Shown here one piece after another: positions 1 to 40,608 of a stretch of 40,608 bases of DNA (within the stretch, counting starts at the first letter, position 1; each line of letters starts with the position of its first letter). Under the pieces are notes generated by a model. It had not been told where the DNA came from. It saw only the letters and a list, made by a program, of their open reading frames with translations, and did not search any database. The position numbers and the translations under genes are program-made. The DNA is from Elainella saxicola E1 (GTDB lineage: Bacteria; Cyanobacteriota; Cyanobacteriia; Elainellales; Elainellaceae). The DNA is taken from assembly GCA_002796835.1 (NCBI GenBank), contig LUGL01000021.1, forward strand, positions 48,023 to 88,630. Direction: 5' to 3'.

Positions 1-75
1 TTTGAGGAAATATGTCACGGTTAGTCTATGTTGCATTCCTATGGCAACTTAGAGACAACTTAGAGGAGAACTGTA

Positions 76-1113
76 ATGGCAATAGCTCTTGATGATGCCA
101 AACGGATGGCGATCGGCTCCAAATTGGCAGATATGAAAGAAGTTCAGCAACTGCTTATTTCCAACGAACAGGCACTGATGTCAGCTTGCAGCGACGAAGA
201 TATTCGTAAGCGGTTGCAAGACATGCTGAATGATGACCAGAAGAACATGGGAATCATTGAAACTGTAATTGTACAGTATGGGGTTCAAGGAGAACCTAAG
301 TCTACAACACGGGAGATGGTTAAGAAGGTCCAGCAATTAATGCAGGGCTCTGAGCTGTCTCTTTACGAAAAGCTGGCTCAGCATGAGCTGTTAAAGCATG
401 GTCAAACCATGAGTGGTTTGCTAGTTCATAAAGCAGCACAAGTTGTTGGCGCGGATATCGAAGCGGCCATCACGCCCTTGAACACCGTCAATTTTGAAAA
501 CCGGGCGCACCAAGAGCAACTGAAGGGCGTTTTGGAAGTCGTTGGTGTTCGCGAGCTGACGGGTAAAGAAGCAGAGCAAGGCATTTGGGCCAGAGTTCAG
601 GATGCTGTTGCTGCGCTTTCCGGTGTGGCAGGTAGTGTCGTGAGCCGCACAGATGATGAAATGAACATTCAAGATGTCATCCGTATGGACCACCAGAAAG
701 TGAATATGCTGTTTGCTCAAATCGAAGGCACGCAGGATCCTCAAAAAATCCAAGAATACTTTGGCCAAATCTACAAGGATTTGACTGTTCACGCGGAAGC
801 GGAAGAGCAGGTCGTCTATCCGACCGTTCGTCCTTTCTATGGAGATAGCGATACCCAGGAACTGTATGATGAACAGGCTGAAATGAAGGTAATGCTGGAT
901 TCCATTAAAGCCATGAGTCCTTCTAGTCCTGAGTTCAAACAGCAAGTCAATCGCTTGAAAGACGCTGTGATGGACCATGTTCGTCAGGAAGAAAGCACGA
1001 TGTTTGCAGCAATTCGCAACAACTGCAGTGACGAACAGAAAGAACAAATGGCAACTCGGTTCAAAGAAGCAAAAGCAAAATTGCAACAGCAGTTGGCTGC
1101 TTCGATGAAGTAG
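76..1113 (+). CDS. Hemerythrin (HHE) domain protein with N-terminal helical bundle
   Basis: Predicted soluble cytoplasmic protein of 345 aa with no signal peptide. Residues about 200-315 look like an HHE hemerythrin domain, a diiron four-helix bundle that binds O2, NO or iron in this family. Candidate ligands are H206, H239 with E243 (VHAEAEEQVVYP), and H301 with E305 (DHVRQEES). Residues about 1-165 form a separate all-helical region rich in E, H and Q (e.g. E99-H109), which may be a second ferritin-like bundle; that is inference. The start is supported by AGAGGAG at 62-68, 7 nt before the ATG. A strong hairpin follows the gene, so it looks monocistronic. Substrate and role are unknown; oxygen or metal stress handling is a family-level guess. 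Confidence 0.85.
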   Translation: MAIALDDAKRMAIGSKLADMKEVQQLLISNEQALMSACSDEDIRKRLQDMLNDDQKNMGIIETVIVQYGVQGEPKSTTREMVKKVQQLMQGSELSLYEKLAQHELLKHGQTMSGLLVHKAAQVVGADIEAAITPLNTVNFENRAHQEQLKGVLEVVGVRELTGKEAEQGIWARVQDAVAALSGVAGSVVSRTDDEMNIQDVIRMDHQKVNMLFAQIEGTQDPQKIQEYFGQIYKDLTVHAEAEEQVVYPTVRPFYGDSDTQELYDEQAEMKVMLDSIKAMSPSSPEFKQQVNRLKDAVMDHVRQEESTMFAAIRNNCSDEQKEQMATRFKEAKAKLQQQLAASMK

Positions 1114-1226
1114 GATTTAGCTGAACCAATAAATTGTTAGATGGAGTGCGAGTGTCTCTCTCTCAGGCAGGATGCCCGCACCACCATCTTCCGCCAATTG
1201 TTGCATTGCTTAGTTTCAGAGCCATG

Positions 1227-1279
1227 GCATTGTTCGATCATGGAAGCCCATTGCATCAATCCATGATCGAATGCTTTTT
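1227..1279 (+). terminator. Rho-independent-type terminator after the hemerythrin gene
   Basis: A perfect 12-bp inverted repeat (TTCGATCATGGA at 1233-1244 against TCCATGATCGAA at 1260-1271) is extended by GCA/TGC with a 3-nt bulge. It is followed by five T on the plus strand. It lies between convergent genes and reaches into the stop codon of the histidine kinase. The opposite strand has no T-run, so it should act mainly on the plus strand. Confidence 0.7.
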
Positions 1280-3161
1280 AAACCGCTTCTGATATTCTTA
1301 AATAAGGTAGGACTACACTGACTCTGGTACCGCCGATCGCTTCAGAGGAAACGATTTCCAGTTCCCCTTGATGAGCTTCTACAATTCGTTTGACGATCGC
1401 CAGTCCTAAACCGTTGCCAGTTGATTTGGTTGTGAAAAAAGGCTGCGTCAACTGCGATAAAGCCTGCGTAGAAATGGGTGAACCACCGTTATGAATTTGG
1501 ATGCAAATAGTTCGTTTAGCAGGGTGGCGATCGATCCGCCAGGACACCATATCTCCCTCTGCAATTGCTTCACAGGCATTGCTGATTAAATTGATAAAAA
1601 CCTGCTTCAACTTATCTCGATCGCCCAAAACATGAACCGTCTGGTTGGGGGTAAATTCGATCTGACGACCTTGAGCCGATGGCATGGCCCGAATTGATTC
1701 CAGCATTTCCCCAATAAACTCATTCAACTCCAACTCGGCTGCATCCAGTTTTTGACAGCGAGTGTATTGCAAAATTTCATTCAAAAGTCGCTGCAGTCGT
1801 TCGGCTTCTTCGATCGCTAAGGTGAGCCGCAGTTGTGCCCGTTCAGATAAGTCAAGGGACCGAAAAGATTGCAATCCCATCAGCACTGTAGTCAACGGAT
1901 TCCGCACTTCATGGACGATCATGGCTGCCAACTCACCAATTTCCGCCAACCGTTCCAGCGCTTTTTCGGCTTCCTTACGATCGGTAATGTCATTGGCCAC
2001 GGACACTAAGCAAGCCTTACCGTTGAGATAAATTAGCTCAGCTGAAAATAGAATCGAGCGAAGCTCACCCTGTTTATTTTGAAACGTATATTCTAAATTA
2101 TGGACTTCTCCCCTTTCACGTACTCGCTGAATCATATCCTGGCGATATGATGGTGAGGCCCACAGCTTAAGTTCCGTCGAACTTTTACCGATCACCTCTT
2201 CCATAGTGCCACCATAGAGTTTCAAAAAACTGTCGTTGACTTCGATCAGCCGTCCATCTTCTAAAGTACTAATCAATACTGCGGAAGGACTGGCTCGAAA
2301 TGCTTTAGAAAACTTCTCTTCCGATTGGCGCAGCGCTGCTTCTGCCTGTTTGCGTTCTGCGATCGCTTCTGAGACTTGTTCATACATTTGATCAAACGCA
2401 ATAATCACTTCTCCCAATTCATCATGCCGTTGAACAGGCAGAGAATCGAATTCTGGCGGCGATTCATCTTGGCGCACGGCCTGCCCGACTTTCAATAGGT
2501 CACTGCGCAGACGTAAAATTGGCGTAATTAAAATGCGCTCCAATCCAATCAACGTAGCAATAGTCACAAACACCGAGATCAGCATAACCAGCAAAGTAAT
2601 GCGCCCAATAAAAGCCAGCAGTTCGCGCTGAACAGAAGTAGCATCCTGACGCACGATCAACACATAGCGATCCTGCAACGGCTGAATAGGTAGCACCACA
2701 TCGTAACGGCCCGTTCCACCATCATAATAGGCGACATTTGGCGTGGCCAAAACTTGCTGAATCGATAGAGCTGGTGATTCACCAAATGTGCCGATGGGTT
2801 TGCCCGAAGCATCATAGAGAGAGCCGCCTTTAAGAGCTGGTGATTCACCAAATGTGCCGATGGGTTTGCCCGAAGCATCATAGAGAGAGCCGCCTTTAAC
2901 CACTGAGTTAGCAATCAGTTTTTGTAAGTGTGGTAACAGTTCAGTCTCGCTAGGAAGCGGCATCGTCGCCAGCAATCCTCCTTCAATTCGGGCAGCCGTC
3001 AAACTGCTCAGGTTGGCCAACAGTTCCTGGCGACGGCGATAGATTGAAGGTAATAAAATGATTGCTTCGATCACCAAAATGCTGAGAAACACCCACAGGA
3101 CAATACGACGAGGCAGTCTAGCCCCCCAAAAAGAGCGCATGGCTTGAATCTTAGAGGGCAT
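1278..3161 (-). CDS. Membrane PAS-domain sensor histidine kinase (orphan)
   Basis: 627-aa two-component sensor kinase. TM1 is at about residues 19-40 and an extracytoplasmic sensor region at about 41-180. TM2 is at about 184-212, HAMP at about 210-263, PAS at about 283-392, and the HisKA dimerisation domain has its phosphoacceptor at H417 (HEVRNP). The HATPase domain has the N box at about 524-533 (NLISNACEAI) and a G box at 582-590 (GNGLGLAIV). All kinase motifs are intact. The ATG is preceded by AGGAGAGGAGG (3167-3177). No response regulator is adjacent, so the partner is unknown. Oddity: residues 89-110 are repeated exactly as 111-132 in the sensor region, from a 66-bp DNA tandem duplication. 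The signal cannot be predicted. Confidence 0.93.
   Translation of the reverse strand: MPSKIQAMRSFWGARLPRRIVLWVFLSILVIEAIILLPSIYRRRQELLANLSSLTAARIEGGLLATMPLPSETELLPHLQKLIANSVVKGGSLYDASGKPIGTFGESPALKGGSLYDASGKPIGTFGESPALSIQQVLATPNVAYYDGGTGRYDVVLPIQPLQDRYVLIVRQDATSVQRELLAFIGRITLLVMLISVFVTIATLIGLERILITPILRLRSDLLKVGQAVRQDESPPEFDSLPVQRHDELGEVIIAFDQMYEQVSEAIAERKQAEAALRQSEEKFSKAFRASPSAVLISTLEDGRLIEVNDSFLKLYGGTMEEVIGKSSTELKLWASPSYRQDMIQRVRERGEVHNLEYTFQNKQGELRSILFSAELIYLNGKACLVSVANDITDRKEAEKALERLAEIGELAAMIVHEVRNPLTTVLMGLQSFRSLDLSERAQLRLTLAIEEAERLQRLLNEILQYTRCQKLDAAELELNEFIGEMLESIRAMPSAQGRQIEFTPNQTVHVLGDRDKLKQVFINLISNACEAIAEGDMVSWRIDRHPAKRTICIQIHNGGSPISTQALSQLTQPFFTTKSTGNGLGLAIVKRIVEAHQGELEIVSSEAIGGTRVSVVLPYLRISEAV
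2767..2898. repeat. Perfect 66-bp tandem duplication inside the sensor kinase gene
   Basis: Bases 2767-2832 are repeated without mismatch at 2833-2898, and the identity runs one base further. The unit is a multiple of three and duplicates 22 residues (KGGSLYDASGKPIG and following) in frame. Perfect identity points to a recent duplication or to an assembly artefact. Confidence 0.97.
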
Positions 3162-3316
3162 TTTGGCCTCCTCTCCTGTAGGAACGGCGGGCAGAAGATG
3201 ATTTTAATGTATTCTCAGGGTAGTTACCAGACACAGTTGGTTTGTCAGATACAGATAGAGAGGGGCTGGAATCGGTATGATCGGTTCATTCTCCTGACCT
3301 CTTTCTCGATGATTCT
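3162..3316. promoter_or_regulatory. Divergent intergenic region, sensor kinase / cytosine deaminase
   Basis: 155 bp between two divergently transcribed genes; it must hold both promoters. The kinase Shine-Dalgarno is clear (3167-3177). The deaminase ATG has no good Shine-Dalgarno. I see no convincing operator. Confidence 0.4.
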
Positions 3317-4576
3317 ATGACTTCTACCTCCTATGAACTGGTGCTGCGTCAAGGGCGTTTACTTCGGGCAGACGGCACGATCGATCAGGTTGATATTGCG
3401 ATCGCAGCAGGTCGAATTGTGGCGATCGGTCCTGAATTAGAGCCAGGTACTTTCGAACTCGATCTGGAAGAAAGTTTGATCAGCCCCCCGTTTGTTGAAT
3501 CCCATATTCACCTCGACTCTGCCCTTACCGCAGGGGAACCTCGCTGGAATCAGAGCGGCACGCTGTTTGAAGGCATTGAAATCTGGCGGGAACGCAAACA
3601 GAATTTATCGTTGGAAGATATCAAAACTCGAGCGATCGAAACGCTAAAGCAACAGGCGATGCAGGGCGTTTTGTATGTGCGCAGCCATGCCGATGTCAGC
3701 GAACAAAATCTGGTGGCGCTGAAAGGATTGTTGGAAGTGCGGGAAGCAGTGAAGGACTGGATCACCTTGCAAGTGGTGGCCTTTCCCCAAGATGGGATTT
3801 ATGGCGGGCCGAAGAACGACGCGTTAATGGAAGAAGCTTTGAAATTGGGAGCCGATGTGGTAGGCGGCATTCCCCACTATGAATTAACGCGCGAGGATGG
3901 AGTCAAGTCGGTCCATCGCATTTTTGAGCTGGCGCAACAATACGATCGGCTGATCGATATTCACTGTGATGAAATTGACGATGATCATGCGCGTTTTTTG
4001 GAAGTGGTAGTAGCTTGTGCGATTCGATCGGGTTTGGGAGAACGAGTCACCGCCAGTCATACCACTGCGTTTGGTTCCTACAACAATGCCTATGCCAACA
4101 AACTGCTAGGATTTATTCGCCGCACGTCGATCAACTTTGTTGTGAATCCGTTGATCAACATCACCCTGCAAGGCCGCACTGACACTTATCCCAAACGCCG
4201 TGGTTTGACCCGCGTGAAAGAACTTTGGCAGCAAGGCACCAATGTCAGCTTAGGACATGACTGTGTGCAAGACCCCTGGTATTCGATGGGAACAGGTAAT
4301 ATGCTAGACGTTGCCTTTATGCTGGTCCATGTGGCTCAAATGACGGGAATCGCAGAAATAAATGCTTGCTATGACATGATTACCTATCAGGGGGCAAAAA
4401 CTCTCAATCTAGCAAGTGACTATGGGATTGAAGTCGGAAAACCGGCGAATTTGATTGTGCTGGATGCGATCGATCGCTATGATGCCATCCGTCGTCGAGC
4501 AACCGTAAAACATGTCATTTCTCAAGGTCAATTGATTGCTTCAACCAACGCACCGCTGATGCAGTGGCAACGATAA
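3317..4576 (+). CDS. codA: Cytosine deaminase (amidohydrolase, CodA family)
   Basis: 419-aa cytoplasmic metal-dependent amidohydrolase predicted to convert cytosine to uracil and ammonia in pyrimidine salvage. It aligns closely with E. coli CodA over most of its length. Shared features include the metal ligands H63/H65 (ESHIHLD), the NQSGTLFEGIE segment, substrate-binding Q158 (AFPQDG), H216 and catalytic E219 (HCDE), H248 (SHTTA) and D315 (GHD). Numbering is E. coli +2. Oddity: the residue after the metal-binding Asp, D314 in E. coli CodA, is Cys here (C316). That site lies near the pyrimidine ring and affects specificity, so activity on another oxo- or aminopyrimidine or purine is possible. 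No permease gene is adjacent. Confidence 0.9.
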   Translation: MTSTSYELVLRQGRLLRADGTIDQVDIAIAAGRIVAIGPELEPGTFELDLEESLISPPFVESHIHLDSALTAGEPRWNQSGTLFEGIEIWRERKQNLSLEDIKTRAIETLKQQAMQGVLYVRSHADVSEQNLVALKGLLEVREAVKDWITLQVVAFPQDGIYGGPKNDALMEEALKLGADVVGGIPHYELTREDGVKSVHRIFELAQQYDRLIDIHCDEIDDDHARFLEVVVACAIRSGLGERVTASHTTAFGSYNNAYANKLLGFIRRTSINFVVNPLINITLQGRTDTYPKRRGLTRVKELWQQGTNVSLGHDCVQDPWYSMGTGNMLDVAFMLVHVAQMTGIAEINACYDMITYQGAKTLNLASDYGIEVGKPANLIVLDAIDRYDAIRRRATVKHVISQGQLIASTNAPLMQWQR

Positions 4577-4607
4577 AGTGACCTACTTCTGAATCAAGAT
4601 GCAGCTT

Positions 4608-4665
4608 TTGTGGGATGAGCATTTTGCCCGTCCGGGTTGGGCAGGCGAGACGCCTACCCCACAAG
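4608..4665. repeat. Imperfect inverted-repeat element (cyanobacterial intergenic hairpin)
   Basis: The left arm starts TTGTGGG and contains GCATTTTGCCCGTCC. The right arm contains GGCGAGACGCCTACCCCACAA. Together they form a long imperfect hairpin of the kind scattered between cyanobacterial genes. It lies between convergent genes and may help termination, but it has no clear T-run. Confidence 0.6.
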
Positions 4666-4726
4666 AAAGTAGACAAACCCTTTAATCCAAACTCCTAAGG
4701 AATGGAAATTAAATAAAACAGAATTT

Positions 4727-4770
4727 CTTGTGGGGTGGACATCTTGTCCGCCCGGACAGCCCAAGCGACC
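4727..4770. repeat. Second, degraded copy of the hairpin element
   Basis: CTTGTGGGGTGGACATCTTG resembles the left arm of the element 120 bp upstream, in the same orientation. Only a poor right arm remains (CGGACAGCCCAAGCG). The inner part can still pair GGACA/TGTCC. Confidence 0.45.
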
Positions 4771-4796
4771 AATGGCACATGATTTAATCCACAATT

Positions 4797-7700
4797 CTAA
4801 GCGAATCGGTAAGTTGCCGTATTGCTCAAGCTCAATGAAGTTGCGATATTGGCTGCTGTGAATCCATTTGTTCCCTGGAGGCGCATCAATAAGTCACCAG
4901 TGCCGAACTGCTGGTTGGCAACACGGAGTTGAGTGTCGGTTCCTACAGTCACCACATCCACTTCAGCAATTCCGGTAATGCCGAACACATCTCCTCCTCG
5001 GCGGAATCCAATGATCGTATCTAAACCATCGCCGACGCTATAGCGAACTTCATCCCGGTTTGCATCCCCTAACAGGTTTATCCGATCGTTCCCCAGTCCG
5101 CCAGTTACAACATCAGATCCGATCCCCGGATTCAAATTATCAGTGCCATCTCCACCGTCGAGCGTATCGTTGCCTAGGTTCCCCTCCAGAATATCGTTTC
5201 CTAATCCGCCGATCAGACTGTCGGTATTATCGCCTCCTTCTAGTAGGTCATCCCCGTCACCACCATCCAATGTATCGTTGCCTGCGCCCCCATCCAGGTA
5301 ATCGATGCCAGCTTGACCAAATAGTTTGTCACTGCCCAGTCCGCCTTTCAAAAAGTCATCTTCTGTGCCGCCTTCCAGCCTGTCATCTCCGACATCGCCA
5401 TCGAGCACATCTTTCCCAGCTCCACCCAGCAGGGAATCATTGTCAGTTCCCCCATTCAGGTAGTCATTGTTCTCATTGCCTTCCAGACGATCGACGCCAG
5501 CATCCCCCCAGAGATAGTCATCGCCTAGGCCACCCCGCAACGTATCATTTTCCGATCGGCCATAAAGGGAATCGTCACCAGCTTCCCCATAGATTGTATC
5601 GTTGCCCAGACCGCCAATGAGTGAATCCTTGCCATCTCCACCCCAGAGCGTATCCAGTCCAGCATCCCCATTCAGGGAATCATTCCCGATGCCCCCATAG
5701 AGCAGATCATCCCCATCTTCTCCCCACAGGACATCGTTGCCCCCTTGCCCAAACAGCGTATCGACATCTAGGCCCCCGGCTATCACATCGCCTCCGGCTG
5801 CCCCCTGCAAGGTGTCACTGCCCGCTAATCCAGTGATGTAGTTTGCAATGCTGGTGCCATTAATCGTGTCAGGCGCTGCCGTGCCCACCATTCGATTGAG
5901 CGTGCTATCTGAAAAAGTGGTGTTGGGTCCGCGCAAAGCATAGGTTCCTCTTGTGCCACCCAGAGCGAGATTATTCGTAACCGCGTTGTTGTCATCCCCG
6001 ATCGACTTTTCCCGCACCCCATAACGGGCCCGATTGGTGAGGGAACTGCGGATCGTGTTGTTTTGAATCTGGTTGAACGTTGAGTAAGTTAAACCTTCAT
6101 CATAGACTTCGATTTCGCTATAGCGATCGTTCTCTAATTGAGAACTGTCCATCACCAAATTGCCGCTAACCTCATTCCCCGAGCTGCGCCGCAAGGCTAC
6201 TCCATACTTACCACTACTCAGAAAGCGGTTGTTCTGAATTGTGTTCATCCCTTCTTCTGGGATATAGATACCGTTGCCCTGATTGGCCACCACTTCATTG
6301 TCGGTGATTTCCAGCTTGCGGCTACCCGTTTGAATCGTGATGCCATTCCCGCCATTTCCTACACTCACGTTATTGATTAAGCGGCTATTCTGCGCTTCCG
6401 TGACAAAGTTAAAGCCATGGCGATCGTTCCCAACCACTAAATTCTTTTCGAGCAGTGAGTCGATTACCTTATCTAGGGCCATTCCATCTAGACCACTCGA
6501 TTCAACAATGTTGTTGCGGATCGTGAGATTGCGCGTTGCAGTACCCGTCCGAGAGTTCTCATGCGGATCCATGCCATAGGAAGGGGTATTCCGAATGTAC
6601 AGATTCTCGAATTTGCTGTTGTTATAGGTGCCGTAGATGCCATATTTATCGTTTTTCAGGGACTGGTTGACTCGATTCCCATCTAATTGCAAATCAGAAA
6701 TCGTCACATTCGAGACATCAATGTCTGAACTCAGGCCAGCGTTGCCTTGACTGCGGATGATACCAGCTAGATTAAGATCCGTTTGGTCAGCCAGCCTCAA
6801 TTTTGTCGTCCACCCTGTTCCCTTCAGTGCAACATTATTTTTCACCAAAATATTGCTCGACAGGTTGTAAATGCCTGGTAGCAATAAAACGGTACCCCCT
6901 CCTGCTGCATTCACTTCTGCGATCGCCCGATTGATCACGCTCTGATCGTTCGTCCCGGTAGCCCGATAGTTGGCTTGCGCGGCTCTGGTCGGATCAGTAT
7001 TGTCTGCTGCAACGACGATCGTAAGGTTATTGGTTTGTGGCGGGAAAGAGATATTGGGGACCTGATGGACATAAGTATTCACCTGGAAAGTGCCGCCGCT
7101 AGGATTATTTGCCCCATCGTAGCGCTGGCCATAGGTGCGGTAATCGGTACCACCCGGACTGAGAGAATGCCAAATGCTGGCAAATCCGCCGTTCGGTAAA
7201 CCCGTTACCGCAGCGGGAGCTTGATCTTGCGTGGTAAAGCTACTGATCTGAAATTCATTGCCAACGGCAGTCCCATTGCTGCTATAGCGACGACCCATGA
7301 CAGTATAGTCACCATTAAATTGACTTTGCGATCGCCAGTTGATCGCAAATCCACCGTCACTCAGTGCGGTCACCACTGGATTCTTCTGATTGGCGATCGT
7401 GCTGTTATTGACTAAAAATTCACCACCGATCGCGTTGCCGTTCGCATCATAGCGACGAGCTACTACACCATAGCCGCTACCATCCTGACCATAGGAATTC
7501 CAGGCAACCACAAAGCTGCCGTCCGTTAAGGTTGCGGTCGTCGGCGTGTTCTGGGAAGTGGCCGTATAGCTGTTGACCTGAAATTCCCCACCAACGCGGA
7601 CTCCATTAGCATCGTAGCGTTGACCAAATACCCCATACTCATCCCCATCGCGATCGAGGGACTGCCAGACTGCTACAAATCCGCCATTATTGAGAGCGGT

Positions 7701-8270
7701 GAGTGCTGGAAAACCATGGTCGGGCGCAGTGGAAGTATTGATCTGGAATTCACTACCGACACGATTACCACTGGTATCGTAGCGCTGACCAAAAATTCCG
7801 TAGGCTTGTAAATTCTCGCCATCCGTTGAGTTTTTTAAGGTGGAGTCCCATGCCACCACAAAACCACCCGTTGCCAAACCAATCACACTTGCATGTTCTT
7901 GCCAGCTCGTGACAAAGGAGTTAATTAAGAACTCAGTCCCAATTCGGTTGCCGCTCACATCATAGCGTTGACCAAAAATGTCATACTCAGTGCCACCAAA
8001 ATCACGGGATTGCCAGGTGACAATAAAGCCACCATCCGCTAATGAAGCAACAGCAGGATGATCCTGAGAGTCATTCGTTGTTGTATTGATCCGAAATTCC
8101 TCGCCAACCCAATTACCGTTCGCATCATAGCGTTGACCGTAAATCCCCCAATCCATACCATCCTGGTATTCCGATTGCCAGACTGTGATAAATCCACCAT
8201 CTCGTAAGGTTGCTGCTGACGGAACAGGTTGCTTATAGCCTGGGCGGGTATTAAATTCAAAGCCAGCCAT
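4797..8270 (-). CDS. AlgE-like mannuronan C5-epimerase: seven-repeat domain + catalytic beta-helix + RTX
   Basis: 1157-aa predicted secreted epimerase, converting beta-D-mannuronate to alpha-L-guluronate in polymeric alginate (inference from family). Residues about 3-400 hold seven units of about 55 aa with the signature [18 protein letters not shown], possibly a seven-bladed propeller. Residues about 415-790 form a right-handed beta-helix containing YGMDPHE (Y565, D568, H570) and [10 protein letters not shown] (R617, H618), which correspond to catalytic Y149, D152, H154 and R195 of AlgE4. Residues about 794-1062 are RTX nonapeptides (GGxGxDxLxG), binding Ca2+. The C-terminal ~95 aa fit an uncleaved type I secretion signal, and there is no N-terminal signal peptide. 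AAGGAAGGAG precedes the ATG by about 10 nt. It is the last gene of the polysaccharide block, 497 bp after the second epimerase gene. Other uronan-acting activities are not excluded. Confidence 0.85.
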
Positions 8271-8767
8271 GTGAAAGATACTCCTTCCTTAAACTGAGAG
8301 ACTTCAAGATTGATGATTGATCGCATATTGCGCTGAGTGAAATGGAGGTGCACCACTAAAAACGCAAGAAATCTGGAGAAAGAAAATAGGATGAATGGAT
8401 CGTTGCAGATTTGGAAAGATACTTAAAAGCAATTGGGGTGAGACAATCCTAGAGCTGTAAACAACTTGTCAAAAAATCTCAGCGAATCAAGGCTCGATCA
8501 TCATCCATCAAATATCGAATCGAAATTCTGACCCAATTGACGGATCCACTGAGATCCAAGACCGTTTATTCAGGTGGAATTGTTGGACAATGGTTGCCTA
8601 TTAAATCCTAGATTCTGAATGAGTCGTGAATCGGCGGTCGGTTCCCCTAAATCCCCCTTAAAAAAGGGGGACTTTGAACACTCTTGGTTCGGATTCCTCT
8701 TTAAGGAGGAGTAGGGAGGAGCGGTTCGACTTGCATATAAATGCAAGCTCTTAAATCAGAGGCTGAA
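8271..8767. other. 497-bp intergenic region between the two epimerase genes
   Basis: No credible gene. The end near 8270 carries the strong Shine-Dalgarno of the RTX epimerase gene (AAGGAAGGAG). The end near 8767 holds a C-run/G-run hairpin listed separately. Promoter elements for the RTX gene could lie between, but I cannot define them. The size suggests the RTX epimerase may be transcribed separately. Confidence 0.5.
8653..8670. repeat. CCCCCTT/AAGGGGG hairpin, repeat-like
   Basis: A perfect 7-bp stem with an AAAA loop sits within AAATCCCCCTTAAAAAAGGG, a motif I recognise as recurrent in cyanobacterial intergenic DNA. It lies about 100 bp past the stop of the upstream epimerase gene and could serve as its terminator, although the U-tract on the minus strand is weak. 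Confidence 0.5.
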
Positions 8768-10516
8768 TTAGGGAGTGATGGTTGAATTTGGACCTAGCTT
8801 ATAGATTGCTTTTCTGACAGAACCAGAGATAATGTTATCAATGTAGGCATTGTAATCATCTTGACTGCTCTTTTCAGAAATGCCATATCGGTGACGATTT
8901 GTGGTATTCGATCGAATCGTATTGTTTCTCACTTTGTTGTTGGTCGAATAGGCGATCGCATCATTATCCAGATAGACGCCTGAGTATTTATCATGTAATG
9001 CTTGACCGTTATTTTCGATCGTATTGTTATCAACAAATGAGTAAGATGTGCCCCTTAAGCGAACCCCATGATATCCATTGCTGAAAATGCTGTTGTTCTT
9101 GATTTCCGAGTCGCGCGATCGATAGACGTAAATCCCTTCCTTCGCGTTCGAAAACACCGTATTGTTCCGCACAATATTCGTTTCAGAAGTGCGACTAAGA
9201 TCCCCCCCTGGCTGCATGGTGATTCCGGTTGCCCCATTACTGCTGACAATATTGTTCTCAAACAAATTGTTGCGAGCCGCCGTCACAATGTTAATGCCAT
9301 GCCGACCATTGGAATCGCTAATATTGTCGTAGAAATCAGAGAATTGGCAATTGTCGGTAGTCATCCCATCCACTTTGTTATGGTCGGTGAGACTATCTTT
9401 GATCGTCAGGCGCACAGTAGGGGTACCCGCATAATAGTTTTCATGCGGGTCAAATCCATAATGGGGAAAATCATGAATGCGCAGATCTTCAAAACTACTA
9501 TCGAGATAGGTGCCGTAATTACCATAACTATCGTCATAATCCGTGCCCTGATCCTTATTGCCATCCAGGGACATATGACGAAAATGCTGATTAGAGAATC
9601 TGGATTTTCGCAGGTTGTCTGTTTCAGACTTATAGGCCGATCGGAGCAACCCTGCATCTCGTAAATTTGAATTGGGGGCTAATCGTAAAATCGTTGACCA
9701 GCCGACACCCGTCAAGGTGATATTGTCGTAGGTAATCAAGACATTATTGGAAATATTGTAGTTTCCTTCCATCAGCACAATCGTTCCACCGCCTCGATTC
9801 CCCATGCTGGCGATCGCCTGATTGATCACTGTCTGATCGCTGGTGCCTGTACACCGAAAGTCTGCTGAACTGGCAAATTCTGAGTTTTGCGCTGCCACTG
9901 AAATGGTATTCGGGGCATTATGGGGCTGGAAATTGAGCTGATATTCTGACTTGGCATAGCGGGGATTGCCTGTAATACTGCTCGGCGTAACCCGCACGTA
10001 ATAGGTTCCTGCTGCCAGAGAGGCCGTCAATGTTCCACCCGTTTTCGTACTATCGGCAGCGTCCCAGGTCGTCCCGCTATTCGTCGCACTTTTGAGGACA
10101 TTACCACCACTGTCCAGCAGATCGATCGTATTGCCTGCGCTTAAACCATCCAAGAAGACACTGAATAAATCAGCATTATTCAAGCTGAACTGATAGTAAT
10201 CCGCCGGATCAGACGCATTCACCGTCCCTTTTAGCGAATAATATCCTGTGATCGCACCAAGGCTGGTGGCCTCGCCCAGTGTATTACCTCCATCTAGCAA
10301 TACTGTGTTACCGTCACTGCTTAAGGTGCGATGGGTTGCCCCCCCTTTAGTTCGCTTTTTATGATTTTGTTGAGCTGCTCGCCAGCGCTGATTTCTGGTT
10401 AATAGTCCTCCTGTTTGATCGGATTGACCTGAAAAGAACCGAGAACTGCCTGAGGTCAGCGCGTCAGCCGCACTCGATCGTTTGAATAAATTAAGCTGAA
10501 TGTTTTCCTTCGCCAT
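8768..10516 (-). CDS. Mannuronan C5-epimerase-like protein with N-terminal PPC-like domain
   Basis: 582 aa. Residues 1-70 are basic and polar with no signal peptide or TM. Residues about 75-196 resemble a bacterial pre-peptidase C-terminal (PPC) beta-sandwich, with DPADYYQFSL and LAAGTYYVRV. Residues about 200-582 are a parallel beta-helix with the epimerase signature YGFDPHE (Y353, D356, H358) and NGRHGINIVT (R405, H406), the same set as AlgE4 Y149/D152/H154/R195. The H-to-R spacing of 47 is identical to the neighbouring RTX epimerase, so the two are paralogues. Likely role: epimerising mannuronan during or after export. It has no RTX repeats or Sec/Tat signal, so its export route is unclear. 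The Shine-Dalgarno is weak. It lies 252 bp downstream of the mannuronan synthase gene. Confidence 0.83.
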   Translation of the reverse strand: MAKENIQLNLFKRSSAADALTSGSSRFFSGQSDQTGGLLTRNQRWRAAQQNHKKRTKGGATHRTLSSDGNTVLLDGGNTLGEATSLGAITGYYSLKGTVNASDPADYYQFSLNNADLFSVFLDGLSAGNTIDLLDSGGNVLKSATNSGTTWDAADSTKTGGTLTASLAAGTYYVRVTPSSITGNPRYAKSEYQLNFQPHNAPNTISVAAQNSEFASSADFRCTGTSDQTVINQAIASMGNRGGGTIVLMEGNYNISNNVLITYDNITLTGVGWSTILRLAPNSNLRDAGLLRSAYKSETDNLRKSRFSNQHFRHMSLDGNKDQGTDYDDSYGNYGTYLDSSFEDLRIHDFPHYGFDPHENYYAGTPTVRLTIKDSLTDHNKVDGMTTDNCQFSDFYDNISDSNGRHGINIVTAARNNLFENNIVSSNGATGITMQPGGDLSRTSETNIVRNNTVFSNAKEGIYVYRSRDSEIKNNSIFSNGYHGVRLRGTSYSFVDNNTIENNGQALHDKYSGVYLDNDAIAYSTNNKVRNNTIRSNTTNRHRYGISEKSSQDDYNAYIDNIISGSVRKAIYKLGPNSTITP

Positions 10517-10768
10517 AAAGAGCCATCACATGTAATTGGGTAGTACAGACTAAGATGAGGCTGGATCGGCCATCATTTGTATTCGTCTCACAGTCATCGA
10601 ATATGCCACGCCTAATTTTTCTGATCTGAGACGACACATATCAGAAGTTCGTAGATGCCAGCGTCAGCATTGCCGCAGAATAGCTGATTCCAGAAATTGC
10701 AACCAGAAATGGATGTACCGGGATAGACTTCATCCATTCCATCCAATTGCCGTTTTGAAATCTCGATT

Positions 10769-12952
10769 CTACGAGAGTGAACTGCCCCTGATATGCGTAT
10801 CGGTGGTGTCAATTTGGACCAACTTTTTGCCTTGAGCAGTGTTGCCAATGTTGACATATTCCACCACTACGTTCTGAGTTGAATGCAAGACAATACCGTA
10901 ATGTAAAGCTCGTTCGATATTGATCTGTTTCAACGATGCCTGATTCACATTCCTCAAAAGAATTCCATCTAACTGGGATTGCTGCGTCCGATCGGCACCG
11001 AGTTGCAGCGTAAATCCCTGTAGATGAATGTCATGGACGTTCGTAAATGCAGTTGGGATGACTTCCAGTTCTTCGTCGAGTTCTTCGTTTTCGCGATCGC
11101 CTATCTCCGGACCGATCTGTAATGCAGCCTGACTATGGCCTTCCGATGGGTGATCAAATTTCACCGCCAAAATTGTTCGATCGATCCCCTGTCCATTCAA
11201 AATGGTCAAACTGCGATCGAGATCAACGGGATGAAACAGGTCAATTTCACCGATCGGCAAATTGATTTGATAAATCCCTTCTTTGGTGGAAAGATCATCA
11301 ATCAACGTTTGCAGTGCTTGCGCATCATCCTGATTATCATCTGCAATCACACCATAGTGAGTGGCCAGCACCTTCGTAATCGTTACATCCGGCTGAGGTT
11401 GCCAGGACAGCCAAAGCTCATTCACCGTTTGAACTGGATTGAGGATTCCCAGCAACGAAAACAGCACCACTCCAAAGGTAAAGGCTTGAGTCAACAATAA
11501 AAAGCGAGAGGTGTTTTTGGTGACGAACTGCACCCAGGGATTGCCACCCACCGAAAGTTTACGATCGCCCCGGTTAAACCAACGCTGCTGAGCCAGGTTC
11601 ATTTGCGTCCAGATTTTAATCAGTGCAGAAGACCATTGAGAAAGCAGCAGGATAGGCAAATGCAGTGGCTTTAAGTGAGATTCTCGTCCCCAGAAAATCA
11701 GGGTTAAGGTGAGCGATCGGCTAAACACCATCCAGCAGAGCAAAATTCCTGCTGGCAGCCAGTGCCGTTGCAACAAGGCAATCAGCAGCAAGCAAGGAGA
11801 AATCAGCGATGTCCACATATTGGTGCGCTGATCCAGCAGGCAAAGCGTGACAAATAATCCCAGCTTTCCAGGCCCTAAAGCCAGGGCTCGGTTGCCATTG
11901 CGGAGCATATTACCAAACCAGCGCCGCATATTCTGGTACATGCGATTAGGCAATGACCCAGAAATACTTTCAATGGAATAGATGACGACATCAGGTAGGT
12001 AGATTAGATCGTAATTTCGATTTTTGAGCATCCAATACCAGGTCGTTTTATCATCCCCAGAAAGAAACTTGAACCGTCCCCACAGCCAGTCATCCAGCAT
12101 ATCGGATTCTAACTGATCGGCAAAATCTGGGTGTAAGGCCGCTTCACTGCGATAGAGCGAAAATCGACCGGTCAGACACAGCACCTTTTTGGAAAGGGCG
12201 ATCGAGCACATTTGATAATGCCGCTGAGCAAACCGCAGATGAAACCATTCTGAAAAAATATAGGAACCAACCACCACAGGAATTTCATCGGTTGTTAAAG
12301 CTCCTAATTTGGGAAACAGGCGAAAGAAGGGGAGGCTCCGCCGCAAGGTGCCCGGTGAAAACTCTGAGTCTCCATCCATCAGGGCAATCACTGTCTCTTG
12401 AGGCAAATTCAGTCCTGCAATCACCCGCAATCCAACAGACAATGCTTTGCGTTTACCATCACCCGGATCGATCGCATGCACCACCCGAACCGATGAAAGG
12501 TCTGGATCACCCAAACGTAATGCCTCAACGATCGCCGCATCTTCTTCTGCACCGCTGCTGACTGTCACGATCGTCACGGGTTGCCCTAACTGCCGCGCTT
12601 CCAGACCGATCGAACGGAAAACCCGTTCTGTAATCCAGGGTTTTTCTTTAAAGGTGGGAATCAACAAACAGACCGGCGGTAGTTCCTCAACTGGAATGGC
12701 ATTGGCTCGACGACGCCATCGGGGAAAAACCAAATGCTGATAAATTAGCCACCGCACAATGTGTAGCCCAAACCAGCTCCAACGCCAAATGCCCACAACG
12801 CCCAGGCTAATTAAGCCCGTCCAACCGAGCGCCGCCAATTTTGCTGGATCGCGTAAGACACAAAGTCCGAAGAAGCTAACCGCTGCGATCAGTAAGACAG
12901 CAACTTGGTTGAGCATTACATTGAGTTGATCTGAAGATTTTGATTGACTCAT
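10769..12952 (-). CDS. alg8: Mannuronan synthase (Alg8-like GT2) fused to a beta-helix-like domain
   Basis: 727-aa inner-membrane glycosyltransferase predicted to polymerise GDP-mannuronate. TMs lie at about residues 11-30 and 45-72; the GT2 domain is at about 90-350. It has PGDGKRKAL (163-171), MDGDSEF (192-198), a long Alg8-type block at 234-265 (SEWFHLRFAQRH, CSIALSKKVL, TGRFSLYR), GDDK (299-302) and RRWFGN (343-348), then a further TM cluster at about 364-505. This part matches Pseudomonas Alg8 (about 494 aa) closely, including LFVTLCLLDQRTNMWTSLI. Residues about 525-727 are extra. They open like a pectate-lyase-type beta-helix (HYGVIADDNQDDAQALQTLI) and continue with short beta-rung repeats; by topology this part could be periplasmic. 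No clear Shine-Dalgarno. Downstream frames hint at a frame-disrupted C-terminus. Confidence 0.9.
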   Translation of the reverse strand: MSQSKSSDQLNVMLNQVAVLLIAAVSFFGLCVLRDPAKLAALGWTGLISLGVVGIWRWSWFGLHIVRWLIYQHLVFPRWRRRANAIPVEELPPVCLLIPTFKEKPWITERVFRSIGLEARQLGQPVTIVTVSSGAEEDAAIVEALRLGDPDLSSVRVVHAIDPGDGKRKALSVGLRVIAGLNLPQETVIALMDGDSEFSPGTLRRSLPFFRLFPKLGALTTDEIPVVVGSYIFSEWFHLRFAQRHYQMCSIALSKKVLCLTGRFSLYRSEAALHPDFADQLESDMLDDWLWGRFKFLSGDDKTTWYWMLKNRNYDLIYLPDVVIYSIESISGSLPNRMYQNMRRWFGNMLRNGNRALALGPGKLGLFVTLCLLDQRTNMWTSLISPCLLLIALLQRHWLPAGILLCWMVFSRSLTLTLIFWGRESHLKPLHLPILLLSQWSSALIKIWTQMNLAQQRWFNRGDRKLSVGGNPWVQFVTKNTSRFLLLTQAFTFGVVLFSLLGILNPVQTVNELWLSWQPQPDVTITKVLATHYGVIADDNQDDAQALQTLIDDLSTKEGIYQINLPIGEIDLFHPVDLDRSLTILNGQGIDRTILAVKFDHPSEGHSQAALQIGPEIGDRENEELDEELEVIPTAFTNVHDIHLQGFTLQLGADRTQQSQLDGILLRNVNQASLKQINIERALHYGIVLHSTQNVVVEYVNIGNTAQGKKLVQIDTTDTHIRGSSLS

Positions 12953-13205
12953 GTTAGAGCGACAGCGAAGATAGCAGATGCTTTAGGTTGAGAATGAAAT
13001 CAAGTTTGCGTGAGATGATTTAACCCACGTCTCACTGAATTAGGGCTGATTCAATTTCAGCTGTAAGCGAGGGGCAAGATTGATAGGAGTGAAAAAGGCA
13101 GGAAAGCAACTCAACAGGCTAAATTTCTTAAATGACTCTGGAGGAATGGCTTTGGAGAAAAGAGAGCACATAGGGCCGGGGGAAGCCCCTTGAGCAAATC
13201 AAAGA
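12953..13205. other. 253-bp intergenic region between cupin and mannuronan synthase genes
   Basis: No credible gene on either strand. A small GGGG-CTT-CCCC hairpin lies just past the cupin stop (about 13177-13191) without a T-run. I see no strong promoter. Confidence 0.4.
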
Positions 13206-13631
13206 TTATGTTGAAGCAATTCGGGCATAGTCATCCTGATATCTCACGATATCGTCTTCCCCCAGGTATTCACCATTTTGCACCTCGATCAGAACCAGCG
13301 GCACAACACCTGGATTCTCTAAGCGATGCGCAGCACAAGCTGGCACATAGGTTGACTGGTTGGTGAGCAGGAGCGTTTCATGCTCCCCGCAGATGACTTT
13401 GGCAGTTCCAGATACCACAATCCAATGTTCACTACGGTGATGATGCATCTGTAAACTGAGGCGATTTCCAGGTTTAACTTCGATTCGCTTGATCTTGTAA
13501 TTTCTTCCTTCTTCCAAAACTGTGAAGGATCCCCAAGGACGAATTTCAGTTTCAGCAAGATTAGAAATGGCCGTTACCATTGCAAAAGGGGTAGCGTTCT
13601 TGCTCTGAACAGCAGATTGAGAAGTCGGCAT
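13206..13631 (-). CDS. Mannose-6-phosphate isomerase, type II cupin (AlgA/ManC C-terminal domain alone)
   Basis: 141 aa, equivalent to the C-terminal isomerase domain of bifunctional AlgA/ManC, which interconverts fructose-6-phosphate and mannose-6-phosphate. Motifs: RPWGSFTVLEEG (31-42), KPGNRLSLQMHHHRSEHWIV (53-72) with its metal-binding His cluster, NQSTYVP (91-97), HRLENPG (102-108) and GEDDIVR (124-130). The guanylyltransferase half of AlgA/ManC is absent, so GDP-mannose formation must rely on another gene. The ATG at 13631 is chosen over an upstream TTG because AAGGAAG lies 6 nt before it. The gap from the algD stop is only 34 bp, so the two are almost certainly cotranscribed. Confidence 0.92.
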   Translation of the reverse strand: MPTSQSAVQSKNATPFAMVTAISNLAETEIRPWGSFTVLEEGRNYKIKRIEVKPGNRLSLQMHHHRSEHWIVVSGTAKVICGEHETLLLTNQSTYVPACAAHRLENPGVVPLVLIEVQNGEYLGEDDIVRYQDDYARIAST

Positions 13632-13665
13632 TATTATCTTCCTTACACAAATAAGCACAAGTCAA

Positions 13666-14982
13666 TTAAGCAGCCTGGGCAGGGATCTGTTCTGCCAAAC
13701 CACCATGAGATTGCCAGGTCACCAGATCTAAAACAGGCTTATTGGCGGCATACTGTTGCAGCGCTTCGGTGAACTCTGAACGGTGCTGGCTGAGAATGAC
13801 TGCGTCACATTCCTTCAAGACCTCAGCCAAGTCGGTGCGGAATACCCAATGAACTTGCGGCAATTGGCGTTCCAGATATTCGCGATTGCTACCCAACATG
13901 GTGTTCAGATCTTGAATATCTGCATCGCAAACGCGGACTTTCATGCCGTCTTGCCAAAGTTGGTGAACTAGATTGATGATCGGACTTTCCCGCAAATCAT
14001 CGGTGCCCGCCTTGAAGCTCAAGCCTAAAACCGCAACGCTGCGAACGCCAAGGTCATGCACTTTGAGGCGAGCGGTGTCAATATGAATCTGGTTACTGGG
14101 TAGAACGGATTCCAGAATTGGCAGTTTTTCTCCTAAGCGATTTGCGTTAAAGGCTAGGGAGCGGAGATCTTTGGGCAAGCAAGATCCGCCAAAGGCAAAG
14201 CCCGGTTTAAGATACTTCGAGGAGATATTTAACTTGGTATCTGCACAGAGCAATTCCATGATTTTGTGACTATCGACATCAATCGCATCACACAGGCGGC
14301 CAATTTCATTGGCAAAGCCAACTTTGAGGGCATGGAAGGCATTGTTGACAATCTTCAGGACCTCTGCATCTTCTAGGGGAATATGGTAGATCGGTGCATC
14401 AATGCCGTCATATAGCTTCTCGACCATGGCCCCCGATCGCGCATCATATTCTCCGATCGCAGTCAGTGGCGGATGATAGAAATCATGCACAGCCGTCGTT
14501 TCGCGCAGGAACTCAGGGTTCATGGTTAAACCAAAGTCTTCACCCACTTTCTTCTGAGAATATTCTTCTAAAATGGGCAGAAGCTGTTTGCGCGCAACCC
14601 CTGAGAACACCGTACTCCGCAGCACAACCACATGATAGCGATCGCTCTGCTGCATACCATAGCCAATTTCTTTGGCCACACTATAGATATAGTCTAAAAT
14701 TGGGCTGCCATCTGGAGAACTGGGAGTTCCAACGCAGATCAAGGACATATCTGCCCAGGCAACATATTCACGACCATCTGTCACTGCTTTTAAATTTCCG
14801 TTCGCCAACCCTTGCTGAATCAGTTCATCCAGATCGGGTTCTTTGATGGGACTATAGCCACTATTGAACTTTTTGACTTTCTCTGCGCTAACTTCTACTC
14901 CAATCACTTCATGGCCACGTTCTGCTAAACAAGCTGAAACAACCGTGCCAACATAACCCAAACCCCAAACTAGAACTCGCAT
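13666..14982 (-). CDS. algD: GDP-mannose 6-dehydrogenase
   Basis: 438 aa. NAD-dependent four-electron oxidation of GDP-mannose to GDP-mannuronate, the committed step to alginate in Pseudomonas and Azotobacter. Rossmann motif GLGYVG (7-12); SLICVGTPSSPDG (80-92); NPEFLRE (155-161); FAFGGSCLPKD (262-272) with nucleophile C268, the same number as in P. aeruginosa AlgD; and KAGTDDLRESP (324-334). The last motif and LKPGFAFGGSCLPKD favour AlgD over UDP-glucose dehydrogenase, where FGGGSCFPKD and KPxTDD are usual. The ATG at 14982 is preferred because AAGGAG sits 7 nt upstream; the longer frame starts at GTG 15009. It is upstream of the cupin and downstream of the EAL-HlyD gene. Confidence 0.94.
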   Translation of the reverse strand: MRVLVWGLGYVGTVVSACLAERGHEVIGVEVSAEKVKKFNSGYSPIKEPDLDELIQQGLANGNLKAVTDGREYVAWADMSLICVGTPSSPDGSPILDYIYSVAKEIGYGMQQSDRYHVVVLRSTVFSGVARKQLLPILEEYSQKKVGEDFGLTMNPEFLRETTAVHDFYHPPLTAIGEYDARSGAMVEKLYDGIDAPIYHIPLEDAEVLKIVNNAFHALKVGFANEIGRLCDAIDVDSHKIMELLCADTKLNISSKYLKPGFAFGGSCLPKDLRSLAFNANRLGEKLPILESVLPSNQIHIDTARLKVHDLGVRSVAVLGLSFKAGTDDLRESPIINLVHQLWQDGMKVRVCDADIQDLNTMLGSNREYLERQLPQVHWVFRTDLAEVLKECDAVILSQHRSEFTEALQQYAANKPVLDLVTWQSHGGLAEQIPAQAA

Positions 14983-15206
14983 AGATGTACTCCTTATCAG
15001 TGTTTTCACAACTTAGGGTATAAACTTGACCAATTCACTAACCGGAGCATGCAACAGGAATCTTCTGAAAGTGCTTCTACCCACTCAAAGCGGCGATCGG
15101 CACATTCCGTAAAGAGCGGCACGCGCAGCCGCTACCAGACTTGCGGCATTGATTCAACCGCAACCAAAGCATCAAGCTTTTCAGCAGACATTTACCAGGT
15201 AGATGT
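14983..15206. promoter_or_regulatory. 224-bp region before algD
   Basis: Carries the algD Shine-Dalgarno. It also holds a short direct repeat TTTACCAG (15189-15196 and 15208-15215) next to the stop of the EAL-HlyD gene. No gene seen; an internal promoter is possible but not defined. Confidence 0.3.
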
Positions 15207-17459
15207 TTACCAGAAGTAATTGGGCGTTTGCTTAGTAAATGTCACATTGGTGAGCTGCCCTACCCCACAGAACTGCTGGGATTGATCCTGGCTGGATAGG
15301 GGCGGAATACGAATGGTAATACGGGTGACAGGAACTCCAGCCAACTGGAATGGAACCGAAGGCTGCAAGGCCTGAATTTGGGTCGATCGAGATTGATCCT
15401 CTGCCGCTTGGGCACTGCTAATGGGCTGAATCAAATCGATTTCTCCTGTTAAGGGTTCTAGGCCATGCCCCAGTTCTACCTTTACTGGTTTATTGGTATC
15501 AATTTGAGCCGCATCGTAGGAGCTAACCATGACCTCAACCCAAACATCTTTACAATCCAGCAGGGTCAGCAAAGGTTCAGATCGATTAATTTGCTCGTTA
15601 CGTTCTCGTTCGGTCCGATAGACCACCCCTGCAAACGGAGCAGAGACTGCCAGATCCTGCTGATTGCTGTAGAGCGATTGGGCCTGAGCCAGCCGTTGCT
15701 GGGCATTGTCCCGTTCAGTCGTTAAGGTTTTGACGAGCGCAACCTGTGCCTGAATGTTTTGTTGGAGCTGGGTCGCATCTTCAGCAAAACCATTGCCTAA
15801 TCCGGGTGATCGCACCATCAGAGTCCGGCTTTCAGAAACATGTAGGTCAGATTGAGCCATCTGCAGGGCTGCTTCTGCCTGTTCCACAGTTGCTTGAGCA
15901 GTTTCCCACTGGGCCTTTAACTGATCGACCTGCTGTTGTGAAACAATTCCGGCATCCAACAATTCTTGATAGCGATCGTAATCTAAACGGGCAGCTCTTG
16001 CTTGAGATTGAGCAGCATCTAAGGCAGCCTGCTGCTGGGTTACAGCCTGATTCGCAAAATTAACCTCGACGTTCCAGGTAGAGTCTGCTTGCTCTTCTAA
16101 ATGCTGCAACTGTGACTCTAGCATCGTTTGAGTTTGAATTGCTGCATTGATCTGTTCATTTTTAGTTTGAATTTCACCTTGGAGTGCTAACAGATTTTGT
16201 TCCTCTGCCGGATCGCGCCGCACGCGGGCAAGCACCTGTCCTTGATCAACTTCAACACCGGGTTTTGCATAAAATTTCGTCACTGTCCCATCAATTTGAG
16301 AACGTAACCGGACCACTCGTCCATTGATCACGCCTCCATCTATCACAATCTGATTCATGCGATGGTAGATAGAACTGGCTCCGACTGCTAATGCTGCTGT
16401 GCCGACAGAAAGGAATGTAGTAGCCGCCAACATTCGTCCCACAGGGAGCCGAAACCGATGGGGTTGTGCCGTTGGAGCCTTGCTACCCCGATTCATCTTT
16501 TCTGGAATCAAGAGCGGAATCTCAGCAGCAGCCTGGGGAGATTCCACCTGTGGCTCTGCAGGAATTTGCGGCTCGACTGGCGGCAGAATGGTTGGAGCAT
16601 CCTGGACAATCACCTGTTCTGTAGAATGCGCCGTATTCTCAAAGTTCTCTTGATATCCGGGTGTAGCAGGAACAACGCTTGTTTCCAATGCTGGGAAGGG
16701 AGCTAATCTCGGAGAATCATCGGGGGCATTTAGATAACAACCCTGAACCCCATCAAATGCTTTTGTCCGCGCCCAATTCAGCATTGCGGCTTCTTCGACA
16801 AACTTGACCACCACCTGCCCCAGGCAAAAGCGGCTCTCTACTAAATAGGAGCTGAGCTCTTCACCCGATCGCGTGATGAATAGTTGAGCAAGCTGGCTGT
16901 CCACCTTCACCATGCTGATTTGCAGCAGTTGGTCTCCTACCTGTTGCCATTGCAGATGGTCTAATTCATAGCTGGTAAAGTCATCGAGAATCACCGGACA
17001 TCCCAGTTGATTCATCGCTTGGATAAAGCAGCGTGCCGCCTGCAAGTTGGAAGCAACTGCTCTAGCACCAAGTTCAATGCTGAGACGTTTTGGTTCAATC
17101 TTGGCTGCTGTTAATGCATTTTGAATAAAGGTCGCCACTTGAGGGCGGTTAAGCGACTGTTCGGATAAATTAACGGAAAGCTTTAACTCATCATCCTGCT
17201 GCATATACTCGATCGACATTTGAATGATTTGTTGATCGAGCCATGCCATCATCCCCATCCGTGATAACGCAGGCAAGAATTTTTCTGGTAGATGTAACTC
17301 ATTACGACGATCGCGCCAACGCACGAGCACCTCATGATGCAAAATGAAACCATTCGTGAGTTGGTATACGGGTTGAAACCACAGCGCGATTTGCTCGGCA
17401 TCAAGAAAACCAGTCCTCAATGATGGAGCCTGTTCTTCAAGTCTGGAATTAATGCTCAT
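15207..17459 (-). CDS. Degenerate EAL domain fused to HlyD-type membrane-fusion protein (Alg44-like)
   Basis: Residues below count from TTG 17480; ATG 17459 is residue 8 and is the start I prefer. Neither has a good Shine-Dalgarno. Residues about 25-262 are a cytoplasmic EAL domain. It keeps EVLVRW (E50), N104, E136, D166/D167, K192 and Q246, but the Glu of AEGVE is Lys (K226) and loop 6 reads DDFTSYELDH. It is therefore probably catalytically dead yet perhaps able to bind c-di-GMP. A Pro/Glu linker spans about 265-345, with one TM at about 347-370. The periplasmic HlyD-like part has split lipoyl halves (about 391-424 and 608-640), a long coiled-coil hairpin (about 425-605) and a beta-barrel to 757. 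Pseudomonas Alg44 has PilZ-TM-HlyD, so position and architecture suggest a c-di-GMP-gated co-polymerase. A type I secretion adaptor for the RTX epimerase is the main alternative. Confidence 0.85.
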   Translation of the reverse strand: MSINSRLEEQAPSLRTGFLDAEQIALWFQPVYQLTNGFILHHEVLVRWRDRRNELHLPEKFLPALSRMGMMAWLDQQIIQMSIEYMQQDDELKLSVNLSEQSLNRPQVATFIQNALTAAKIEPKRLSIELGARAVASNLQAARCFIQAMNQLGCPVILDDFTSYELDHLQWQQVGDQLLQISMVKVDSQLAQLFITRSGEELSSYLVESRFCLGQVVVKFVEEAAMLNWARTKAFDGVQGCYLNAPDDSPRLAPFPALETSVVPATPGYQENFENTAHSTEQVIVQDAPTILPPVEPQIPAEPQVESPQAAAEIPLLIPEKMNRGSKAPTAQPHRFRLPVGRMLAATTFLSVGTAALAVGASSIYHRMNQIVIDGGVINGRVVRLRSQIDGTVTKFYAKPGVEVDQGQVLARVRRDPAEEQNLLALQGEIQTKNEQINAAIQTQTMLESQLQHLEEQADSTWNVEVNFANQAVTQQQAALDAAQSQARAARLDYDRYQELLDAGIVSQQQVDQLKAQWETAQATVEQAEAALQMAQSDLHVSESRTLMVRSPGLGNGFAEDATQLQQNIQAQVALVKTLTTERDNAQQRLAQAQSLYSNQQDLAVSAPFAGVVYRTERERNEQINRSEPLLTLLDCKDVWVEVMVSSYDAAQIDTNKPVKVELGHGLEPLTGEIDLIQPISSAQAAEDQSRSTQIQALQPSVPFQLAGVPVTRITIRIPPLSSQDQSQQFCGVGQLTNVTFTKQTPNYFW

Positions 17460-18192
17460 AGTGAAGCTATTGGATTGCAATGTCTAACAGAAGCGTTGAT
17501 GACAGCAGTGAAATAATTCCAAGGGTTTTTTCGGCAAGCCGATTCCCTTCAGTTTGCAGGAAACACAATGAAAGATAGTCAAAATAAAGTCAATATTTTG
17601 AGTGAAACCTGGTGCGTCGTATCCCAACAGCTACTTCAAAAGGTTACTGTGACCTACTGTACGCATGTATCTCAGAACAGGGAATTACTTAAATCAGGCC
17701 CACCTCCGTAATAATACTAGAACAAGTCGTATAAATCGAAGCTTTTCCATGAAGCTCGGATAAAGAATTTTCGGCTATCCAGTATAAAAAACCACTCTTT
17801 TGCAAACTTTTAATGAAGTCAGAATGAACTAGTTTTATGAAAGTCTGACCGGGCAACGTTTCTAGCGCTGTACGTATTTTCACACTTAGAAGAAGGTTGC
17901 ATCTCCGTATAATTTCGCACAGTTTTTAAGTCCATCCATCAATGTGTCTTTAAGCCATCTTGGTCATGCTCAGTCTAAAAAATTAGGGGACTGGCTCCAG
18001 AGTTCAAGCCTGGAGTGGAGCATATCCCTCGTTTTACCAACACTCAATCAAGCAACTGAGATAGCAATCCGATTCAAATTGTGAAAAGGTAGTGCGGACA
18101 TCTTGCCTGCGTTGGCACAGCTTCTCCAGTAGAAGAAACGAGACGCTTACACGATGAGGCAATTCCACAAATGATTGAGGACTGCTATTAGG
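17460..18192. other. 733-bp AT-rich intergenic region between the lyase and EAL-HlyD genes
   Basis: I see no gene I would defend. A GTG-started frame of 64 codons (17689-17883, minus strand) lacks a Shine-Dalgarno and recognisable homology. A degraded hairpin repeat lies at about 18092-18156. The size suggests the lyase is transcribed separately and that a promoter for the EAL-HlyD/algD genes lies here. Confidence 0.4.
18092..18156. repeat. Degraded copy of the intergenic hairpin element
   Basis: GTGCGGACATCTTGCCTGCG followed 30 nt later by GAGACGCTTACAC resembles the arms of the element at 4608-4665 (TTTTGCCCG / GGCGAGACGCCTACCCCAC). The arms are partly mutated. Confidence 0.35.
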
Positions 18193-19140
18193 TTAATCAA
18201 TTGCATAAACAGCAAAATTGGCAAAATCAGCTACGACTTCTTTCTTAGTTGCCCATGAAGTATCATCTCCACCAAAGAAGGTCGAGAATAAAATGCCATC
18301 AATTTTCAAGGCACGGGTTGAACGGAACTCCAGTTGATCCTTTTCTAAGCGCAATCTGCCATCAACCCAAACTCGGACTTTTCCATCTCGTTGACCAGGT
18401 TGGTTTAAAGTCACTTCCTGTTCAAGGTGATGCCATTGTCCAGGTTGAAATCGCCATTGTCCTCGACCGATCGATGTACCATGGGCACGACTGGTTGGCA
18501 GATAGGCATATACCTCACCTTGTCCGCGTTGACGCCACATAAATCGAGTGGAGAAGCCGTCTCTGCCGTTAGGAATTCGTCCCCCCGTGTTGCCTGTGCC
18601 ACCGAATAACCCTGGTAACTTCCCCCCTTTCACAAAGTCAAACTCTTCTGAAAATCGCACAAAGTAGCTTAACTTTAAGGCTTCGTGAGCACCGAGCCCT
18701 AAATTTCCATAAAATTGTGTGCCGCCTACCGGTGCATCATTTTCGCGACTTACTGTCGGGCTAGCTGACCCTCTGGGATAACGAATACGCAAAACTTTGC
18801 TAAATTGCCCTGTTTCATCTGCAATCACTTGAGCGTTTTGCCATCCCCAAGATCCTTGCCGACGAACATCCCAATGGGCTCTCCAATTATCTTCTGAAAA
18901 ATCACTAGACCAGAGTAAAGACGGTTCTATTGGTTCCGCTGGACTGGCTGAGGTTGAAGCAATCGCTCTTGGAATTGGCAGATTAGGAGTATTTGAAGCA
19001 AAGGATTGGGACGAGCAGCTACTCAATACACAGGAAAGCAGAAGCCCATGGAGGAGGGATTTATAATTTAAACGAAATAGGTCATAAGCTGAACGATCGC
19101 AATTACTTAATCGATAAAATACTCGGGTCTTATCAATCAT
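18193..19140 (-). CDS. PL14-like polysaccharide (alginate) lyase, predicted lipoprotein
   Basis: 315 aa. The N-terminus has a hydrophobic stretch at about 29-41 ending in a lipobox-like LSSC, so C42 could be lipidated, placing the enzyme in the periplasm or outer membrane. Residues about 75-314 form a concanavalin-like jelly-roll. GGKLPGLFGG (172-181, K174), STRFMW (197-202) and VYAYLP (210-215) match polysaccharide lyase family 14. S197, R199, Y211 and Y213 have the same spacing as the S/R/Y/Y catalytic set I recall for the PL14 alginate lyase AkAly30. Predicted reaction: beta-elimination of (poly)mannuronate. In Pseudomonas the operon lyase AlgL is PL5, so this would be an unrelated replacement. 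First gene of the block; glucuronan lyase is a possible alternative. Confidence 0.75.
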   Translation of the reverse strand: MIDKTRVFYRLSNCDRSAYDLFRLNYKSLLHGLLLSCVLSSCSSQSFASNTPNLPIPRAIASTSASPAEPIEPSLLWSSDFSEDNWRAHWDVRRQGSWGWQNAQVIADETGQFSKVLRIRYPRGSASPTVSRENDAPVGGTQFYGNLGLGAHEALKLSYFVRFSEEFDFVKGGKLPGLFGGTGNTGGRIPNGRDGFSTRFMWRQRGQGEVYAYLPTSRAHGTSIGRGQWRFQPGQWHHLEQEVTLNQPGQRDGKVRVWVDGRLRLEKDQLEFRSTRALKIDGILFSTFFGGDDTSWATKKEVVADFANFAVYAID

Positions 19141-19866
19141 AGTTCTGATTCAAAGATAGAAATATACTCAAATTTCCTGCAGAGGGGCATGGCATATCTC
19201 CTACGGAGAGCAAGCAACGGTAAACAGGCTTTGCGATCTTCCTAGAGTCATCTGCCGAATGCCGCGCCCATACAAGTAGCAGGTTGAAGTTGCCGATCTA
19301 ATTTAATTCATCTTCCTTAGTATCCATTGCTCCATCAAAGCTGATATAGGGGAAGTCAAGATCAAACGCTGAATCTCAATACGAGAATTACAGTGAACCA
19401 CAGTGCAAGAACCACAATACAAATAGAGCCCTGATATCAATAGCGTCAGAGTTCAGAAGCTACAGTTCAGAAGAATCCGCATACAGCAAAATCAGATGAC
19501 AGAAAAGTCTCATTGCAAATAATTACCTTGAGCAGAACAGGCCGCAAGGGGCGAACTAAACGTCAATTTGAAGGGAACAACCACTTATAGCGGACCGATC
19601 GCCGACCTGCATAACCTTAACTTCGGCAACCTCAGTATACATACTGAGACGACATGTGTAACTAGTATCAGTATGAAGCTTTTGTAAAGCATCCTGGACC
19701 ACAGTCACATACAGCCCTATCCATCGGACCTGTAGGATTCTGCCTAAAGATGGACGGAATCCCAATTTCGTATTGTTTATGGTTGAAATGCTTGAAGTAA
19801 CAATGCTTAACGTTTTTCTTCAACGTCTGCTTCGGTTCAATTTACAGCAGGTTCTAGCTAGAGGAT
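19141..19866. promoter_or_regulatory. 726-bp divergent regulatory region between the polysaccharide block and the diiron-oxidase gene
   Basis: No convincing gene. A 69-codon minus-strand frame at 19556-19765 has no Shine-Dalgarno or homology I recognise. Notable sequences are the palindrome at 19631-19648 (separate entry) and a 10-bp direct repeat AGTTCAGAAG at 19450-19459 and 19464-19473 (14-bp period). The region must hold promoters for both divergent units. Confidence 0.45.
19631..19648. promoter_or_regulatory. 18-bp palindrome, candidate operator
   Basis: CTCAGTATACATACTGAG is two perfect 8-bp arms around AC. A related half-site TATCAGTATGA follows at 19666-19676. It lies about 490 bp before the lyase ATG and about 220 bp before the diiron-oxidase ATG. 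It resembles a dimeric repressor site, but no regulator gene is nearby and function is unproven. Confidence 0.35.
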
Positions 19867-20997
19867 ATGGAATTAGTTTTAAGCCCTGATCGCTTCAGCG
19901 AAGCATCATCAAAAGCAGTGTTTTGCAACCCTCAAAAAGCTGATTATTTAGCAGGGGAACAGCAATTTTCTCAACTGCTTGCCGTTCAGAATCTGGATGA
20001 ACAGGTCAATCAGCAACCCGAGTTAGTGACTCAATTGGAAAGCACGATCGACCACGCTCTCATGATTGCCTATAAGCATTCTGAACTAGAAAATATCAAT
20101 GAGAATGCCATTGATGTTAATGCCGCCCACTTATTTCTACAAAGAATCCTCTATCAGATCAATCGGCTGAACCTGTTCTGGTACGACGATCTGCAAAATT
20201 ACAAAAATGAGCGATCGTTCTACTTACAGCGATTGCGAAATCGCATCGAACACGCATGGCAAGCCTGGGAAATCAATCAGCTAGATGTGGTTCAAATCCA
20301 GCAACTGGATGTCAGGCAAGCGCTCAAAGATCGATGTGAAGCCGATCTGAATCCGCCTTTGACAGCCAACAAGCGCTATTTGCGGGAGGAAATGTCTCTC
20401 GCCGGGTACAAGCATTTATTGGCGATCGCTTCTCTAGATGGTTTGGTGGAAGCCAGCCGCATGTCTCGCATTCTGGGAGGAGCTAGCAACGAAGTCCAGG
20501 CAACGCTGATTCGAGTGCTACTCGAAGAATATGGTAATGGTCGTTTGAGCCGCAAACATTCCACCTTTTTTGCTCAGATGATGGCTGAGTTAGGCTTGAA
20601 CACGCAGCCAGAAGCCTATTTGGAAATCGTGCCCTGGGAAGTGCTGGCCTGCATTAACCACAACTTTTTACTGACCGAATGTAAGCAACATTTTCTACGC
20701 TACAACGGTGGCTTGACCTACTTTGAAATTGCAGGTCCGACGATTTATACCGATTACATGCTAGCTGCCCAGCGACTCCAGCTTTCTGATACTGCGATGG
20801 GATATTGGGAGCTACATATCCGAGAAGATGAGCGTCATGGACAATGGATGCTTAATCAAGTTGCTTTGCCTTTGGTCGATGAATATCCTGAAGATGCTTG
20901 GCAAATAGTTTTAGGGTATGACCAGGAAAAATGGTTGGGCGATCGAGCTGGTGACGCAGTCATTCAGGCCGTGAAGCAAGCAGAACAGCAGGCTTAA
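19867..20997 (+). CDS. Heme-oxygenase-like diiron redox enzyme (HDO family)
   Basis: 376-aa all-helical soluble protein of the iron-containing redox enzyme family (Haem_oxygenas_2 type), whose members use a non-heme diiron centre for oxygenations or C-C/C-N cleavage. The family domain lies at about residues 175-365. Candidate ligands are E220/E221 (LLEEYGNG), H231 (SRKHSTFF), E287 (TYFEIAGP), H317, D321 and H324 (HIREDERHGQW). Residues 1-170 are helical and less conserved. AGAGG lies only 2-3 nt from the ATG, an unusually short spacing. A methyltransferase gene follows by 180 bp in the same direction; the pairing suggests a small tailoring pathway. Substrate unknown. Confidence 0.8.
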   Translation: MELVLSPDRFSEASSKAVFCNPQKADYLAGEQQFSQLLAVQNLDEQVNQQPELVTQLESTIDHALMIAYKHSELENINENAIDVNAAHLFLQRILYQINRLNLFWYDDLQNYKNERSFYLQRLRNRIEHAWQAWEINQLDVVQIQQLDVRQALKDRCEADLNPPLTANKRYLREEMSLAGYKHLLAIASLDGLVEASRMSRILGGASNEVQATLIRVLLEEYGNGRLSRKHSTFFAQMMAELGLNTQPEAYLEIVPWEVLACINHNFLLTECKQHFLRYNGGLTYFEIAGPTIYTDYMLAAQRLQLSDTAMGYWELHIREDERHGQWMLNQVALPLVDEYPEDAWQIVLGYDQEKWLGDRAGDAVIQAVKQAEQQA

Positions 20998-21177
20998 TCG
21001 ATGGTTAGTTTCCTCAATTTCTAACCTTAAGGACTTTAAGGACACAAAACCTATACGCTCATTCAGTCTTTACCCGATCACAGCAGAATTCTGGATCTTA
21101 CTTAGCGACAGATCCTGCCGAATTCCAGTGAGTCAGATTCAACATTCTCAACATCATTCCACCCCAAGACGTTCACC

Positions 21178-21948
21178 ATGAAAGAAGCACTCTTAACGGC
21201 TAGCCAAGTCAAGAATAACGTTAAAGTTCATACTGCTAACCCGGTTCATGCGGCTAATACCGTTTTCTTCTGTCCTGAAGAATCTCAATTTTATTCCCAG
21301 TGTATTGAGAAGATGGTGATTAATCAGTGCTCACCGCTAGATTCGATCGTTGAATTTGGCACTGGGGATGGCAGTCCGGTAATTCGGTGTCTATTGAAAG
21401 CGAATTTTCAGGGACGTATTCATGGCTACGAATTAAGTGCCGCCTCCTGTGAAGTAGCCCAATCAAAAATTGATTGCTATCAGCTACATCAGCAATTCAC
21501 GATCCACAATCAATGCTTCTTCACTCATATTCCTCAAAACGTTAAATACTTAATCGCTAATCCCCCTTACTTACCCGCACCAGATAATGAGCTCTACATG
21601 CCCTCGCTGCATGGGGGAACGGATGGTGCAACCATCACAAAGCAGCTGCTCTCGCTGGGTTGTGAAAATGCCATGCTGATGATCTCAGCCTACTCCAACC
21701 CAGTCGAAACCGTTGAGCATGCGATCGCTCAAGGCTACCAGGTGGTTGACTTTATGATCTCCCCGCTCCAGTTTGGTTATTACAGCCGGGAACCGAAAGT
21801 CAGACAAGCAATCTCGGAACTGCGAGACAACAACCAGGCTTTTTACTCTAAAAATATTTATTTCTTGGCAGGTGTTCTTTTCAGACAGGCCGACCGATCG
21901 ACCGTAGATTTGTCTGAAGAATTTTTGAAAGTGATGACAGCTCTGTGA
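21178..21948 (+). CDS. SAM-dependent methyltransferase with NPPY motif
   Basis: 256-aa class I methyltransferase. SAM motif I is at V58-G65 (VEFGTGDG), an acidic motif II around GYELSA (83-88), and catalytic-type NPPYLP at 128-133. NPPY is used by N-methylating enzymes such as HemK/PrmC and by small-molecule N-methyltransferases. The length and lack of a PrmC N-terminal domain argue against PrmC. Likely partner of the upstream diiron enzyme. The C-terminus (about 200-256) is helical. No clear Shine-Dalgarno precedes the ATG. Confidence 0.8.
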   Translation: MKEALLTASQVKNNVKVHTANPVHAANTVFFCPEESQFYSQCIEKMVINQCSPLDSIVEFGTGDGSPVIRCLLKANFQGRIHGYELSAASCEVAQSKIDCYQLHQQFTIHNQCFFTHIPQNVKYLIANPPYLPAPDNELYMPSLHGGTDGATITKQLLSLGCENAMLMISAYSNPVETVEHAIAQGYQVVDFMISPLQFGYYSREPKVRQAISELRDNNQAFYSKNIYFLAGVLFRQADRSTVDLSEEFLKVMTAL

Positions 21949-21977
21949 TCAGATACCTCCAGGAATTCAGTAATGGC

Positions 21978-22020
21978 TATTGCAAGCGTCTCATTTACAA
22001 CAAGCAAGATGCTTGCAATA
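21978..22020. terminator. Hairpin between convergent methyltransferase and carbonic anhydrase genes
   Basis: TATTGCAAGC (21978-21987) pairs perfectly with GCTTGCAATA (22011-22020), with additional inner TCT/AGA pairing. It lies between two convergent stop codons and could terminate both, though it lacks a long T-run. The inner CAAGATGCTTGC resembles the hairpin repeats elsewhere in the window. Confidence 0.45.
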
Positions 22021-22031
22021 CAGTCGCCTCT

Positions 22032-22805
22032 CTAACTCAATAAACTAACCGTGCCTGTTTCTAAGTCATAGTAAGCACCCACAATTTTAAGTTTGCCTTG
22101 TTGTAGCGCTGAGGCAATGACGGAAGAAGACTGGAGGCGCTGCATCTGCAATCGGACATTCGCTTTGACCGCATTTGTGAGGCGATCGCCGGGTTGTCCT
22201 TCTGATGCGGCAATGGCTGGTTGAATTGCAAAGACCAGAGATTCAATTACGCCAGGGAGTTCGCCTCCCTCTAAAGCGGCTTTCACAGCCCCACATTTGG
22301 CATGGCCCAAAACAACCAGTAACGGCACTCCCAACACTCCAACGGCATACTCTTCGCTGGCAACATCTTCAGTCACTGCAATATTACCGGCTACTCGTAC
22401 AATAAACAGATCACCAATTCCCTGATCAAAAACAATTTCGGGGACTACTCGCGAATCGGCACAGCTTAGAATTGCGGCAAAAGGAGTTTGTCCGGCGGCC
22501 ACCTCAGTGAGGCGAGCCACATCCTCATGGGGGTTCAGTCGCTTTGCTGCCACAAACCGTTGATTGCCCTCAACTAACTGTCTTAACGCCGCTTCGGGTG
22601 AGAGATCGGAAGTGGGATGAGCATGATCGGATGCGGCAGCCAGGAGATTGTCTTGAGGCTGCCTTGCAGAAGAATCCAAACTTTGGGCCAATGCACCCGT
22701 TCCTAACCAAGCAGTCAGCGATCCTGCTCCGACAATCCCGGTGCCAAACTGAAAGAATTGTCTTCTCGACAACTGTGATTTAGGCTGATTTGAGTTCCAG
22801 GTCAT
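22032..22805 (-). CDS. ecaB: Beta-class carbonic anhydrase, Tat-exported (EcaB-like)
   Basis: 257 aa. The N-terminus has a twin-arginine signal (SRRQFFQF, R14-R15), a hydrophobic stretch to about 36, and a likely cleavage after ALA (38-40). Mature residues about 65-257 are a beta-carbonic anhydrase with zinc ligands C115 (SCADSR), H168 and C171 (GHAKCGAV), and the D117/R119 dyad. Role: CO2/HCO3- interconversion in the periplasm or cell envelope, part of inorganic-carbon supply. Cyanobacterial EcaB proteins have this type of leader and length. Single gene, divergent from the downstream kinase by 246 bp. The function is secure at family level; activity in this periplasmic group can be low. Confidence 0.92.
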   Translation of the reverse strand: MTWNSNQPKSQLSRRQFFQFGTGIVGAGSLTAWLGTGALAQSLDSSARQPQDNLLAAASDHAHPTSDLSPEAALRQLVEGNQRFVAAKRLNPHEDVARLTEVAAGQTPFAAILSCADSRVVPEIVFDQGIGDLFIVRVAGNIAVTEDVASEEYAVGVLGVPLLVVLGHAKCGAVKAALEGGELPGVIESLVFAIQPAIAASEGQPGDRLTNAVKANVRLQMQRLQSSSVIASALQQGKLKIVGAYYDLETGTVSLLS

Positions 22806-23051
22806 AGCGCTTGTAAATTCTGAAAAGTTCTGTATCCAAAGTTCCCCGATAGGTCCAAGCTCGAACTCATGCGACGAAAACAGCCTCCCTGATCCAGTCG
22901 TTCCTTAATAGGGGCAGCTCATTGGCGTCGGCCCTTTAATTCAGCTTAAGTTTTCTTAGAATCCTGCCTGTGTCCGATAAGATGGAACGCATTTCCTGAA
23001 GATTTGCTGAACATTCATTTACAAAACAATTCATGGTGAGGTAGAGATCGC

Positions 23052-23753
23052 ATGGCAGGAGGAGAAGGCTTGAAAACGTTAGCGGTTGACATTGGTGGCA
23101 GCGGCATTAAAGTGATGGTGCTGGATGAGCAGGGCAATCCTTTAACTGAGCGCGATCGTGTTGAAACTCCCATGCCAGCCACCCCGGATGCGGTGCTGCA
23201 AGCGATCGTTGGTCTTGCCGCAGGGAAAGTGTTCGATCGAGTGTCAGTCGGATTTCCTGGGGTTGTGCGTCAAGGCATTACTGAAACAGCGGTTAACCTG
23301 CATCCCGACTGGATCGGCTTCGATCTGGCAAAGGCGCTTTCAGATCGACTGGCTAAACCGGTTCGGGTTGCGAACGATGCCGATATTCAAGGATTAGGGG
23401 CCGTTGCCGGAGTTGGAGTTGAGATGGTGATCACACTGGGCACCGGCATTGGGGCAGCCATGTTTTTGAATGGCCGCCTGGTTCCTAATTTAGAGTTGGG
23501 GCACCACCCTTTCCGCAAAGGCGAAACCTATGAAGAGCAGTTAGGACGAGCCGCCCTAGACAATATCGGCAAAAAACGCTGGAATAATCGCTTAGAACGG
23601 GCGATCGATCTTTTAGAACGCATTTTCAACTATGACGTGCTCTATCTAGGGGGCGGCAACACGAAAAAAATTGATTTTGTCCTGCCTCCCAATGTAAAAA
23701 TTGCCCCCAATGTCACAGGACTGTTAGGGGGCATTGCGCTATGGCGAGATTGA
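23052..23753 (+). CDS. ROK-family sugar kinase, polyphosphate glucokinase-like
   Basis: 233-aa cytoplasmic kinase of the ROK/ASKHA fold. Phosphate-1 loop DIGGSGIK (13-20), catalytic ND (N108-D109), TLGTGIGAA (128-136) and LELGHHPF (147-154) point to glucose phosphorylation. The short length and lack of the ROK zinc-binding Cys cluster resemble polyphosphate glucokinases (PpgK). The polyphosphate-binding residues cannot be judged here, so ATP use is possible. Start choice: ATG 23052 has weak GAGG upstream, whereas TTG 23070 lies just after GGAGGAG and would give MKTLAVDIGG. Single gene. Confidence 0.8.
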   Translation: MAGGEGLKTLAVDIGGSGIKVMVLDEQGNPLTERDRVETPMPATPDAVLQAIVGLAAGKVFDRVSVGFPGVVRQGITETAVNLHPDWIGFDLAKALSDRLAKPVRVANDADIQGLGAVAGVGVEMVITLGTGIGAAMFLNGRLVPNLELGHHPFRKGETYEEQLGRAALDNIGKKRWNNRLERAIDLLERIFNYDVLYLGGGNTKKIDFVLPPNVKIAPNVTGLLGGIALWRD

Positions 23754-23772
23754 GCTGCTAGAAGTTCGTTGT

Positions 23773-24663
23773 TTAAGTTGAAGGCATTGCGGCTGAGGCT
23801 AGCTCACGCTGCTGGGACAATTCCAGCAACCGGCGAATTCGCTCTTCGGTGGGCGGATGGGTCAGGAACAGAGTTTGCAATCCCTCCCGCGACAGAGGGT
23901 TGATGATCAGCAAGGGTGAAAAGGCAGGGTTCCCATTCATTGGAATTTGGTGAGCTACCTGCTCTAGTTTGCGGAGCGCATTCACCAACGCCAGGGGATT
24001 TCCAGTAATTTCTGCGGAACCCTGATCGGCAGCATATTCGCGGGTGCGGGAAATCGCTAATTGAATTAATACCGCCGAAAGAGGGGCCAGGATAATCAGA
24101 GCTAACAGGCCGATCGGATTAGAATTACGGCGATTATCGTAAGTGACTGGACCGTAGAGCGCCCCAAAGGTCAAAATTCGCCCTAAAAAGGTGATCGCGC
24201 CAGCTAACGTTCCGGCAACCGCTTGAGTCAGCGTATCCCGATTTTTCACATGGGTTAGCTCATGGGCTAAAACGCCCGCCAACTCTTCGGGAGATAACAA
24301 TTCTAAAATGCCTTGCGTAACCGCAATAGCGGCATGATCGGGGTCACGGCCCGTTGCAAAAGCATTCGGCGACTGAGTGGGCACAATAAATACTTTCGGC
24401 ATGGGAATGCCTGCCCGATCGCTCAATGTTCCAATCAGATCATAGAGTTCAGGAGCCTGTTCGCGAGCAATCGGCTGAGCTTGATAGGCAGCCAGCGCTG
24501 CCCGATCGGAAAAGTACCAGGAACTCACCGATGTAAATGCCGCGAAGATGAGTCCCATAATCAAACCTTGCTCATTGCCAATCAGGTAATACCCGACTAA
24601 GACAATGAGACCGCTCAGTAACCCAAGGAGCGCAGTCGTTTTAAGCTGATTTACTCCAACCAT
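23773..24663 (-). CDS. htpX: HtpX-like membrane zinc metalloprotease (M48)
   Basis: 296 aa from ATG 24663; a TTG five codons earlier is the alternative. Numbered from the longer form: two TMs at about 14-56, zinc site HELTH (139-143) with third ligand E214 (REYAADQGSA), and further TMs at about 152-175 and 188-210. The family degrades misfolded inner-membrane proteins with the active site facing the cytoplasm. Canonical size and complete motifs. Convergent with the kinase gene at only 19 bp, and downstream of recJ with 174 bp between. Confidence 0.9.
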   Translation of the reverse strand: MVGVNQLKTTALLGLLSGLIVLVGYYLIGNEQGLIMGLIFAAFTSVSSWYFSDRAALAAYQAQPIAREQAPELYDLIGTLSDRAGIPMPKVFIVPTQSPNAFATGRDPDHAAIAVTQGILELLSPEELAGVLAHELTHVKNRDTLTQAVAGTLAGAITFLGRILTFGALYGPVTYDNRRNSNPIGLLALIILAPLSAVLIQLAISRTREYAADQGSAEITGNPLALVNALRKLEQVAHQIPMNGNPAFSPLLIINPLSREGLQTLFLTHPPTEERIRRLLELSQQRELASAAMPST

Positions 24664-24837
24664 AATGTCATCCGTCAATCATGCATCAGATGTCCAAAAC
24701 CATATCGGATTAGAGTATCCTGCTGTCTCTCTCCAATGGGTGAGGGTCCGATCCATCGCTGGACAGAAACTACAGCAAGATCCAGATGATTTTTGCGATC
24801 AAATGATTTCTGCGGTCAAATTGCGATCGAAGAGCAG

Positions 24838-27800
24838 TTATGGATAAATCTGGCGAAGAATGCCAGCCTGTTGCTTTTGACCAATAATCAGCCGGTGTAA
24901 CAGTTGAAATTGCCACTCATAAAGGGGATTTTCTGCATCTGCGGCGATCGTTAGCAGCTTATCCGCTTGAGCGATCGTAGAAGCGGCGATTGAATTTTGC
25001 AGCCAGAGCGCGAGTGGATGTTCCCATTGATCGAGAAACACTTGAGTCGTCTCCCGATCTTCTGGATCAACTTGAGCGGGGACTACAACATACAGATCTC
25101 CGGTTGCATCAACCGTTTCGAGGTCGAAAGTTTCACTGTTAAACAGGTCTTCTTGAAACGATCGCCATTCTGCGGCCAGCAAGGGCGGCAACATTCCCAG
25201 TGTATATTTTTTACGAGGCCGCAAGGATACTCCACCAATTTCACAAGGCTCATCATTTTCCAGCAAGAACCGATGCAGTTCTTTAAAGAAAAGCTGAATC
25301 ACTTCTCGCTCAATCACCGAGCAGAGCCGTAGCGCCACATCGGAATAGTCGATCGCCTTTTCAGCCTGGAGCGCAAACAGCTTTTTGTAGGCTGCAATCA
25401 GGTCTTTTTGACTGCGTAAATCGAGTTGTTTCCAACTATTCCCCAATTCTGCCAATAATCGCGTTTTCGGATCGGTTGAGAGGACAACTGGAGCGATCGG
25501 TTCAGGCAAAGTTGGTTGAGATGATATAGGCTCAGATAAGATGGGCTCCGCTAAAACCAATCCAGGTGAAACTTCAGGTAAAATTGGCGCAGGTAAATCA
25601 TCAACCAGGTTCAACTCTGGCAAAATTTCGGGCAGAATTTCCGTCAAGTTAGAATCTAGGTTTTCTGCAAGCTCAGATTGAATGGGAAATTCCGATAAAC
25701 CTGCCACTTCCAGGGAACTTTGGGAATGAGCCTGTGAATTGAATTGTGAACAATTCGACAAATCGATCGATCGATTCACTTGTACCTGTACTTGCTCTTG
25801 TAACAGTGCAAGCTGTTGCTGCAATTGGTGGATCTGGGCATCTTTCGCTGCCAATAAAGCCTCTTTTTCTTGAAGCAACTGGTTCTTTTCGGCAATTTCT
25901 AGCGCCATTAGGGCCGATCGCACCAAATTGAAGTAATGGGGTTGGGTCACATCAATTTCTTGAGTTGCCGCACCCATCTGGCCTAAAAATCCTCGGCGTT
26001 GCTCAGGTTGAACGATCAATAACTGACCTTCCAGGTTACTAATTCTCAACTCTCGTCCCGTTGCATGGTGATAAATCTGGCCGGTATACTTGCGAGAGCT
26101 GTAATAAAATTCGATATTGACGGCAGAATGATTGATAGCAGGATAGCTATCTAAGCACGTTTCTAGGGTTTCGCTTGAGTTAAAGTCAGAACCAGAACTT
26201 TCAGAGACAAATCCGTTTTGGTGAACATTGTCGAGCGGTTCTGGAATCGACATCTGAGGGGTTTTATTTTCTATCTCTGCTCGCATCAGCGGAATGTTAA
26301 GAACTGGTTTTTCTGGATTCGATAATTCTGCTGGTGGTGCAGTTAATAATGGAGAGTCTGAGCCAGTCACCAGAGGTTGAATGCCGACCAATTCCAATTC
26401 AACAGACTGCACGCCATTCCATTCATTCAGGCGCACTCGATAAGCCAGATTGGCTCGATCGGGTAACGGATAATATTCGCCCCAACGCCATGCTAATGCT
26501 TGCAAATGAGTGCCGTCAGCTGTGGCTAACAGGACTTTGAGATGGGATCGATCGCGTCCGATCGTGCGTTGCTCTACAACCTGAACATTGGCAGTCCAGA
26601 AGACTGGATCGGAGTTTTCAATTCCGCAAGGATGCAACACATCCAACTGTTCGTATAACTCAAACGTAATGTCTGCAAAATCGGCTTCTGTATCGATCGT
26701 CACTAATGGCTTCAAATATTCCGGACGTAAGGTTTCAGCCGCAAATTCTTCCAGGCGCGATCGAAAGGCATCCAAGTTCTCTGCTAATAAGGTGAAACCC
26801 CCTGCGGCCTTGTGTCCTCCAAACTTTTCGAGTAAATCACTGCAAAATTGCAAAGCATCAAATACATTGAATTCTGGAATACCTCTTGCTGATCCTCGCA
26901 GTTTGATCGCAGATGGTTGAGATGAATTCTCTATCAAATCCTCTATGTTTTCATCAACTTCATTTACTGCATCTGCTTCAACTTCCTCAGCGGCAATCTT
27001 TTCACTGGGATCCTCATAGGTACCAATGAACACAGGCACGCCATAGCGCTCGACCAAACGGGAGGCAACGATGCCAATCACGCCATGATGCCAATCAGGT
27101 TGGACTATGACTAAAACACGAGAACGTTGGGGATTAAAGCCCGTTTCTCGACACCAGGCGATCGCTTCCTGTTCAATCAATTCACACAGGCGTTGACGCA
27201 ATTGATTAACTTGCTCACATTTCATCGCCAGCTCTAGAGCGCGCCCGTCATCATCCGTCGTCAGCAGTTCGATCACAATTTGCGGATCAGAAATTCGTCC
27301 GATCGCATTAATTCGAGGTCCGAGTCGAAAGCCGATCGCTTCTGGCTTCAAGGCTTTTTCATTGCTCAGACCTGCTACCTGAATCAAAGCTTGAATGCCG
27401 GGAAGTTTGGATTTGGGCAATAATTTTAAGCCGCGTTTTACCCAACGACGATTCACGCCCGTCAAAGGAGCCAAATCAGCGATCGTGCCTAACGTAAACA
27501 ATTCGATCAGCGGCGTCGTTAAATCCTGCATTTTTTGCAGACTTTGGGCCAAACAAACTGCCAGGATATAGGCGACTCCTACGCCCGCCACCCCTCGATA
27601 GGGTGAATCTTCGCGAATCAGTTTTGGGTTGAGAATCGCATTGGCATTGGGTAACGTAGGCGGAATGTCATGGTGATCGGTAACAATCACAGCAATGCCC
27701 AATTCTCTGGCTAGCGCGATCGGTTCATGGGCAGCAATGCCATTATCCACCGTCAGAATCAGCCCAACTCCTTCTTGATGAAACTCTTCGATAATGCGGC

Positions 27801-28203
27801 GATTAATCCCATATCCTTCCTGCATACGGCTAGGAATGGCATAGTCTACGATCGCACCCAGCCCCCGCAAGGCCCGCAGCAACAGCGCTGTACTCGTCAT
27901 ACCATCCGCATCATAATCACCGCAAATGGCAATGTATTGACGATCGGCAATGGCCCGCAACAGCAGTTCTAGCGCGATCGGCAAATCTTCGAATTCCTCC
28001 AGCGGCGAAGGCAATTGTTGCAGTTCGGGATTGAGAAAAATTTGAGCGGCTTCCGGAGTTTCTACGCCTCGATTGATCAAAACCTGGGCCAGCAAAGGAT
28101 GCAGGTGAAGTGCTTGTGATAGAGTCTGCGCCTGCTCGGTCTGAAGCGGGGCAATCTGCCAGCGTTGCTGAGGTAATCGAGAAGATGAACCAGAATGAAA
28201 CAC
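24838..28203 (-). CDS. recJ: Single-stranded-DNA-specific exonuclease RecJ, extended form
   Basis: 1121 aa. The 5'-3' ssDNA exonuclease core occupies about residues 15-600. DHH metal motifs: DYDADG (96-101), VDNG (152-155), DHHD (176-179). DHHA1 contains the GGHKAAGG motif, preceded by an acidic insertion (EEVEADAVNEVDENIEDLIE). The OB-fold region follows. About 500 extra C-terminal residues hold a coiled coil (LLQEKEALLAAKDAQIHQL...), a Pro/Glu/Leu low-complexity stretch (PEILPE, LAEPILSEPI) and a distinct folded C-terminal domain of about 170 aa. E. coli RecJ is 577 aa. The start is GTG at 28203 with no clear Shine-Dalgarno, so it is uncertain by a few codons. Role in recombination and mismatch repair. 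Confidence 0.93.
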   Translation of the reverse strand: MFHSGSSSRLPQQRWQIAPLQTEQAQTLSQALHLHPLLAQVLINRGVETPEAAQIFLNPELQQLPSPLEEFEDLPIALELLLRAIADRQYIAICGDYDADGMTSTALLLRALRGLGAIVDYAIPSRMQEGYGINRRIIEEFHQEGVGLILTVDNGIAAHEPIALARELGIAVIVTDHHDIPPTLPNANAILNPKLIREDSPYRGVAGVGVAYILAVCLAQSLQKMQDLTTPLIELFTLGTIADLAPLTGVNRRWVKRGLKLLPKSKLPGIQALIQVAGLSNEKALKPEAIGFRLGPRINAIGRISDPQIVIELLTTDDDGRALELAMKCEQVNQLRQRLCELIEQEAIAWCRETGFNPQRSRVLVIVQPDWHHGVIGIVASRLVERYGVPVFIGTYEDPSEKIAAEEVEADAVNEVDENIEDLIENSSQPSAIKLRGSARGIPEFNVFDALQFCSDLLEKFGGHKAAGGFTLLAENLDAFRSRLEEFAAETLRPEYLKPLVTIDTEADFADITFELYEQLDVLHPCGIENSDPVFWTANVQVVEQRTIGRDRSHLKVLLATADGTHLQALAWRWGEYYPLPDRANLAYRVRLNEWNGVQSVELELVGIQPLVTGSDSPLLTAPPAELSNPEKPVLNIPLMRAEIENKTPQMSIPEPLDNVHQNGFVSESSGSDFNSSETLETCLDSYPAINHSAVNIEFYYSSRKYTGQIYHHATGRELRISNLEGQLLIVQPEQRRGFLGQMGAATQEIDVTQPHYFNLVRSALMALEIAEKNQLLQEKEALLAAKDAQIHQLQQQLALLQEQVQVQVNRSIDLSNCSQFNSQAHSQSSLEVAGLSEFPIQSELAENLDSNLTEILPEILPELNLVDDLPAPILPEVSPGLVLAEPILSEPISSQPTLPEPIAPVVLSTDPKTRLLAELGNSWKQLDLRSQKDLIAAYKKLFALQAEKAIDYSDVALRLCSVIEREVIQLFFKELHRFLLENDEPCEIGGVSLRPRKKYTLGMLPPLLAAEWRSFQEDLFNSETFDLETVDATGDLYVVVPAQVDPEDRETTQVFLDQWEHPLALWLQNSIAASTIAQADKLLTIAADAENPLYEWQFQLLHRLIIGQKQQAGILRQIYP

Positions 28204-28357
28204 TGTGAGGAACTGCTAATGGGTAGACAAAGGAAGGTAAAGATAATTGGTTTATTAATGTATTAAGATGTGCAGATTCGGTTCGCAAGCCGATCGGACC
28301 TGCATCAATCGCCCGATCAATCACCATCAATGGCGACCGATCAAAAAAGACCTCAGT

Positions 28358-28801
28358 TTAGAAAATTCGCACCTTGCCATCATCTTCCACATAAACCGAT
28401 CGATCCCCCGGTGGCCGCTCACCCGGCAGAATTTCAACCCGCAAAACGTTCTTGTCAGGTCGAGATAAAATTGTCCGCAATGGTAGGGTCGTTTCATCCC
28501 AAAAGACCAGGGACGCATTGGGTCGGGTGCCAAAGTTGGGATCAACTTCAACTTCTTGATTGGGCAATAGGGCGATCGGATCAGTTCCGTAAACCTGCTC
28601 AATTTGAACCAAACTATCGGTACGATTCACTACAAATATTCGAATCAATTGGCCTGGGGTGAACTGAATCTGGCGCGAGCTGCAATTCACCGTACAAAAT
28701 TGAGCCGAGGCCGGTAAGGTTGATCCTAAAAGTCCTGCAACACTTAGGCCCAGGACAGTTTGCAGCGATCTTGCAAAGGGTTTAGGCAGAAATTTTCCCA
28801 T
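28358..28801 (-). CDS. Exported hypothetical protein
   Basis: 147 aa from ATG 28801, preceded by GGGGAAG; an in-frame GTG at 28843 is less likely. Sec signal peptide at 1-33 (basic KPFAR, hydrophobic LGLSVAGLLG, cleavage after ASA). The mature protein is beta-rich with two close Cys (C36, C40) near its N-terminus, and ends in an acidic/aromatic stretch (SVYVEDDGKVRIF). I do not recognise a family. It is upstream of and codirectional with recJ, 154 bp away, so cotranscription is possible. Confidence 0.7.
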   Translation of the reverse strand: MGKFLPKPFARSLQTVLGLSVAGLLGSTLPASAQFCTVNCSSRQIQFTPGQLIRIFVVNRTDSLVQIEQVYGTDPIALLPNQEVEVDPNFGTRPNASLVFWDETTLPLRTILSRPDKNVLRVEILPGERPPGDRSVYVEDDGKVRIF

Positions 28802-29023
28802 TCTTCCCCACTCTCTCAGCAATACAACGAGATACGGATTCACAAAGTTTCCATCTGTCTTAGTAGCTTATCTTTCTTTTGTAAATCAGAATTCCCTATC
28901 TCTAGGTTTATGTCATTTAATGCAACGATTCTGTAGACTAAGGCAATGGTTTTGCACCTATCGCTTGGCCATTGACGGGTTAATGCCCAGGGCAAGCAGT
29001 CGTCGCAATGGAGAAGTTATTCC

Positions 29024-29566
29024 ATGCTTAAGCAAGTTTTCGTTAAAGGTTTTCTGAGTGCAGGTCTCATGATCGGTTTAGGGTTCCTGACTGCGCCAGT
29101 CAAAGCCCAATCAGCCCCATCCCAAACTCCTGCCCCATCCCAGACTTCACCGACTCCATCGCAGACTTCACCAGCGCCAGCCTCGACTCCAGCAGAAGTT
29201 AGCCAAACGGAAGTCCAACAATTTGCAAATACGATCGAGCAGTTCCAAACCATTCAGAGTGGGGCTCAGCAGCAAGCCAGCCAAATCTTACAGGACGAAC
29301 AAATGAGCTGGGATCGGTTTAACCAGATTCTCCAGGCTCAACAAAATCCTCAAAGTCAGCCGACGCCCGAAGTCAGTTCTGAAGAAAAGCAAAGTTTCGA
29401 TCGGGCCGTGACCAAGTTGAGCGAAGTTCAGCAAAACATGCGCAGCCAGATGAATCAAGCGATTGTGTCGCAGGGCCTAGAACCGGCGCGATTTGCTGAG
29501 ATTTTGGCCGCAGTTCAGCAAGACACCAACTTGCGCCAACAAGTCGAGCAAGAACTGCAAAATTAA
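29024..29566 (+). CDS. DUF4168 exported protein
   Basis: 180 aa. Signal peptide 1-28 (hydrophobic 9-23, cleavage after VKA). A Pro/Ser/Thr/Gln-rich linker (about 29-58) contains repeated SQTSP units. A helical DUF4168 domain follows (about 60-178), rich in Q and E with SWDRFNQIL and LEPARFAEIL. DUF4168 is common in cyanobacteria and of unknown function. The Shine-Dalgarno GGAGAAG is well placed before the ATG. Codirectional with purM 78 bp downstream. Confidence 0.8.
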   Translation: MLKQVFVKGFLSAGLMIGLGFLTAPVKAQSAPSQTPAPSQTSPTPSQTSPAPASTPAEVSQTEVQQFANTIEQFQTIQSGAQQQASQILQDEQMSWDRFNQILQAQQNPQSQPTPEVSSEEKQSFDRAVTKLSEVQQNMRSQMNQAIVSQGLEPARFAEILAAVQQDTNLRQQVEQELQN

Positions 29567-29644
29567 GTCTCTATCCCATCCGATCCGCTTGCCGATTAAA
29601 ATACGTCCTGTTCGGCTCAGTATTTGGCTAAGAAGGAAAGCGTC

Positions 29645-30673
29645 ATGGACTATCGGCAAGCGGGGGTAGATGTAGAAGCAGGACGGGCCTTTGTGCAGCA
29701 AATTCGTAATGCTGTCGAGAGTACCTATCGTCCCGAAGTTTTAGGTAAGTTAGGCGGCTTCAGCGGCTTTTTTGAGCTACCCAAGGGCTATCAAGAACCC
29801 GTGCTGGTGTCTGGAACGGATGGAGTCGGCACGAAGCTGAAACTGGCCCATCAGTGCGATCGCCACGATACCGTCGGAATTGATCTGGTGGCCATGTGCG
29901 TCAATGATGTATTGACCTGCGGAGCCGAGCCGCTTTTCTTTCTAGATTATTTGGCCACTGGCAAACTCAATCCAGCCCAGCTTGCCCAGGTTGTATCGGG
30001 GATCAGCAATGGTTGCCGCTTAGCAGGCTGTGCGTTGGTAGGTGGCGAAACCGCAGAAATGCCGGGATTTTATCAGGCCGGAGAATATGATCTGGCCGGC
30101 TTCTGCGTTGGCATCGTCGAAAAAAGCCGCATTCTGGATGGGTCACAGGTTCAACTAGGCGATGTAGCGATCGGTCTAGCCAGTTCTGGCATTCATAGCA
30201 ACGGCTACAGCCTCGTCCGCAAAATTGTCGAAACCACCGGGCATCAGTTGAGCGATCGTCCGACTGAGCTGGGCGGCGTCACCTTAGCAGAAGCATTGCT
30301 GGCCCCCACCCAAATCTATGTCAAGCCGATTCTGGCCGCTCAAAAATCAGGACTAGAAATCCACGGCATGGCCCATATTACCGGCGGCGGCTTACCAGAA
30401 AATCTGCCTCGCTGTTTAGGAGTCAATCAATCCATTCGTGTAGATGCAACAGCCTGGAGCATTCCGCCCATTTTCGACTGGTTAGCCAATCGTGGTTCGG
30501 TTGCGCCGATCGACATGTTCAACACCTTCAATATGGGCATTGGTTATGTGGTGATCGTACCGCCGAGTCAGGTTGAGCAGACCCTCCAGTGGTTTAAGCA
30601 GCAAGCATTACCTGCCTGGGCGATCGGAGAAGTGATCGCAGGTGAGGGAGAGCTGATTCTGGAAGGAGTTTAA
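29645..30673 (+). CDS. purM: Phosphoribosylformylglycinamidine cyclo-ligase (AIR synthetase)
   Basis: 342 aa, fifth step of de novo purine synthesis: FGAM + ATP to AIR + ADP + Pi. Typical N-terminus [10 protein letters not shown]-loop-like [10 protein letters not shown] (56-65); [66 protein letters not shown]. Length and motifs are canonical. ATG 29645 is chosen over TTG 29624 because AAGGA lies 7 nt upstream and homologues begin here. Ends at a bidirectional terminator shared with ftsH. Confidence 0.97.
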
Positions 30674-30702
30674 GGCTGGATCCCAAACTTGATCGCCCAA
30701 AC

Positions 30703-30748
30703 AAAAACACAGAGGAAGCCAAAAGTTGACTTAGCCCTCTGTGTTTTT
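30703..30748. terminator. Bidirectional terminator between purM and ftsH
   Basis: AAAAACACAGAGG (30703-30715) pairs perfectly with CCTCTGTGTTTTT (30736-30748): a 13-bp stem and 20-nt loop. A T-run ends it on the plus strand, and the mirror A-run gives a T-run on the minus strand. It sits between convergent stop codons. Confidence 0.85.
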
Positions 30749-30775
30749 TGCAAAGCAAATTAGTTGCTCAGGTGA

Positions 30776-32662
30776 TTAGAGCTTGGGCACATATTGTTCT
30801 TTTTCGGGAACAGGCGTATATTCCGCCACGATCTGCCGAAACTCTTCGCCATCAATCGTTTCTTTCTCAATCAGCAGGTCTACCAATCGATCGATTACCG
30901 CCCGATTTTCGCGTACAATCCTGCAGGCTTGCTCATAGCAATGTTCTGCGATCGATCGCACTTGGGCATCAATCCGGGCCGCAATTTCGTCTGAATAGTC
31001 CGATCGGGTCATCCAATCACGACCCAGGAAGACTTCACCCTGCTGACTTTCCAGCGACACCGGACCCAGATCCGACATGCCGAATCGAGTTACCATCTGG
31101 CGAGCCATGCCGGTTACCTGTTGGAGGTCACCACCTGCGCCGGTCGTCACTTCAGCATCCCCAAAGATCACCTGCTCGGCAGCCCGTCCGCCTAAAGCTC
31201 CCGTAATGCGAGCCATCAACTGAGCACGTGAGATCAAACCTTGATCTTCATTAGGCGTAAACCAGGTCAAACCCTGCGCTTGCCCACGCGGAATCAGCGT
31301 CACTTTCTGGACGGGATCATGGGCTTGAACCAGCGTTCCAACGATCGCATGACCGACCTCGTGATAGGCAATCAACCGCTTGCTCTTGCTGTCTACGAGC
31401 GGCGTACCTTCCATCCCGGCCACCACCCGATCGACCGCATCGTCGATTTCCAGCATGGTGATCGCTTCTTTGCGACGACGGGCCGTCAGAATTGCCGCTT
31501 CATTCAGCAGGTTCGCCAAATCCGCACCCGTAAATCCAGGAGTACGACGGGCGATCGCTTCCAACGAAACCTCTTGTCCCAGCTTTTTGTTGCGGGCATG
31601 CACTTCCAGCACAGCCAAACGACCTTTAATGTCGGGTGCATCCACCATTACCTGACGGTCGAATCGACCGGGCCGCAGCAAGGCCGAATCCAACACATCA
31701 GGACGGTTGGTGGCCGCGATGATGATGATGCCAGTATTGCCTTCGAAGCCGTCCATTTCGGTCAGCAACTGGTTCAGGGTTTGTTCCCGCTCATCGTTGC
31801 CGCCGCCAATGCCTGCTCCGCGCTGCCGTCCCACAGCATCAATTTCATCGATAAAGATGATACAAGGCGCGTTCTCTTTCGCCTTCTTGAACAGGTCACG
31901 CACCCGCGAAGCACCCACCCCCACAAACATTTCCACGAACTCAGAGCCGGAAATGCTGAAGAATGGAACGCCTGCTTCACCTGCGATCGCCTTAGCCAAC
32001 AAGGTCTTACCCGTGCCCGGAGGTCCAACCAGCAGCACGCCTTTGGGAATCTTGGCTCCCACAGCCGTAAAGCGTTCTGGCTTTTTCAGGAAGGTGACGA
32101 CTTCTTGCAGCTCTTCTTTGGCTTCTTCAACGCCTGCCACATCGTCGAACATGACGCCAGTTTTCGCTTCCATCATGAACCGGGCTTTTGATTTGCCAAA
32201 GTTCATCGCTTGGCCGGGACCACCTGGAACGTTGCTAGAACGACGGAACAAAAAGAACAGTCCACCAATCAACAGGATTGGGAAAATCAGGTTGCCCAGC
32301 AGGCCCCAAATTGCCCCGTCATTTCTAGGCGGATGGACATCAAAGCTGATATGGTCTTCCCGCAGCTTGGAGATCAGCTCTGGAGCATTGCCAGGTAAAT
32401 CGACGCGCAGGCGCTGAATCCGGCCATCTAACTCTGGATCTGCGGCTTCTACGATCGCAGTGCGTCCATTGTCATAGAAATCTACGCTGGCAATTCGATC
32501 TTGGGCCATGTAGTCCAAAAATCGACCATAGGTCATGCGGGTACTGGCCGTGTTGTTCCCCATGGTCATGGGGGAGGTGGAAAACGCTCCTTGCCAGATA
32601 AAGAAGCCCACGACCAAAAGGGGCAATGTCCAAAGGAGCAGAATTCTCCAGGGAAGTTTCAT
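30776..32662 (-). CDS. ftsH: ATP-dependent zinc metalloprotease FtsH (FtsH2-like)
   Basis: 628-aa membrane AAA+ protease. TMs at about 5-23 and 117-139 flank a lumenal/periplasmic domain. Walker A GPPGTGKT (213-220), Walker B IIFIDEID (268-275), second region of homology around [20 protein letters not shown] (317-336), and zinc site HEVGH (434-438). Closest by my reading to Synechocystis FtsH2 (slr0228, 627 aa), with matching [25 protein letters not shown] and a nearly identical C-terminus. That protein works with FtsH3 in thylakoid photosystem II repair (D1 turnover). Single gene with a 614-bp upstream region. Confidence 0.96.
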
Positions 32663-33276
32663 AGTTTAATTTGCCTCTAATAATCAGGTACATCGAGCAA
32701 GAGGATAAGGAGCGCTGACCCGGCCTGAGGTCAATCTCAAGGGTTCTATCCTCCCGTCGTCACATTGAACGATCGTTAAATCTATTGCGATGGAATGGAG
32801 TTCCACCGCACAGTTTGGGTTTGTTACCCAGCTTGCATTCGTTACCAAGCCGTATATCGATTTCTTAACTGAGAAGCAATCTTAATTAAATTTAACCTAA
32901 TTTACAAAAACCGGGCAAGTTATCCGAGTAGCGGTTTGAGTCAAAGCATTGAAGCGATTCACCTGACGGCAAATGTAAAGCTTTTTATGCTTTTCGTTAC
33001 CTGGCTAAGAGCCATTACTCTCTTGGTGGATTGATCCTGAGAAGCATTTTGTTTCGATCGATACTTAAAGTCTTGCTTAAATTGAGATCATTTGTATTAT
33101 TAAGGCAGGAAAGCTTGTCCCTGAATTGAGCGTCTTGGCGCTTCTCGCCGAGTCAAGGGAGTGATCTGACTACTTTATCTGCTGCTAGTCGTGATTACTG
33201 TATCCCCTTCAGCTTGACATTTCCCAGGTTTTCCAAGAGTCTCTTAGGATATCGTTGATAGAGGTGATTCAGCCCC
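32663..33276. promoter_or_regulatory. 614-bp divergent region between ftsH and the ParM-like gene
   Basis: No gene seen. AT-rich, with promoters for both directions expected. CGTTACC/TGTTACC hexamer-core repeats occur around 32822, 32840 and 32996. A short hairpin CTTGGCG-CTTCT-CGCCGAG lies at 33134-33152 without a T-run. The ParM-like gene has AGAGGTGA at 33260-33267. Centromere-like iterons would be expected here if the pair is a segregation system, but I see only these weak repeats. Confidence 0.4.
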
Positions 33277-34341
33277 ATGGCCGCTAAACCATCCCCTGCA
33301 CCAATTGGCACTGTTCTCAGTATTGATTTAGGCAGAACCTCTACCAAAGCTTGCGTCAATCGTAATCCCGATCAGGTCGTGCTGATTCCGGCCAACGTGG
33401 CCCATCTCACGGTCGAGCAAGTGCGGCGCGGTGGTTTCGAGTCCCAGCCTACGGATCCGTTGCTCGATTTGTGGTTAGAGTTTCAAGGCAGCGGTTTTGC
33501 GATCGGTCAACTGGGTGCAGATTTCGGAGCAGACCTGGGAATTGGTCAATCCAAGGTAGAAGATGCCCTTGTGAAAGTGTTGACTTGCGTCGGCTACTTC
33601 AATCTGAAAGACAAAATTTCCGTGGTGTTGGGCTTACCCTACTATTCGCAAGAGCAGTTCGATCGCGAAAAAGAACAGATTACTAGCCTGCTGAAGTCGC
33701 CTCATGTCATGAGCTATCGGGGTGAATTGACGACAATCGAAATTGAGCGGGTTTGGGTGATGCCAGAAGGCTATGGCAGCTTGATCTGGTGTGAAGCTCA
33801 GGAGAAAAAGGCCGCCAGCCCCAGTTTTCCTCAGCTTTCGGTCGCAGTTGTCGATATTGGCCATCAGACCACCGATTTCTTGATGGTCGATCGCTTCCGG
33901 TTTGCCAGAGGCGCATCTAAGAGCGAACCCTTTGCCATGAGCCAGTTTTATGAGCAGGTTGCCGCTCAAATTGCCGGAGCCGACAGTCAGTCGCTATCTC
34001 TGATTGAAGCCGTGCATCGACCTGAAGGCGAGCGGTTCTTCCGGCCCAGAGGTGCCACCAAACCCACCAATCTAGACGATATTTTGCCCAGCCTGCGGCG
34101 CAGCTTTGCCCAGGAGTTATCGACTCGCTTTGTCAACTGGCTGCCAGAACGGGTGACGGATGTGGTGGTTAGCGGCGGCGGTGGCGAATTCTTCTGGAAT
34201 GAACTGCGGCCTCTGTTTAAAGACGCACAGCTCAAGGGTCATCTCGCCAAACCTTCCCGAAAGGCCAACGCTTTGGGACAATGTATCTATGGCGAAACCC
34301 AGATGGCGGTCATGAATCAAAAAATGGCGGTTGCCAAATAG
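33277..34341 (+). CDS. ParM/StbA-like actin-family ATPase
   Basis: 354-aa actin-fold protein. Phosphate-1 motif SIDLGRTSTK (15-24), phosphate-2 VVDIGHQTTDF (191-201) and adenosine motif VVVSGGGGEFF (296-306) are intact, so ATP binding and filament formation are likely. Plasmid ParM proteins push DNA apart by polymerising on a ParR-centromere complex, but chromosomal relatives in cyanobacteria have no proven role. AGAGGTGA lies about 10 nt before the ATG. The next gene, 134 bp downstream on the same strand, encodes a small protein with a possible DNA-binding N-terminus and coiled coil, as a ParR-like adaptor would have. Confidence 0.8.
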   Translation: MAAKPSPAPIGTVLSIDLGRTSTKACVNRNPDQVVLIPANVAHLTVEQVRRGGFESQPTDPLLDLWLEFQGSGFAIGQLGADFGADLGIGQSKVEDALVKVLTCVGYFNLKDKISVVLGLPYYSQEQFDREKEQITSLLKSPHVMSYRGELTTIEIERVWVMPEGYGSLIWCEAQEKKAASPSFPQLSVAVVDIGHQTTDFLMVDRFRFARGASKSEPFAMSQFYEQVAAQIAGADSQSLSLIEAVHRPEGERFFRPRGATKPTNLDDILPSLRRSFAQELSTRFVNWLPERVTDVVVSGGGGEFFWNELRPLFKDAQLKGHLAKPSRKANALGQCIYGETQMAVMNQKMAVAK

Positions 34342-34475
34342 CAGCCCGCATGGCGGCATCAGATTGGCAACATCAGAGCAGGGTGGTTCGTTGGAACGAT
34401 CGCAATTCATTATCCATCCTCATCATCAGGAGAAGGTACGGCTGAGATGGCGCAATGGCGTTGTAGGTTGTGACC

Positions 34476-34931
34476 ATGACTTCTGGCAAACCCAAGTCCA
34501 GTTATCTGGTCAAATTTTCCCAGTCCGAGGCAGATCAGGAATTGTTGCAATGGGTCGATCGGGCTTTGTCTCACTCGGCTTATAAAGGATTTAGTGACTT
34601 GTGCAAGCAGGCGTTGCGGCTATTGTCATCCACAGGGGACGGAGCTTCCACCTTGCCCTTGCTGGCATTGCTGGAACAACAAATCATGACCTTGCAGCTT
34701 CAAGTCATGCAGTTAGAGCAGCGATCGACCCTGGCTCAGTCCAACATACCCTCATCTAACGCCACTCAATCCAATCCAGACCTGCTGCTTCAGATCCAGC
34801 AATTGACCGATCGGCTCAACCAGCTCGAACAAAAGCTTGCGGCAGATGAGATGCCGGTTGAAGCAGAAGCACCAGAACCGGAACCCGATCCGCTATTGGA
34901 ACGGCTGGCTCCTTTTCTAGAAGACTTTTAG
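34476..34931 (+). CDS. Small coiled-coil protein, possible ParR-like partner
   Basis: 151 aa from ATG 34476, with a GTG two codons upstream and TAGG as a weak Shine-Dalgarno. The N-terminal ~55 residues (SYLVKFSQSEADQELLQWVD, YKGFSDLCKQALRLL) resemble a ribbon-helix-helix-like fold with strand then helices. Residues about 65-130 are helical and Gln/Leu-rich (coiled coil). The C-terminus is acidic and Pro/Glu-rich and ends in hydrophobic LLERLAPFLEDF, which could be an actin-contacting tail as in ParR. Function is inferred only from architecture and position. Convergent with the transglutaminase gene, 4 bp apart. Confidence 0.65.
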   Translation: MTSGKPKSSYLVKFSQSEADQELLQWVDRALSHSAYKGFSDLCKQALRLLSSTGDGASTLPLLALLEQQIMTLQLQVMQLEQRSTLAQSNIPSSNATQSNPDLLLQIQQLTDRLNQLEQKLAADEMPVEAEAPEPEPDPLLERLAPFLEDF

Positions 34932-34935
34932 GCCG

Positions 34936-35826
34936 CTAGGCTTCAGAAATTTGCAGCTGATAGTGCATTTCGGACTGTACCCCTTTGGTTTTGCGGTTGC
35001 CGACGATCGGTGCAGTGTTTGTGGGGGTCGGAGCCGCAAATAAGGCGATATAGTTATCTGCCACAGCCACCCCATGCGCCGGGTCATAGCCGCGCCACCC
35101 TGCTCCCGGCAAATAGACCTCTGCCCAGGCATGGAGATGCAAATCTTGACCGGAGGCAGTCCCATTTTCGGGAGCGGGTTCGCTGTTGGCGTGATAGCCA
35201 CTGACAAACCGAGTCGCTAAGCCCATCGCCCGACAGGTTTCCATCCACAGCACAGCGTAATCGCGACAGGACCCTGCTTTTTGGGTCCAGGTGATGCCTG
35301 CGGGGTAAGCGCTACCCGTTTCACGCACTCCATAGGAGCAAGACTGATAGATCCGCTGATTCAGCTCCGATAAAAACGAAACAACATTCCCCTGGGTCGC
35401 TAACCAGATCTCTTGTGCCAGCTCCATCGCTACTGGATCGATCGCGCTTAACATCCCCCCCGTTGTAGTTCCCTGTAAGTAGGGTTGCAGTTGCAGCAGC
35501 AGCGAGGCCGGATAGTCGATCGGCAAAGCCACGGCCCAGGGTTCCAGCCAATAGTCGAATGGGTTAGTACGAAAGGTTTCGACTTCGGAAATTGCCTGCA
35601 CGCTAAATTGACTGATCGGCTGTTCTGAGAACCAGGCTTGCAAAACCGGGTTGCCATCCAGATCCACATTTTCAGAGAGCTGGACTGGAATGGGCTGAAT
35701 TTGCAGGGAAAAATGGCGGAGCATCTGCGTCACATCACTGCGGGGACGAATTTGCAGGCGATGCAGATCCAGCACAACCGGGCGATCGTACTGATAGGTG
35801 ATTTGGTGGGTAATGTGATAGCGCAC
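34936..35826 (-). CDS. Transglutaminase-like protein (Bact_transglu_N + transglutaminase core)
   Basis: 296-aa cytoplasmic protein. N-terminal Bact_transglu_N beta domain (about 1-80, MRYHITHQITYQYDRPV), then a transglutaminase/papain-like core with catalytic C187 (GSCRDYA), H232 (HLHAWAEV) and D248 (GYDPAHG). All triad residues are present. Family members are peptidases or amide-exchange enzymes. Third gene of a compact operon with the alpha-E and ATP-grasp genes (19-bp gap). This trio is widely conserved and has been predicted to make and process a peptide or amide modification; the substrate is unknown. Confidence 0.88.
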   Translation of the reverse strand: MRYHITHQITYQYDRPVVLDLHRLQIRPRSDVTQMLRHFSLQIQPIPVQLSENVDLDGNPVLQAWFSEQPISQFSVQAISEVETFRTNPFDYWLEPWAVALPIDYPASLLLQLQPYLQGTTTGGMLSAIDPVAMELAQEIWLATQGNVVSFLSELNQRIYQSCSYGVRETGSAYPAGITWTQKAGSCRDYAVLWMETCRAMGLATRFVSGYHANSEPAPENGTASGQDLHLHAWAEVYLPGAGWRGYDPAHGVAVADNYIALFAAPTPTNTAPIVGNRKTKGVQSEMHYQLQISEA

Positions 35827-35845
35827 AGGAGCTACTTAGAACGGG

Positions 35846-36796
35846 TCACTTGATGACTTCGAGGGCAAAGAAGGTCTTCGACACCTGCTCACCCACATGA
35901 TTGAGCTCAGTCTGGAGATGATCGAGAAATTCATGCAGCCCTTTTTGGATAATCTCCTCGATCATGATGTAGTCGAGTTCGGCGCGCAGTTTGCCAAGGG
36001 TACGTTCTGCTGTATTTTCCCAGGTGCCGGGACTGGTGCCGCTAATCTGATGCAGGGACTGTTCGGCCTGCACTAAACAAAATTGGATCGATCGAGGAAA
36101 TTCGCGATCGAGAATCAGAAATTTGGCGATATCGGTCGGGCTGATGCGGCGCTGGCGTTTGCGATACATCTCGTAGCCACTAGTCGATTTCAGCAGGGCG
36201 ATCCACTGCAATTCATCCAGGGCGGTGCCGACATAGTTGACCGCAGGCAGCAGGATATAGTACTTCACATCCAGAATCCGGGCGGTTTTATCGGCTCGTT
36301 CGATCAACCGACCCAGGCGACCAAAGTGCCAGCCCTCGTTATGGGACATAGTGGCATCCGTTACGCCCGCAAACAGGTGGCTCGCCATTTTCACTTCCGC
36401 AAAAAAGCTGGGAAGCTGGGCGATCGGCTGGGTTTGGGAAGCCTCCTTCACCATTAAATAAAATGTGTTCACCTGCTCCCACATTTCTGAGGAGATGATT
36501 TCCCGGATCGATCGAGCATTTTCACGAGCTGCCCGCAAACAGGACAGGATCGAATTGGAATACTGCTGGTCAAAGGTTAAAAAATGGGTGACATTCTCTG
36601 CCGTCGGTTCGCCATAGCGCTGCTTGAACAGATCGAGATCCCCTGTAGTCATCACTAAAGGAGCCCACTGCTGCGTCATCACCACCGAAGCATCCAATAG
36701 CAGATTTAAATTGACATCCACAAACCGGGCAATGTTCTCAGCCCGTTCCACATAACGGTTTAGCCAGTAAATCGAATCGGCAACACGGCTCAGCAT
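35846..36796 (-). CDS. Alpha-E domain protein (COG2307)
   Basis: 316 aa, all-helical, typical N-terminus [20 protein letters not shown], further motifs [20 protein letters not shown] and [16 protein letters not shown]. No enzymatic motif is known for this family, which nearly always neighbours circularly permuted ATP-grasp genes. The ATG at 36796 overlaps the upstream stop by 7 nt (ATGCTGA), implying translational coupling. The same frame is open 58 codons further upstream, but that part is only the shadow of the ATP-grasp gene. Confidence 0.9.
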
Positions 36797-38238
36797 TCGT
36801 TTTCCCCCTCTGCCACAATCCAAGTATCTTTGCTGCCGCCCCCCTGAGAAGAGTTGACGACGAGTGACCCCCGCCGCAGGGCAACCCGCGTTAAGCCACC
36901 TGGATTCACATAAATATCTTTGCCATAGAGAATATAGGGCCGCAGATCGACATGGCAACCTTCGAAACAATCATCAAATAGCGTCGGCACGCGCGACAGG
37001 CAAAGCGTGGGTTGGGCAATATAGTTGCGGGGATTGGCCTGAATCCGTCCAGCAAATTCTTCTCGCTCTGCCGGAGTGGCATGGGGACCAACCAACATAC
37101 CATAGCCACCCGATTCGCCAGCCGCCTTCACCACTAACTTGTCGAGGTTTTGCAACACATGCTGCTGCTGCTCCGGCTCCCAGCAGAGATAGGTGGGTAC
37201 ATTCGGCAAAAGCTGGTCTTCACCCAGGTAATAGCGGATCATCTGCGGCACATAGGCATAGATCACCTTATCGTCTGCCACCCCGGTTCCTGGTGCATTG
37301 GCGATCGCCAAACGGCCCGATCGATACACCTCCATCAGCCCTGGAATGCCCAACATAGAATCAGGCCGAAACGCCAGGGGATCGAGGAAATCATCGTCAA
37401 TTCGGCGATAGATCACATCAACCCGCTTCAAGCCTTTGGTCGTCTGCATTTGCAGATAGCCATCTGAAACCACCAGATCGCGGCCTTCGACCAACTCCAC
37501 CCCCATTTGCTGGGCCAGGAAAGAATGCTCGAAATAGGCAGAGTTATAGATACCCGGAGTCAGCACCACGACGGTTGGTTCTGGTAGCCCCGTGGGAGCT
37601 AAATTCAGCAAGGTTTCCAGCAACTGACTGGCATAGTCGTCAACCGGCAAGATGTTCATGCGGCCAAACACCTGCGGAAAGGTGGTTTTCATTACCCGCC
37701 GATTTTCCAGGACATAGGAAACGCCCGAAGGACAGCGCATGTTGTCTTCCAACACATACCATTGACCATCGCGATCGCGCACCAGGTCAGTTCCAGTAAT
37801 GTGGCACCAAATGCCTTGAGGCGGCTTCACCCCAATACAGGGCTTCGAGAAACCGCTGGCTGAGTTAATCAGCTCTGTCGGAATGACGCCATCTTTGAGG
37901 ATTTTTTGATCCCCATAAATATCGTTGAGGAACAGATTGAGCGCATGGATCCGCTGCTTCAAACCCTGTTCTAGCCGTTGCCATTCCTGAATGGAGAGAA
38001 TGCGGGGAATGATGTCAAACGGAAAGATGCGTTCGGTGCCCTGATTATCGCTGTAAACATTGAACGTCACACCAAGTTTGAACAACGCATTTTGAGCGGC
38101 CTGCTGACGCTGTTGCAGTTCTTCCATGGACAGCGAATTGATGCGCTCGATCAAAAGGGCTGCTTCAGAACGGGGCTGGCCTTTGCTGAAAAACAGCTCA
38201 TCGTAAAAATCACCCGGATCGTATTCGTCAAACTTCAC
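36790..38238 (-). CDS. Circularly permuted ATP-grasp type 2 protein (COG2308)
   Basis: 482 aa from GTG 38238; homologues start at this point with MKFxxYDPxxFYDELF. The frame stays open to 38304, but the extra 22 residues are hydrophobic and look non-coding. Motifs: [79 protein letters not shown] and DLRPYILYG near the C-terminus. ATP-grasp enzymes ligate carboxyls to amines or thiols; the substrate here is unknown. First gene of the operon, with overlapping start of the alpha-E gene. Confidence 0.9.
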
Positions 38239-38460
38239 GTCGAAACCATGGGATTGATAAAGAACAAAATAGACGACAATAATGCAGATTCCAAGCCCCA
38301 TCAAGCTCGATCTGATGCTGTCGATGAATAGACGCTAGTCGCTCTTTCAGCCCTCTATCTGTAGCAACCGATACGGTTTTTTGCGCTGCCGATCGTCCCA
38401 CCCTGGCCAATTGCCGATGGTTCTTCGATCGCTTGCAATTCTTAACTTAGAGTTAAGGCT

Positions 38461-39222
38461 GTGACTCGCATGACATTCAAACTGAATCGTTACGCTGGAA
38501 ACGCTGCTAGCAACGATAATAAAGCCAATCCCTCACCTCGCTGTAATCCTGGTATGAGCTACCTGCTGAACAACTTTCCCATTGTCTGGAAGCTCTTGCT
38601 CCAGCACCTGTCAATGACTGTTCAGGCTTTGGTCCTCGCGGTGCTCATTGCACTGCCGATTGCGCTGCTCGTGACAAGATACCGCAAGCTCAATGTCCCA
38701 TTGCTGGGGATCCTAGGAACTTTGTATACAATTCCTAGTCTGGCGCTGATTATCTTTCTGCTGCCCTTTTTTGGGCTGAATGCTCGATCGGTGATTATTG
38801 CCCTGGTGATCTATGCCCAAGTTATTCTGGTCCGGAATTTGACCGTGGGCTTGCAGTCAATCCAGCCTGCAATTTTAGAGGCAGCTCGTGGCATGGGCAT
38901 GAATTTCTGGCAGCGCTGGTGGCGGGTGCAGGTGCCGCTGATTTTGCCAATTTTTCTGGCCGGATTACGGATTGCCACCGTTGTCACAATTAGCATCGCC
39001 ACAATCGGAGCCAAGTTTGGGGCTGGTGGATTGGGCACCCTGCTGTTTGACGGTCTGACTCAGTCACGCAACGACAAAGTTGTAGCAGGCGCGATTACCG
39101 TTTCGCTGCTGGCGTTGGCAATGAATGGGGGATTTCTGGGATTGGAATGGGCCACTAGTCCAGCCCGTCGCCTTCGACGAGTTCAACCGGACAAGCAGGC
39201 TGTGACCCAATTTTCACCTTAA
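38461..39222 (+). CDS. Glycine betaine/choline-type ABC transporter permease (OpuCB/ProW-like)
   Basis: 253 aa from GTG 38461; ATG 38470 and ATG 38554 (MSYLLNNFPIVW) are alternatives, the last fitting homologues best. Six or so TMs start at about residue 47. The inner-membrane permease signature around EAARGMGMNFWQRWWRVQVP (EAA loop) contacts the ATPase, and IGAKFGAGGLGTLLFDGL follows. Family imports quaternary ammonium osmolytes. No ATPase or binding-protein gene adjoins. A homologous permease lies 600 bp away on the opposite strand. Confidence 0.87.
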   Translation: MTRMTFKLNRYAGNAASNDNKANPSPRCNPGMSYLLNNFPIVWKLLLQHLSMTVQALVLAVLIALPIALLVTRYRKLNVPLLGILGTLYTIPSLALIIFLLPFFGLNARSVIIALVIYAQVILVRNLTVGLQSIQPAILEAARGMGMNFWQRWWRVQVPLILPIFLAGLRIATVVTISIATIGAKFGAGGLGTLLFDGLTQSRNDKVVAGAITVSLLALAMNGGFLGLEWATSPARRLRRVQPDKQAVTQFSP

Positions 39223-39271
39223 CCTATTGATATTTGCTATGGGCTGATAGCCAGGAATTTTAAACGTGAAT

Positions 39272-39478
39272 TTATCGGGGAGTCTTGGAGCGATCGGACA
39301 AAGAAGCATCCCGAGGTTCAGCAGTCTCTGACTTAGACTCTAATGACTCAGGGAACAAAGATTCTTTATCCCAGGGATCATCATCCACAATTTCCTGTTT
39401 AACCCAATCGCGGAATCTATCCATTAAATTACTGACCACATCACTGAAACTAGGCTCAGACTGATTGGCAGGTAGCAT
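39272..39478 (-). CDS. Small acidic hypothetical protein
   Basis: 68 aa. ATG 39478 is chosen because AAGGAG lies 9 nt upstream; the frame is open further 5' but without a start signal. Contains SDVVSNLMDRFRDWVKQEIV (amphipathic helix) and an acidic segment DDDPWDKESLFPESLE, then a polar tail. No signal peptide or TM. Family not recognised. The strong Shine-Dalgarno supports it being real. Confidence 0.6.
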   Translation of the reverse strand: MLPANQSEPSFSDVVSNLMDRFRDWVKQEIVDDDPWDKESLFPESLESKSETAEPRDASLSDRSKTPR

Positions 39479-39823
39479 AAACCTGGACTCCTTAACTCTA
39501 GGCGAAAGTCGTACATGCATTAGGAAACAACGCTCTTTCTGCAATATACCCTAGCTAGAAGTGCCTACAAGGAACTTAAGAACAATTTCGTGAACTGGGT
39601 TTGAAAATTTTCCAACCCGTTCAGCACATGAACCTGTTTTTGCTTAATGGAGGAATGACACCTAACGAGACTTGCACCTGATGGACTGTTAATTCCTTGG
39701 GGGATCAAACTTTGCGTAGGTTAAACTGCATAAAATTCTTCCCATTATGCCTTCAAGACTCGATCTGATCAAGCCTCAGTAGACAATTTTTGGGACTGGT
39801 CGGTCGATCGCAATAGGAACCGT
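39479..39823. other. 345-bp intergenic region
   Basis: No gene seen. Holds the Shine-Dalgarno of the small protein gene. A short hairpin (GAACTGGGTT / AACCCGTTC, 39592-39622, one bulge) lies here without a T-run. Confidence 0.35.
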
Positions 39824-40444
39824 TTATTGAGGAGGCTGAAGCGATCGCTGCAATAGAGTGAGGCCAATTTCTGCGAGCACTGCCAGCAGAGCGACTGGGA
39901 TAGCACCCACTAACAAAATGGCAGGATCATAGACTGCAAACCCCAGCACAATAAACTTACCCAGGCCACCCACGCCAATAAAAGCAGCCAGTGTGGCACT
40001 GGCAATCACTTCAACCGTCGCAGTTTTGATGCCAGCCACCACCACGGGCAAGGCCAGCGGAATTTCGATCGATCGCAAAACCTGACGAGAACTCATGCCC
40101 ATGCCATAGGCCGCCTCACGAATCATCGGATCAATGCTGCGAAATGCCACATCTGTGCTAATTAAAATCGGCGGCATTACCAGTAATGTGAGGGCGATCG
40201 CTGCCGACTGAAAGCTCAATCCGAGATAGGGCACCGCCACAAACACAAACAAAACGGCCAGACTGGGTATTACCCGCAGCCCATTAAAGGTATTGATCAG
40301 AATGGTGGAAGCCCAGCGCGATCGAGCACTCCACAAGCCCAATGGCAACCCCAGGATGAGACCGATCGTCAAAGGAATCAGGACCAGTAAGCAATGTTGG
40401 TGCAGGGCCTCCAATACATCAGCAGTGGTGACTTGCGTAATCAT
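39824..40444 (-). CDS. Glycine betaine/choline-type ABC transporter permease (OpuCD-like)
   Basis: 206 aa, about six TMs. EAA loop REAAYGMGMSSRQVLRSIEI and IGVGGLGKFIVLGFAVYD are typical of OpuC/OsmW permeases. Canonical length. Homologous to the plus-strand permease gene 600 bp away; such pairs (OpuCB + OpuCD) usually sit in one operon with an ATPase and binding protein, but none is present here. Upstream neighbour is a response-regulator gene on the same strand, 30 bp away. Confidence 0.87.
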   Translation of the reverse strand: MITQVTTADVLEALHQHCLLVLIPLTIGLILGLPLGLWSARSRWASTILINTFNGLRVIPSLAVLFVFVAVPYLGLSFQSAAIALTLLVMPPILISTDVAFRSIDPMIREAAYGMGMSSRQVLRSIEIPLALPVVVAGIKTATVEVIASATLAAFIGVGGLGKFIVLGFAVYDPAILLVGAIPVALLAVLAEIGLTLLQRSLQPPQ

Positions 40445-40474
40445 AGGCGCATCAGAAAGTATCCATTCCAGCTT

Positions 40475-40608
40475 TTACGCCGCATCTTCAAATTTGTACC
40501 CAACACCAATCACCGTTTTCACAAAGCTGGGATTGGCTGGATCTGGCTCAATTTTCTTCCGGAGTCGGGCCACATGGGTATCCACCACCCGCTCATCTCC
40601 ATAGAAGT
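40475..40608 (-). CDS. OmpR/PhoB-family response regulator, C-terminal end (cut by window edge)
   Basis: The last 43 residues plus stop are visible: a winged-helix DNA-binding tail with [12 protein letters not shown] (recognition helix) and [16 protein letters not shown] at the C-terminus. This identifies a Trans_reg_C domain. The receiver domain lies outside the window. The sequence resembles conserved cyanobacterial regulators, but I cannot name which one. Confidence 0.88.

Follow-up and report, generated by a model that had tools for sequence, protein, structure and literature searches.

A probable alginate locus in the cyanobacterium Elainella saxicola E1 with an EAL-HlyD fusion protein in the place of Alg44

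Described systems and the layout of the locus

In Pseudomonas and Azotobacter, the alginate biosynthesis genes are arranged in the order AlgD-Alg8-Alg44-...-AlgA, the epimerases are AlgE1-7, and the lyase AlgL belongs to family PL5. The locus described here lies in a window of 40,608 nucleotides, the whole stretch of DNA analysed, on Elainella saxicola E1 contig LUGL01000021.1. It has in common with the Pseudomonas and Azotobacter systems AlgD, an Alg8-type synthase, AlgE-type A-modules with RTX repeats, a lyase and, likely, the product. Its seven genes differ in lacking PilZ-Alg44, AlgK, the AlgE porin and AlgX/I/J/F, in holding only the isomerase part of AlgA, in having PL14 for the family of AlgL, and in carrying a beta-helix tail on the synthase. 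A second point of comparison is found in alphaproteobacterial plasmid operons (Loktanella, Tateyamaria, Rhizobium), where algD also adjoins Alg8 and where the closest plasmid relatives of the window synthase occur. Unlike the window, two annotated operons of this type continue with a hypothetical protein at the place of Alg44, a sugar-phosphate nucleotidyltransferase and a beta-helix protein, and that of Loktanella additionally encodes an MBOAT protein and AlgF.

Within cyanobacteria, the closest described arrangement is XcsA-XcsB(HlyD)-TolC, which likewise combines a GT2 synthase, an HlyD adaptor and a degrading enzyme, with exit through TolC proposed (PMC12430437). There, the synthase carries PilZ and the product is a glucan, whereas in the window an EAL domain is placed on the adaptor and the lyase is one for polyuronates (PMC12430437). 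A phylum-wide survey reports that the PilZ-HlyD (Alg44) architecture and the domains AlgF and Alginate_lyase are missing from all strains and that Alginate_exp and NosD are confined to very few, and suggests that cyanobacterial synthases use different components (PMC4594306). The locus supplies named, testable candidates for such components. It had been read from sequence as having no known characterised cyanobacterial counterpart; this needs qualifying, as alginate was reported chemically from a Synechocystis isolate in 2023, in a paper whose accessible part does not name the biosynthesis genes of that strain (PMC10629183). In the literature on cyanobacterial alginate genes, polymers and epimerases, and in that on EAL-HlyD synthase partners (mostly non-subscription papers, no bioRxiv, judged largely by listings), we recognised no account of the architecture described here.

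All seven open reading frames occupy the minus strand at 4797-19140 of the window, as the sequence-only reading had stated, and encode in gene order a PL14 lyase (315 aa), an EAL-HlyD protein (757 aa), a dehydrogenase (447 aa), a cupin (150 aa), a GT2 synthase (727 aa) and two epimerase-like proteins (582 and 1157 aa), separated by 712, 197, 7, 253, 252 and 497 bases. Their main domains are recognised by Pfam far above the cut-offs, with the exception of the PPC domain of the 582-aa protein, which barely passes (29.9 vs 25.9). The same reading called this an alginate-type locus whose layout, domain fusions and lyase family depart from the classical operon, and both points are borne out. The former withstood the two sequence tests that the reading had named as able to refute it: by BLAST the GT2 does not go with BcsA or PgaC of E. 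coli, and the dehydrogenase does not go with UDP-glucose enzymes. Its description as complete-looking is not supported: Pfam identified none of the seven as AlgK, AlgX or an acetylation gene, PF13372 detected no AlgE porin, and the pyrophosphorylase is encoded elsewhere.

Precursor supply, polymerisation and modification

The dehydrogenase (13666..15009) matches the GDP-mannose dehydrogenases 1mfz/1muu/1mv8 of the PDB at 403 bits (E 1.3e-119), with the next best match at 221 bits. It contains FAFGGSCLPKD, in which the cysteine becomes residue 268 if numbered from the internal Met-10, the probable true start. The patterns F[AY][FY]GGSCLPKD and K..TDD[LM]RES are present in 10/10 AlgD-type rows, and the AlgD motif patterns are found in none of 16 UGD-like rows. 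In the dehydrogenase tree, the 16 UGD-like rows form one starred group, while the AlgD rows are not one demonstrated clade and the program flags long branches. By its sequence, the enzyme is thus AlgD-type, with the catalytic cysteine motif, and closer to enzymes for GDP-mannose than to those for UDP-glucose, as had been claimed; identity as a UDP-glucose dehydrogenase is rejected on the PDB scores, motifs and tree. It would oxidise GDP-mannose to GDP-mannuronate. GDP-mannose itself would be supplied by the cluster's mannose-6-phosphate isomerase-type cupin (13206..13658; PF01050, 170 bits) together with a pyrophosphorylase from elsewhere in the genome, where such a domain is found at C88. The cupin matches TIGR01479 over positions 357-466 of 467 only, so that of the proposed AlgA/ManC assignment the isomerase part stands and the other part of AlgA does not.

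The synthase (10769..12952; PF13641, 94 bits) consists of an Alg8-type GT2 region at about residues 1-515, with the motifs DGDS at 193, TTDE at 220, GDDK at 299 and QNMRRW at 340, and a C-terminal half beta-helix at about 520-727. We compared it by BLAST with three Alg8s of alginate-type operons, to which it is 35-38% identical, with E. coli BcsA, which gave no match, with PgaC of the same species (E 8e-6), and with 11 of the 49 other GT2 matches of its own genome. As far as these comparisons reach, the window GT2 is Alg8-type and closer to operon Alg8 than to the other synthases compared, which agrees with the earlier call of an Alg8-like rather than a cellulose- or hyaluronan-type enzyme, a placement made by BLAST; a cellulose/hyaluronan-type identity is rejected on the BcsA and PgaC results. 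At E 1e-5, matches to the synthase occur in 14 of 72,556 plasmid records, all 14 with an AlgD match within about 400 bases of the synthase match, and one of these operons contains AlgF. An alignment of 16 cyanobacterial and three proteobacterial rows has 68 invariant residues. Mannuronan synthase Alg8 has five transmembrane helices (PMC8461298). For the present family, simple hydropathy (cut 1.3) gives five peaks in 9/16 members, six in five members including that of the window, and three in two. The enzyme would polymerise GDP-mannuronate and translocate the polymer. A phmmer search of the PDB with the synthase returned no Alg8-like match, and a profile search returned weak matches only: lyases and glycoside hydrolases for the tail, and a family 2 enzyme (E 0.09) for the GT2 part. 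The AF2 model was poor (mean pLDDT 46.6) and was left out of the fold search.

Both epimerase-like proteins carry, to judge from their alignments, an AlgE-type beta-helix A-module with a Y-G-F-D-P-H-E-type motif. The 582-aa protein (8768..10516) joins a PPC domain to an A-module that matches AlgE4 (2pyg, E 7.5e-40) over residues 224-581, with YGFDPHE aligned and starting at residue 353; Pfam finds no RTX repeats in it. The 1157-aa protein (4797..8270) has N-terminal repeats, an A-module matching AlgE6 (5lw3, E 2.8e-37) over residues 440-789, in which YGMDPHE (M for F) starts at residue 565, and an RTX R-module with 11 GGxGxD matches (PF00353, 170 bits). The two had been labelled AlgE/AlgG-type with YG(F/M)DPHE, of which the AlgE type and the motif are confirmed; AlgG is matched at E 1e-6 and 7e-5 only. 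Their predicted action is M-to-G conversion, probably extracellular. The PL14 lyase (18193..19140; PF21294, 210.7 bits), recognised as such from the outset, is a probable lipoprotein with a lipobox LSSC read by eye. It matches the PDB alginate lyase 5gmt (E 2.4e-30) and belongs with the PL14 alginate lyases by family and catalytic residues, which we take to be Lys/Ser/Arg/Tyr-Tyr; KLPG, STR[FYL]MWR and YAY are conserved in 12/12 aligned PL14s. It may trim or clear polymer in the periplasm, the role of AlgL.

The EAL-TM-HlyD partner and a proposed export route

The partner protein (15207..17480; PF00563, 120 bits; PF13437, 51 bits) comprises an EAL domain at about residues 25-260, a linker, a TM helix at about 352-375, and an HlyD/EmrA-type periplasmic adaptor with a long coiled-coil hairpin at about 425-605. 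Its AF2 model is weak (mean pLDDT 62), with EmrA and EAL structures among its best fold matches. The protein had been called Alg44-like, which is not supported: EAL stands in place of PilZ, and the profile shows no resemblance to those of two candidate Alg44s from operons. Homology is rejected at an hhalign probability of 0.2%, from a two-row profile of candidates named by position only, in which Pfam finds nothing. In our proposal, it would take the place of Alg44, with the EAL domain as a cytoplasmic c-di-GMP receptor and the adaptor bridging the synthase and an outer-membrane channel of the TolC type. One two-domain TolC-type protein is encoded in the genome. The AlgE porin profile (PF13372) gave no genome match at E 1, a search that among 14 controls was positive only in Bacteroides ihuae, so its sensitivity is unproven.

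A rival view, which we regard as improbable, is that the EAL domain is not a receptor but an active c-di-GMP phosphodiesterase by which synthesis is turned off locally. Six ligand-site residues are kept in 6/6 fused EALs, but all six have lost the loop-6 G-x-G and carry K for the first E of EGVE, and the second E is lost in 4/6 and the second D in 3/6; comparison EALs keep G-x-G and the first E in 10/10 and the second E in 9/10. The fused domains thus have the loss of the catalytic loop and the retained ligand site of the FimX/LapD-type degenerate receptors, with which the window shares the EAL fold and, in the FimX alignment, a kept EVLxR; unlike in FimX and LapD, the EAL is followed here by a TM helix and then by a polysaccharide synthase's periplasmic adaptor. 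Beyond the ligand-site residues, the window EAL nevertheless retains both D, K and the second E of EGVE, although it alone has lost the last E of ELTE, and to its model FimX (Z 23.1) is no better a fit than active enzymes like MucR and RbdA (Z 23.0), so that fold comparison, on these models, cannot tell receptor EALs from active ones and residual phosphodiesterase activity is possible. By sequence, the fused EAL is probably a degenerate, enzymatically dead sensor domain. EAL is absent from 11/17 loci, so the family can do without EAL gating; at six EAL-less loci, ten neighbouring proteins contain no PilZ, EAL or GGDEF at E 0.001, and EAL presence is scattered on the GT2 tree (5 changes; 278/500 shuffles as low).

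Distribution, product and the synthase tail

The reading we favour, and consider probable, is of a synthase-dependent alginate (mannuronate/guluronate) system with an EAL receptor and a TolC route; alginate itself is the likely product in the window. That the polymer is instead of cellulose or hyaluronan type and the alginate labels superficial is very improbable: the XcsAB-TolC model does propose an HlyD-type partner for the cellulose synthase of cyanobacteria (PMC12430437), but the BLAST results above and the presence of AlgD, AlgE-type and PL14 genes together in one cluster oppose it. A more open alternative, possible but doubtful, is that the core module of adaptor, Alg8-like synthase and PL14 makes polyuronates generally, such as glucuronan from UDP-glucuronate in many members, and that the window lineage, with AlgD and epimerases, makes alginate. 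The synthase is rare (6/386 genomes of the phylum, window included). Among 16 synthase genomes AlgD is missing in nine, so the synthase is not always AlgD-dependent, and a UGD-like dehydrogenase, though probably housekeeping, is present in 15; on Coleofasciculus contig L051, one such gene and the adaptor are about 2.8 kb apart. In Tolypothrix sp. FACHB-123, the 18.5 kb surrounding the cluster contain no algD. PL14, whose reaction needs uronate, occurs in 16/16 synthase genomes vs 1/26 chosen controls without synthase (p 1e-10, a test that ignores shared ancestry), and a PL14 alginate lyase structure has D-glucuronic acid bound (PMC3764139). Epimerase occurs in 4/42 genomes, all four with clustered AlgD (4/5 AlgD-clustered vs 0/11 other synthase carriers; Fisher p 0.003, again ignoring shared ancestry); with AlgD absent from 9/16, the relatives may therefore make another polyuronate. 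Clustered AlgD is one change on the GT2 tree (0/500 shuffles as low), but the AlgD-clustered side is weakly supported (30/80; AU p 0.31). Under our search rule no GT2 or PL14 column divides AlgD-clustered from AlgD-lacking members, and both sets have the 68 residues in common with operon Alg8; Alg8 resemblance alone thus does not fix the product, and an unrelated GDP-mannuronate source is conceivable where AlgD is lacking.

For the probable alginate system, the locus would place cyanobacterial alginate on a genetic footing, and this valued polymer would have a photosynthetic producer that brings its own epimerases. It would also mean that a polysaccharide synthase had its c-di-GMP receptor replaced by one of an unrelated fold. 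Only tentatively do we extend this to a polyuronate synthase family with varied products, in which a dead EAL in an EmrA-like adaptor replaces PilZ-Alg44 control by c-di-GMP, the synthase bears a pseudo-epimerase tail, and an AlgD-epimerase cassette was gained once to give an alginate lineage independent of proteobacteria.

The beta-helix-like C-terminal region of the synthase is an additional feature that the sequence-only reading did not mention. It aligns with AlgE modules (hhalign E 6.3e-5, probability 64.5%) without the epimerase catalytic motif, and would probably lie on the periplasmic side and receive the chain.

The alginate-type locus and its enzymes

The alginate-type locus in the window (C115:48023-88630 of an 8.7 Mb genome) is real and probably functional. 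By ORF calling, its seven genes all read from the minus strand and span 19140 to 4797, flanked by plus-strand genes for a cytosine-deaminase-like protein (3317-4576) and a Haem_oxygenas_2 protein (19867-20997). The locus departs from known alginate systems in three respects: an EAL domain replaces PilZ, the synthase ends in a beta-helix tail lacking the catalytic motif, and the AlgD and epimerase genes are optional in relatives. Our literature search returned no recognised account of a cyanobacterial algD-alg8-algE cluster or of an EAL-HlyD synthase partner, while alginate has been reported by chemical means in a Synechocystis isolate (PMC10629183, in excerpt).

The GT2 synthase had no PDB match by phmmer. 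When 72,556 plasmid records were searched by tblastn (E 1e-5), 14 matched; in 14/14 an AlgD match lies no more than about 400 bases from that of the GT2, and AlgF is present in the Loktanella operon. Identity to three plasmid-operon Alg8s is 35-38% over 416-454 residues, against 22% over 203 residues for E. coli PgaC (E 8e-6), no match to E. coli BcsA, and E 0.15 or worse for the 11 GT2 matches compared out of 49 others in its own genome. Across 16 cyanobacterial and three proteobacterial synthase rows, 68 residues are invariant. The tail, approximately the last 205 residues, is found in all five aligned relatives, two of which end earlier. As a 15-row profile it is similar to the opening stretch of AlgE A-modules (E 6.3e-5, probability 64.5%). 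The alignment stops at HYGI versus SYGM, immediately ahead of the catalytic residues; past this point the tail reads VLHS where the epimerase reads DPHE. Because hydropathy places the last TM directly ahead of it, the tail is probably periplasmic.

The 447-aa dehydrogenase scores 403 bits against the solved GDP-mannose dehydrogenase (1mfz/1muu/1mv8) and 221 bits against its next-best PDB match, a UDP-glucose enzyme. AlgD motifs occur in 10/10 AlgD-type rows, the window's included, and the scripted patterns in 0/16 UGD-like rows. In a 28-row tree, which drew a long-branch warning from the program, the UGD-like rows, 16 in number with one identical pair, form one starred group, and the AlgD-type rows have no demonstrated single clade. 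Cyanobacterial GDP-mannose dehydrogenases also figure in a brown-algal tree (PMC5778160, excerpted). The cupin corresponds to the isomerase part of AlgA only; a stand-alone pyrophosphorylase domain lies outside the cluster at C88:89717-90751, and C181 holds a second isomerase cupin.

Both epimerase-like proteins match the A-modules of AlgE4/AlgE6, the YGFDPHE of the smaller aligning to that of AlgE4 and the YGMDPHE of the larger falling within its A-module-matched range. The larger also has 11 GGxGxD repeats, a feature of secreted Azotobacter epimerases. Its first 410 residues (gene at 4797-8270) form a repeat region of DGGF..W units, with no Pfam match and 50% identity in a homologue in genome G012. 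In another locus (L041:632-3916), a single 1094-aa protein with two A-modules adjoins PL14 and AlgD. The PL14 enzyme matches 5gmt (E 2.4e-30), has a lipobox by eye, shares KLPG, STR[FYL]MWR and YAY with 11 others, and might play a role like that of AlgL.

The EAL-HlyD adaptor and a proposed export route

The 757-aa adaptor is ordered EAL, linker, TM and HlyD. PilZ-HlyD Alg44 is described as absent from cyanobacteria in the available part of PMC4594306, and the synthase c-di-GMP receptors named in the excerpt of PMC8461298 are the PilZ of BcsA and Alg44, PelD, PgaC/PgaD and BcsE. An AF2 model built from five rows (mean pLDDT 62) has a helix at 352-375, coinciding with the sole TM by hydropathy, and long helices across 425-605. 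Foldseek ranks EmrA first, followed by EAL domains. VIA-align superposes the model on FimX with c-di-GMP (Z 23.1, rmsd 2.9, 227 residues). However, MucR and RbdA tie with it at Z 23.0 and other EAL enzymes are close behind; the modelled fold therefore has no power to separate receptor from enzyme.

All six fused EALs retain six residues of the ligand site (E, N, E, D, K, Q). In each of them the loop-6 G-x-G is missing and K replaces the first E of EGVE; the second E is lost in 4/6 and the second D in 3/6. Comparison EALs keep G-x-G and the first E in 10/10 and the second E in 9/10. The window's EAL retains both D residues and the second E, and loses the last E of ELTE. Given the usual roles of these positions in catalysis and binding, we read this EAL as a c-di-GMP receptor with catalysis largely or wholly lost.

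Among 17 distinct cyanobacterial adaptor and synthase loci, three of them on contigs below 10 kb, the EAL is present on 6 and absent from 11; PL14 adjoins 12, while 5 contain AlgD and 4 contain an epimerase. One of these loci, L046 (G035:C336), has both genes broken into several ORFs, from frameshifts or sequencing errors. In the EAL tree, a starred clade unites the six fused EALs with one stand-alone EAL-TM, apart from the 10 other EALs; the stand-alone protein may fall at any point among the six. The EALs form one clade, yet their presence changes 5 times on the 16-row GT2 tree (at least 3 forced by starred branches), so the simplest reading of the trees is one fusion followed by repeated loss. 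The stand-alone EAL (L047:18364-19293), 35% identical to the window's and followed by a TM-like stretch, lacks the G-x-G loop and has Ser for the catalytic-site Lys of the others; the next gene resembles psbA by eye, and a search of its genome, G042, found no synthase.

Because the adaptor is EmrA-like, polymer exit via adaptor and TolC would be the simplest route. The genome has one two-domain TolC-type protein (PF02321) at C180 and one match at cut-off; a PF13372 search for an AlgE porin found none, with a match in only 1/14 controls. The same route has been proposed, not proven, for cyanobacterial cellulose (PMC12430437, in part).

Distribution and the nature of the polymer

The synthase profile detected 6/386 genomes of the phylum at E 1e-60, the window's own counted, and, while matching carriers, 0/27 chosen non-carriers at E 1e-20. 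From the latter came 26 controls, a non-random set of hand-picked relatives with shared ancestry and no strong adaptor match. PL14 is present in 16/16 carriers and 1/26 of these controls (Fisher p 1e-10). Epimerases (E 1e-15) occur in 4/42 genomes, each with clustered AlgD: 4/5 carriers with clustered AlgD (G415 is the exception) against 0/11 other carriers (p 0.003).

In the survey of 16 carriers (Tolypothrix L049 left out), AlgD is clustered in 5/16 and lies elsewhere in the genome, as a distant copy, in 2/16, with glycosyltransferase-like neighbours in Limnofasciculus. Clustered AlgD requires one change on the GT2 tree (0/500 shuffles as low); with branch support of 30/80 and AU p 0.31, the AlgD-clustered synthases may be one clade, which the tree neither shows nor rejects. 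The remaining 9/16 (G007, G018, G035, G038, G050, G059, G115, G169 and G435) have no AlgD-type enzyme: one of these genomes, 68% complete, gives no match at E 1e-30, and the others have only a UGD-like one. The nine carriers weigh against the alginate reading, yet no GT2 alignment column separating AlgD-clustered from AlgD-lacking members passed the rule. They either obtain GDP-mannuronate from another source or belong to a synthase family that also accepts another uronate. Whichever sugar source applies, the presence of PL14 in every one of the 16 carriers speaks for a uronate polymer. For the window itself, alginate is the best reading of the predicted product, since AlgD is clustered with two AlgE-type enzymes.

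The PL14 lyase of the one control, at G011:C1:3484213-3485061 in a genome without the synthase, is 55% identical to the window's. On Deinococcus aetherius plasmid pDAETH-1 (L121), an AlgD-like dehydrogenase (45%) adjoins an 'alginate lyase family' gene amid polysaccharide genes, and on the 54 kb Tateyamaria omphalii plasmid pDOK1-4-5, a gene annotated as heparin lyase I family (L055:6300-7250) stands in divergent orientation beside an alginate-type operon.

Follow-up and report, generated by a model that had tools for sequence, protein, structure and literature searches.

An Alg8-type synthase carrying a predicted beta-helix domain in a cyanobacterial alginate gene cluster

The window, i.e., the whole stretch of DNA analysed here, comprises 40,608 nt of Elainella saxicola E1 (GCA_002796835.1, contig LUGL01000021.1, positions 48,023-88,630 of the forward strand). 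The following features were assigned, with coordinates counted from the first position of the window and residues numbered in the synthase.

4797..8270, minus strand: RTX-repeat epimerase of the AlgE type, YGMDPHE motif intact (AlgE6 5lw3, E 2.8e-37)
8768..10516, minus strand: AlgE-type mannuronan C5-epimerase with an N-terminal PPC domain and an intact YGFDPHE motif (AlgE4 2pyg, E 7.5e-40)
10769..12952, minus strand: Alg8-type GT2 synthase with a predicted C-terminal beta-helix domain; 727 aa, read from an ATG without an internal stop
10838..11365, minus strand: fused domain of residues 530-705, predicted to be a short right-handed beta-helix on the periplasmic side, from the tail model and the ortholog alignment
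11153..11365, minus strand: cap and first rungs (residues 530-600), where the tail is best conserved, from the family alignment
11441..11824, minus strand: C-terminal membrane part, residues 377-504, with TM3, TM4, an interfacial helix with a basic loop and the last TM (486-504, in-to-out)
11912..12679, minus strand: GT2 catalytic domain, residues 92-347, from PF13641 (E 1.8e-26), the motif alignment and invariant columns
13206..13658, minus strand: cupin of the ManC/AlgA C-terminal type (mannose-6-phosphate isomerase; PF01050, E 2.4e-50)
13666..15009, minus strand: AlgD-type GDP-mannose 6-dehydrogenase (top structure match the GDP-mannose dehydrogenase 1mfz, E 1.3e-119)
15207..17480, minus strand: degenerate EAL domain joined to a membrane fusion protein of the HlyD type, probably the co-polymerase/adaptor in Alg44's place
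18193..19140, minus strand: PL14 alginate lyase (PF21294, E 2.7e-62; alginate lyase 5gmt, E 2.4e-30)

The genes for the lyase, the EAL-HlyD protein, the dehydrogenase, the cupin, the synthase and both epimerases all lie on one strand in the window. By gene content, they document a rather complete alginate cluster for cyanobacteria. The next-best structure match of the dehydrogenase is UDP-glucose dehydrogenase (3e-64), and its identity to the Loktanella enzyme amounts to 37%. The cupin is a stand-alone ManC/AlgA-type half with no nucleotidyltransferase half adjoining it. In the epimerase with RTX repeats, the N-terminal part is made up of several repeats of about 55-60 residues each, for which no Pfam model match was obtained.

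The synthase gene is present in a single copy in its own genome (8.7 Mb). The motif alignment revealed the DGD, LTTDE, LTGR, GDDK and RW-GN-LR motifs common to alphaproteobacterial Alg8. The synthase of Loktanella (489 aa) is 35% identical to the window protein over 454 aa, and its operon also encodes a nucleotide-sugar dehydrogenase, an NTP-transferase, a beta-helix protein, an MBOAT protein, two AlgX-domain proteins and AlgF. Given the AlgF, AlgX-domain, MBOAT and beta-helix genes, the Loktanella operon is an alginate operon. Searches for PDB chains related to the whole synthase (phmmer with the whole protein, hmmsearch with a seven-sequence profile) returned none at the cut-offs. Judged from its gene neighborhood, the product appears to act as alginate polymerase in a synthase-dependent system of cyanobacteria. 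The use of GDP-mannuronate and the formation of polymannuronate would follow indirectly from the AlgD-type dehydrogenase, the epimerases and the alginate lyase encoded alongside.

The C-terminus sets the protein apart. Fourteen alphaproteobacterial homologues were found in plasmid records, and every match is confined to residues 9-521 of the window protein. Two annotated alphaproteobacterial synthases of 489 and 495 aa end directly after the last membrane helix, and an unannotated Rhizobium frame, 552 aa as read, shows similarity to the synthase part alone. The cyanobacterial proteins do not end there as a standard Alg8 does: about 150-200 extra residues follow in the 13 complete orthologs, so the window protein is a variant rather than a standard Alg8.

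The fused synthase-tail was found in 14 cyanobacterial species, the window's included, and the proteins of the other species are about 48-62% identical to the window protein. Two loci (L002 and L007) belong to one genome in this count and one (L012) runs off the end of its contig, leaving 13 complete tails. Recurrence on this scale goes well beyond chance, and the open frame and the conservation of the junction in 14 species rule out an annotation artefact or a frameshift. A remnant of a broken full epimerase was ruled out as well, given the domain's conservation and the similar end points of the orthologs. Among 386 genomes across the cyanobacterial phylum, the whole protein and a profile of the tail matched the same six genomes and loci; tail and synthase were thus not found apart in this set at the thresholds used. 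A scan of 85,000 species was run with a single query sequence, which detects close relatives only, and tailed relatives outside cyanobacteria may therefore escape it. The fusion is sporadic, occurring in five of 36 genomes of the order and in none of the four other members of the genus, which suggests loss or transfer. In one further genome (G391, loci L016-L019), the fused gene is spread in overlapping fragments with stops over two contigs, as a pseudogene or through an assembly error; this genome is included in the count for the order and left out of the 14 species. A quick tree built from the synthase part sets the three alphaproteobacterial proteins apart as one group with a long branch, opposite all cyanobacterial ones. 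This split is compatible with one fusion event. No description of this synthase-beta-helix architecture was found in the literature searched. The domain architecture is real and conserved and its anatomy well supported; what the tail does is a matter of inference.

The gene neighborhood is equally recurrent. In each of the 14 species, the HlyD gene either adjoins the synthase gene or has nothing but the AlgD/cupin genes in between. A lyase gene is close by in the window, as it is in 10 of the 13 remaining species. The proximity of a PL14 lyase to the fused synthase in most species parallels the place of XcsC, an endoglucanase, in the cellulose cluster of cyanobacteria.

The tail comprises about 180-200 residues, of which 530-705 form the conserved domain. 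It begins with the pectate-lyase-like motif GVIADDNQDDAQALQTLI. PF12708 (Pect-lyase_RHGA_epim, pectate-lyase/epimerase type) matches 11 of the 13 orthologous tails with a best E of 4.5e-9, and PF13229 (Beta_helix) matches four; the window tail itself scores 16 bits against PF12708, for which the curated cut-off is 27, and is likewise below the Pfam cut-off for PF13229. A profile search of solved structures with the tail gave a weak match to the polysaccharide lyase RbmB (E 1.9e-5). AlphaFold, run on the tail only with a six-sequence alignment, produced a short right-handed beta-helix (pLDDT 77.8, pTM 0.78) as the one good model of five, the other four having a pLDDT of 40-48. This model resembles many solved right-handed beta-helices (Z 14-20), and matches from Foldseek are right-handed beta-helices too. 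One of them, 4mxn, is a small stand-alone beta-helix (Z 20.0, 2.5 A over 173 residues) that is fitted over nearly its entire length; hence, a beta-helix this short can be complete. An alginate epimerase/lyase (8ja4) gives Z 17.3, and the A-modules of AlgE4 and AlgE6 give Z 16.1-16.4, with 175 residues superposed at 2.1-2.2 A within chain residues 1-191. The full-length model is poor (pLDDT 54) and gives no reliable position of the tail relative to the membrane part; its tail part still belongs to the beta-helix class (Z about 10-13). The tail is therefore predicted to be a right-handed parallel beta-helix. Profile comparisons of the tail with individual epimerases yielded nothing significant, which gives no support to its direct descent from the neighboring epimerases and limits any claim of common ancestry to the fold. 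Conservation is concentrated in the cap and first rungs: D539, D542, D543, Q548, P566, G568, E569, R580 and G587 are invariant, and the mean pairwise identity is 54% in residues 530-600 vs 33% in residues 640-705. The net charge is acidic in 11 of the 13 orthologous tails and is -18 in the window tail.

These results agree in part with an earlier sequence-only reading, which had proposed an Alg8-like synthase fused to a beta-helix-like C-terminal domain. The GT2 domain, the Alg8 motifs and the similarity to Loktanella bear out the synthase, and the tail model, with Z 16 to AlgE4, bears out the fold. The fusion recurs in other species, and the suspicion of an annotation artefact can be dropped. 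The pectate-lyase-like opening of the tail was read correctly; its start was not, lying at about residue 524 instead of about 510, and the gene is on the minus strand.

The family-averaged hydropathy reveals five strong membrane segments (residues 15-33, 38-56, 377-395, 402-420 and 486-504) and a weaker one at 430-448, which we take to be interfacial, as the helix that precedes the gating loop of related synthases occupies a corresponding position. The cytoplasmic-side loops carry 5.1-5.9 K+R on family average, and the region after the last segment 1.1 K+R vs 2.3 D+E. With 430-448 interfacial, all strongly basic loops are inside and the tail is outside. The charge distribution thus predicts a periplasmic (exoplasmic) tail, in line with the tethering suggested before.

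The HlyD-type partner also deviates from known systems. The general-base glutamate of the AEGVE segment of its EAL domain is replaced by K in all five EAL-bearing copies, and the window copy has also lost part of the ELTE motif. Owing to these degenerate catalytic residues, the domain is probably a c-di-GMP receptor and not a phosphodiesterase. At least three species have an adaptor without an EAL domain (orthologs in L005, L008 and L012). The partner has EAL and HlyD instead of the PilZ domain of Alg44, with the membrane-fusion part present, and is apparently an Alg44 substitute with EAL in PilZ's place. A phylum-wide survey of cyanobacteria reported no Alg44 of the PilZ-HlyD type (PMC4594306). 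As for export, a search for an AlgE-type porin gave no match in the window genome, with one genome giving a match as a control. For cyanobacterial cellulose synthesis, a synthase-HlyD-TolC plan has been proposed (PMC12430437). The missing porin match and the long HlyD coiled coil make a TolC-type route plausible by analogy.

Taking gene content, fusion, conservation and loss of the catalytic motif as read from these genomes, we infer, tentatively and as the reading we lean towards, that the tail is a non-catalytic scaffold at the channel exit for the nascent chain, and that it contacts the adaptor. The cytoplasmic GT2 domain would add mannuronate from GDP-mannuronate and drive the chain through the protein's own membrane part. 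Past the last membrane helix, the chain would meet a half-length, epimerase-like beta-helix on the periplasmic side that would not be an enzyme. At the channel exit, this helix may receive or shelter the nascent polymannuronate, keep it away from the co-encoded alginate lyase and align the synthase with the HlyD-type adaptor. In Pseudomonas, AlgG is an epimerase and also belongs to a scaffold that guards the chain from the lyase; the two roles are separable, and catalytic mutants still yield alginate (PMC3815931). A dead epimerase-like helix at the exit and an alginate lyase in the cluster fit the scaffold half of AlgG's job, and one polypeptide might thus take over this non-catalytic role.

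The sequence-only reading had also considered that the tail modifies the chain, and this part did not hold. In epimerases, a His and a Tyr have a role in the active site (PMC4444821). In the alignment with AlgE4, the active site of the epimerase carries YGFDPHE; the DPH motif is absent from all 13 complete tails. When tail and epimerase are aligned rung by rung, by eye from sequence pattern and structural range, a hydrophobic or another non-Asp residue takes the place of the Asp in 13 of 13 tails, and the Tyr and His positions vary. Moreover, the tail aligns with residues 1-191 only, the first half of the fold, instead of a full-length A-module of about 375 residues. The window also has genes for full epimerases next door, both with the DPHE motif intact. 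Together, these observations make an active epimerase or modifying enzyme unlikely. Even residual epimerase or lyase activity on the nascent chain, for which the fold common to AlgE4/AlgE6 and 8ja4 and a Tyr and a His near the aligned positions in the window tail could be cited, seems very improbable, since these two residues are not kept in the orthologs. Still less credit is given to a cytoplasmic tail that regulates the synthase. It would require six membrane helices, and 430-448 could indeed serve as the sixth, weak hydrophobic stretch; hyaluronan and cellulose synthases have cytoplasmic C-termini. However, the most basic C-terminal loop (457-484, 5.6 K+R) would then be outside, contrary to the positive-inside rule.

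Polymer binding, which the sequence-only reading had put forward beside modification, may still occur, though the acidity of most tails does not favor a simple electrostatic mode. The tail could alternatively act as a clamp with affinity for polymannuronate, perhaps via calcium, and set processivity or chain length in the manner of the AlgE R-modules, which tune processivity (PMC4444821). Its predicted fold is that of the alginate-binding A-modules, R580 is invariant, and several acidic residues are possible calcium ligands. Nevertheless, the acidic character of most tails and the weak conservation of the later rungs, where the groove would lie, argue against a simple electrostatic clamp for a polyanion, and this function is considered improbable. 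The same acidity, together with the conserved cap, leaves adaptor docking as a serious rival, although on balance we regard it as rather unlikely. In that case, the membrane-near cap would bind the HlyD-type adaptor or make synthase oligomers, with no polymer contact. The presence of the HlyD gene at all loci of the fusion and the proposal of the same synthase-HlyD-TolC plan for cyanobacterial cellulose (PMC12430437) speak for such a collar, but the cap residues (DD..A..LQ.LI, LPxGE) are generic for the fold and their conservation may be structural.

The exit-side scaffold would be part of a larger picture, which we consider possible though doubtful: an independent cyanobacterial alginate machine that does not use the route via AlgK, AlgE and AlgX, combining a dead-epimerase scaffold on the synthase, a c-di-GMP-sensing degenerate-EAL/HlyD co-polymerase for Alg44 and TolC-type export. 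The fused synthase bears on how nascent alginate is handed over at the inner membrane, a step for whose components Alg8 and Alg44 a lack of structural information was noted in 2022 (PMC9734138). A synthase with a fused exit-side scaffold would reveal the scaffold's place and offer a single-gene handle to test it.

Compared to known systems, the synthase resembles Alg8 of Pseudomonas, Azotobacter and alphaproteobacterial operons in its GT2 catalytic motifs, its membrane arrangement and an algD gene adjoining or near, whereas the annotated proteobacterial pair of 489 and 495 aa stops after the last membrane helix and the cyanobacterial proteins add a predicted beta-helix. The AlgE-type and AlgG mannuronan C5-epimerases share the right-handed beta-helix predicted for the tail, whose model superposes on AlgE4 residues 1-191; unlike them, the tail has half the length, is fused to a synthase and is without the catalytic motif. 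In Pseudomonas, Alg8 pairs with the membrane-fusion protein Alg44 (PMC3815931). Like Alg44, the partner has an N-terminal c-di-GMP-type domain, a membrane anchor and a membrane-fusion part, and its gene is beside or near that of the synthase, but it has a degenerate EAL domain for PilZ, or no sensor domain, and a long HlyD coiled coil. Finally, although the window cluster has alginate enzymes instead of cellulose enzymes and descriptions of XcsA list PilZ or PCR domains but no beta-helix tail, the Xcs cellulose system (XcsA, HlyD-like XcsB, endoglucanase XcsC and TolC) likewise clusters a synthase, an HlyD-like adaptor and a polymer-cutting enzyme (PMC12430437).
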